A stretch of 35,925 nt of DNA, from the IMG/VR virus record IMGVR_UViG_3300030222_000025, positions 1 to 35,925 of that record; one strand, written 5' to 3'. Below are positions 1-35,925 of this stretch, one piece after another; positions within the stretch are counted from its first letter, which is position 1; every line of letters begins with the position of its first letter. The DNA comes from a virus. The position numbers and the translations under genes were made by a program. Under the pieces are notes generated by a model, which was not told the DNA's origin, did no database searches, and was given only the letters and a program-made list of their open reading frames with translations.

Positions 1-825
1 CTATTCCCGCTTTGAGATGATGACTTCGCCAACGGACTTACGGCTGCTGGCTGACCTGCCCACTGTTCGAGCCACTCGGACCTCCTCGAAATGGAAGTCG
101 TGGAAAGTCTCACGCACCCCAGGGTGGTCGTTCAGAGACATCAAAAAGCGCCCTTTCAGGCCTCTGAGAACCTCCGCAAGCCGGACGAAATCTTCACGCC
201 CGAAAGCGTCGCCATAGTCCTTTTCAGAGCCCCAGTATGGCGGGTCCAGGTAGAACAATGCGTTCGGCCGGTCATAGCGGGCCAGGAACACCTCCCAGCT
301 CAGGCACTCGATCACCACGCCAGCCAGGCGCGTGTGCAGGTCTTCGAGCATGGGCGCAAGCCGGGTCACATTGAACCGGCCGGGACGGTCGGGTGAGACG
401 CCGAAGGACTGCTTCCGGACCAGCCCGCCGAATGCGGTGCGCTGCAGGTAGAGGAAGCGTGCCGCCCGTTCCAGGTCGGTCAGCGTGTTCGGATCCACAT
501 GGCTTAACCGCTCAAACTCCGCCCTGGTGGTGAGCTGATACTGCATCATCTGCAGGAAGGCGACATAGTGGCGCTGCAGGATGCGGAAAAAGTTGGAGAC
601 CTCCCGGTTTACGTCATTGATCACTTCAGCTCTGGGAGCTGATTTCCGCCGCAGGAACACCCCTCCCATGCCCACAAAGGGCTCGGCATAGAGGTCGTGC
701 GGGATGGTTTCGATTCTGGCCACCAGGCGAGTGGCAAGGTTCTTCTTTCCGCCAATGTAGGGGGCAACAGGCTTTGCCGGAACAACCGGCTCAAGGCTTG
801 TGTTGGACAAGGTCAGTCGACTCAC
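1..825 (-). CDS. D12-class DNA adenine N6-methyltransferase (Dam-like)
   Basis: The 274-aa product has the usual Dam length (about 270-280 aa) and the alpha-class motif order. An N-terminal PYIGGKK (residues 22-28) and EPFVGMGG (48-55) form the S-adenosylmethionine site, and the catalytic DPPYW is at 194-198. It methylates adenine N6 in DNA; the recognition sequence cannot be read from the protein. It is the last gene of the phage, in the place where Mu carries mom, so an anti-restriction role is inferred. It sits behind a 149-bp leader with strong palindromes and a late-type dyad, which suggests late expression and perhaps post-transcriptional control. A Dam-like regulatory role in the phage cycle is an alternative. 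Confidence 0.93.
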   Translation of the reverse strand: MSRLTLSNTSLEPVVPAKPVAPYIGGKKNLATRLVARIETIPHDLYAEPFVGMGGVFLRRKSAPRAEVINDVNREVSNFFRILQRHYVAFLQMMQYQLTTRAEFERLSHVDPNTLTDLERAARFLYLQRTAFGGLVRKQSFGVSPDRPGRFNVTRLAPMLEDLHTRLAGVVIECLSWEVFLARYDRPNALFYLDPPYWGSEKDYGDAFGREDFVRLAEVLRGLKGRFLMSLNDHPGVRETFHDFHFEEVRVARTVGRSASSRKSVGEVIISKRE

Positions 826-974
826 TCAGGTTAGTCCCGCCGCTCGAGCGGTGACGGGACCGAAGGGCGGCATGCCGCCTGGACGTGGGAGTCGTAGGCT
901 TCCGGTTCGGGGCGTGGCTGCGCCCTGACCCCCGTCCTAAGGTGGAAATCCTTTGGCTTCTTCCCCGGAAGAGT
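826..974 (-). promoter_or_regulatory. Palindrome-rich leader upstream of the methyltransferase
   Basis: This 149-bp gap holds two perfect palindromes: CCGCTCGAGCGG at 840-851 and GGCGGCATGCCGCC at 866-879. The first is nested in a wider GTCCCG...CGGGAC stem. A further GGGCG/CGCCC hairpin lies near 916-931. In the direction of transcription these would form consecutive stem-loops in the 5' leader of the methyltransferase mRNA. Mu mom is known to be repressed by a leader stem-loop that Com opens. A parallel is possible here, but I see no Com homologue. Confidence 0.45.
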
Positions 975-979
975 TCAGG
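965..979. promoter_or_regulatory. Late-type dyad, copy 3 (methyltransferase promoter)
   Basis: The plus strand reads CCGGAAGAGTTCAGG, one mismatch from the perfect dyad CCGGAA-N3-TTCCGG seen at 18368 and 26612. On the minus strand a TTAGG box follows about 25 bases downstream, near where a -10 would sit. The site overlaps the tcmP stop codon and lies 140 bp before the methyltransferase start. It corresponds to Mu Pmom. The role as an activator site is inferred. Confidence 0.5.
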
Positions 980-1871
980 AACCACTGTGATCTTCCACAT
1001 CCACCTGTGGAAGTCCGAGCATTAGCTGGATTTCTTCGACCGGCTCGTTTCGGCTCGTGGCATTCTTATAAGCGCGCGCCATGAGTTTTGGGGCTTCAGG
1101 ATGATCCGTGGCGTGGATCATATGGTACATCACCCTCTTGCTGTTGTACTTGTCATAGATGGGCCACGCGTTGGCAAACGTATAGCCCAACTCACTTTTA
1201 AACCGCTCCGCAACAAGATTGGCTCTGAGAACGCTGTTCATTCCCCGGAGCGTTTTCCATTCCTCATTGCCCCACCAGTCTGACAACACCTCGTAGTCGC
1301 TTTGTGCAGCCAAGGAGCGATCAAGCCATCCAGTTCCTAGAAAATAGAACTGCTCAATCTTCGTACCCGTTTTCCGCTTTGCAATTTTCTCGACAGTCTT
1401 CCACTTGCATTCGAATGTTCGCTGATCCAGCAGGCAGAAAGATGCCGTCTTTTCGGTAATGCGGTCAGTGGCGAGCACATCGTCAACAACATCGTTGAAA
1501 TCGCCAATGAAGGTCGTAACCGTCCGATTTGGTGTGTCTTTTTCCTGGTCCCGAATGGCCTCAAGAAAATCGGCTTTCTTGGCGTCAGCGTCGCAGAGAA
1601 AAAAATCACGCAACCACTTGGGCTCATTATCTGCCACCAGTTTGGCAGCCCACATGCTGTCGCGGTCTTGCTCTCGGTTTGGTTCCTGCGGCCCTGCAAA
1701 ACCATCGATGTATGCCCCGTGACGGGTGATAAAAATGAAGTACCGCAGATACTTCGCAATCAGCTGCGCTTTGTGCTCCGTCCACAGGGGATATCGAATT
1801 GGACGAAACGTTAGCGGTGCATTGGCTTCAACTTCTGGAAGATCCAGCAATTGCAACTGTTCAGGCGTCAT
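975..1871 (-). CDS. tcmP: Three-Cys-motif partner protein TcmP
   Basis: The 298-aa product has the TcmP signature: an aromatic-rich N-terminal block ending in YIDGFAGP (residues 54-61), which resembles a methyltransferase SAM-binding loop, and an FCLLDQRTFECKW block further on. TcmP proteins are defined by co-occurrence with a three-Cys protein of the DUF5131/Gp37-Gp68 family. Exactly that gene lies upstream, joined by an ATGA overlap (1868-1871), so the two are translated together. The biochemical function is unknown. The stretch is visibly more AT-rich than the tail genes, consistent with acquired cargo. The position next to a DNA methyltransferase suggests a nucleic-acid modification role, which is inference. 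Confidence 0.85.
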   Translation of the reverse strand: MTPEQLQLLDLPEVEANAPLTFRPIRYPLWTEHKAQLIAKYLRYFIFITRHGAYIDGFAGPQEPNREQDRDSMWAAKLVADNEPKWLRDFFLCDADAKKADFLEAIRDQEKDTPNRTVTTFIGDFNDVVDDVLATDRITEKTASFCLLDQRTFECKWKTVEKIAKRKTGTKIEQFYFLGTGWLDRSLAAQSDYEVLSDWWGNEEWKTLRGMNSVLRANLVAERFKSELGYTFANAWPIYDKYNSKRVMYHMIHATDHPEAPKLMARAYKNATSRNEPVEEIQLMLGLPQVDVEDHSGS

Positions 1872-2650
1872 GCGGGAACCCCATCATGGGTAGCACCATC
1901 GAGGAGACGGCCCGCAGCCCGTTTGCTCATCCGCACGATGCGTTCCTGCTCTTCACCTTCCTGGACTGGAACCCAGTTTCCCCACTGTTTGAAATGAAAG
2001 GGAACTCCTGCTGCCGCACAATGATCTCTGATGTCTCGAAACCACTCAGGCTTGGATGGTCTTGCCTTACCACCGCTCTCTCCACCGGCAATCACCCAGG
2101 ACACAATTGACCCAAGGTAGGGTGTGAGATCGAGCGCTCCCAAGAGGGGCTCACATGACAAGAACTTTACTCGAGCACCTGTTTCAGCGAGGTGGGGAAT
2201 TCTCTTGTCGGCCCACGCTTGTGTTTCAGCAGTTGTGCCTAACCAAACGTTGGCCGGCCAAGCATTGTCCCACGGCACGAGGCTGGAAACTGCATCTGGC
2301 CTCTTCGTCAAGAGAAGCCAGTCCAGGTTGGGTGTGTCAGCAATCAATGCCCAGAGACGTTCTCGATGTGGATCAAGGTCACGTCTTTCCTCAAAAACAT
2401 CCGCCATCGAAGCGCAGAAGACCCTTCTACGCCTACCTTCGGCTTCGGCTTCGCGATCCCAGACAAGCGGCGTCCGCCAGTGTTTATCGGTAAAAAACCT
2501 CCGAGGAGCGCGTTTGCCCCACACATCCTCCCCAACGCGTCTCGCCCAAGTTTCCGCGTAGCAGTGCTTGCAGGCTGCTGACACCTTCACGCACCCCCAC
2601 CAAGGATTGAATGTATGATGCGTCCATTCAATTTTGGAGTTTTTGCCCAT
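1868..2650 (-). CDS. DUF5131 / phage Gp37-Gp68 family three-Cys protein
   Basis: The 260-aa product opens with SKIEWTHHTFNPWWGC followed by the three-cysteine motif C20-x6-C27-x2-C30 (…KHCYAE). This is the hallmark of the phage Gp37/Gp68 family and looks like a [4Fe-4S] cluster site of radical-SAM type. Downstream blocks such as DWLLLTKRPD, NVWLGTTAE, FLSCEPLLG and WVIAGGESG are typical of the family. I chose ATG 2650 because GGAAAG precedes it; a GTG 12 bases upstream is the alternative. The gene is first in a two- or three-gene cargo with tcmP and the methyltransferase. The reaction and substrate are unknown. Confidence 0.88.
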   Translation of the reverse strand: MGKNSKIEWTHHTFNPWWGCVKVSAACKHCYAETWARRVGEDVWGKRAPRRFFTDKHWRTPLVWDREAEAEGRRRRVFCASMADVFEERRDLDPHRERLWALIADTPNLDWLLLTKRPDAVSSLVPWDNAWPANVWLGTTAETQAWADKRIPHLAETGARVKFLSCEPLLGALDLTPYLGSIVSWVIAGGESGGKARPSKPEWFRDIRDHCAAAGVPFHFKQWGNWVPVQEGEEQERIVRMSKRAAGRLLDGATHDGVPA

Positions 2651-2769
2651 ACTGCTTTCCACAACGATTCAAATTCACACGGTTACCCTTAGAGAATCTA
2701 TGCGGGCGAGCCTTGGCTGTCGAACGTCTGTTTTTGGAGCCTACTAGCGGCGCGATAGGATCCAACTCC
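2651..2769 (-). other. Intergenic region between tail gene D and the cargo genes
   Basis: This 119-bp, relatively AT-rich gap must hold the promoter of the DUF5131-tcmP pair if the pair is separate from the tail operon. A 6-bp inverted repeat (GATAGG 2754-2759, CCTATC 2769-2774) straddles the end of the D gene; it is not followed by a T-run, so it is not a clear terminator. A CATAGA box on the minus strand is a possible -10. I see no copy of the CCGGAA dyad here. Confidence 0.25.
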
Positions 2770-3762
2770 CTATCCCACCTTCTCCTCATCGCCTGTCGGC
2801 GTTTCCGCTTCCACACGGGTGACCCAGCCACTGCTGTTCACGCTGTGCTCCACGCGGGTGATTGACCAATCGCCGTTGATGCCGTCGCGAATGCCGGCAA
2901 CGGTGAGCCTGGCTTCGGCAAACACATCAGCCCGGCCGGCCGCCATCGTCAGCTCCAGAGTCGCCTCTCCGCGCTTGCTGGCCCCGAGCTCGGCCGCAGC
3001 AGCTTGCTTCGCACGCTCGGCATTGGCGTAGGTCCTGCGGAGGCGCTTCACCGGGTTGCCGGATCCGGCTGTCACCACTTCATCGCTACCGGCTTCCTTG
3101 TCGCGCCATACAGCCTCAACGGACTGAAACCTCCCGCGCTTGGCCGCTACCATGCGCCAGTCTGCCAGTTCGTTCCTGGCGATTGTGACGGTGGGGAGCT
3201 GGCGGCCGCTCACAGTTGTAGACTGCCCCTTGGGCAAGAAGAGGAGATGCCCGCCGGCCGGCTTGGAAATCGCATCATGCTCTTTCGCGAGACGGCGAAG
3301 GAGATGCAGGTCAGATTCCTCGGTCTGGTCTTCATGGGCGATGGCCACGCTCGCCAGGGCTGCCGCGACACGCGGCGTCAGGCCATTGTCGGCCGCGATG
3401 TTCCCAACGATGGTGCCAAGGGTTGTGTCATGCCATGTGCGCGTGCGCGGGGCCTTCATGGCATCGCGCATGTCCGCTGCCTTGGCACGGATCACATAGG
3501 TATCAGGCGGGCCTGAAAGCTCCAGCTCGTCGACAGTGTAGAGCCCGAGCGATGTAAGGCCGGTCTCTTTCAACCCGATAGAGATCGAGAGCTTGGCACC
3601 GGTGGGCAGTAGCGCAAGGCCGGCACCCCGGTCATCCAGCGTGATGACTGCCGCATCGCTTTCATCGCCGGCCTCGTCTGTCACCTGCAGGCTGATCCGC
3701 CGGTCAGCGATTAACGGTGTGATGTCGCTGCCATTGGCAATGACTGAGAAATGCGGTGTCAT
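2770..3762 (-). CDS. D: Tail protein D (P2 late control D family, baseplate hub)
   Basis: The 330-aa product matches the P2 gpD/late-control-D family. It begins with a short beta-rich region (MTPHFSVIANGSDIT), then WHDTTLGTIVGNIAADNGL, and a central SDLHLLRRLAKEHDA motif of the hub fold. It should form the trimeric hub at the tail tip that carries the spike protein V. ATG 3762 starts the recognisable family sequence. The reading frame stays open upstream to 4005, but that part overlaps a lipoprotein gene on the other strand and looks non-coding. It is the last gene of the P2-type T-U-X-D block. Confidence 0.92.
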   Translation of the reverse strand: MTPHFSVIANGSDITPLIADRRISLQVTDEAGDESDAAVITLDDRGAGLALLPTGAKLSISIGLKETGLTSLGLYTVDELELSGPPDTYVIRAKAADMRDAMKAPRTRTWHDTTLGTIVGNIAADNGLTPRVAAALASVAIAHEDQTEESDLHLLRRLAKEHDAISKPAGGHLLFLPKGQSTTVSGRQLPTVTIARNELADWRMVAAKRGRFQSVEAVWRDKEAGSDEVVTAGSGNPVKRLRRTYANAERAKQAAAAELGASKRGEATLELTMAAGRADVFAEARLTVAGIRDGINGDWSITRVEHSVNSSGWVTRVEAETPTGDEEKVG

Positions 3763-3791
3763 GCGGCCCCTCGCAAAATGGAGACGGACAC

Positions 3792-4211
3792 ATGTGGAAA
3801 TTGGTGGCGGTGATTGGGTTGGCTGTTGTCGTTGCCGGGTGTGACCAGAGCCCGGAGCATCAAGCCATGAGTGAACTTGAGTTGCTCTTCCACAGCGAGG
3901 GCGTCCGCACCCTTCCTGATTGCAGCACAGACCCCACACGGCATCAGCCGGATGATGAGGTCGATGATAGTTTTTACGAAGACGGATTTGTCTACTGCGA
4001 GACATCGACGGGAGATCGCACCGTCAAACCGGCGAAGTACCGCGTTGGACCTACCGAGGCCGGCTTTTTCATTGAAAGTCAGACAGGGAAATCCCGTCGC
4101 TTTCTGGCAGAAGCTGGTGTTGATCTCGACTGCCATGACGGAGGCGTCAGTGCTGTCGAGCGACAGTCGCGTTTGTCCGACGCAATCGTCACCTTTAAGT
4201 GCACAGACTAG
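3792..4211 (+). CDS. Small lipoprotein, plus-strand moron
   Basis: The 139-aa product has a textbook lipoprotein signal: positively charged start MWK, a hydrophobic stretch, and lipobox VAGC with Cys17. GGAG eight bases before ATG 3792 is a good ribosome-binding site. The mature part is acidic and has several cysteines (Cys at FVYCETS, DLDCHDG, FKCTD) that could form disulfides in the periplasm. I do not recognise the family. It reads against the late operon, between tail genes X and D, and shares the tetranucleotide CTAG with gene X so that both stop codons fall in it. The placement is typical of a lysogenic-conversion gene; superinfection exclusion is a guess. Confidence 0.75.
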   Translation: MWKLVAVIGLAVVVAGCDQSPEHQAMSELELLFHSEGVRTLPDCSTDPTRHQPDDEVDDSFYEDGFVYCETSTGDRTVKPAKYRVGPTEAGFFIESQTGKSRRFLAEAGVDLDCHDGGVSAVERQSRLSDAIVTFKCTD

Positions 4212-4420
4212 TCCCACAGCCGCACCTGCGCTGTTTCGGGTTCGCCGTCTTCAATGTCCGGAAGCGTGATCAGTACACCCGCATCGTATCGTGAGCCCAG
4301 GTCCGCGAGCTTGGGGTTCGCTTCAAGCACCACCTCCACCACACCGATGGACCGGCCGTAGTGTCCAAAGCAGATGGCATCGATCATGTCGCTGTCGCGG
4401 GTGAGATAGGTCGCGCTCAT
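4208..4420 (-). CDS. X: Tail protein X (P2 gpX, LysM-like)
   Basis: The 70-aa protein matches the short P2 gpX family: a beta-alpha-alpha-beta LysM-type fold with DMIDAICFGHYGR in the first half and a C-terminal GVLITLPDI strand. It is a tail-tip or tail-completion component. Its ATG overlaps the stop of U by ATGA (4417-4420). Its stop codon is formed within CTAG, shared with the convergent lipoprotein gene. Confidence 0.9.
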   Translation of the reverse strand: MSATYLTRDSDMIDAICFGHYGRSIGVVEVVLEANPKLADLGSRYDAGVLITLPDIEDGEPETAQVRLWD

Positions 4421-4815
4421 AGGGCGTCGTCCTCCCCATAGGCTGCCAGCTCAAGCATGAAGGTCTGGCGGCGTGGCCCGCCATCCTTCGCCAGCACAGC
4501 CTGCGTTTCTTCGATGCGGGTGATCGCGTATTTGCCCCAGACACGGCCGCGTCCATCGACGAGGATGAGCGGCGAGCCCTCGTCGGCTTCAGCCCGCATA
4601 GAATCGATCTGCCCGAGGCCACCCTTGTAGTGCGGGTAGATCACACCGTTCAGTTCGACACGCTCAAGGCCCGGCCCGGTGTATTGAAGTGCCGGCGTGC
4701 GGCCGACACGCTCCTGTGACGGCCATCGCCATTCGTGCTGCCGGCGCAGCTCCTGGTACGCAGCCGTCTCGATAGAGAACCGGTAGGAGCCCAGGGCCAT
4801 GAGGATGCTAGTCAT
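4417..4815 (-). CDS. U: Tail protein U (P2 gpU, tail terminator/completion)
   Basis: The 132-aa product matches P2 gpU, with FSIETAAYQELRRQHEWRW near the N terminus, then RTPALQYTGPG and GVIYPHYKGGLGQI. gpU family proteins cap or complete the contractile tail. ATG 4815 overlaps the end of the tape-measure gene by 8 bases and starts the family sequence. The frame stays open further upstream inside the tape-measure gene, but that stretch is out-of-frame shadow. Order T-U-X-D is as in P2. Confidence 0.9.
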   Translation of the reverse strand: MTSILMALGSYRFSIETAAYQELRRQHEWRWPSQERVGRTPALQYTGPGLERVELNGVIYPHYKGGLGQIDSMRAEADEGSPLILVDGRGRVWGKYAITRIEETQAVLAKDGGPRRQTFMLELAAYGEDDAL

Positions 4816-7087
4816 GCAAGGCTCCCCGCCGCCTGCGCTGCATGACCTTGTCCACCCTGTCGGCCAAGGCTTCAGCGTCCTCGCCCGGCTGCTGGACAAT
4901 AGTGATGGTGGTCGTTGAGGAATCGTTGACGGTGGTGCTGGGGACCGCACTCGCTGCAGCCGGAGCGACAGCCAGGCTGGCGGCGACCGCTGCCCCGGCT
5001 GCCCGTCCGCGCCCTCTGCGGGTCGCGCCTGGCTGACTGGCTGCAGCTGCTGTGTCACCCCCAAAGAAGCTCGTTGCCGCTGCGACGGCCCTGCCGATGG
5101 TATCCATGACACCGGACAGGAACTCAACCACCGGCCCCCACGACCTCATGATCAGTCCAAGGGGTGAGAAGCTCATCACAGTCTTGATGGCATCCCACGC
5201 GCTGCCCGTGCCACCGGTCATCCAGCTCCAGAAGTCCCCGAACCATTGCTTGACCCTCGACCAGTTGGCGATAATTACCGCCGCGCCCAGTGCTATGCCG
5301 GCAACGGCGAGGCCAATGGGGTTGGCCATGAGTGCTAGTGTCAAGGCCTTCATCCCAGCCACAACAGCCGGGATGGCACCGAGGGCCATTTTCAGAAGAG
5401 CACCATTTGCAAGCAGGGCCGCCACACGGAGCAGGACGAGACCCTTTTTCACGACCAAGGCCCCTCCCGCTACGAAGGTCCAGGCATAACCAAGTGCGAT
5501 GGACGTGATCTTCAGGGCCATGAGACCCGCGCCAAGGCCGATCACCACCGTCGTAAAGACAGGAAAAGTTTCAGCCAGCCACGTCACGGTGCTCGCGAGA
5601 CGACCCACCGCTGAGCCCGCCAGGTTGACCGCCGGCAGGAGGCGAGAGCCCAACACGATTGCCATCGCCGTAATCTTGCCTCTCGCGTTCTGAAGTTGGC
5701 GCTCCGTGGTTGCGAGTTTCTTTTGGTACTCGTCGTTCATCCCACCAGCGATTGCCGTTTCGTCCGACACAGTGGCCAAGGCGGCTTTGTATTGGTCGAG
5801 CCCTGAAACGAGTTTCGTGATGTCATCGGCATATTCGAGGCCGAAGAGATCAAAAAGAGTGCCCTGCACGTCGTCGGCCGTGCTTACTGCATCCAGGAAG
5901 GTGAGAAGCGCTGCCTGGGCGTCCTCCTCGATCATCCGCCTCATCTCGGATGCTGATAGACCAATCGCCTCGAGACCTTCCTGGAACGCGCCAGTCTGCT
6001 TTTCGGAGTTCACGAGCTTGTTGAGCATGGCGTTGATGCCGGTGCTGGCCACGGCAACAGGTGTCTTCAACTGTAAGAACGTTGCGCCGAGTGCGGCTGT
6101 CTGATTGCTGGTCAACCCAAACATATCGGCAGTCGCACCTGCTCTCGTGAGGATGTTGAGTATCTCGGCTTCTCTCGCGTCCATACTGTTGCCCAGAGCA
6201 TTGATCGCATCCCCGGTGAGTACAGTCTGATCCTGAGTGAGCTTGAAGATATTCCGGATGCCGGTCATTGCACCGCCGGCCTGTTCACCTACGATTTCAA
6301 ATGCCACCCCCATCTTGATGGCATCAGCCGTGAATTGCTGAAGCTCACCGACAGGAATGCCGGCGCGTCCTGCTGCAGCTGTGATGTCCGCGATCTGATC
6401 TGCGGCCATGCCGAGGTCACCGGACATATCCAGGATGGACTTGCGAAGTTCCTTAATCTGGTCTGGAGAAATGTCATTGAGCGCCTTGGTCACATCTGCC
6501 ATTGCGCTTTCAAAATCGATTGCCGCTTTCACCGGTGCGCCCAGGGCCAGGCCAAGGGCAACCACATCTGTCAGCTGCCCACGCAGGTTCGCGCGGCGCT
6601 GCATCAGGGCATCGTGCTGGGTGCCGATGGCAGCGAGGTCACGTTGGGCACTCCCGAGAGCCATGCCGACGGTGCGGAGTTGCTTTTGCTGCTGTGACAG
6701 GCCGCGAAACGACTGCCCGGCCGCGTCGGCATCACGACGCAGCTGCTGCAGCTGTTCCGCCTGGGAGTGATAGGCCTTGCGGGCAGAGGCGGCCGCGCGC
6801 TTGGCCTCTTCGAAACGGCGCGTGAGGTCGCGGGTGGGCTTCTGGGTTTGATGGAACTCGCGGCCGAGACTTTCAGCCTGGCGCTCTGCCTGCTCGAAGG
6901 ATCGCTTTGCCTCACCAAGCCCCCGCTTGAGCTCACGGAACTTCTCGATGCGGCTGAGGGCTTTCTTGGTCGCGGCCGCCGCCTCGCCAATTTTGCCGAT
7001 CTGTTTTACACTCTGGCCCGTCGCAGCCTTGAAACCCGCACCCATTGTTGCGCCGATAACCAGAGAGAGTGCCAGTTCCTTGCCCAT
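4808..7087 (-). CDS. T: Phage tail tape measure protein (P2 gpT-like, TP901 family)
   Basis: The 759-aa product has the layout of a tape measure. A helical, charged coiled-coil N-terminal third (about 35-160) is followed by the TP901-type core with AMADVTKALNDISPDQIKELRKSILDMS. Hydrophobic segments lie at about 510-620, followed by an alanine-rich low-complexity tail. The length sets the tail length. It lies directly upstream of U and downstream of E/E', as in P2. The start overlaps an oppositely oriented small membrane-protein gene by 8 bases. Confidence 0.93.
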   Translation of the reverse strand: MGKELALSLVIGATMGAGFKAATGQSVKQIGKIGEAAAATKKALSRIEKFRELKRGLGEAKRSFEQAERQAESLGREFHQTQKPTRDLTRRFEEAKRAAASARKAYHSQAEQLQQLRRDADAAGQSFRGLSQQQKQLRTVGMALGSAQRDLAAIGTQHDALMQRRANLRGQLTDVVALGLALGAPVKAAIDFESAMADVTKALNDISPDQIKELRKSILDMSGDLGMAADQIADITAAAGRAGIPVGELQQFTADAIKMGVAFEIVGEQAGGAMTGIRNIFKLTQDQTVLTGDAINALGNSMDAREAEILNILTRAGATADMFGLTSNQTAALGATFLQLKTPVAVASTGINAMLNKLVNSEKQTGAFQEGLEAIGLSASEMRRMIEEDAQAALLTFLDAVSTADDVQGTLFDLFGLEYADDITKLVSGLDQYKAALATVSDETAIAGGMNDEYQKKLATTERQLQNARGKITAMAIVLGSRLLPAVNLAGSAVGRLASTVTWLAETFPVFTTVVIGLGAGLMALKITSIALGYAWTFVAGGALVVKKGLVLLRVAALLANGALLKMALGAIPAVVAGMKALTLALMANPIGLAVAGIALGAAVIIANWSRVKQWFGDFWSWMTGGTGSAWDAIKTVMSFSPLGLIMRSWGPVVEFLSGVMDTIGRAVAAATSFFGGDTAAAASQPGATRRGRGRAAGAAVAASLAVAPAAASAVPSTTVNDSSTTTITIVQQPGEDAEALADRVDKVMQRRRRGALHD

Positions 7088-7313
7088 ATCGCCGCTTCAA
7101 ATCCTGCTCTTTGTTGCTGTGCTGGCGCTTGCCGGTGTGATCGGCGGTGAAATGCTTGATGCCTGGCCTGCCGCTCAAGCTTGGCATCGTGGCGATGTTC
7201 TTGCGGCCGGCGTCGTGCTTGGCTTTGCACTCCACCGGCCGGTGTGGCGGCTGGCCGGACACCTGGATGCCTGGACAGCCCGTCTCAGTTCTCGCTGGCT
7301 GGCCAGATCGTAG
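7080..7313 (+). CDS. Small two-helix membrane protein, plus strand
   Basis: A 77-aa reading frame starting at TTG 7080 encodes two hydrophobic segments (about 6-23 and 39-51) separated by a short loop with DAWPAAQAWHRGD, then an amphipathic Trp/Arg-rich tail (RPVWRLAGHLDAW). A GAGAG stretch upstream of the TTG could serve as a weak ribosome-binding site. It fills the gap between E' and the tape measure, where the minus strand shows only shadow frames. I do not recognise a family. The membrane character and opposite orientation suggest a moron or a superinfection-exclusion-type protein, but the start is weak, so coding status is moderately supported. Confidence 0.5.
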   Translation: MPISPLQILLFVAVLALAGVIGGEMLDAWPAAQAWHRGDVLAAGVVLGFALHRPVWRLAGHLDAWTARLSSRWLARS

Positions 7314-7324
7314 GCAGCGTGCCT

Positions 7325-7468
7325 TTAGCTTGCCGCTTTGGGCCAAAGCTCAATGGCCTGTGCCCGCCACGCGAGGTAGTCGCGGATCTCCTGCTCGAGC
7401 CAGAAGTCCAGACCCGTTGAGGTCAGGGCGGCGAGGCTCAGGAGGTCTCGTCGGAGATCCGCTTCAGA
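7325..7468 (-). CDS. E': gpE' tail assembly chaperone extension (predicted -1 frameshift)
   Basis: The -1 frame relative to E is open from inside the end of E to a TAA at 7325-7327. Its conserved core reads DFWLEQEIRDYLAWRAQAIE, typical of the second half of P2-type tail chaperones. The open stretch contains no ATG, GTG or TTG, so it can hardly be made on its own. A T4 run in GATTTTC (7468-7471) inside E, after the last -1 stop, is the likely slip site. Slipping at Phe84 would give an E-E' fusion of about 131 aa, close to the P2 fusion length. The T-gene follows, as in P2. Confidence 0.7.
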   Translation of the reverse strand, partial: SEADLRRDLLSLAALTSTGLDFWLEQEIRDYLAWRAQAIELWPKAAS

Positions 7469-7719
7469 AAATCCGCACCACCCTGATACTCAATCAGCTT
7501 TCGCTGGAGCTGCGCGTAGTCCAGGACATCCATCTCCTCGATCACCTCACGCGGCTGCTCGGTGAGGGACATAAGCAGATGGATTTCCTGTTCGCCGGGA
7601 TCCTTGGACGCCTTCCCGGCCGCGAGTTGATCCCGCACCTTCATGCGCCGGATAGAGACGCTTTCAATCGTGCGGCCGTCGACAGTAACCGGGTGCTGCA
7701 GAGTAATGCTGTCTCGCAT
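7438..7719 (-). CDS. E: gpE tail assembly chaperone
   Basis: The 93-aa product matches the short P2 gpE/phage tail assembly family: ITLQHPVTVDGRTIESVSIRRMKVRDQL, then a helical part ending LDYAQLQRKLIEY. These proteins coat the tape measure during tail assembly and are not in the mature tail. ATG 7719 has AGGAG seven bases upstream. The gene lies between the tail tube and the tape measure and ends in the region where the -1 frame E' opens. Confidence 0.85.
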   Translation of the reverse strand: MRDSITLQHPVTVDGRTIESVSIRRMKVRDQLAAGKASKDPGEQEIHLLMSLTEQPREVIEEMDVLDYAQLQRKLIEYQGGADFLKRISDETS

Positions 7720-7729
7720 TGCATTGCTC

Positions 7730-8233
7730 CTAAATGCCCAGCGCACGGCGGGTAGCCGCAAGCTGATCCACACCATCGACGACACGCACCATGGTTTCCA
7801 CATCGACCTCAGCGACGGGCACTTCATTGATCGTGACCTTGAGGTAGGAAGCGGTGAGCATGAGCTTCTGGGTGCCGCGCTGTCCCCGCTGCCAGGACCC
7901 GGGGTCGGTCGCCTTCACCAGACAGCGCGTCGAATACACGACACTCTCAGTACCGCTGCCGTCGGCAGCGGCCTGGGCCCCTCGGAGGGTGATTGGCACG
8001 TTGTTCTGCCCGATGTAGCGGTACAGCAGAGCATTGTACTCGCCGAAGGTGAGCTCAAACTCCAGCTTCTCCACAGAGCCCATGTCCACGTCGACCGGCG
8101 CAGCCATGCCGCCAGCGTGATACTCCTCGGTGAGAAGCGCCAAAGAAGGCGGCGTCCCCTCAGTGATCTTCCCGGCCCAGCCGAAGCCATCGATGAAAGC
8201 CGTGAAGTTGGTCAGTGTTTTCGGCAATGCCAT
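7730..8233 (-). CDS. FII: Major tail tube protein (P2 FII family)
   Basis: The 167-aa product has the length and beta-rich pattern of P2 FII: MALPKTLTNFTAFIDGFGWAGKI, then MGSVEKLEFELTFGEYNALLYRYIGQNNVPITLRGA, and a C-terminal KLMLTASYLKVTINEVPVAEVDV. It forms the inner tube of the contractile tail. It is 66 bases downstream of the sheath gene and 10 bases upstream of E. Confidence 0.93.
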   Translation of the reverse strand: MALPKTLTNFTAFIDGFGWAGKITEGTPPSLALLTEEYHAGGMAAPVDVDMGSVEKLEFELTFGEYNALLYRYIGQNNVPITLRGAQAAADGSGTESVVYSTRCLVKATDPGSWQRGQRGTQKLMLTASYLKVTINEVPVAEVDVETMVRVVDGVDQLAATRRALGI

Positions 8234-8299
8234 GCCGGTCTCCTTTGATCTGCTGCCTGGTCAGGCTGCGGTGTCAGTCAGAGGGTTTTCATCGCAGCG

Positions 8300-9712
8300 T
8301 CAGGCTGCCTCGAGAACCTGCTGAACAAGGGTTTCGTAGTAACCGGCGTTGCGATGCGCGCGGAACGTCAACCGCTCAAGCGGTGCCGGCGGCTCGATGT
8401 CGAAATCGAGCGTCAGCTTGCCAGCCATCATCTCCGCCTGGGTGTTCAGTTCCGGGTCGAGCCAGACACGGCCGCCAAGGATCGCACCACGCGCCTGAAG
8501 CGTGCGCAGGTAAGCCTGAACGCTCTCCTGGATGTCGATCACCAGCTGAGCGGAGAACGGCCGGTCCATGGCCCAGAGGAATGCCTGCTCCACCGAGTCA
8601 TAGATGACGTCGGCCGTGCGGCGGACACTGAGGAAAGCCCAGTGCGGATCGCTCGAACAGGTGCGGTTGCCCCAGAGCCGGTAGCCTTCCTTCTGCACGA
8701 TGGTGGCGACTTCGTTCTCGTTGAGCAGATTGGCGACCGTATTGGGATCCGACATGTTGAAGTCCACCGGCCGCGCGATACCGACGACGCCGTTTAGCAC
8801 CTGGTTGGACGGCGACCACCAGAAGCCACGCTCATTATCGAGCGCGGCCTGGCGACCCGCCGCCCGACCGGACGCCGGCTGAGCCACTGCAGCCTGGGCT
8901 TCCGTGTCGTAGACCATGACATGCGGATCGATCACGAAAATGCGGGAGGATCCCCAATCCTCACGATAGGAGATCGCAGCCGCGTCGTTCGTGTTGGGCC
9001 CGTCGGCAAAAACCGTACCCCGCAACCGCTCGGCGATGCCCAGCAGTTCCGCCACCACCGGGTTTGCGGTAGCTCCGGTGGTCGCTGTTGCGCTGGCGCC
9101 GGTCCCATCGCCGGCAATCGAGATGGTCGGCTCCGAGGTGTAGCCATAGCCGGCCTTCGTGAGAGAGATGCCGGTCACCACGCCGCTTTCAATCGTCGCC
9201 GTAGCTTCCGCACCCTGACCGCCGCCCCCGGAGAAGCTGACAGTCGCGGTCGTGTAGGCGGATCCGCCAGCATCGATGGAGATCGAGGCAACACCCACGG
9301 GCCGCACCGACGTGAAACCGGGCGCGATCAGGATCCGCGGCGTTACCTTCACCTCGGATTGAGCGGACAGCAGCGCATGTACACCGGTGAAGGCGGCACC
9401 ATCACCGATGATGTTGGACATGGTCTCGTTGATGTCCGCACCTTCCTCGACACGGACCACAACCACCATGGCCCCGGTCTGGTCAAAGATCGCATCCACG
9501 GCATCCTTGAGAGTGCCGTCTGTGCCGAGATCAACGGCCTTTCGCTGCTGACCCGCCAGAAGCACGGGCGTGTTGAGCGGGAAGGTCGCGGCCTTCGCGG
9601 CCGGAGCAGTTCCGATCAAGCCGATGACGCCTGAGCGCACGGTCTGAATCGGACGGATACCATCATCGATCTCAACGACCTCGATGCCATGCAGGAACTG
9701 TAGTTCAGCCAT
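8300..9712 (-). CDS. FI: Contractile tail sheath protein (P2 FI family) with inserted domain
   Basis: The 470-aa product is a tail sheath protein: N-terminal HGIEVVEIDDGIRPIQTVRSGVIGLIGTAP and a C-terminal half with LNGVVGIARPVDF, RLWGNRTCSSDP and LLVxDIQESVQ-type blocks. It is about 75 residues longer than P2 FI. The excess is a Gly/Ser/Thr-rich beta segment at about residues 137-216, with two units of the form GxAYTTATVSFSGGGG and AGYGYTSEPTISIAGDG. This falls where sheath proteins expose surface domains. I infer a decoration domain on the outer face of the tail. Confidence 0.93.
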   Translation of the reverse strand: MAELQFLHGIEVVEIDDGIRPIQTVRSGVIGLIGTAPAAKAATFPLNTPVLLAGQQRKAVDLGTDGTLKDAVDAIFDQTGAMVVVVRVEEGADINETMSNIIGDGAAFTGVHALLSAQSEVKVTPRILIAPGFTSVRPVGVASISIDAGGSAYTTATVSFSGGGGQGAEATATIESGVVTGISLTKAGYGYTSEPTISIAGDGTGASATATTGATANPVVAELLGIAERLRGTVFADGPNTNDAAAISYREDWGSSRIFVIDPHVMVYDTEAQAAVAQPASGRAAGRQAALDNERGFWWSPSNQVLNGVVGIARPVDFNMSDPNTVANLLNENEVATIVQKEGYRLWGNRTCSSDPHWAFLSVRRTADVIYDSVEQAFLWAMDRPFSAQLVIDIQESVQAYLRTLQARGAILGGRVWLDPELNTQAEMMAGKLTLDFDIEPPAPLERLTFRAHRNAGYYETLVQQVLEAA

Positions 9713-9723
9713 TTCAGTCTCCT

Positions 9724-10722
9724 CTAAGAACCAAACTCGACAATTGCGACGAAACCATCTTTGCCGTTGTAATCACCGGTGTATGAGCCCCCTGCGCCCA
9801 CGACCACCGAGAACTCTTCACCGCCTTGCAGATCAACCTGCTTGATGACCAGGCCGCCTGCCCCGCCACTGGATCCGGTTGTAGTGCCACCCCCAAGGCT
9901 ACCGATCTCACCATGCCCACCTGGAGCACCCATGCCGGGCAAGTTGAGATCACCGCCCGACGCTCCGCCGGGGGCACCCGGGTTCACGTGATCAACATTC
10001 AACGCACCGCCGCCGCCGCCATCGCCGCCGCCGGCAGTAAGAAGAAGCCCCCCGGTTCCAGCTGTTTGCGTGACCGTGGTGCTGCTGCCAGCGTTCGCAA
10101 AACCATTGCCTTCATCATTGTTGCCAGCGCCGCCACCACCTGCGGCCACCATCCAAACCCGAGTAACACCGGCGAGAGGGACATAGGTTGCGTCCACTGT
10201 GAAAACGCGAAGATTTGGCGCTCCGGCCAGACCTGCAATTGCAGTCGCAACAAAAGCGGTCGTTGCCAGTTGGGTTGTGTCCGTGCCCTGAGAAGCGGTT
10301 GGCGCTGTCGGTACGCCAGTCAAGGCCGGCGATGCCAGTGGGGCTTTCTGCGATAGAAGCGTCATCACCGTGGTCGCGAAATTGGGATCATCACCCAATG
10401 CCGCAGCCAACTCATTCAGTGTGTCCAAAGTCGCGGGAGGCGCGTTGAGAATGGTCTCAACTGCGGCCTGCACAAATGCTGTTGTCGCGAGGCGCGTGCT
10501 GTCAGTGCCGGGAGCAGGCGTTGGAGCTTCAGGCGACCCGGTAAACGTGGGGCTGTCGACGGGCGCTCGCAGCTCCACTTCCTGCTTGAGATAGGCGGTG
10601 CGGTTTGCCAGCTGCTTGGCTTGGGTGTTGGAAAGTCCATCAGGACCGCCGACAACCGGATCGGTTGTCTCGATCTGATAGATACCGAGCTCATAGAGCG
10701 CCTGCTCAGAGAGATTGGCCAT
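9724..10722 (-). CDS. Tail fibre protein with glycine-rich receptor-binding tip
   Basis: The 332-aa product begins with a Mu/P2-type attachment region (LGIYQIETTDPVVGGPDGLSNTQAKQLANRTAYL). Two fibre repeats of the form TFTGxPxAPTxxxGTDSTxLATTAFV follow at about residues 57-155. The C-terminal 150 residues are strongly Gly-rich (AAGGGGAG, GGGDGGGGG, GAPGGASGG), like polyglycine adhesin tips of some short fibre systems. It should bind the host receptor. ATG 10722 is preceded by GGGG; it overlaps the end of gene I by 17 bases. No fibre-assembly chaperone gene follows; the sheath gene starts 11 bases later. Confidence 0.9.
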   Translation of the reverse strand: MANLSEQALYELGIYQIETTDPVVGGPDGLSNTQAKQLANRTAYLKQEVELRAPVDSPTFTGSPEAPTPAPGTDSTRLATTAFVQAAVETILNAPPATLDTLNELAAALGDDPNFATTVMTLLSQKAPLASPALTGVPTAPTASQGTDTTQLATTAFVATAIAGLAGAPNLRVFTVDATYVPLAGVTRVWMVAAGGGGAGNNDEGNGFANAGSSTTVTQTAGTGGLLLTAGGGDGGGGGALNVDHVNPGAPGGASGGDLNLPGMGAPGGHGEIGSLGGGTTTGSSGGAGGLVIKQVDLQGGEEFSVVVGAGGSYTGDYNGKDGFVAIVEFGS

Positions 10723-11281
10723 CAATTACCCCGTGTGTGAAGGAGCCGTCATAGGTGATGGCGGCGTTATGGGTGTTGAGCGCGCGGTCGTACCGCAAGG
10801 CGTAGAGCTCACAGGCCTCCCTCTGGACGCGCTCGATGATTGTCTTGATCTGGGCCGCCTGCCGGATCGACACCGGCGACAGCATGTTCACCGTGTAGTA
10901 GGCCCAGTGCTCAAACTCGCTGTAGAAGTGCGTCCCGCGGTACTGCACACGACCGTCATAGCGTTTGGCATCTAGGCCTTCGGTGATCTCCACCTCGCCG
11001 TAACCTGTCGCGCGCAGGGCATCGCGTATGGCGCCGGCTGTGCCTTTCTTCCGGTGGATGGAGATCGATGCAGCTATGGCCGTGCGCTTATCGGCTTCCG
11101 GCCACTCGTCGTCCCAGAAGTCCACGCTGTAGGCCCAGGCAAGCCAGGGAAGCAGTGCTGCCGGGCAGGCTTGCGGATCCCAAAGCACATCGATGGGGAC
11201 CGGAATCGACAGGGCATCGCTGATCGCTTCAGCGGCCGCGTTTTCCAGCGGAGTCGAGTTGGGCGGCAGGAGATGGGTCAT
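10706..11281 (-). CDS. I: Tail protein I (P2 gpI baseplate)
   Basis: The 191-aa product matches P2 gpI: LLPPNSTPLENAAAEAISDAL at the start, then DPQACPAALLPWLAWAYSVDFWDDEW, and HRKKGTAGAIRDALRATGYG. It is a baseplate wedge component that links to the tail fibre, encoded directly downstream. ATG 11281 overlaps the stop of J by ATGA. Confidence 0.94.
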   Translation of the reverse strand: MTHLLPPNSTPLENAAAEAISDALSIPVPIDVLWDPQACPAALLPWLAWAYSVDFWDDEWPEADKRTAIAASISIHRKKGTAGAIRDALRATGYGEVEITEGLDAKRYDGRVQYRGTHFYSEFEHWAYYTVNMLSPVSIRQAAQIKTIIERVQREACELYALRYDRALNTHNAAITYDGSFTHGVIDGQSL

Positions 11282-12261
11282 GAGGCCACCTCTGATGTCA
11301 CCTCAATGGCGGTGACGTATGCTGTCTGAAGCTGAGATGGCTCCACATCGGCAGCAGGCTGCACCAGCCGCACTTTCTCGACACCCTCAACCGTCAAAGC
11401 CGCCTTCAGCCCCGACTCCGTCACTCGCCGGCCGATACGGTGCTGCGCGGCCGCATACGCTTCGACAGCAGCACGGGCGGCGGCTTCAATCAGCGGTGCC
11501 TCAGGCCCATCGGACACCTCGAGAATGGCTTCGATGCCATAGGTAACAACCCCTACCGGCTGCACGATCACAGTGTCGGTGAGCGGCCGCACATGTTCGG
11601 ACGTGAGATGCGCGGAAACCGCATCCAGGACACTCTGCGCTGGCGTGCCATCACCATCCCACCCCATCACCGCTACGGTGACTTCTCCCGGGTTGGTCTG
11701 CACCGCTTCAATGTCCTTGACGGCTGCAGCCGCGCCGTCGGCGTCAAAGGCATATGAAATCATGACCATGCCAGGCTCAGTCGCCGCGACGGAGACCGAC
11801 ACAGGCGTTTCGCCGGCGGACAGGCCGTTGAAGATGTAGCCGCCACGTGGCCCGGCCACAGACATGGCCTCTGGGGACAACTGGACGCGACGCAGGAAGG
11901 CGTCGTCGGCTTCGTGTGTTGGCGGAATTGGAGGCAACGCTCCGGGGTCACCCGGATCCAGCACTAGGCGCTCTACGGCATAGCGCGCGGCGATGTGATC
12001 CAGATCTGAGCCACGTGCAAAAGCAAGCATGACTGACCGGGCCGCATCATTAACCCGCTGCCGGACAAGCATGGCTTCATAGGCGGCCACCTCCAGCAGC
12101 TTGACCGCTGGATCCGACTCCAGAACTCTGGCTGAGAAACCCGGAAAGCGCGTTTCCATCGCCGACAAAAGCGCCTGCTTGCCAGCCTCGAACGAAATCT
12201 CCTCAATGACCTCTGGCTTGGGCAACCTGCCCAGATCAATGACATCGAACCGGGCACTCAT
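11278..12261 (-). CDS. J: Baseplate assembly protein J (P2 gpJ / gp6-like wedge)
   Basis: The 327-aa product matches the baseplate J family, with DAARSVMLAFARGSDLDHIAARYAVERL, DDAFLRRVQLSPEAMSVAGPRGGYIF and GVVTYGIEAILEVSDGPE. It forms the baseplate wedge with W and I. ATG 12261 overlaps the stop of W by ATGA, and its own stop overlaps the start of I in the same way, so W-J-I are likely coupled in translation. Confidence 0.94.
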   Translation of the reverse strand: MSARFDVIDLGRLPKPEVIEEISFEAGKQALLSAMETRFPGFSARVLESDPAVKLLEVAAYEAMLVRQRVNDAARSVMLAFARGSDLDHIAARYAVERLVLDPGDPGALPPIPPTHEADDAFLRRVQLSPEAMSVAGPRGGYIFNGLSAGETPVSVSVAATEPGMVMISYAFDADGAAAAVKDIEAVQTNPGEVTVAVMGWDGDGTPAQSVLDAVSAHLTSEHVRPLTDTVIVQPVGVVTYGIEAILEVSDGPEAPLIEAAARAAVEAYAAAQHRIGRRVTESGLKAALTVEGVEKVRLVQPAADVEPSQLQTAYVTAIEVTSEVAS

Positions 12262-12602
12262 GAGACCACTCCATCAAGAGTGATCTCACGTCCATCAGGC
12301 AGATAGCGGCCACGCACATCGATGGCCAGAGCTCCGGGCGTCGCAGACGTCACGGCCACATAGGTGAGCCGAAATCTGGGCTCCCACCTGTCAAGGGCCT
12401 CGGCGACTGCGGCAAAGACTTCGACGATCAGGCTGTCGTCGATGGGAGCGTCGATGAATTCAAACAGACGAGAGCCATAGTCCCGCACCATGACGCGCGT
12501 ACCGACCGGTGTCGTCAGAATATCCCTGACCGACTGCCACAGGTGCCCGAGGTCATCGAGCGCCTGACCGGTATCACGATTCATGCCGAGGGTGCCGGGC
12601 AT
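12258..12602 (-). CDS. W: Baseplate protein W (GPW/gp25 family)
   Basis: The 114-aa product has the gp25-type core: DLGHLWQSVRDILTTPVGTRVMVRDYGSRLFEFIDAP, a helix with AEALDRWEPRF, and a C-terminal beta hairpin. It is the lysozyme-like wedge initiator of contractile tails. ATG 12602 lies three bases after the upstream gene, with GGAGAAGG upstream. A second ATG at 12584 is possible. Confidence 0.92.
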   Translation of the reverse strand: MPGTLGMNRDTGQALDDLGHLWQSVRDILTTPVGTRVMVRDYGSRLFEFIDAPIDDSLIVEVFAAVAEALDRWEPRFRLTYVAVTSATPGALAIDVRGRYLPDGREITLDGVVS

Positions 12603-12605
12603 CGG

Positions 12606-12875
12606 TCAGGCCTTCTCCTCACCGGTCTTTTCAGCCAGCGCTTTCTCGCCGGCATCAGACGAACCAGGAGCAGCATTCCGCCCGCGTTCCGCGCCGACCT
12701 TCCGGCCTGCCGATTTGGTGGACTTTACGGCGGGCTTCACGGCTCGCTCGCCGCCAGTCAGCTCAATCACCCCGGCCTGCAGCCAGTACTTCGCCTGGCG
12801 CGGGTGCAGGTGGACAGTTGCACCGGCCTTACCGAGACGCGGGGTATCGGCCAGCACCTTGTAATCAGTGGTCAT
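12606..12875 (-). CDS. Small phage protein of unknown function (89 aa)
   Basis: The product starts MTTDYKVLADTPRLGKAGATVHLHPRQAKYWLQAGVIE, then becomes a Lys/Ala/Glu-rich, probably disordered tail. The first half resembles short conserved proteins found next to baseplate V genes in Mu-like prophages; its role is unknown. AAGGAG lies six bases before ATG 12875. It sits between V and W, where a structural or assembly role in the baseplate is plausible but not shown. Confidence 0.75.
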   Translation of the reverse strand: MTTDYKVLADTPRLGKAGATVHLHPRQAKYWLQAGVIELTGGERAVKPAVKSTKSAGRKVGAERGRNAAPGSSDAGEKALAEKTGEEKA

Positions 12876-12885
12876 GGTTGCTCCT

Positions 12886-13443
12886 TCAGGCTGCATGAAC
12901 GATCTCCGACCCCTCTTCGATGATGCCGTTGAGGCCGGCACTGGACCCTGCGGTGATCCGCACCTTGTCGCCGATGCGGGCGACGCGCGGCCCGCCCGCT
13001 GCCCCAAGGTCGACCTTCTCGGCTTCAACGATGGCGGTCTTGCTTTTGACCAGGACGGTGCCCTGCGGCGTGGCCAGGTCGATGGTGAGCACATGCGCCG
13101 CCCGGTCGTACTCAACTGACGCGCCGTCCGCGAAAGTGACCCGGCGCTTGTCGGCCGTGTCTGCCGGTGGGGGTGCGGCCGCACGGAAGAGCGCCGGCAG
13201 GGCGACAGCCTGGGCCGTATCGCCACCAGGTGACAGAACCATCACCTGCTCACCCGGCTCGGGAGCCCACCAGGAAACGTCGGTGCCGGCCCGCGCCTCA
13301 ATCCAAGGCACCCAGTCCGTCCTGATCTCAGCGATCTGCACGCGGATCCGTGCGTTCGCGTAGTCCACATCGCTTACCGTGCCGATCCGGATGAGGTTGG
13401 CGACAAGACGTGAGAGTTCTGCCTGGTCAAAACCTGTATCCAT
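12886..13443 (-). CDS. V: Baseplate assembly protein V (P2 gpV spike)
   Basis: The 185-aa product matches the gpV spike family. It has an N-terminal OB fold (LIRIGTVSDVDYANARIRVQI, then VPWIEARAGTDVSWWAPEPGEQVMVLSPGGD). A repetitive beta-strand C terminus follows, of the kind that forms a trimeric beta-helix needle. It punctures the outer membrane on tail contraction. ATG 13443 is favoured by GGAGGG eight bases upstream; a GTG three bases earlier overlaps the upstream stop as GTGA. Confidence 0.93.
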   Translation of the reverse strand: MDTGFDQAELSRLVANLIRIGTVSDVDYANARIRVQIAEIRTDWVPWIEARAGTDVSWWAPEPGEQVMVLSPGGDTAQAVALPALFRAAAPPPADTADKRRVTFADGASVEYDRAAHVLTIDLATPQGTVLVKSKTAIVEAEKVDLGAAGGPRVARIGDKVRITAGSSAGLNGIIEEGSEIVHAA

Positions 13444-13985
13444 CACATCTGCCCTCCGAAGTTCTGGGGCGCATCGCCTTCAAGAGAAGCCGTGACATCC
13501 AAGGATCCAGTGATCTCTTGTTCCGGTGCCTGCTCGAGTGTCTTCGTGGTGAGGCCCAGCCTTGCGGAGTGACACAGGGTGTTGGCAAACATCACCGGTT
13601 CGCTCGCGAGCAACTCAATGCCGGCGCGCGCCTCGGTCGTGCAGCTGATGACCGCATCGCCTAGCTTGTCGTCGGCCCGGAAGGCATCGCGGATCGCATC
13701 AATCAAATCGTCAAAGACAAGTTCACTCTGATCGGCATCCGAGAGCCCCATGAAGCCGCGAATGACCCATCGGGTTTCCTCCTCACCAGCCGTACCGTTG
13801 AGAGGCTTCTCCGAGACACCTTCCCGCCGCACGAACCAGCCGAGAAGTTTGTCGCCTTCAATGTAGAGGGCCTTGAAGGCGCGCTCCTCGACCGCGTAGC
13901 GCTCATAGCTGTGCACGAGACCGATGCCCTCAACCTCATTCAGCTTGGCGATGATTGCGTTACGGATGATTGCCACTTTGGTCAT
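13443..13985 (-). CDS. Mu gp37-like / putative tail terminator or head-tail connector protein
   Basis: The 180-aa product (AIIRNAIIAKLNEVEGIGLVHSYERYAVEERAFKALY, then RWVIRGFMGLSDADQSELVFDDLIDAIRDAFRAD) has the alpha-beta pattern of tail-terminator or neck proteins that follow gp36-like genes in Mu-type phages. The assignment rests mainly on its place between a gp10-like protein and V. ATG 13985 has the minimal ATGA overlap with the upstream gene. Confidence 0.65.
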   Translation of the reverse strand: MTKVAIIRNAIIAKLNEVEGIGLVHSYERYAVEERAFKALYIEGDKLLGWFVRREGVSEKPLNGTAGEEETRWVIRGFMGLSDADQSELVFDDLIDAIRDAFRADDKLGDAVISCTTEARAGIELLASEPVMFANTLCHSARLGLTTKTLEQAPEQEITGSLDVTASLEGDAPQNFGGQM

Positions 13986-14506
13986 TTGGCACCCTCCGCA
14001 ATAATGCGGGTGGTCATACGAGCAGCTGCATTGGCGAAGATCCGCTGCACCTGAGAGCCTGTACTCTCGAGAGCCTTACCCAACATGTGCGCGCCCGCCG
14101 TGCCCTTGCGGGCGATCTTGCGGGCGATGGCGAAGCCGGCACCGCGCGCCTCCTCGGGGCTTAGGCCGAGCTTGGCCTGCGCCCACTCGGCAAGCGGCTG
14201 CACCGGCGGCATGTGCGGCCGGGTGCCGAACTCGACGGGTGCCGCATAGTTGAGCGGCGATCCGACAACGCCGATCACCCCATCAGGGGCGGCACGCGGG
14301 GTACGGGCCGAGATCGATCCGCGCAGCCCGCCGCCGCTGCCGACACCAATGGGCGTGTTTTCCTGTGCCTCGCGCTGGATCAGCAGGGAGGCTTCCCAGG
14401 CGGCTCGGGTGAGCTCTTCCGTGGCGATCTCAGGCGCGCGCTCGAAGGCATCGACCACCTGGGCGGCCGACTGCAGATTCACATGGAGTTCAAGTCCCAC
14501 AGCCAT
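13982..14506 (-). CDS. HK97 gp10-like neck/tail completion protein
   Basis: The 174-aa product has the gp10/morphogenesis pattern: a helix with RAPEIATEELTRAAWEASLLIQREAQENTP, then GGLRGSISARTP and a beta region GVVGSPLNYAAPVEFGTRPHMPPVQPL. The VEFGTRPH block is characteristic of this family of head-tail joining proteins. ATG 14506 shares one base with the upstream stop (TGATG). A longer open frame upstream lies inside the neighbour gene and is shadow. Confidence 0.82.
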   Translation of the reverse strand: MAVGLELHVNLQSAAQVVDAFERAPEIATEELTRAAWEASLLIQREAQENTPIGVGSGGGLRGSISARTPRAAPDGVIGVVGSPLNYAAPVEFGTRPHMPPVQPLAEWAQAKLGLSPEEARGAGFAIARKIARKGTAGAHMLGKALESTGSQVQRIFANAAARMTTRIIAEGAK

Positions 14507-15162
14507 CAGCGCCGCCTCTGGCTGTGGATGAAGCGGTCGCCGCCTGATGACGCGCCACGATCCATATCCACGACGACTCCGGCCGCCGCGTTGCGCTTGG
14601 GGTCGATGCCCAGATGATCGAGGTAAAGCTGCCGCAGCCGCTTGGCGCGGTTGGCATAGTCTCGGCCCTTGCTGTCCCAGTCGACTGCGTCCGCCTGGAT
14701 CGTCGGGCGCTTGTGGCCGGAGTAGTGACTGGCCATCTGCTCGAGCAAGGCAGCCGCCGCCCAATGGCTCACCGCTTCGCGGTCTGTCTCCGGAATGGTG
14801 TTGTCGCCGAGACCGTTGAGCAGATGCGTGGTCGTAAACAAGACCTGTGCCGCCGTACCTGCAGCCAAGCGCTCATCCATGCGGATCACGTGCCCATTGA
14901 GGGTGAGCTCTGTATGCGATGAGATTGTCCGGCCGCCGTCCTTTACTTGGGAAAGGCGGCTGAAGTCCTGGACCCATGAGGGGGGCAGCGCCAGCATTGA
15001 GCTGCCGTCGGCCATGACCTCTTCCAGGAGCACGCGCGGGCGGTCAGCCGAATAGCGAAGCCGGGCCAGTTCGATGGCCCGGTCACGCTGCTCGACCGTG
15101 ACGGTTTCGCCCGTGTCACGGACGAAGTCATCAACCAGGGCCTGATAGTCCGAAAGCGCCAC
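14506..15162 (-). CDS. Head-tail connector-type protein (unknown family)
   Basis: The 218-aa product (GTG start) begins ALSDYQALVDDFVRDTGETVTVEQRDRAIELARLRYSADRP. A central LPPSWVQDFSRLSQ follows, then the helical LLEQMASHYSGHKRPTIQADAVDWDSKGRDYANRAKRLRQLY. The last part resembles the C-terminal helices of gp36-like adaptor proteins of Mu-type phages. AGGA six bases before the GTG supports this start. The frame is open to 15297, but the upstream part looks non-coding. Its position directly after the capsid gene fits a connector role. Confidence 0.6.
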   Translation of the reverse strand: MALSDYQALVDDFVRDTGETVTVEQRDRAIELARLRYSADRPRVLLEEVMADGSSMLALPPSWVQDFSRLSQVKDGGRTISSHTELTLNGHVIRMDERLAAGTAAQVLFTTTHLLNGLGDNTIPETDREAVSHWAAAALLEQMASHYSGHKRPTIQADAVDWDSKGRDYANRAKRLRQLYLDHLGIDPKRNAAAGVVVDMDRGASSGGDRFIHSQRRR

Positions 15163-15333
15163 GATGAGTCCTGTGTGGTGTGTGGTGTGTCTCTGGTCAT
15201 CACCGGCGCGGCATAAGCGGCTGCCACGCCGGCCCCGTGCTTGTGGTGGCTCACCATCCGCTTCCGCTTCAGCGGTGGTGCTGCCGCCCAGGCTCATCTC
15301 AACCTGGGCGGCTGCCTCTCTCGGGGGTAATCG
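15163..15333 (-). other. Intergenic gap after the capsid gene
   Basis: The 171-bp gap between the capsid fusion and the connector gene shows no convincing gene. It has a CA-rich stretch near 15170-15200 and no clear terminator with T-run. No CCGGAA dyad is present. Confidence 0.3.
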
Positions 15334-17706
15334 CTAGGCCGGACGGCCGGCCTGGAGGCCACGGAAGTCCGTGATGGCCCCGCCATAGGCGTGACGGATC
15401 TTCCAGGTCAGCTGGTCATTGCTGAACATCGAACCGAAGGAGGGATTGTCCTGGACGAAGATCTCCGGCTCCTCCTGGCCATCGAGGAAACCGATCTCGA
15501 CAGAGGTGATGTCGTCAGAGTCGGCCGAGATGTACCAATCGTCGGGGTCATCCCAGTACCAGACCGGCATGACCTCGAGGGACAGGGACTGGACGAAGTT
15601 CTTGTCGTTTTCCGTGTTACGGCGGAAAAGATCGACGGCGTCTTCTTCCAGGTCCGGAGCCACCCAGAGGTAACGCGGCGGGATACCTAACTGCTCGCCG
15701 GAGTTCAGCTCAGCCTGCTTCACCATCGCGAGACGCCGCGCCGCGAGAGACGATTTGCTGAGCGGGTCAGCCGCGAGGTTGTTGTGGCTTGCATGGAAGA
15801 GGGCCACACCATCGTAGATCACCGGATTGGTCCGCAGCATATCGAGCACGAACTTCCCAAGCGTCCGCTTGGCGGCACGGGAAAGCTTGGTCGGGATCTG
15901 CGAGATCGCCGCGACATCATCATTCTTGATCATCTCGAGCGTCACCTGCTCGGTGCCGCCACGCTTGGTCACCGAGTACTTCGCAACTTCATCGGTCGGG
16001 CTGTTGAGAGCATTGTAGGCACCGGACTCAGCGACCGTCGGGAGGTCACCATAGCCGCCCCAGCGCGTCCGTTCCTGCTCGCGGAAGTCATTGACCTGCG
16101 TGACACGGGCGAGATTCCGCCAGATGTCATACTGGGTACGGGTCCGATAGTCCGCGAGCATGCGCCGGGTAATGGCATCACCCAACACGGCCGCGAAGCT
16201 GCCGCTCGTAAGTGCCTCCCGCATGGCCGTGTCCGTGTTCTGGAGGAGACCGGTCACCCGGCTGTCACCCGTCACCTGAACGTAGGCCTCGCGAAACGAC
16301 CGTGCGTCACGATGGTTCGGGTGGTTCGCGTCGAAGAAGGCATCCAGGCGATCTTCGATCTTCTCGAACTGATCCTGAGTGACAGACGCGCTGCCGCTCC
16401 CGCCCAGACCGGAAACACGACCGCTCTCGGTGAAGTTTGCGAGATACTCGGCCTCTGCCTTGATAGCGTCCGTCACCTGAGTTTCCGTGAAGGACTCTTC
16501 ATCGTTGAAGCGGTTGGTCAGCCGCTCTTTCGCCTTTTCCGGCAGACTGGATGAAGCGATCAGCGTCCGGGCGGTGTTGCGCGCCTCAACCATACGGATG
16601 GCTTCGCGCATTTTCTCCCCGTCTTCCGCCGACAGCGGCGACGCGTTCTGTGTGCCGGGGTCTGCCGCAGGCGCAAGAGCTTCGCGCATGATGGAGGCCA
16701 GCTTGTCGTCTGACATAGCCTCGAGTGTTGCCCGGTTGTGCCCCCGGGCTTCGAGCATGGCGATGATTTCATCGCGATCCATGATGGTCTCCTTGATGTC
16801 GCCCCGCTGGGCTTCGATGAGGTCGATGACAGCGCCGCCCGCGCCGGGCTCCACGATCAGGTCGACTGAAACAATGCGTGTGAAAGCAACCGCCTCGCGG
16901 AAGCGCTGGCCGTCGCGTTGCACCACCTTGGCGCGGGCGCGGCTGTCGATGGAGAAACCGAACAAGCCGGTCAGGCCACGCTGCCAGGCCTCGCGCAGCT
17001 TCACCCCGATGGCACCCTCAGGCTCGATGAGATTGAGGGTGGCGCGGATCTCGCCGGCGTCGAAGGTCTTGCCCTCAACAAACTCAACGTCCTTGAGGGC
17101 ACCCACCAGGTTGCGGATGTCCTTGCCCTGGCCCGCCAGATGTTCGGCGTCGGACTTGGCGAAAACGCGGACGCCTTCGAACATCGAGACCGCTTCACGC
17201 AGCACCGCGTCTGGGTAGTAGTTGAGATTGCCTGAGGCCCCGGCGCGGATGACGCGAATGCGCCAGGCACCGCCCTCAGCATCCGCCTCGCGCAGGAAGA
17301 GGCTGTCCATCGCTTCAGCCATCTTCTCCGCACCACCCTGATCGGCGGGCGCGAATTTCTTGATGACCTCAGTGGGTTTGCCGAGGGTGACGTCCGTGCC
17401 GTTGATCAGATACGGGTAACGCATCAGACGGCCGTCCTTGCGCTCGACGATTACCGCATCGTCGAAGAGCCCGTGGATGTAAGGCCACCAGTCTTCGTCG
17501 CCCTTGAGCTCCAGCTCTTCGCGCAACGCGCCTTCGAGCAGGTTGCGAAGGTCTGACAGATCGCCTTCGAAAGCCTCGCGGACGGCATCCGATCCAATGA
17601 TGCCGAGGGTGGGTACATCACCCGCCGCCTCAACGAAGCGAGCGTCATGTTCGTGGCCGAGCGCCATGGCCAGGGCGGCCGCGCCCGTGAGTGGCAGCAT
17701 CTTCAT
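15334..17706 (-). CDS. Prohead protease-scaffold-major capsid fusion protein
   Basis: This 790-aa frame joins three functions that Mu encodes in separate genes. Residues about 150-305 resemble a prohead serine protease, with likely catalytic His189 (DAEHL) and Ser252 (FGFSID) and the terminal block RIVSVDLIVEPGAGG. Residues about 309-530 are charged and helical, as in a scaffold. From about 540 (GDAITRRMLADYRTRTQYDIW, later VFLD-type strands and WYWDDPDDWYISAD) the sequence is a Mu-type capsid protein. Residues 1-150 (WWPYIHGLFDDAVIVERKDGRLMRYPYLI) have no assigned role. A strong internal ribosome site precedes Met309, so scaffold-capsid may also be made alone. Confidence 0.88.
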   Translation of the reverse strand: MKMLPLTGAAALAMALGHEHDARFVEAAGDVPTLGIIGSDAVREAFEGDLSDLRNLLEGALREELELKGDEDWWPYIHGLFDDAVIVERKDGRLMRYPYLINGTDVTLGKPTEVIKKFAPADQGGAEKMAEAMDSLFLREADAEGGAWRIRVIRAGASGNLNYYPDAVLREAVSMFEGVRVFAKSDAEHLAGQGKDIRNLVGALKDVEFVEGKTFDAGEIRATLNLIEPEGAIGVKLREAWQRGLTGLFGFSIDSRARAKVVQRDGQRFREAVAFTRIVSVDLIVEPGAGGAVIDLIEAQRGDIKETIMDRDEIIAMLEARGHNRATLEAMSDDKLASIMREALAPAADPGTQNASPLSAEDGEKMREAIRMVEARNTARTLIASSSLPEKAKERLTNRFNDEESFTETQVTDAIKAEAEYLANFTESGRVSGLGGSGSASVTQDQFEKIEDRLDAFFDANHPNHRDARSFREAYVQVTGDSRVTGLLQNTDTAMREALTSGSFAAVLGDAITRRMLADYRTRTQYDIWRNLARVTQVNDFREQERTRWGGYGDLPTVAESGAYNALNSPTDEVAKYSVTKRGGTEQVTLEMIKNDDVAAISQIPTKLSRAAKRTLGKFVLDMLRTNPVIYDGVALFHASHNNLAADPLSKSSLAARRLAMVKQAELNSGEQLGIPPRYLWVAPDLEEDAVDLFRRNTENDKNFVQSLSLEVMPVWYWDDPDDWYISADSDDITSVEIGFLDGQEEPEIFVQDNPSFGSMFSNDQLTWKIRHAYGGAITDFRGLQAGRPA
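16780..16794 (-). promoter_or_regulatory. Internal ribosome-binding site and ATG in the protease-capsid gene
   Basis: On the minus strand AAGGAGA (16794-16788) is followed after five bases by an in-frame ATG (16782-16780), codon 309 of the fusion gene. Initiation here would give a 482-aa scaffold-capsid product lacking the protease. Its position exactly after the protease-type terminal block argues that it is functional, in the way that Mu Z is read from inside I. Confidence 0.6.
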
Positions 17707-18257
17707 GAGGCATCTCCCACGGTCACGCGGCTTCCGTCGGCCAGCAGGACCCGGATGCCGTCATCGGTCTGGCGCATGCCCAGGATGTCTTCGGCTGCGA
17801 GCTCAACATCGATGGGCACCATGCGCCCCTCGTCGTCGGCTGCGAGGATTGTGATTTCCCCGCCGATGCGTTCGGCGATCTCGGCCTTGGTGAAGGGCCG
17901 GCCGTTGACTTCGGTATCTTTCTTCTCAGGCGGACGGGGCGGCCCGCGGACCGCGATCTCGTCCATGACGATCAGGTCGCGCTTGCCGTCGTCGAGCGCG
18001 TTCCATTCCTCGACGGACAAACCCGACTTTTCGTGAGCCGCAGCAACGATGTCGCCGATCGGCACCGTACCGTCGGCGGTCTCGATGTTGGCGGCGAAGG
18101 CCTCAGATCCGACAAGAGTCCCAGTCTGCGCAGGGGGGGCGGCGCTGACGTCAGATTCATCCTTGTCAGCTTCCGCCGGATCGGGCTTCTTGGCCTCAGC
18201 CGGTTTTGCTGCTGCCTTCGGCTTGGAAGCGGTTTTCGTCTTTGGTGCCTGCGCCAT
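17703..18257 (-). CDS. Hypothetical protein upstream of the protease-capsid gene
   Basis: The 184-aa product starts with a Lys/Ala/Pro/Glu-rich disordered region (about 1-50). A compact part follows (GSEAFAANIETADGTVPIGDIVAAAHEKSGLSVEEWNALDDGKRDLIV), and a C-terminal acidic beta region ending GIRVLLADGSRVTVGD. I do not recognise a family with certainty; the middle segment resembles short FluMu-type N-terminal domains. GGAGG precedes ATG 18257. Its stop overlaps the protease-capsid start by ATGA, so the two are coupled and a head-assembly role is plausible. Confidence 0.7.
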   Translation of the reverse strand: MAQAPKTKTASKPKAAAKPAEAKKPDPAEADKDESDVSAAPPAQTGTLVGSEAFAANIETADGTVPIGDIVAAAHEKSGLSVEEWNALDDGKRDLIVMDEIAVRGPPRPPEKKDTEVNGRPFTKAEIAERIGGEITILAADDEGRMVPIDVELAAEDILGMRQTDDGIRVLLADGSRVTVGDAS

Positions 18258-18613
18258 AAAGGCCCTCCGGGTCGCCAGTGCGATGGATAGAGATCGAAAG
18301 AAAGCGGCCCTGCTCAGGTCCGCGTCATCGATCCGGACCCTATTGATCTCCCCGGAAGACCGCGTGACCGGAACAGTTCCGGACGCATGACACGAAAGGC
18401 GGACAGGTGGGTTTGTCCCTGTTGACAGGCCCCCGGATGCCATGGAGGGCGCAGACGGCCCTTCAATCACCCCTTTGAGAGCCTTTAAGAGCCCATGAGA
18501 GGCCCGTCCGGACCTTTCACGGGCGCTGATAGCGGCACAATGCTCTCAGGAGCGCTGTGGGCGCTGGTCGCGCATCAGGAAATTGCGTGGGGGGGACCGT
18601 GTCCGGCGGGCAG
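18258..18613 (-). promoter_or_regulatory. 356-bp non-coding leader upstream of the capsid operon
   Basis: I find no convincing gene on either strand in this stretch. It holds the perfect dyad CCGGAACAGTTCCGG (18368-18382). Downstream in the minus direction there is a CAATAG box 23 bases after the dyad, and an imperfect stem GGTCCG/CGGACC (18317-18322, 18334-18339). This is the position of the Mu late promoter PI. Direct repeats of GAGAGCC/GAGCC type lie near 18475-18505. Confidence 0.55.
18368..18382. promoter_or_regulatory. Late-type dyad, copy 2 (capsid operon promoter)
   Basis: A perfect 6-3-6 dyad, CCGGAA-CAG-TTCCGG, lies 111 bp before the start of the first gene of the capsid operon. 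It is the same element as at 26612. On the minus strand both copies are followed by N-CACGC and, about 25 bases on, an ATAG box. I infer a binding site for the Mor/C-family activator. Confidence 0.6.
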
Positions 18614-19507
18614 TTACTGGAGGGCAGCGGCCAGATCGCGCTTGCGGGGGTCAAGACGGATCTCTTCATCAGAAATTGGAAGCCGGCCGGGCTGGCTGAC
18701 CTCCCAACTCTCCATCACCGGCAGCGAGACGCAGCCGCAGTTGATGGTTTCCTTCGCCGGTCCTTGCGGGTCGCGCGGGAACATCAGCTCCACCCCATTG
18801 ACGGTAAATGGCTTGTCGGTGTCCTGGATCTGGCCATCGGCCAGGTCATGGGCCGTGCGGCTGTGGATCTTTCCGGATCTGCGCCACTGCTTCTTGAGGC
18901 CCGGCAGATAGGGCTTTGCCTGGTTAAAGCGCTCCTGCCCGGCGACCGAGAAGGCCCGGCCCATTTCCGTGCGGGTGATAGTGAGGGCGCGCGTGCGCGA
19001 GACATTGAGGGAGTTCTGCACGGCGGTGGCCGCCTTCGCAGGTGTCTGCGTGCCGATCATCGATAAGCCGATCTGATTGGCTGCCTTCTGAGCGGCCTCC
19101 CGTGCCACATCCTTCATGCGATCCAACTGAAATGTTCTGATGGCTGCCAGCTGTCGCAGATCGAGCTCCGGGAGAATGATGGCGAGACGAATGCCCCCTG
19201 CGGCGAGCGGTCGATCCAGGACGGCCGCGCCGAGTTCGAAGGCGCGCGTGCTGCCGGCAGCGGCACGGGTGCCGAGCTGCTCGCCAATGGCTGCGAGGCT
19301 TGCATCCAGGGAGCGCCGGATTTGGGCCAGTTGCCATGTCTGGAACTCTGTGGGTGTGCCGGCTAGTTGAGCCGTCACGATCTCGCGTGCGTTCTCAAGC
19401 AACCTCTCAACGTCCCGTATGGCAGCGGTCTGCTCGTCGTTGAGTTCACGGAGAACCGCCTTCAGCTCGGCTGCGAATGCTTGGGTTTTTTCGTTGTCGG
19501 AAAGCAT
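18614..19507 (-). CDS. F: Phage head morphogenesis protein (Mu F / SPP1 gp7 family)
   Basis: The 297-aa product carries the family core: ITRTEMGRAFSVAGQERF (about 177-194), KQWRRSGKIHSRTAHDLADGQ (206-226), then LMFPRDPQGPAKETINCGC (241-259). A helical N-terminal half precedes it. These minor capsid proteins act at the portal vertex during head assembly. ATG 19507 is used here; a TTG six bases upstream would also work. No good ribosome site is visible. In Mu, F directly follows the portal gene; here a 1.55-kb insertion with a plus-strand gene separates them. Confidence 0.92.
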   Translation of the reverse strand: MLSDNEKTQAFAAELKAVLRELNDEQTAAIRDVERLLENAREIVTAQLAGTPTEFQTWQLAQIRRSLDASLAAIGEQLGTRAAAGSTRAFELGAAVLDRPLAAGGIRLAIILPELDLRQLAAIRTFQLDRMKDVAREAAQKAANQIGLSMIGTQTPAKAATAVQNSLNVSRTRALTITRTEMGRAFSVAGQERFNQAKPYLPGLKKQWRRSGKIHSRTAHDLADGQIQDTDKPFTVNGVELMFPRDPQGPAKETINCGCVSLPVMESWEVSQPGRLPISDEEIRLDPRKRDLAAALQ

Positions 19508-19735
19508 GAGCAATCAGTTTGAGTGTTCAAATGACCGAAGCTGTGCCTGACTCCCCGGGGGACGGCCTTCGTTTGCGTCGAAACTTGCCTTTACCACTGG
19601 GCCGACTGCGAACGTGCTGGGCATCCCAAGGCGCTCCGCAATAGTCAGGACCAATTGCACTTGGCACCGGTATTCATCAGTGTTTTTTCGTAGGATTCGA
19701 CTGACGCTAGCGGGCAACAAACAGGGGGAATTTGC

Positions 19736-20896
19736 ATGGCTAAGTATGATTACAACCGAGACAAATGGATATTGGAGAACGATGTCGAAGGTCTTGGTTC
19801 TGCCGGCAGTACGTTCGCTGCGGGTCAGATAGATCATTTTGCGAGAATGGAAGTCAAAGCAGCCAATGACATAGAGAGTGTGCTTTGCAGAACTGAATGC
19901 GATCTCCCTTCTCACCTCTGGCAAGGCGCACGACTCCTCATGAATGCAATGGCCCTGCGGACTCGCGGAGCTCTGTTTCAGGCCGAAAACTATGTCCGAG
20001 CAGGACTTGAAGCATACGAACAGGGACTCTCGTTGTCGCTGTGCGACAAAGTGAATGAAGCTAGGGCAGAGGTGTTGGCGAATAATGCTGATGCCTTCAT
20101 CTCTGACTTGACCATGAAGGGTGGTGGAGACCCAACGCCTCTTCCGTACCCTGAAGATGATCCTCTGTTGCCCCCTGGGAGCCACGCGACCCAGAGACTT
20201 GCTTTTCAGCTTCAGCAAGCCAACGACTTGCTGACCTCTGCCGAGCAATTCAATGGAGAAGCGATGGCAGCATCCAAAACGGCGATCAGCAAGCTGGAAG
20301 AGATCGAGACGCGTCAGCTGGAATGTGACAAAGCAGAACAAGTTCGAGAAAAACAACACAAGGAGCGTATTTCCGAACTCGAGAGAGCAATGGAGGAGAG
20401 GCTCTCGTTGGGCGCGCAGACAGAGCTCTGGGAAAAACGCGCATCGCACACGCAATGGTACAAGCTCGGGTGGTTTGCCGCCGTGCTTTTGACTGGCGGT
20501 CTTCTCGCAACCGCTTTCTACATCGCTGCAGTATGGATCAATCGCGATTGGCAGATCCTCCTCGGGGCGATTACGGGAGAGAACAGTCACCTCCTCCCGC
20601 TGATCATGGCGCTGGTCATTATCCCCGTGGGGCTCGTTTTTTGGTTCTTGCGTATCCTGCTTCGCAACTATCGAGAAACACGTGCCATTGAGGACGACGC
20701 CAGAGAGCGGACGACAATGCTGCAGACCTACATTTATCTTGTAGCCGAGGGCAAAATGTTGCCAGAGGACCGAATGGTAGTCCTGCATGCGTTGTTCCGC
20801 CCAAGGGCAGTGGATAACGTTGACGATGGAAATGCCACTCTCATCAGCCAGTTCGTCCAATCGCTTCGTGACGGCCAATCGAGCGGCGGCAAGTAA
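19736..20896 (+). CDS. Membrane-anchored coiled-coil protein, DUF6161-like, plus-strand moron
   Basis: The 386-aa product has a soluble helical N terminus (1-125) and a proline-rich acidic linker (about 130-150). A coiled coil (about 153-238) follows, then two transmembrane helices (about 244-267 and 286-308) and a cytosolic C terminus (RTTMLQTYIYLVAEGKMLPEDRMVVLHALFRPR, 325-357). The C-terminal motif resembles DUF6161 proteins, of unknown function; I hold this tentatively. ATG 19736 has AGGGGGA upstream. The gene opposes the late operon, splits portal from F and is more AT-rich than its neighbours, all signs of acquired cargo. An exclusion or abortive-infection role is inferred from architecture only. 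Confidence 0.85.
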   Translation: MAKYDYNRDKWILENDVEGLGSAGSTFAAGQIDHFARMEVKAANDIESVLCRTECDLPSHLWQGARLLMNAMALRTRGALFQAENYVRAGLEAYEQGLSLSLCDKVNEARAEVLANNADAFISDLTMKGGGDPTPLPYPEDDPLLPPGSHATQRLAFQLQQANDLLTSAEQFNGEAMAASKTAISKLEEIETRQLECDKAEQVREKQHKERISELERAMEERLSLGAQTELWEKRASHTQWYKLGWFAAVLLTGGLLATAFYIAAVWINRDWQILLGAITGENSHLLPLIMALVIIPVGLVFWFLRILLRNYRETRAIEDDARERTTMLQTYIYLVAEGKMLPEDRMVVLHALFRPRAVDNVDDGNATLISQFVQSLRDGQSSGGK

Positions 20897-21066
20897 TAGT
20901 GAACTCTGCGCCTGGCATACCAATACGTATTGGGACCTTGACCAGTTCCGGTCTTTGACGCGCCCGCAGGATGTGAATGCCAACGACCGTTTCCGCCTGG
21001 ACAACAGTGTCTTGGTGGATTCATAGAAAGCAGTTTCACCACCATTGGATTCAACGTCGGAGGCAA
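20897..21066. other. Gap between the membrane moron and the portal gene
   Basis: The 170-bp gap has no gene I can support. It contains a perfect 14-bp palindrome, CCAATACGTATTGG (20920-20933), 24 bases after the moron stop codon, without a T-run. Nearby, 20937-20951 matches the CCGGAA dyad only in its right half (CAGTTCCGG). The region may hold a terminator or operator for the moron. Confidence 0.3.
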
Positions 21067-22572
21067 TCACCCCGTCTGTTCCTCGATCTTGCTGGTCTCA
21101 CCCATTCCAAACCCCTGGAAGGTGTCATCTTCTTTCCGCACCCGAGCTTCCTCTCTTGCAGCCTCCAACTCAGCAGTCGCGTCTATCTCCAGCCCAAGCT
21201 GCCCGGCAACAAGGCCGATCATCGCAATGCCCGTTTGCTCAGACATGAGACCCCGGTCAATTGCCGCGCCAACTGCCAGAACGACCTGGCTGAGCGCGAC
21301 CGCGTACTTGCTGGTGTCCTTCGCCGTGAGTTCAGGGAACACGGCAACCGGCTGGAAGTCCGGATCCTCGAGCATCCCGTTGCCACCGGCTTCGGTGCCG
21401 AAGATCGCGATGATCCGCATGCGCACGACGAAGCGCAGTACTTCCGTGATCATGTAACCAACCAGACGCTGGCGCATGGTGAAGATCTTGAACGTTGGCT
21501 CACCCATCTCACCAGCGGTCGCACGGTTCACATCAGAACCACCACCAAACCAATGCTCGGGGATGGTGCCGCCACCCATGACATGGTTTCGCATGAGCCG
21601 CGCATTCTTCTCGGCATCGACGGCCTTCAGGTCAGGCGTGACGGCTGTCCATTTCTCGCCTTCGTTGTGCACGCGCACACTGCCTGGGTGGGGTGTCTTT
21701 ACCTCTGCCGCACGGGCTTTGACTTCTTCCGGCGTTGCGCCGGTCAGTTCCAGATCCCAGATGAAGGCCCGCAGGAAATCCCAGCGTTCGAGCTCGCCGA
21801 ACATGGCGTTCTCGTAGCCGTCGATCCAGTCGATCTGAGACAACAGGTCAGAGTGCCCCCGCGATGACACGGACAGATCATTCACCCGGAAGTAAAAGCA
21901 GTCTCCGTCGCTGAAGCCTTCACGGATCTCTCGCGCGCGTTCGGTGAAGACGTCCTCGGGTCCATTCACGATGATCCGGTAGCGTCGCGCGTGCCCCTTC
22001 TTGTCCTTGCGAGTGACAATGCCGATTGGCTGCTCGACATTGTCCGGGTCCAGTACAACGGTCTCGATAAGACCGGGATCCAGATAGCCCAGCCGGACAT
22101 GCCCGTTGAACTCATTGACAAAGACTGGCCAGCACTGCTCGCCGAATATGGCTAGCTCACGCACCTTCTTCGGCAACTTCAGATCCATCGCATTGATGGG
22201 ATCATTCCAGAACTTGTCGATCCACTCTCTGGCCTCTTCGTCGCCGATGTCGACCTTGAGACCCTCGGCAAGCAGATAGGCCAGCGGCAGCTCAATCAGC
22301 CGGTTGGCAAGCGGGCTCGTTTTCCACTGATAGACCGCGAGCTCCTGCATGCGCCGTTGGGCGATGGGATTGAGATCGCGCTTGCTTTCGCCGGTGAGGC
22401 GCTTCCAGCCGGTCATGTCTTCGGTCCCAACCGTCGTGCCGGCCGCCTCGACCATGCGGGTGTCAGAGGGTGTGCTGTTCGCGCTGTAGCCCATGCCAAC
22501 GGACCGGGCAGCAGCCTGCAAGGCACTCAGTCCCCACGTTCCCCACCATTGCGCTTCAGACTTCAATCCCAT
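21067..22572 (-). CDS. Phage portal protein
   Basis: The 501-aa product has portal features: an N-terminal helical region with VYQWKTSPLANRLIELPLAYLLAEGLKV, a core with ELAIFGEQCWPVFVNEFNGHVRLGYLDPGLIETVVLDPDN, the loop and stem around FRVNDLSVSSRGHSDLLSQIDWIDGYENAMF, and a C-terminal helical crown. It forms the dodecameric DNA channel of the head. It overlaps the terminase gene by 10 bases, the usual terminase-portal pairing of Mu-type phages (gp28-gp29). Confidence 0.9.
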   Translation of the reverse strand: MGLKSEAQWWGTWGLSALQAAARSVGMGYSANSTPSDTRMVEAAGTTVGTEDMTGWKRLTGESKRDLNPIAQRRMQELAVYQWKTSPLANRLIELPLAYLLAEGLKVDIGDEEAREWIDKFWNDPINAMDLKLPKKVRELAIFGEQCWPVFVNEFNGHVRLGYLDPGLIETVVLDPDNVEQPIGIVTRKDKKGHARRYRIIVNGPEDVFTERAREIREGFSDGDCFYFRVNDLSVSSRGHSDLLSQIDWIDGYENAMFGELERWDFLRAFIWDLELTGATPEEVKARAAEVKTPHPGSVRVHNEGEKWTAVTPDLKAVDAEKNARLMRNHVMGGGTIPEHWFGGGSDVNRATAGEMGEPTFKIFTMRQRLVGYMITEVLRFVVRMRIIAIFGTEAGGNGMLEDPDFQPVAVFPELTAKDTSKYAVALSQVVLAVGAAIDRGLMSEQTGIAMIGLVAGQLGLEIDATAELEAAREEARVRKEDDTFQGFGMGETSKIEEQTG

Positions 22573-23945
22573 CGAGTGCGCCCCCCGCTGTACGCGCCGC
22601 CAGGTCGGGCAAGGAGGGGTAGTCTCCCCTCGCCGTCATCGTTGGTGTGGTGACGGTAGGCGTCAGGGTCATGTGCCACGGAGCTGCCCGCTGCTGGTGG
22701 CGCCCCGCATGCGCCGGCACACGCCATGAAGCACGACCAAGCCCGGTCGGCATGGCCATCGCCTTCCGTGTCGGCGATCAGGCGCGGGTGCCCTGTCGGT
22801 CCTATCGCCTTCTTGAGCTGGTGCAGGTCTTTGCGCAGCAACAGATCGGCCTGAGGGATGCGGAGACGCCTATCCTCAAACCGTTGCTTTGCGATGGTTG
22901 CCATGTCGAGGCGACGGGCCGGTGTGAACTGGACCCCTTCCACACGCGATGATCCATAGCGGCGCTGCGCATCCTCGACGGGTTTCTCGCCCATACCGGT
23001 CTGGTCCATCACCAGACGCACCACCTGATACCGAAGCATGAGCTCGTCCAGCAGCGCATCCTGTTCGGAGAATTTGATCTTACGGGCGGTGAGGATCTCC
23101 CGCGTCCACAAAACATCCCCGACCTGCTCCATCACCCATGCAACCCAGAGGTCGCGGCGGCGGGCGATATCATTGCCGATGAAGCATGGGCCGCCCTGGT
23201 ATTGCGCCGGATCACCGGCATCCGGATGCTCGCAGCTATCGATGAGATCGTAAGTCAGCCAGGCAAGGGCCTCGTCAAGGAACTTGAGCTCAAACTCCTG
23301 GGCCCAGGCATCCTCGTCACCAAGAGCGGTTCTGAGCGCATCAATGTCACGTGGCAGACCGTCTGCGACCGCGCGGTAGATATCTACGATGTGCCGGGAC
23401 CACTGCGGATCGTTGCCGGTGATGAGCTCGTAGAATTTGTTGCCCTTGCCGTTAGGCGTCGAGGTGATCCGGATCTTGTAGCCATCAGAGATGACGGGAA
23501 ACAGCGCCTTCCAGATCGCACGGCTGTCCGCGTGAAACGCAAACTCGTCCAGGAAGACATTGGATGCGAAACCGCGAGCTGTATCTGGATTGGCAGGCAA
23601 CGCCGTAACCCGCGATCCACCAGGGTAGGTCACCTCCAGCGATTTGTATTTGACAGCGCCGCTTTCGAACTCACCTTCAAGAACATCGATAGCAGCTCCG
23701 TATGCTTTTGCATGCGGCTTGAGACCCTCTTCAACGGCTTCGCGTGCCTGACGTTCCCCGCGCGACAGGATCACCCAACGCGTGCGGCCGCCATGGCTCT
23801 CTGTCTCGTAGCAGTCATCATTGATTTCGGCTGTCGTGGTGAAGGTCTTGCCTGTCTGCCGAGCGAACATGCCGATCTTGAATCGCGAGCGGTCAAGAAA
23901 CCACTCGCGTTGATAGTCGTAGAGGCCAAGTGCTGGAGCCGTCAT
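22563..23945 (-). CDS. Terminase large subunit (Mu gp28-like)
   Basis: The 460-aa product has an ATPase domain with Walker A ARQTGKT (28-34) and Walker B VFLDEF with Asp133-Glu134, then the coupling motif ITSTPNGKGNKFY (160-172). The C-terminal nuclease domain shows Asp259 (IGNDIARR), Asp314 (LVMDQTG) and Asp400 (GHADRAWS). It packages DNA into the prohead by headful cutting, as in Mu. ATG 23945 overlaps the stop of the small-subunit gene by ATGA. The last 30 residues are Gly/Arg-rich. Confidence 0.95.
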   Translation of the reverse strand: MTAPALGLYDYQREWFLDRSRFKIGMFARQTGKTFTTTAEINDDCYETESHGGRTRWVILSRGERQAREAVEEGLKPHAKAYGAAIDVLEGEFESGAVKYKSLEVTYPGGSRVTALPANPDTARGFASNVFLDEFAFHADSRAIWKALFPVISDGYKIRITSTPNGKGNKFYELITGNDPQWSRHIVDIYRAVADGLPRDIDALRTALGDEDAWAQEFELKFLDEALAWLTYDLIDSCEHPDAGDPAQYQGGPCFIGNDIARRRDLWVAWVMEQVGDVLWTREILTARKIKFSEQDALLDELMLRYQVVRLVMDQTGMGEKPVEDAQRRYGSSRVEGVQFTPARRLDMATIAKQRFEDRRLRIPQADLLLRKDLHQLKKAIGPTGHPRLIADTEGDGHADRAWSCFMACAGACGAPPAAGSSVAHDPDAYRHHTNDDGEGRLPLLARPGGAYSGGRTRWD

Positions 23946-24496
23946 TGCGCGGGCCCCACGATGCCGTAAATGTCACGCCGCACGATAGCGAGAGTTTCCG
24001 TGTCTACACGACGGGAACCCTGCGAGCCTTCCTGTTCAAGCTCGTCGAGCTTTTTGCCTACATCCTTTTGGATCTGCTCACGCAGCTTTAGCTCACGATC
24101 CTGGTCGAGCTTCGACGCCTGCGCCAGATCCTTGAGGGCGCGGCCGAGGAACATCGCTTCCTGTGCGGACAGGACGATATCGTCGCCATCCTCGCCCGAG
24201 AGAAGGGACATCAGGTTTGCATGCATCAGCTCAATGTTGAGCCGCGCCTGACGGTTATCGTTGGAAGCCCCCAGCCGGTCCATGATGGCGTCGGCGGCCG
24301 CGCGGCTTTCCCGCACGCGTTCGGCAATCGCATCGATCCTCTGCGTGTGCCGCGCCAGGGCCGAACGCGAGACTTCAACATCGAGCTCTTTCAGCTTGTT
24401 GAGAATGGCGTCAATCGCAACGCCGTTCATCCGCAGTTGGCCGATCAGTTCACGGATGTCGCGCGGCAATTGATCGATGGTGGACGGCCGGGCCAT
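23942..24496 (-). CDS. DUF3486 protein (Mu gp27-like, putative terminase small subunit)
   Basis: The 184-aa helical product begins MARPSTIDQLPRDIRELIGQLRMNGVAIDAILNKLKEL and has a helix-turn-helix-like VSRSALARHTQRID, both typical of DUF3486. In Mu, gp27 occupies this place immediately before gp28 and is the presumed small subunit that recognises phage DNA ends. The rest is coiled coil (KLDQDRELKLREQIQKDVGKKLDEL). Confidence 0.9.
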   Translation of the reverse strand: MARPSTIDQLPRDIRELIGQLRMNGVAIDAILNKLKELDVEVSRSALARHTQRIDAIAERVRESRAAADAIMDRLGASNDNRQARLNIELMHANLMSLLSGEDGDDIVLSAQEAMFLGRALKDLAQASKLDQDRELKLREQIQKDVGKKLDELEQEGSQGSRRVDTETLAIVRRDIYGIVGPAQ

Positions 24497-24498
24497 TG

Positions 24499-24804
24499 CT
24501 ACCCTTCCATATCGAGGTGAAGCGGCCGCTTGATGCCAGGTAGCATTTGCCGGCCTTCGACGACGTCCAGACCTGTCTGTGTGAGAATTGCGGAGATGTT
24601 CTCGCCAGTGGTTCTGGTTTCAACCGCGTCGACGCTGCCTAGCCAGATCAAAGCGGCCCGCACCTGCGCCATGCTTGCGCCAAAACCCAAGCTGTCCAGG
24701 CCGCGAGACATTGAACCATCGGCGGCCCAATAACCGCCGCCTTCTGAAGCAAGAAGCTTCAGCAAGACCCAGCGCAGATATGGAAGGTCGCCAGGCAGTA
24801 TCAT
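24499..24804 (-). CDS. Mu gp26-like winged-helix protein (VpaChn25_0724 family)
   Basis: The 101-aa product matches the short VpaChn25_0724 family (LRWVLLKLLASEGGGYWAADGSM, then LGFGASMAQVRAALIWLGSVDAVET and LTQTGLDVVEGR), which has a winged-helix pattern. It is a standard member of the Mu gp25-gp26-gp27 block; its role is unknown. ATG 24804 overlaps the upstream stop by ATGA. Confidence 0.85.
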   Translation of the reverse strand: MILPGDLPYLRWVLLKLLASEGGGYWAADGSMSRGLDSLGFGASMAQVRAALIWLGSVDAVETRTTGENISAILTQTGLDVVEGRQMLPGIKRPLHLDMEG

Positions 24805-25199
24805 GATTTGCCTCTCTCGCTTCGACCCTTCACCAGGGCGTCCTCGAAGATCTGTGAGAGTCGGTTCTCGTGAGACCGCAGGATGTCGTCGAAACTCTCA
24901 ATGCGGGCGTTAACGCCGGCAATTGCGGCTTCAGCCTTCGTGAGTTCGTGTCGCAGCGCGGCCATCTGATCAGCCGTCGGGATGTGAGCGAGCGCCCCTT
25001 CGATCTTGCTGATGCGGTCACTCATTTTCCGCTCGCTCGCAAGACGCGATTCATGCACCTGGTCGATGGCCTCTCCAAGTTCCTTGAACTTGCCGGAGCG
25101 GTCGAGCTTGAGGAGGCGCATCAGGGCAAGAAAGCTCACCATCAGAGCCGCGCCTGAGATCGCCACACCGACGACGCTGAGTATGGTGCCGATATCCAT
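24801..25199 (-). CDS. DUF2730 membrane-anchored coiled-coil protein (Mu gp25-like)
   Basis: The 132-aa product has one N-terminal transmembrane helix (about 3-28, ILSVVGVAISGAALMVSFLALM) followed by a long coiled coil. This is the DUF2730 layout. Such proteins lie next to lysis genes in Mu-like phages and may act as spanin-like or holin-modulating factors, which is inference. ATG 25199 shares its first base region with the upstream stop (TAATG). Confidence 0.82.
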   Translation of the reverse strand: MDIGTILSVVGVAISGAALMVSFLALMRLLKLDRSGKFKELGEAIDQVHESRLASERKMSDRISKIEGALAHIPTADQMAALRHELTKAEAAIAGVNARIESFDDILRSHENRLSQIFEDALVKGRSERGKS

Positions 25200-25405
25200 T
25201 ACCGGGTCTGTTCCCTTGTCCGTTGACAGAAAATACACAGGCGCACGCCCGGCAGTGCCGCGCGGCGCGCTTCGGGAATCGGATCACCGCACTCGTCGCA
25301 CATCTCGGCGGAGGGTCGCTCCGCTTGGTCGAGCCGGTGAGCTGCGATCATGGTTTCACGATGGGCCATGTCGTAAGCCTGCGCGTGGTCGATGTCGTCA
25401 GCCAC
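25199..25405 (-). CDS. TraR/DksA-type C4 zinc finger protein
   Basis: The 68-aa product has the C4 zinc finger C36-x2-C39...C57-x2-C60 (MCDECGDPIPEARRAALPGVRLCIFCQ), the hallmark of TraR/DksA proteins. These bind the RNA polymerase secondary channel and modulate transcription. The GTG start at 25405 gives the usual TraR length; no ATG fits. It lies in the lysis block, as in many Mu-like phages. Confidence 0.88.
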   Translation of the reverse strand: MADDIDHAQAYDMAHRETMIAAHRLDQAERPSAEMCDECGDPIPEARRAALPGVRLCIFCQRTREQTR

Positions 25406-25973
25406 CGGTGCGCCCTGCGATGATGGTGTTGATCGTCTCGTTCTTGCGCGCGGATCCGGCGCTTGATCCGAAGTAGTAGTTGCCCTGCTGCAGCAACAAA
25501 CCTCCAAGGGCACCAAGCATCACGTTGAGTGGCTGCTGGGCACTCTCCGGCACCTCAACAAAGATCAGGGCAGAAAGGATGCCGAAGAACCCGGTGATGG
25601 TTGCCAGGGCGATGAAGCCAGGCATCCGGTCCTTGGTCTGGATTTGCCGGTCACGGGCAGATGCACGGTCTCCCGCCGCGATGCGCTCCAGGTCGACATC
25701 AAGCTCTTCCATGCGAACGGCAAAGTCGGCCTCGATCTGCTTGAGTCGAACAAGCTGCTCGGGCGAGGCATTGTAGATCGCAGTCATCGCCTTTTCAGGA
25801 TCGTCGGAGGTCTCTCCGTCGCCCAGCAACGCACCGGTAATGAAGCGGGCAGCCATGGCCGCAAACGGGCCGGCCGGGGCAGCGACGGCTGTGGCAAGCG
25901 TTGGGGCCACTTCGCGCAGGACACCCTTGGCGCGGTCCCAGAAGTTGGGGTCGTCTTTGGCGCGGCGGCTCAT
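25398..25973 (-). CDS. Putative holin (DUF3154/3TM type)
   Basis: The 191-aa product has an Ala-rich hydrophobic N-terminal segment (about 20-50), a charged helical centre (EQLVRLKQIEADFAVRMEELDVDLERI), and two C-terminal transmembrane segments (MPGFIALATITGFFGILSALIFV and VMLGALGGLLLQQGNYYFGSS). This is the pattern of the 3TM phage holin family. It follows the endolysin gene directly with an ATGA overlap (25970-25973), which fits a holin that releases the lysozyme to the periplasm. Confidence 0.85.
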   Translation of the reverse strand: MSRRAKDDPNFWDRAKGVLREVAPTLATAVAAPAGPFAAMAARFITGALLGDGETSDDPEKAMTAIYNASPEQLVRLKQIEADFAVRMEELDVDLERIAAGDRASARDRQIQTKDRMPGFIALATITGFFGILSALIFVEVPESAQQPLNVMLGALGGLLLQQGNYYFGSSAGSARKNETINTIIAGRTGG

Positions 25974-26557
25974 GCGTATGCCCTCCGCAGCCAACCGCGT
26001 TGATACTTGCGGCGCACCGGATCGGCCACGACAAGACCACGATAAAAGCCGGCCGCCTCCGAACGCAGCGCCGTCAGGAGCGGGTTGAAATCATCGTCGA
26101 TGCCCCAGCTCTCTAGCTGAACCTCGTCGATGGCCCGATGGGTCAGCCCACCGATTACACCGTCATCGGCAATCACCTGGCCGCAGGCCCGGCATGCACG
26201 CTGCAGGCACTTGTGTGACTGCCGGGCGCCCATGTTCACGGACAGGTCAATCACCTTCGCGCCAATGAACTCTGGCAGCTCACCGTACCCGTACTTGTCC
26301 CACCACTGATCGTGATAGATGCCGACCGCAACCGCCATTGGCATCTGGCGAATGTCATGGGCATCGATGTCGCCGTCCAGATCGAAGTCCAGGTCGTTCC
26401 GACCATCCCCGTCTAGATCTATTTCGCCGAGCCGGGTGGCATAACGGAGGCTTATGCCCCAGTTCGTTGCCCCTCCGGGGTCCGCAGCGTCGTCAACAAA
26501 ACCGCCCTCGTGTTCGAGGACGGTTGCGACAGCGCGTTCAAATGCTTCATCTGACAT
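25970..26557 (-). CDS. Endolysin, GH108-type N-acetylmuramidase with inserted calcium-type loops
   Basis: The 195-aa product has the glycoside hydrolase 108 signature LEHEGGFVDDAADPGGATNWGIS (14-36), with Glu17 of EGG as likely catalytic residue. The peptidoglycan-binding C-terminal part has DQWWDKYGYGELPEFIGAKVIDLSVNMG. Between them, at about 47-68, lie two Asp-rich loops, DLDGDGRND and DLDGDIDAHD, of EF-hand or dockerin style. These suggest calcium binding and are an insertion relative to most family members. No signal peptide is seen, so export depends on the holin. It is the first gene of the late lysis/head operon. Confidence 0.93.
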   Translation of the reverse strand: MSDEAFERAVATVLEHEGGFVDDAADPGGATNWGISLRYATRLGEIDLDGDGRNDLDFDLDGDIDAHDIRQMPMAVAVGIYHDQWWDKYGYGELPEFIGAKVIDLSVNMGARQSHKCLQRACRACGQVIADDGVIGGLTHRAIDEVQLESWGIDDDFNPLLTALRSEAAGFYRGLVVADPVRRKYQRGWLRRAYA

Positions 26558-26639
26558 GCGCAGCTCCTGATTACCTCGCCACTATGGGGCGAGGATGGAG
26601 TGCGTGCGTGCCCGGAACTCTTCCGGCACACTCTCCTAC
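26558..26639 (-). promoter_or_regulatory. Late promoter region (Plys position) with two inverted repeats
   Basis: The gap contains the perfect dyad CCGGAACTCTTCCGG (26612-26626), framed by outer GTG/CAC. A second inverted repeat, CCTCGCC (26574-26580) and GGCGAGG (26588-26594), has a 7-base loop. On the minus strand a CATAGT box (26586-26581) lies 25 bases after the dyad, as a candidate -10. The lysozyme start is 55 bp from the dyad, with AGGAG upstream of its ATG. No clear -35 is visible, as expected for a Mor/C-dependent promoter. Confidence 0.6.
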
Positions 26640-26939
26640 ATGACGAGAAGAGCAGCCGGCGGCCGAGCGTTAATGCGGAGGCTATATGAGCGCGAGTACC
26701 CTTGGCGCGTCGATGTACCCGTACCGCCGATGGGATTAGGCATATTGTTGGATGAGATGCTCAGCTGGTGCACTTCAAACGCCAGCGCGAAGTGGGCAAC
26801 CCATGGCATGAGTATTCGGGTGGCGGGCGAAGCTCCAGAGCACATATGCCGGTTCTATTTTTTCGGGCGGGAGGATGCAATGAGCTTCTCTTCGACCTTC
26901 TCCGAATCCGGAGCCCGATTGTCGAACAGAGACGGTTGA
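26640..26939 (+). CDS. Small plus-strand protein beside the late promoter
   Basis: A 99-aa frame from ATG 26640 encodes a protein with a coherent pattern: YPWRVDVPVPPMGLGILLDEMLSWC, then KWATHGM, and CRFYFFGREDAMSFSSTF, a strand-turn-helix motif. It looks like a folded small protein of unknown function. Starts at 26595 or 26673 are possible; the first would run over the late-type dyad. It is divergent from the lysozyme gene and overlaps the end of the Mor-family gene by 85 bases on the other strand. No strong ribosome site is seen, so coding status is moderately supported. Confidence 0.5.
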   Translation: MTRRAAGGRALMRRLYEREYPWRVDVPVPPMGLGILLDEMLSWCTSNASAKWATHGMSIRVAGEAPEHICRFYFFGREDAMSFSSTFSESGARLSNRDG

Positions 26940-27304
26940 CGATCATCGTCGCCACCGGCGTTTCGGATCATGCGGACATAGCGCTGGGTGCAGTTGGCGC
27001 GAAGTGCCACCTCTCTGGTGGTTGCCGCTCTGTCCGCGTCGATGATCTTCGCCTTGACAGAGTCCTTGAACACGCCGCGTGGAATGTCTATCCGCTGGCC
27101 TCCGAAGACCCTCGCAAGTGCCTCCAGCTTATCCATCCCGATGATTTGGATCCAAGTATGCTCAAGAGAGGGTGTGCGAGGGACGTAATTGTCTTCCGTT
27201 CCGCCAACGGCATCCGCCAGCCGCACGGCCGCTGCAGGCCCGATGACTTCGGCAATCCTACGAAGACCGACTGGCCACGTGCTGGTGTCACGCGTCCGCC
27301 TCAC
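26855..27304 (-). CDS. mor: Mor/C-family late transcription activator
   Basis: The 149-aa product has the Mor family core: LRRIAEVIGPAAAVRLADAVGGTEDNYVP (14-42), VFGGQRIDIPRG (67-78) and a C-terminal helix-turn-helix TTREVALRANCTQRYVRMIRN (95-115). Mor and C dimers bind dyad sites and recruit sigma-70 RNA polymerase to middle and late promoters in Mu. Only one family member is present, so it probably does both jobs. GTG 27304 is chosen because GGAGGG lies six bases upstream and it overlaps the previous stop as GTGA. An earlier GTG at 27355 lies inside the neighbour gene. Confidence 0.9.
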   Translation of the reverse strand: MRRTRDTSTWPVGLRRIAEVIGPAAAVRLADAVGGTEDNYVPRTPSLEHTWIQIIGMDKLEALARVFGGQRIDIPRGVFKDSVKAKIIDADRAATTREVALRANCTQRYVRMIRNAGGDDDRQPSLFDNRAPDSEKVEEKLIASSRPKK

Positions 27305-27696
27305 AGGAAGTCCCTCCGGGAAGCGCGGCGCCCCCTTACTGCCTGGGCGAGCCACACAGGCACCGTGCTGATGTCACAGGCGTAGCCCCAGCCCCACACG
27401 CTTCGGATCACGACGCCAGAGGCCCCCAGCTTTCGGCGGGCCTTCGAGAGGAACACGTCCAGGATCTTCTGATCCGGCGGATCAAGCCTGTCCCAGTAAA
27501 GCTCATCAAGCAGTTGCTCTCGGGATGCCTGACCATCACGAACCAGTGGCCTGACGACTTTCCATTCACTCTTGGTCAGCCCGAGCGGCGGCGGCACATC
27601 AAAACACAACATCGCTTCGAGCTGGCGTATGCGCTCCTTCAGCTCGTCAACCTGCTCAGGCAAAGGCAGGTCATCTATGTGGGTCTGATGAGCCAT
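27301..27696 (-). CDS. OmpR/PhoB-type winged-helix DNA-binding protein
   Basis: The 131-aa product has an N-terminal coiled coil (about 14-31, EQVDELKERIRQLEAML) and a C-terminal winged helix (LTKSEWKVVRPLVRDGQASREQLLDELYW, then KILDVFLSKARRKLGASGVVIRSVWGWGYA). There is no receiver domain, so it is not phospho-regulated in the classic way. Fold and spacing match the Trans_reg_C domain of response regulators. It is coupled to the Mor gene by a GTGA overlap and probably acts in the middle-to-late transition. The exact target is unknown. Confidence 0.85.
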   Translation of the reverse strand: MAHQTHIDDLPLPEQVDELKERIRQLEAMLCFDVPPPLGLTKSEWKVVRPLVRDGQASREQLLDELYWDRLDPPDQKILDVFLSKARRKLGASGVVIRSVWGWGYACDISTVPVWLAQAVRGRRASRRDFL

Positions 27697-27704
27697 TTCT
27701 GAAC

Positions 27705-27863
27705 TCAGGTGTCCTTTTTGTCTTTGAAGAACCCGCCCGAGTTGGCGAGCATGATCTCATGGTCTGCGGTCTGCTCGCGGAGCCGACGAACATGGTGACG
27801 CGCCGGGCGGTACTCGCGCGGGTGGCGGTCTTTCTGATGAGCTCCCTCAAACGACTTCTTCAT
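27705..27863 (-). CDS. Small basic protein (52 aa), unknown
   Basis: A 52-aa frame from ATG 27863 reads MKKSFEGAHQKDRHPREYRPARH, then RLREQTADHEIMLANSGGFF and a Lys/Asp tail. It fills the gap between the upstream 96-aa gene, which it overlaps by 17 bases, and the winged-helix gene 8 bases downstream. Tight packing and sensible composition support it as a gene. No family is recognised. Confidence 0.6.
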   Translation of the reverse strand: MKKSFEGAHQKDRHPREYRPARHHVRRLREQTADHEIMLANSGGFFKDKKDT

Positions 27864-28137
27864 GCTGGGCTTCCTTCCTGTGATTGCCGGCCGGCACCTT
27901 CACGTGAATGGTGCTTTCAAATGTGCTGCTGTTCTCACGGCTACGCTTCCGCCACACGAACTTGAGAGTGATGAACCCGTCCAATCGCAGATACGGTCTG
28001 ACGGTCGGCTTCAGGACGTAGCCATCTGCACAGAGCCTCTGATGCAGCCGGCTCAGGTCCCCGTCCTTCGTGATGAGGCTATGAGCATCGTGCGGGGTCA
28101 GATGCCGTCCGCGCCTGTGCTTCCGCGCCCGGGTCAC
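27847..28137 (-). CDS. Hypothetical early/middle protein (96 aa)
   Basis: The product starts at GTG 28137, overlapping the GemA stop as GTGA. It contains HDAHSLITKDGDLSRLHQRLCADGYVL, followed by a beta-rich LKPTVRPYLRLDGFITLKFVW and ESTIHVKV. It is basic and may bind nucleic acid, which is only suggested by composition. Its function is unknown. It lies in the run of small genes between GemA and Mor. Confidence 0.65.
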   Translation of the reverse strand: MTRARKHRRGRHLTPHDAHSLITKDGDLSRLHQRLCADGYVLKPTVRPYLRLDGFITLKFVWRKRSRENSSTFESTIHVKVPAGNHRKEAQHEEVV

Positions 28138-28877
28138 GACGCATCCCTCTGGCGTGCCTTCCGGAGCCATTGCCCGAGCAGGATGATGAGGCGATCCGCG
28201 GCTTCGTCCGGGAGTGACAGAACGGATGTTTCCGCTGGCCATTTCAGGGCTCGTTCCGCCCAGATGTTCAAGGCATCATCAGACCCATTTCGAACAACTC
28301 CCGCCTCGTGCAGGTGAGCCCACAGAGCGCGAGCAACGCGAACGCGCGGTTTGTGCACAGGACCATCTACGCCCGCGAAGGGTTGCCAGCTGACACCGGC
28401 ATCCCGTTCAGCCCACGCCTTCAGGGCTTCAACAACCTTGTAGGTCTGGCCCGGTGTGAGCCATCTCAGGTCGTCCACGCCGGCCTGACGTTTGACGAAA
28501 GCAGCCAGAGCCTTCTCTGAGGGATCATCGACGAGACACAGCGCATGCAGGGACAACCACAACGCCCGTATCTTTCTGGAAGAAGGGTCCTGGTCCAGGC
28601 TGCGGGCACCTGCTTTGCCAACCGCGCGCCGCTTCGGCTTGAAGCCCAAGGAAATGAAGTGCTTCACCACGTCGCCGAGCTGATCGTGAGTGAGCTGGGT
28701 GAGGCTGCTTTGCCCGTATCGGGTCATGAGCATCGCCCGATAGTCATCGTCCTCCATGCCAACCTGCTTCTTGGCGATCTGAATCTTCGCGTAGAGCGCC
28801 CGCCGTTGTGGGTTGAGCTCTCGCCGCTGGCCAGGTGCAGGATGACGGTGGGTTCCGTTCGGCCTGTTACTTCTCAT
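28134..28877 (-). CDS. gemA: GemA / Mu gp16 family regulatory protein (DUF1018)
   Basis: The 247-aa product has the gp16 family core RALYAKIQIAKKQVGMEDDDYRAMLMTRYGQSSLTQLTHDQLGDVVKHFISLGF (about 27-79). A C-terminal extension with RKIRALWLSLHALCLVDDPSEKALAAFVKRQ matches the longer members. In Mu, GemA is an early protein that alters host gene expression and DNA topology. ATG 28877 overlaps the upstream stop by ATGA. Confidence 0.92.
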   Translation of the reverse strand: MRSNRPNGTHRHPAPGQRRELNPQRRALYAKIQIAKKQVGMEDDDYRAMLMTRYGQSSLTQLTHDQLGDVVKHFISLGFKPKRRAVGKAGARSLDQDPSSRKIRALWLSLHALCLVDDPSEKALAAFVKRQAGVDDLRWLTPGQTYKVVEALKAWAERDAGVSWQPFAGVDGPVHKPRVRVARALWAHLHEAGVVRNGSDDALNIWAERALKWPAETSVLSLPDEAADRLIILLGQWLRKARQRDAS

Positions 28878-29161
28878 GACGTTTTCCTTCTCGAGCCGTC
28901 AAAGGCATGCCGATTGACCGCAGCGGCCAGATCGCGCCAGTTGCCACCTGCAGACAGGTATCGGTTGATGAGGTCCACGGGGTCAGATGCCGAGGTGTCG
29001 CAAATTGGTGCGTGCACAAGCTTCATGGTGTGGGTGAGCTCTCGCGCGAGGTTCTCCCGCGCCTGCTGCCGCCCGCGTCCTCGCGTGAAGCTGAAGGACG
29101 CAATGGCCAGACTGGCCAGTGCGTCCTGCAGATCCTGCGGTGTAACGGGCGGCACGGACAT
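28874..29161 (-). CDS. Hypothetical early protein (95 aa)
   Basis: The helical 95-aa product (VTPQDLQDALASLAIASFSFTRGRGRQQARENLARELTHTMKLVHAP) has no family I recognise. It lies 5 bases after Gam and overlaps GemA by ATGA, in the early operon. Composition is ordinary and the packing supports it as a gene. Confidence 0.65.
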   Translation of the reverse strand: MSVPPVTPQDLQDALASLAIASFSFTRGRGRQQARENLARELTHTMKLVHAPICDTSASDPVDLINRYLSAGGNWRDLAAAVNRHAFDGSRRKTS

Positions 29162-29166
29162 AATCG

Positions 29167-29688
29167 CTACGCGACCTCCTCGAGTTCGGTCTCGAAGGGT
29201 TTGATGACGAAGTCCTCAACGCCAATGATGCCGCTCACACCATCGACCGCGACGGCCTTCTCCAGCTCTGCGATCATCGCTTCCTTGTTGATCTCCTCCT
29301 TGATGCGGATGAACTGGGTGAGACCAAGCTCCTTCACCCGCTCAAGCACCCTGACGGCACCACGAATGCGGATCGCCGGCGGCCGTCGCCGCCAGCAAAC
29401 TTCACCTGCCGCGAAACGATGGAACTTTCGCCGACCATCCCCCGTGAGCTCGCTTCGGTGCGCTTCACAAAACACCTGAAGGCCGGATGTGTGCTCCGCC
29501 AAGGACTCCTTCAGCGGCGCAGCCAGGGCCTCGTAGTGAGCCTTGGTCTCTGCAAGGCGGTCATTCATCTCGGTCCGGATCGTGTCCAACCGGCGTTGGG
29601 TGTCACCGATGTGTTCAACGAAGCTGTTGGCTTCCTCCATCGATTGCGGCACCGGGTGATCTGCAGCCTTTGACTTCACGCGTGCCAT
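29167..29688 (-). CDS. gam: Host-nuclease inhibitor Gam
   Basis: The 173-aa product matches Mu Gam. It has an N-terminal coiled coil (IGDTQRRLDTIRTEMNDRLAETKAHYEALAAPLKESLAEHTSGLQVFCEAHR) and the core RRKFHRFAAGEVCWRRRPPAIRIRG, then RIKEEINKEAMIAE. Gam is a Ku-like protein that binds double-stranded DNA ends and shields them from RecBCD-type nucleases. ATG 29688 has AGGAGG eight bases upstream; an extension to 29736 lacks such a site. Confidence 0.93.
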   Translation of the reverse strand: MARVKSKAADHPVPQSMEEANSFVEHIGDTQRRLDTIRTEMNDRLAETKAHYEALAAPLKESLAEHTSGLQVFCEAHRSELTGDGRRKFHRFAAGEVCWRRRPPAIRIRGAVRVLERVKELGLTQFIRIKEEINKEAMIAELEKAVAVDGVSGIIGVEDFVIKPFETELEEVA

Positions 29689-29777
29689 CTGGATGGCCTC
29701 CTCTTCTTTCCGGGTAGAAACATGGTCCGCCACCAACGCAGGAGCTGCCGGAGACGGCTGTGTCGGGAGCGGTTCAT
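29676..29777 (-). CDS. Possible 33-aa basic peptide
   Basis: A short frame starts at ATG 29777, overlapping the upstream stop by ATGA, with GGGAG upstream. It ends 13 bases into gam. The peptide is Arg/Trp-rich (SRLRQLLRWWRTMFLPGKKRR) and could be membrane-active or a leader for coupling gam translation. Only the context supports it. Confidence 0.35.
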   Translation of the reverse strand: MNRSRHSRLRQLLRWWRTMFLPGKKRRPSRWHA

Positions 29778-30034
29778 GTGTTCTCCCTCTTCACGATCTT
29801 CAGTTCGTATCCGAGGGCATTCAGATGATCTTCGAATGCCTTCAGTGTTGGGCCATGGCGCCCAGTCCACCTGATAGGTGTCGCGCGGGCATATCCGGCC
29901 CGGTCAGCGAGGTCAGTGATCGATACGCATTCGACGTTTTCGACGAGATTGAAGAACTCGCGCACCAGCGAGAGCGTGCCACTACGCACCGGACTGGCGT
30001 GTCGCTTTCGGTGAGGCGTACGGGAAAAACTCAT
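29774..30034 (-). CDS. Small helix-turn-helix DNA-binding protein (86 aa)
   Basis: The 86-aa product has a helix-turn-helix, ITDLADRAGYARATPIRWTGRHGPTLKAFEDHLNALGYEL (about 39-78), of XRE type. A basic N terminus precedes it. It is likely a small regulator in the early operon; its target is unknown. It overlaps both neighbours by ATGA, at 30031-30034 and 29774-29777. Confidence 0.72.
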   Translation of the reverse strand: MSFSRTPHRKRHASPVRSGTLSLVREFFNLVENVECVSITDLADRAGYARATPIRWTGRHGPTLKAFEDHLNALGYELKIVKRENT

Positions 30035-30243
30035 GACCTCCCCCTCACGCGTTCAACCGCACGTCTGAGCGCGACACGCACGTGCATCGCTTCCTTTCGG
30101 CTGAGGGGAATGCCAACTTGAACACCGGCATCAGGCGAGCACCAAAGGATGGCGATGTGACCCGAGCCGACAGCTTCCGGCGGCAGGACTTCAAGACTGC
30201 CTTGCAACAGATACTGTTCTTTGGCCGCTGCTGCTTCGCTCAT
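30031..30243 (-). CDS. Hypothetical early protein (70 aa)
   Basis: The 70-aa product has a strand-rich part (YLLQGSLEVLPPEAVGSGHIAILWCSPDAGVQVGIPL) then a basic helix (RKEAMHVRVALRRAVERVRGRS). No family is recognised. ATGA overlaps at both ends place it firmly in the early operon. Confidence 0.65.
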   Translation of the reverse strand: MSEAAAAKEQYLLQGSLEVLPPEAVGSGHIAILWCSPDAGVQVGIPLSRKEAMHVRVALRRAVERVRGRS

Positions 30244-30512
30244 GCTGCTCCTCCGTGGTCCGGGGCATGAGCGACAGCCCGCATCCGGGCACGGCGGGAC
30301 TTCTCGTCAGCAAGGTTGATGACGTCCGCAGGAAGCCGCGCCATGCGGGCCTCGGTTGGGACGATGGTCTCTTCGAGGATCTGCACCTCGTCAGCCAGCT
30401 CGGCGAGATGAGCGCAGAAGGTGTGGAAGACAGCCTCCTCCATCACACCACCATTCGCAGCGGTAGAGCGGTGAAGGCCGAGCAGCAGGTTCTTGATGTC
30501 TTGTGACAGCAT
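30240..30512 (-). CDS. Hypothetical early protein (90 aa)
   Basis: The mostly helical 90-aa product (MLSQDIKNLLLGLHRSTA, later FHTFCAHLAELADEVQILEETIVP) has no recognised family. It starts 9 bases after the transposition ATPase gene and overlaps the next gene by ATGA. Similar small helical proteins follow B genes in many Mu-like phages. Confidence 0.65.
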   Translation of the reverse strand: MLSQDIKNLLLGLHRSTAANGGVMEEAVFHTFCAHLAELADEVQILEETIVPTEARMARLPADVINLADEKSRRARMRAVAHAPDHGGAA

Positions 30513-30521
30513 GACGGCACC

Positions 30522-31487
30522 TCACGCTGCAATCGCGTTGGGAGACAGCTTTTCCCACGCAGCCTTGAGGTGTCGGAGTGACCGCTCCTTCTCTTCGCCC
30601 GCTGCCAGCATCGACGCGAGCTGCAGGCACTTCGTCATCGTCCTCAGCGCACCGGGCTTCGCCGCCACGGCCTTGAGGAATTTCTTCTCTTCGGCATCCG
30701 TGACGCCCCAGGCGTCGATGAGCTTGCACATGTCCGAAGCAAGCGGTTTGGACCGGGTGACCCGGACGCCGATCCGGGAGAACAGCTGGGCGAATTGAGC
30801 CTTGCCGCCATTGCCTTCCAGACGGCCATACACTGTCTCGTTCCCGACAAGCGCGATGCCGATGTTGTAGCGGTCATAGATGGACCGCAGAAAGTCGAGC
30901 GCTTCCGGCTTGAGATGCTGAGCTTCGTCAATGATCAGGAGCCCACCAGTGCCTTCCAGCTTCGCCCCGATGGCGCGAGCAAACTTCGCTGCGCTACGTT
31001 CAACGACGCCCAACACATGAATGAGCTCATGCTGCATCGCGCCGCAAGTGGAGGTGGTCGGGTTCATGGTGGCCACCCACACATTCGGCGCAGCTGCAGC
31101 ATACTCGTGACAGGCCGTTGTCTTCCCGATGCCGGCCGCACCAGCGACGACCGAGATTTCCGGCATCACCTGTGCAAAGTGAAGCGCGTCCATGAACTCC
31201 TTTGCTGACCGTGTCGGCTGGAAATCGGGCGCGCGGGTGATCGATGCGGCTGTCCGCTTCCGGGTCTCCCGATCAGCCAGCCAGATTGAGACCTGGCCGG
31301 TCACCTTGTCGTTGTCACCCTTGTAGTGACCGCGATACCAGCCGGTGAAGGTGCCGTAGGCGATACCGGCCTGTCGCGCGACGTCAGCCTGCGTCAGGCT
31401 TTCCATCTCAATGATCCCGGTGACGCGCTTGCGCGTATCCTCGATCTCGGCGGCGGTGAAGGTGGTTTCGTCGGTTTTGGTGTTCAT
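30522..31487 (-). CDS. B: MuB-type ATP-dependent target-capture protein (AAA+)
   Basis: The 321-aa product has an N-terminal helix-turn-helix (about 32-52, TQADVARQAGIAYGTFTGWYRG) as in MuB. The ATPase core carries Walker A GAAGIGKTT (116-124) and Walker B LLIIDEAQH (183-191). MuB forms ATP-dependent filaments on target DNA, delivers it to the transposase and gives target immunity. GGGAGA lies upstream of ATG 31487. The gene is 34 bases after a hairpin in the A-B gap. Confidence 0.94.
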   Translation of the reverse strand: MNTKTDETTFTAAEIEDTRKRVTGIIEMESLTQADVARQAGIAYGTFTGWYRGHYKGDNDKVTGQVSIWLADRETRKRTAASITRAPDFQPTRSAKEFMDALHFAQVMPEISVVAGAAGIGKTTACHEYAAAAPNVWVATMNPTTSTCGAMQHELIHVLGVVERSAAKFARAIGAKLEGTGGLLIIDEAQHLKPEALDFLRSIYDRYNIGIALVGNETVYGRLEGNGGKAQFAQLFSRIGVRVTRSKPLASDMCKLIDAWGVTDAEEKKFLKAVAAKPGALRTMTKCLQLASMLAAGEEKERSLRHLKAAWEKLSPNAIAA

Positions 31488-31514
31488 GTATAAATCTCCC
31501 GTCAGTCATGACAC

Positions 31515-31548
31515 GAGGGCGCGTTTTGCTTGCCGGCAGCGCGTCCTC
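31515..31548 (-). other. Hairpin at the A-B junction
   Basis: GAGGGCGCG (31515-31523) pairs with CGCGTCCTC (31540-31548) with one G-T pair and a 16-base loop. It spans the end of the transposase gene and the short gap before B. There is no T-run, so it is more likely an mRNA structure affecting B translation or mRNA decay than a terminator. Confidence 0.3.
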
Positions 31549-33496
31549 ACTCTTCTCCGCTGAGGCCGTTGTTCACCGACACCAGCTGAAGTCCTTTCGA
31601 GAAGCTGTCCGCAAAATCCAGATCGCGTTCCTCAGCCTCATCAATCTCTTCGCGAGTTCTCACCGCCATGGCGGTTGCGCCATGCACCATCCGCACAGTC
31701 CGGGTTTCCGGCCGTGGCGCTTCTTCGATGTACGGTTGGGCGGCAGCAACGTCTTCCGGCTTCAGCCTGACCGCCAGCTCGGCAAGCTCGCGGAGGCCGC
31801 GTTGATACTTCTTGCGGTTCGCCGCGTGGCGGCGGGCACCGTCCAGGCTGTCAAAGGCGCCGGCGGTCCAGCACTCCGCAAAGCCGAGATATGCACCCGC
31901 TGCGTTGTAGACATGGGCACCTGAATGGAGATCGTCCGGGTCCAACCGCACCGTGACCTTCCGTCCCATCTGCTCGACCAGAAACTCCGCCCAATAGCGG
32001 TTGCCGTAGAGATGAACCGCACCGTCAGGCTTGCGCGCTGTGACGGACTCCGCCGCCAGCATCACGAGCCGAAGCTGTTCATCGCTCGCCTTGCGTATCA
32101 GCGCGTCGGCATAGCTGCGCTCGAAGGCCTGGTCGAAGGAGAGTTCACGGCCACAGACCCGCGTGTTGCGACCGGGCTTGGCGTTGTGCGCGCGGACCTC
32201 CTGCTCCATGACCTGCAGGAAAGTGTCGAACTCAACCGTCCGCGTGCCAGCATTTTCTGGCCGGGCACCGGGCTTGTTGCCGATGTACGCGCCCTCAAAG
32301 GCAGGGTGCTTGGCGATGTTGTCACACCAGTCTCGGAAGGCGCGCTCTATCGGCTTTGACTGGCCACTGTGGGGGCGTGTCCATCGCACATCACAGCCAA
32401 GCTGGGTCAGAATGCCAGGGGTCTCGTCGTGCCTGACCTTGAACCGATAGCGCGTCGGTTGCCCCCCGGTAATGGACTTGGCGGCAAACTCCCGGCCATT
32501 GTCGAGATAAGCCTTCTCCGGCACGCCGTAGTTTCGGAAGACGTCATAGAAGGCCAGCCGTACAGCGGTCGCATTGGCGGATACATCAACACGCCAGGCG
32601 AGGATCTTGTTGCTGTAGAGGTCTTGGATGGCGACGACTTGCGGGCGGTAGCTTTGGCCATCCGGGAAGCGAACGAAAATATCCAGCTTGTGGAAATCGG
32701 CATTCACCACCTGCAGCGCGTGGAAGTGAGTACGGTCGCGCTCCATCGCAGGATAAAGACGGCTGGCAGCCTCGGCACCTTCACGCTTGAGCGTGTGGAC
32801 TGCGCCTGGGACTTCCTTCTGGATGCGCCGATAGAGCGTGCGCTCGGAGGGGATGTGCCACCCGCGCTCATCCGCAATTGCCTTGAGACGTGCATAGCAG
32901 GATGAGAAAGGTGGGCGGCTCTGCCGTAGATAGTCCGCGACCAGAATGTCCCATGCATCCGGGTGGCAATCGGCAGTCTTGCTGCGGCCTTTCCATTTGG
33001 GGGCCAGTGCCGGCAGCCAGTCCTTCTTGTCGAGACCAGCCGTGAGCCTCAGCCAGCCCCAGAGGGTGTTCTTGCCAAGCCCTTTGTCACGAGCGACCTG
33101 GGCCACTGCGAGGGTGCGGCTGAGGCCACCCTTCTCGAGTGCCAGCATGGCATTGAGTGCGTCTAGACGGTCCTGTGCCTTGCGCTTGCGGTCAGCAGGC
33201 AGGGTATCGAAGTCTGCCCAGTTGGCTGGGCGTTCTTGCGGAGTCTCGACAGTCTCCTTGGCAGCCTGCGCTTTGAGGTGGCGGCGCAACAGGTCAGCCT
33301 GAGCTTCACCCGGCAACAGCGTGTAGTGGTATTCCCAACCGCCATCATCGGCGCGGCGTGCGAGTGGCTCACCTCCAAGGTTCTGAGCTGCTCGCCAGCC
33401 TTCGTTCTCAGCAGTGCGCCGGATTGTTCGTGGCGTGACCTTCAGCCCCTTAAGCTTGAGTCCAGCCAGGGTATTGGGGCTGTACCATTCCTTCAT
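31547..33496 (-). CDS. A: MuA-type DDE transposase
   Basis: The 649-aa product is close to MuA length (663). Its catalytic triad falls at Asp267 (VVNADFHKLD), Asp332 (AYLDNGREF) and Glu384 (KPIERAF), nearly the MuA positions 269, 336 and 392. An N-terminal MuA-type end-binding region (about 1-65, WYSPNTLAGL...) and helix-turn-helix parts (about 125-150) precede it. A beta-barrel domain follows (VHLYGNRYWAEFL, VTVRLDPDDLHSGAHVYN). It cuts and joins phage ends in replicative transposition. ATG 33496 overlaps the upstream stop by ATGA. No internal end-type enhancer site was identified. Confidence 0.97.
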   Translation of the reverse strand: MKEWYSPNTLAGLKLKGLKVTPRTIRRTAENEGWRAAQNLGGEPLARRADDGGWEYHYTLLPGEAQADLLRRHLKAQAAKETVETPQERPANWADFDTLPADRKRKAQDRLDALNAMLALEKGGLSRTLAVAQVARDKGLGKNTLWGWLRLTAGLDKKDWLPALAPKWKGRSKTADCHPDAWDILVADYLRQSRPPFSSCYARLKAIADERGWHIPSERTLYRRIQKEVPGAVHTLKREGAEAASRLYPAMERDRTHFHALQVVNADFHKLDIFVRFPDGQSYRPQVVAIQDLYSNKILAWRVDVSANATAVRLAFYDVFRNYGVPEKAYLDNGREFAAKSITGGQPTRYRFKVRHDETPGILTQLGCDVRWTRPHSGQSKPIERAFRDWCDNIAKHPAFEGAYIGNKPGARPENAGTRTVEFDTFLQVMEQEVRAHNAKPGRNTRVCGRELSFDQAFERSYADALIRKASDEQLRLVMLAAESVTARKPDGAVHLYGNRYWAEFLVEQMGRKVTVRLDPDDLHSGAHVYNAAGAYLGFAECWTAGAFDSLDGARRHAANRKKYQRGLRELAELAVRLKPEDVAAAQPYIEEAPRPETRTVRMVHGATAMAVRTREEIDEAEERDLDFADSFSKGLQLVSVNNGLSGEE

Positions 33497-33981
33497 CGGT
33501 CGGCCCTCCGGCGCGCTGTCCGCAGGCTGGCCTCATAGTCCCGGTCGATTTCTTCCTGCTGCCGTCTGGCTTCATCCCTGCGGTCAGCCTTCATGCCGAC
33601 CTCAACCCACTCAAGGTACTTGTCGTTGATGACTGTGTGACCGAAGAGTTCAGCGCCCATTTGGAGCACCCGCGTGTCGCCGGTGACGTGGACCAGCGCC
33701 AGCAATCGCTGGAAGGAGATCGTGTGATCCTCTCGCGCCTGACTGGCATAGGCGTTGATCATGTGCTCGGTCACATCCTCGCCGAGCCACGCACTCATCA
33801 TTTCCGCAATTTCGTCACGGCCGTAGTTGCAGTCGCGCAGTGTTTCTGCGACTGCCCGGCTAATGCGCGCCCGGAGCGATGATGAGCGGACCTTCTCCTC
33901 ATCGAACCTCTCCACGATGGCAGGAGGCTGCCAACCGAGGAGGTCAAGCGTGTTGGTGTCGCCGCGCACCTTCGCCATCAT
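33493..33981 (-). CDS. Small conserved early protein upstream of the transposase
   Basis: The 162-aa product starts MMAKVRGDTNTLDLLGWQPP. A helical segment follows (LRARISRAVAETLRDCNYGRDEIAEMMSAWLGEDVTEHMINAYASQAREDHTISFQRLLALVHVTGDTRVL) and a charged coiled coil ends it. The middle part recalls phage regulatory CII-like proteins, where a helix-turn-helix is followed by a DHTISF-type stretch; I hold this weakly. ATG 33981 overlaps the ParB-like stop by ATGA. A role in early regulation or transposition is inferred from position. Confidence 0.7.
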   Translation of the reverse strand: MMAKVRGDTNTLDLLGWQPPAIVERFDEEKVRSSSLRARISRAVAETLRDCNYGRDEIAEMMSAWLGEDVTEHMINAYASQAREDHTISFQRLLALVHVTGDTRVLQMGAELFGHTVINDKYLEWVEVGMKADRRDEARRQQEEIDRDYEASLRTARRRADR

Positions 33982-34787
33982 GCCGCCTCCTCGATGCCGG
34001 AGACGTCTTCGCCACGCTCTTTGAGCGCGGCCACAAACCTTTCTCGGGCAGACCGAGGCGCGCGGACCCATGCCTGCATCAGTTGCTGATAGGCCGTGTC
34101 TGATGTGGATGTCTTGGCTGTCTTGCCTGACACCCGCTGGAGAGCGTCTCCGACCGAGGCACCCGCTTCATAGGCATCCATAACTTTGTGCTGGTCGCGC
34201 TCACTCAGCCGGGAGAGCTTGTAAAGTTCGCCCTCCTTGATCGGCATGGGCATATGGGCCAGCGTCGTGCGGGTATGCGGTGAAAGGCGTTTAGCGATCT
34301 CAATGGCTCGCTGGATTGATCGCTCAGAAAGGCGTGTTTTTTCCTGTGTTTCCTTGCTGAACCGATCAAGTCGCAAAAATTGCGACTTGATCCCGGACTT
34401 GCGGTCACCGCCGTGCTTGGTCTCCGGATGCAGCTGCTCATAAACCACTTTGCGTTCTGCAAGGCTTACGGCGCGGTCCAGTGGTGTGAGCTCATGGCGG
34501 CAGAGGTTTTCGTCGATTTCCATCAGCCGGGCAGCCTGTACGCCGAGCTGTGCATGTATCTCGGCGGCAATAGTCTCGAGGCCCGCTTCCTGGGCTGCAG
34601 CAACACGGTGCGCGCCGGCAATCAGAATGATCTGACCGCCTTTGCCGGTACGGCATGTGACCGGAGAGAGAACCTTGCCGCACTCACGTATGGAAGCGGC
34701 GATCACCGCCACATGATCCGGGTCAACACGGCGAAGGCGTTCCTCTACGCGGATGTCAGCGAGGGGGACCTGACGAAGCTGGCTCAT
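33978..34787 (-). CDS. ParB/Noc-like nuclease-fold DNA-binding protein
   Basis: The 269-aa product has ParB N-terminal motifs GAHRVAAA (58-65, equivalent to GERRxxA) and ENLCRHELTPLDRA (93-106), the CTP-binding signature of this family. A helix-turn-helix follows at about 145-165 (TQEKTRLSERSIQRAIEIAKRL). No ParA partner is present. Such single ParB-like genes occur between ner and A in Mu-like phages, with unknown function; regulation of early transcription or transposition is a guess. The gene contains a perfect 13-bp inverted repeat. It starts 2 bases after the Ner-like stop. Confidence 0.88.
   Translation of the reverse strand: MSQLRQVPLADIRVEERLRRVDPDHVAVIAASIRECGKVLSPVTCRTGKGGQIILIAGAHRVAAAQEAGLETIAAEIHAQLGVQAARLMEIDENLCRHELTPLDRAVSLAERKVVYEQLHPETKHGGDRKSGIKSQFLRLDRFSKETQEKTRLSERSIQRAIEIAKRLSPHTRTTLAHMPMPIKEGELYKLSRLSERDQHKVMDAYEAGASVGDALQRVSGKTAKTSTSDTAYQQLMQAWVRAPRSARERFVAALKERGEDVSGIEEAA
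34364..34392. repeat. Perfect inverted repeat inside the ParB-like gene
   Basis: GATCAAGTCGCAA and its exact reverse complement TTGCGACTTGATC lie 3 bases apart (AAA), giving a 29-bp palindrome with a GATC at each end. It sits in codons for the loop before the ParB-like helix-turn-helix. No T-run follows on either strand, so it is not a terminator. It could be a binding site for the ParB-like protein itself, or an RNA hairpin. Confidence 0.7.
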
Positions 34788-34789
34788 GT

Positions 34790-35095
34790 CTAGGCTGCCG
34801 CTCCGATTTGACAGGACAGGCCGGCCTCTTCGCGTTCATAGTTTGCAACAGGTTGAGGTCTGAGCCTTTCACCTTGGGCGTCATAGCGACTTGGCCAGAT
34901 GGCATGCGGATGCTGTCCCAGCGCCTTGGCTATCGCTTTTTCACCCCGCTTGTGGGGGATCGAGGCTGCCTTGGATGTTGCGCCCAGCTTGAGATTGGCT
35001 TGCCGGTCGAGGGCGTAGAATCCCGCGAGTCCGGTTCGTTTAAGCTCGTAGAGAATCCGGCTACGATCCCAATCGCCTGATTTGGTGGTCTCCAT
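34790..35095 (-). CDS. ner: Ner-like early regulator
   Basis: The 101-aa product has the Ner/Nlp helix-turn-helix DWDRSRILYELKRTGLAGFYALDRQANLKLGATSKAAS (8-45), then GEKAIAKALGQHPHAIWPSRYDAQGERLRP (51-80). In Mu, Ner turns down both the repressor and the early promoter once lytic growth has begun. It is the first early gene, divergent from the repressor, with the operators between them. The ribosome site is weak. Confidence 0.92.
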   Translation of the reverse strand: METTKSGDWDRSRILYELKRTGLAGFYALDRQANLKLGATSKAASIPHKRGEKAIAKALGQHPHAIWPSRYDAQGERLRPQPVANYEREEAGLSCQIGAAA

Positions 35096-35229
35096 AGGAA
35101 CCTACGCTTTCGACAAATATCTCGTTTTTTGTCGTTAGTTTTCTCGATTGAGAACAGCATAGGCGATTCTTGTCGTGTCAGCCAGACAAAAAGCGTCATT
35201 TTACGTTTTTTATACCGGATTATTTTCCT
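35096..35229. promoter_or_regulatory. Repressor/Ner divergent operator-promoter region
   Basis: This AT-rich 134-bp region between the divergent repressor and Ner genes holds four half-sites TTGTCG or its complement: CGACAA at 35111, TTGTCG at 35129, TTGTCG at 35170 and GACAAA at 35185. They form two inverted pairs and are candidate repressor or Ner sites. A TATGCT on the minus strand (35161-35156) is a possible early -10. TATACC (35211-35216), 14 bases before the repressor ATG, is a possible repressor -10. Confidence 0.6.
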
Positions 35230-35925
35230 ATGCCTGAAAGTTCAAACCAAGAACTAGAAAACGGAACCTTCGGCGACCGACTCGGTGAAGTTGCCGATCT
35301 ATACAAGAGCCTCAATGCGGCAGCTGGCGTGGCTGGGGTCACGAGTGAGCAACTTAGAAAGTGGATACGGAACAGAGCTAAAGCTCCGTTTCTTGCCGTC
35401 TCCGACATTGCGTTAAACGTGGGCGTTGATCCGGTCTGGCTTGCTACCGGCAAAGGCTCAATGCTGTTGGCCGACCGGGATCTAGAAGCATCGGCCAAGT
35501 CCCAGTTCATCTCGATACCCAGATACGATGTTAAGCTCTCTGCCGGCGCGGGTAGCTTTTTTGATCGCGCTCAAGTGCTCGACGAAATCCCGTTCACGAC
35601 CGCTTTCCTGAAGCAAAAGCTGCGCCGCTCTTCGGTAGAAGGGCTCGCCGCGCTCGAGATTACTGGCGACTCGATGCTCCCAACTTTGGCTGACGGAGAC
35701 CTGGGCGTGTTTGACTGCAATATCACCAATGCCGGAGACGGGATTTATGCAATCGCCATGGGCAACGAGCTGATGGTGAAGCGCCTGCAGAAGTTACCAG
35801 GCGGTGGGATCATGGTCCGTTCAGACAATGAGAACCTCTACCGACCCATCTCACTTTCCGAGGAGGATGCGGCCGCCAGCCTGCACATTTTCGGCAGCCT
35901 CAAATGGTCTTCCAAGATGCACTAG
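35230..35925 (+). CDS. c: Phage repressor, XRE-type with S24/LexA peptidase domain
   Basis: The 231-aa product has an N-terminal DNA-binding domain (about 12-75; GVTSEQLRKWIRNRAKAPFLAVSDIALNVGVDPVWLATG) and a C-terminal S24 peptidase domain. The latter has Ser148 (GDSMLPTL) and Lys184 (ELMVKRLQ) as catalytic dyad, and a likely self-cleavage Ala105-Gly106 (LSAGAGSF). This is a lambda CI/LexA-like design, so RecA-triggered cleavage after DNA damage is expected. Classic Mu repressor lacks this domain. No ribosome site precedes ATG 35230, so a leaderless mRNA is possible. Confidence 0.94.
   Translation: MPESSNQELENGTFGDRLGEVADLYKSLNAAAGVAGVTSEQLRKWIRNRAKAPFLAVSDIALNVGVDPVWLATGKGSMLLADRDLEASAKSQFISIPRYDVKLSAGAGSFFDRAQVLDEIPFTTAFLKQKLRRSSVEGLAALEITGDSMLPTLADGDLGVFDCNITNAGDGIYAIAMGNELMVKRLQKLPGGGIMVRSDNENLYRPISLSEEDAAASLHIFGSLKWSSKMH

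Follow-up and report, generated by a model that had tools for sequence, protein, structure and literature searches.

AbiZ, the abortive-infection protein to which the gene described here is related, lies on the lactococcal plasmid pTR2030 (PMC10884400). In its presence, infected Lactococcus lactis cells lyse about 15 min early and the phage titer drops about 100-fold (PMC10884400, PMC6356687, PMC7182436). When a holin is expressed together with AbiZ, lysis is faster and membrane permeability is higher, and an interaction with the holin has been proposed (PMC10884400, PMC6356687, PMC7182436). A second point of comparison comes from the Mu-like phages of the D3112/DMS3 group, whose regions of genomic plasticity (RGPs) occupy fixed sites and hold low-GC accessory genes gained by horizontal transfer; RGP G carries anti-CRISPRs, and RGP H lies in the head module (PMC4378225). 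Prophage defense morons and AbiZ are both already known, and what is new here is an AbiZ-family gene in the setting of a Mu-like prophage.

The window analyzed is the whole stretch of IMG/VR record IMGVR_UViG_3300030222_000025 (35,925 bp), which corresponds to a Mu-like transposable phage according to its gene content (Table 1). The closest portal relative (64%) was found in a prophage of Tepidicaulis marinus. Since the remaining portal relatives belong for the most part to alpha-, beta-, and gammaproteobacteria, the host of this phage is probably a proteobacterium.

Table 1. Features of the moron gene, its insertion site, and the surrounding phage genome
Feature	Coordinates	Strand	Basis or remark
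AbiZ-family (DUF6161) membrane protein gene, 386 aa	19736-20896	+	ATG start
Shine-Dalgarno AGGGGGA	19723-19729	+	Sequence; 6 nt 5' of ATG
Predicted coiled-coil region, about residues 160-236	20213-20443	+	AF2 helix (low confidence), coiled-coil PDB profile matches
DUF6161 match, residues 194-354	20315-20797	+	PF19658, 40.4 bits vs cut-off 27
TM helix 1, residues 248-266	20477-20533	+	Hydropathy
TM helix 2, residues 286-304	20591-20647	+	Hydropathy
Cassette upstream spacer	19514-19735	+	GC 0.55
Cassette downstream spacer	20897-21066	+	GC 0.52
TGATTGC at portal stop, copy 1 of 7-bp direct repeat	21063-21069	-	Flanks insert
TGATTGC at F start, copy 2 of 7-bp direct repeat	19510-19516	-	Flanks insert
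TcmP-like three-Cys-motif partner protein	975-1871	-	GC 0.51, low for phage
Gp37/Gp68-family protein	1868-2662	-	
Capsid	15334-17706	-	
F-like head morphogenesis gene, intact	18614-19513	-	Phage_Mu_F/phrog_2468; start TTG 19513 or ATG 19507
Portal protein gene, intact	21067-22572	-	phrog_10963, E=1e-64
Large terminase	22563-23945	-	
Gp27-like small terminase	23942-24496	-	
Phage's own endolysin, lysis module	25970-26557	-	phrog_315
Gam	29167-29736	-	
MuB-like	30522-31487	-	
MuA-like transposase	31547-33496	-	
CI-like repressor	35170-35925	+	phrog_4, 7e-40; other recognized gene of the + (lysogeny) strand

In the window, the portal and F genes are separated by a gap of ~1.55 kb filled by a 386-aa gene that runs antisense to the late operon. 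A reading made from the sequence only had described this pair as normally continuous, which was borne out when the distance from portal stop to F start was measured in related loci of bacterial genomes and viral contigs. Among 132 distinct pairs, 80 were contiguous or overlapping (gap of at most 20 bp), 33 had gaps of 21 to 350 bp, 12 had gaps of 351 to 1000 bp, and 7 had larger ones; where portal identity was at least 60%, 10 of 11 pairs were contiguous. A relative of the window protein was encoded in none of these loci. The unusual base composition reported earlier was also found, the 1554-bp insert being GC poor and the moron gene having a GC of 0.535 and a GC3 of 0.584, compared to 0.598-0.628 and 0.68-0.78, respectively, for the terminase, portal, F, and capsid genes. 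Because it is a single gene of deviant composition, lies on the opposite strand, and is absent from relatives, the 386-aa gene is a moron, as first proposed, forming a single foreign cassette between the portal stop and the F start. Low-GC acquired accessory genes are what it shares with the RGPs of the D3112/DMS3 group, whose ORFs are, however, mainly 34 to 100 codons long, whereas the window gene lies on the opposite strand at the portal-F junction and encodes a membrane protein of 386 aa. The 7-bp direct repeat that flanks the insert may be due to chance, and its length is insufficient as proof of how the insertion occurred.

Large portal-F gaps elsewhere contain a variety of genes, most of which are on the late strand, with examples that were classified by eye as minor tail-completion-like, lysozyme-like, Dam-type methylase, and repeat-rich surface-like. 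Given these varied inserts, the gap is a variable site, and its interpretation as a dedicated defense hotspot or defense island was not supported. In one related locus (L148, 9335-10059), a 724-bp gap at the same site has a GC of 0.57, compared to 0.64 for the portal gene, and its sole ORF of at least 60 aa (178 aa) runs on the opposite strand; this gap is possibly a second antisense moron.

Several observations indicate that the 386-aa plus-strand gene is real, as the sequence-only reading had stated. It is preceded by a good Shine-Dalgarno sequence, and when the insert (1557 bp) was simulated 2000 times under a first-order Markov model, the longest ORF reached 332 aa, with a 99th percentile of 263 aa. 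Since the window ORF is longer than any simulated ORF and its protein has homologs, it is not a product of chance. An alphaproteobacterial protein (L196) aligns with it over 362 aa with 32% identity (E=6e-47), and the window frame therefore corresponds to a conserved protein. The antisense ORF at 19514-21070 (-), of 518 aa, lacks a Pfam match and was discarded as a shadow of this gene. Simple scans, which are blind to nonconsensus promoters, revealed no sigma-70 consensus in the upstream spacer, and similarly simple scans revealed no stable terminator in the downstream spacer. The coiled coil, two transmembrane (TM) helices, and DUF6161-like C terminus claimed for the protein were all recovered: a single-sequence AlphaFold2 model of low confidence (pLDDT 55) places a long helix at residues 149 to 268, hydropathy predicts both TM segments, and DUF6161 (PF19658) matches with an E value of 2.9e-10, above the Pfam gathering cut-off. 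The model was too weak for a fold search, and sequence searches of the PDB gave no homolog beyond coiled coils, with weak profile matches mostly to coiled-coil chains. Positively charged residues precede TM1 and follow TM2, which suggests that both ends of the protein are cytosolic.

The PADLOC AbiZ profile (PDLC02354) also matched the window protein (E=1.3e-8), with residues 155 to 354 aligned on positions 185 to 372 of the 398 of the profile. To place this match within the family, DUF6161 proteins were gathered from plasmids and from 754 gamma- and alphaproteobacterial genomes, 10 of which gave a match above the cut-off. Both the DUF6161 and the AbiZ profiles matched all nine aligned DUF6161 proteins. 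Conversely, WP_032398699.1 from the Lactococcus plasmid pUCCL629C, which is annotated as DUF6161, scored as AbiZ at 2.6e-166, and its gene adjoins those for an integrase, AbiA, and an LlaJI-family endonuclease. As a control for the coiled coil, the profile searches were repeated with the C-terminal 165 residues only. The resulting coiled-coil-free profile of the window and L196 proteins recovered AbiZ (1.2e-7) and all other members, while one built without these two proteins recovered the window protein at 1.1e-21; these reciprocal searches rule out the AbiZ match as a coiled-coil artifact. Direct comparison of the window protein with AbiZ by hhalign gave a probability of 95% (2e-8).

All DUF6161 members but one have two hydrophobic segments, with basic residues preceding TM1, and their TM/C-terminal core is conserved while their N-terminal regions vary greatly. 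The window protein has the layout of AbiZ, i.e., a C-terminal hairpin of two TM helices followed by a conserved cytosolic helix, and it shares with lactococcal AbiZ (pTR2030; WP_032398699.1 on pUCCL629C) the coiled coil, a conserved tryptophan before TM1, the two TM helices, and an 80-residue cytosolic tail. Similarity does not extend over the whole length, however, as the profile matches cover only the coiled-coil/TM/C-terminal half of the window protein; the BLASTP alignment begins at residue 64 and remains weak up to about residue 185. The relationship is remote (21% identity), and the N-terminal domains are not recognizably related. The two also differ in setting, AbiZ being carried by a lactococcal plasmid and the window gene by a Mu-like prophage that is probably proteobacterial. 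Taken together, the profile comparisons indicate that DUF6161 is the AbiZ family and that the window protein is a family relative of AbiZ, not its ortholog, because its N-terminal domain is not recognizably that of AbiZ. DUF6161 is not mentioned in the literature that we searched, and this uncharacterized Pfam family is hereby tied to a studied abortive-infection protein and placed in phages.

A family confined to housekeeping loci, which had been raised beforehand as the contrary case, is not what we observed. One DUF6161 gene (L195) lies in a lambda-like prophage near endolysin, terminase, and portal genes, where it precedes the lysis and terminase genes on the same strand. Another (L197) belongs to an element with a CI-like repressor, a phage primase, and an integrase. 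In this element, apparent membrane-protein genes (273, 385, and 268 aa; 7351-12094) flank the DUF6161 gene, the 385-aa one having no Pfam or PADLOC match, and the group is a candidate accessory or defense cluster. Plasmid-borne members were found in Rhizobium (with an integrase and VapBC), Vibrio (with a recombinase and a Phd/RelE-type pair), Sutcliffiella, and Lactococcus. Ordinary chromosomal neighborhoods also occur (L196 and L190-L192); the L196 gene lies among metabolic genes, whereas the window copy sits in a phage. Neither the window protein nor two-sequence alignments of it retrieved anything when viral and genome contigs were scanned, and tblastn of three family members against 50,697 annotated phage records gave zero matches. 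A scan with an alignment of the C-terminal motif did retrieve one phage contig (L211), where a DUF6161-like gene scoring 20 bits, under the Pfam cut-off, stands at the contig end and adjoins tail genes; MuA of the window phage has no match in this contig.

The DUF6161 gene had a lower GC than its locus wherever the two were measured, by up to 17 points (for example, 0.434 versus 0.561 in L195, 0.522 versus 0.645 in L196, and 0.408 versus 0.576 in L211), and it is present in one of four genomes of the order of L196, the closest relative. These two features are the signature of a roving accessory gene. When the loci around the DUF6161 homologs were scanned, methyltransferases, HTH regulators, and a RelE toxin were found but no clear defense island. 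Weak alphaproteobacterial matches of 430 to 440 aa (L198-L203) were borderline and were set aside. Three of these borderline proteins (L199, L201, and L202) lie in a conserved chromosomal neighborhood of small alphaproteobacterial genomes and may represent a vertically inherited branch of the DUF6161 family.

By analogy with AbiZ, we consider it rather probable that the moron encodes a prophage-borne abortive-infection protein of the AbiZ family that speeds up lysis when other phages infect the cell. The family assignment adds weight to the earlier suggestion of a role in phage exclusion or abortive infection, as DUF6161 is the family of lactococcal AbiZ (PMC10884400, PMC6356687). The protein would be made in the lysogen, and the position of its gene on the repressor strand, opposite to all recognized lytic genes, suggests an arrangement that suits such expression. 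It would reside in the inner membrane, with its coiled coil and its C-terminal helix on the cytosolic side and a short loop in the periplasm, and could sense late membrane events of an infecting phage, such as holin accumulation. By speeding membrane failure, it would cause the cell to lyse before virions mature and reduce the burst. A counterpoint is that the mechanism of AbiZ is itself only partly known and was studied in a Gram-positive host. With the present gene, this poorly understood mechanism of the lysis clock can be tested in laboratory hosts that are Gram-negative, and the question arises of how a temperate phage carries a lysis-hastening gene without self-harm. We speculate that antisense late transcription could lower expression of the gene during the phage's own lytic cycle, as its own lysis proteins appear. 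The broader proposal that AbiZ/DUF6161 is a recurrent, previously unrecognized lysis-clock defense of prophages, from which the phage protects itself by antisense placement in the late operon, with late transcription silencing the defense at the time when the phage produces its own lysis proteins, is tentative and in our view unlikely.

Superinfection exclusion, in which the membrane protein would stop the DNA of related phages from entering across the inner membrane and leave lysis timing unchanged, is an unlikely alternative to hastened lysis. Prophage proteins with two TM helices often act in this manner, and the topology of the window protein fits. The exclusion genes carried by Pseudomonas aeruginosa lysogens of beetrevirus, which is Mu-like (PMC9936078), also count in its favor. 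Against this stand the family link to AbiZ, for which early lysis has been reported, the mostly cytosolic nature of the protein, and the presence of homologs on plasmids and chromosomes of unrelated bacteria. Still more doubtful is that the DUF6161/AbiZ fold serves as a generic oligomeric membrane-damage module that responds to another cue, such as depolarization or envelope stress, and kills without a holin. Divergent N termini joined to a conserved TM/C-terminal core are what one would expect if the members shared an effector but differed in their sensors, yet the cassette contains no second gene for a sensor or antitoxin. Finally, it is improbable that the gene is a passenger without a present defense role or that it adjusts the lysis clock of its own phage during the lytic phase: AbiZ-type proteins do affect when lysis occurs, and the phage encodes an endolysin of its own, but the 386-aa frame is intact, with a good Shine-Dalgarno sequence and a conserved product, and a lytic role is disfavored because the gene is oriented opposite to all recognized lytic genes.

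Other parts of the window also have accessory features. The CI-like repressor gene likewise has a low GC (0.537), and given this composition, the immunity region may have been exchanged. At the tail end, the overlapping TcmP-like and Gp37/Gp68-family genes make up a second accessory cassette (975-2662, minus strand), and a DNA methyltransferase gene (phrog_56, 5e-79) occupies positions 1 to 825 of the minus strand at the edge of the record.
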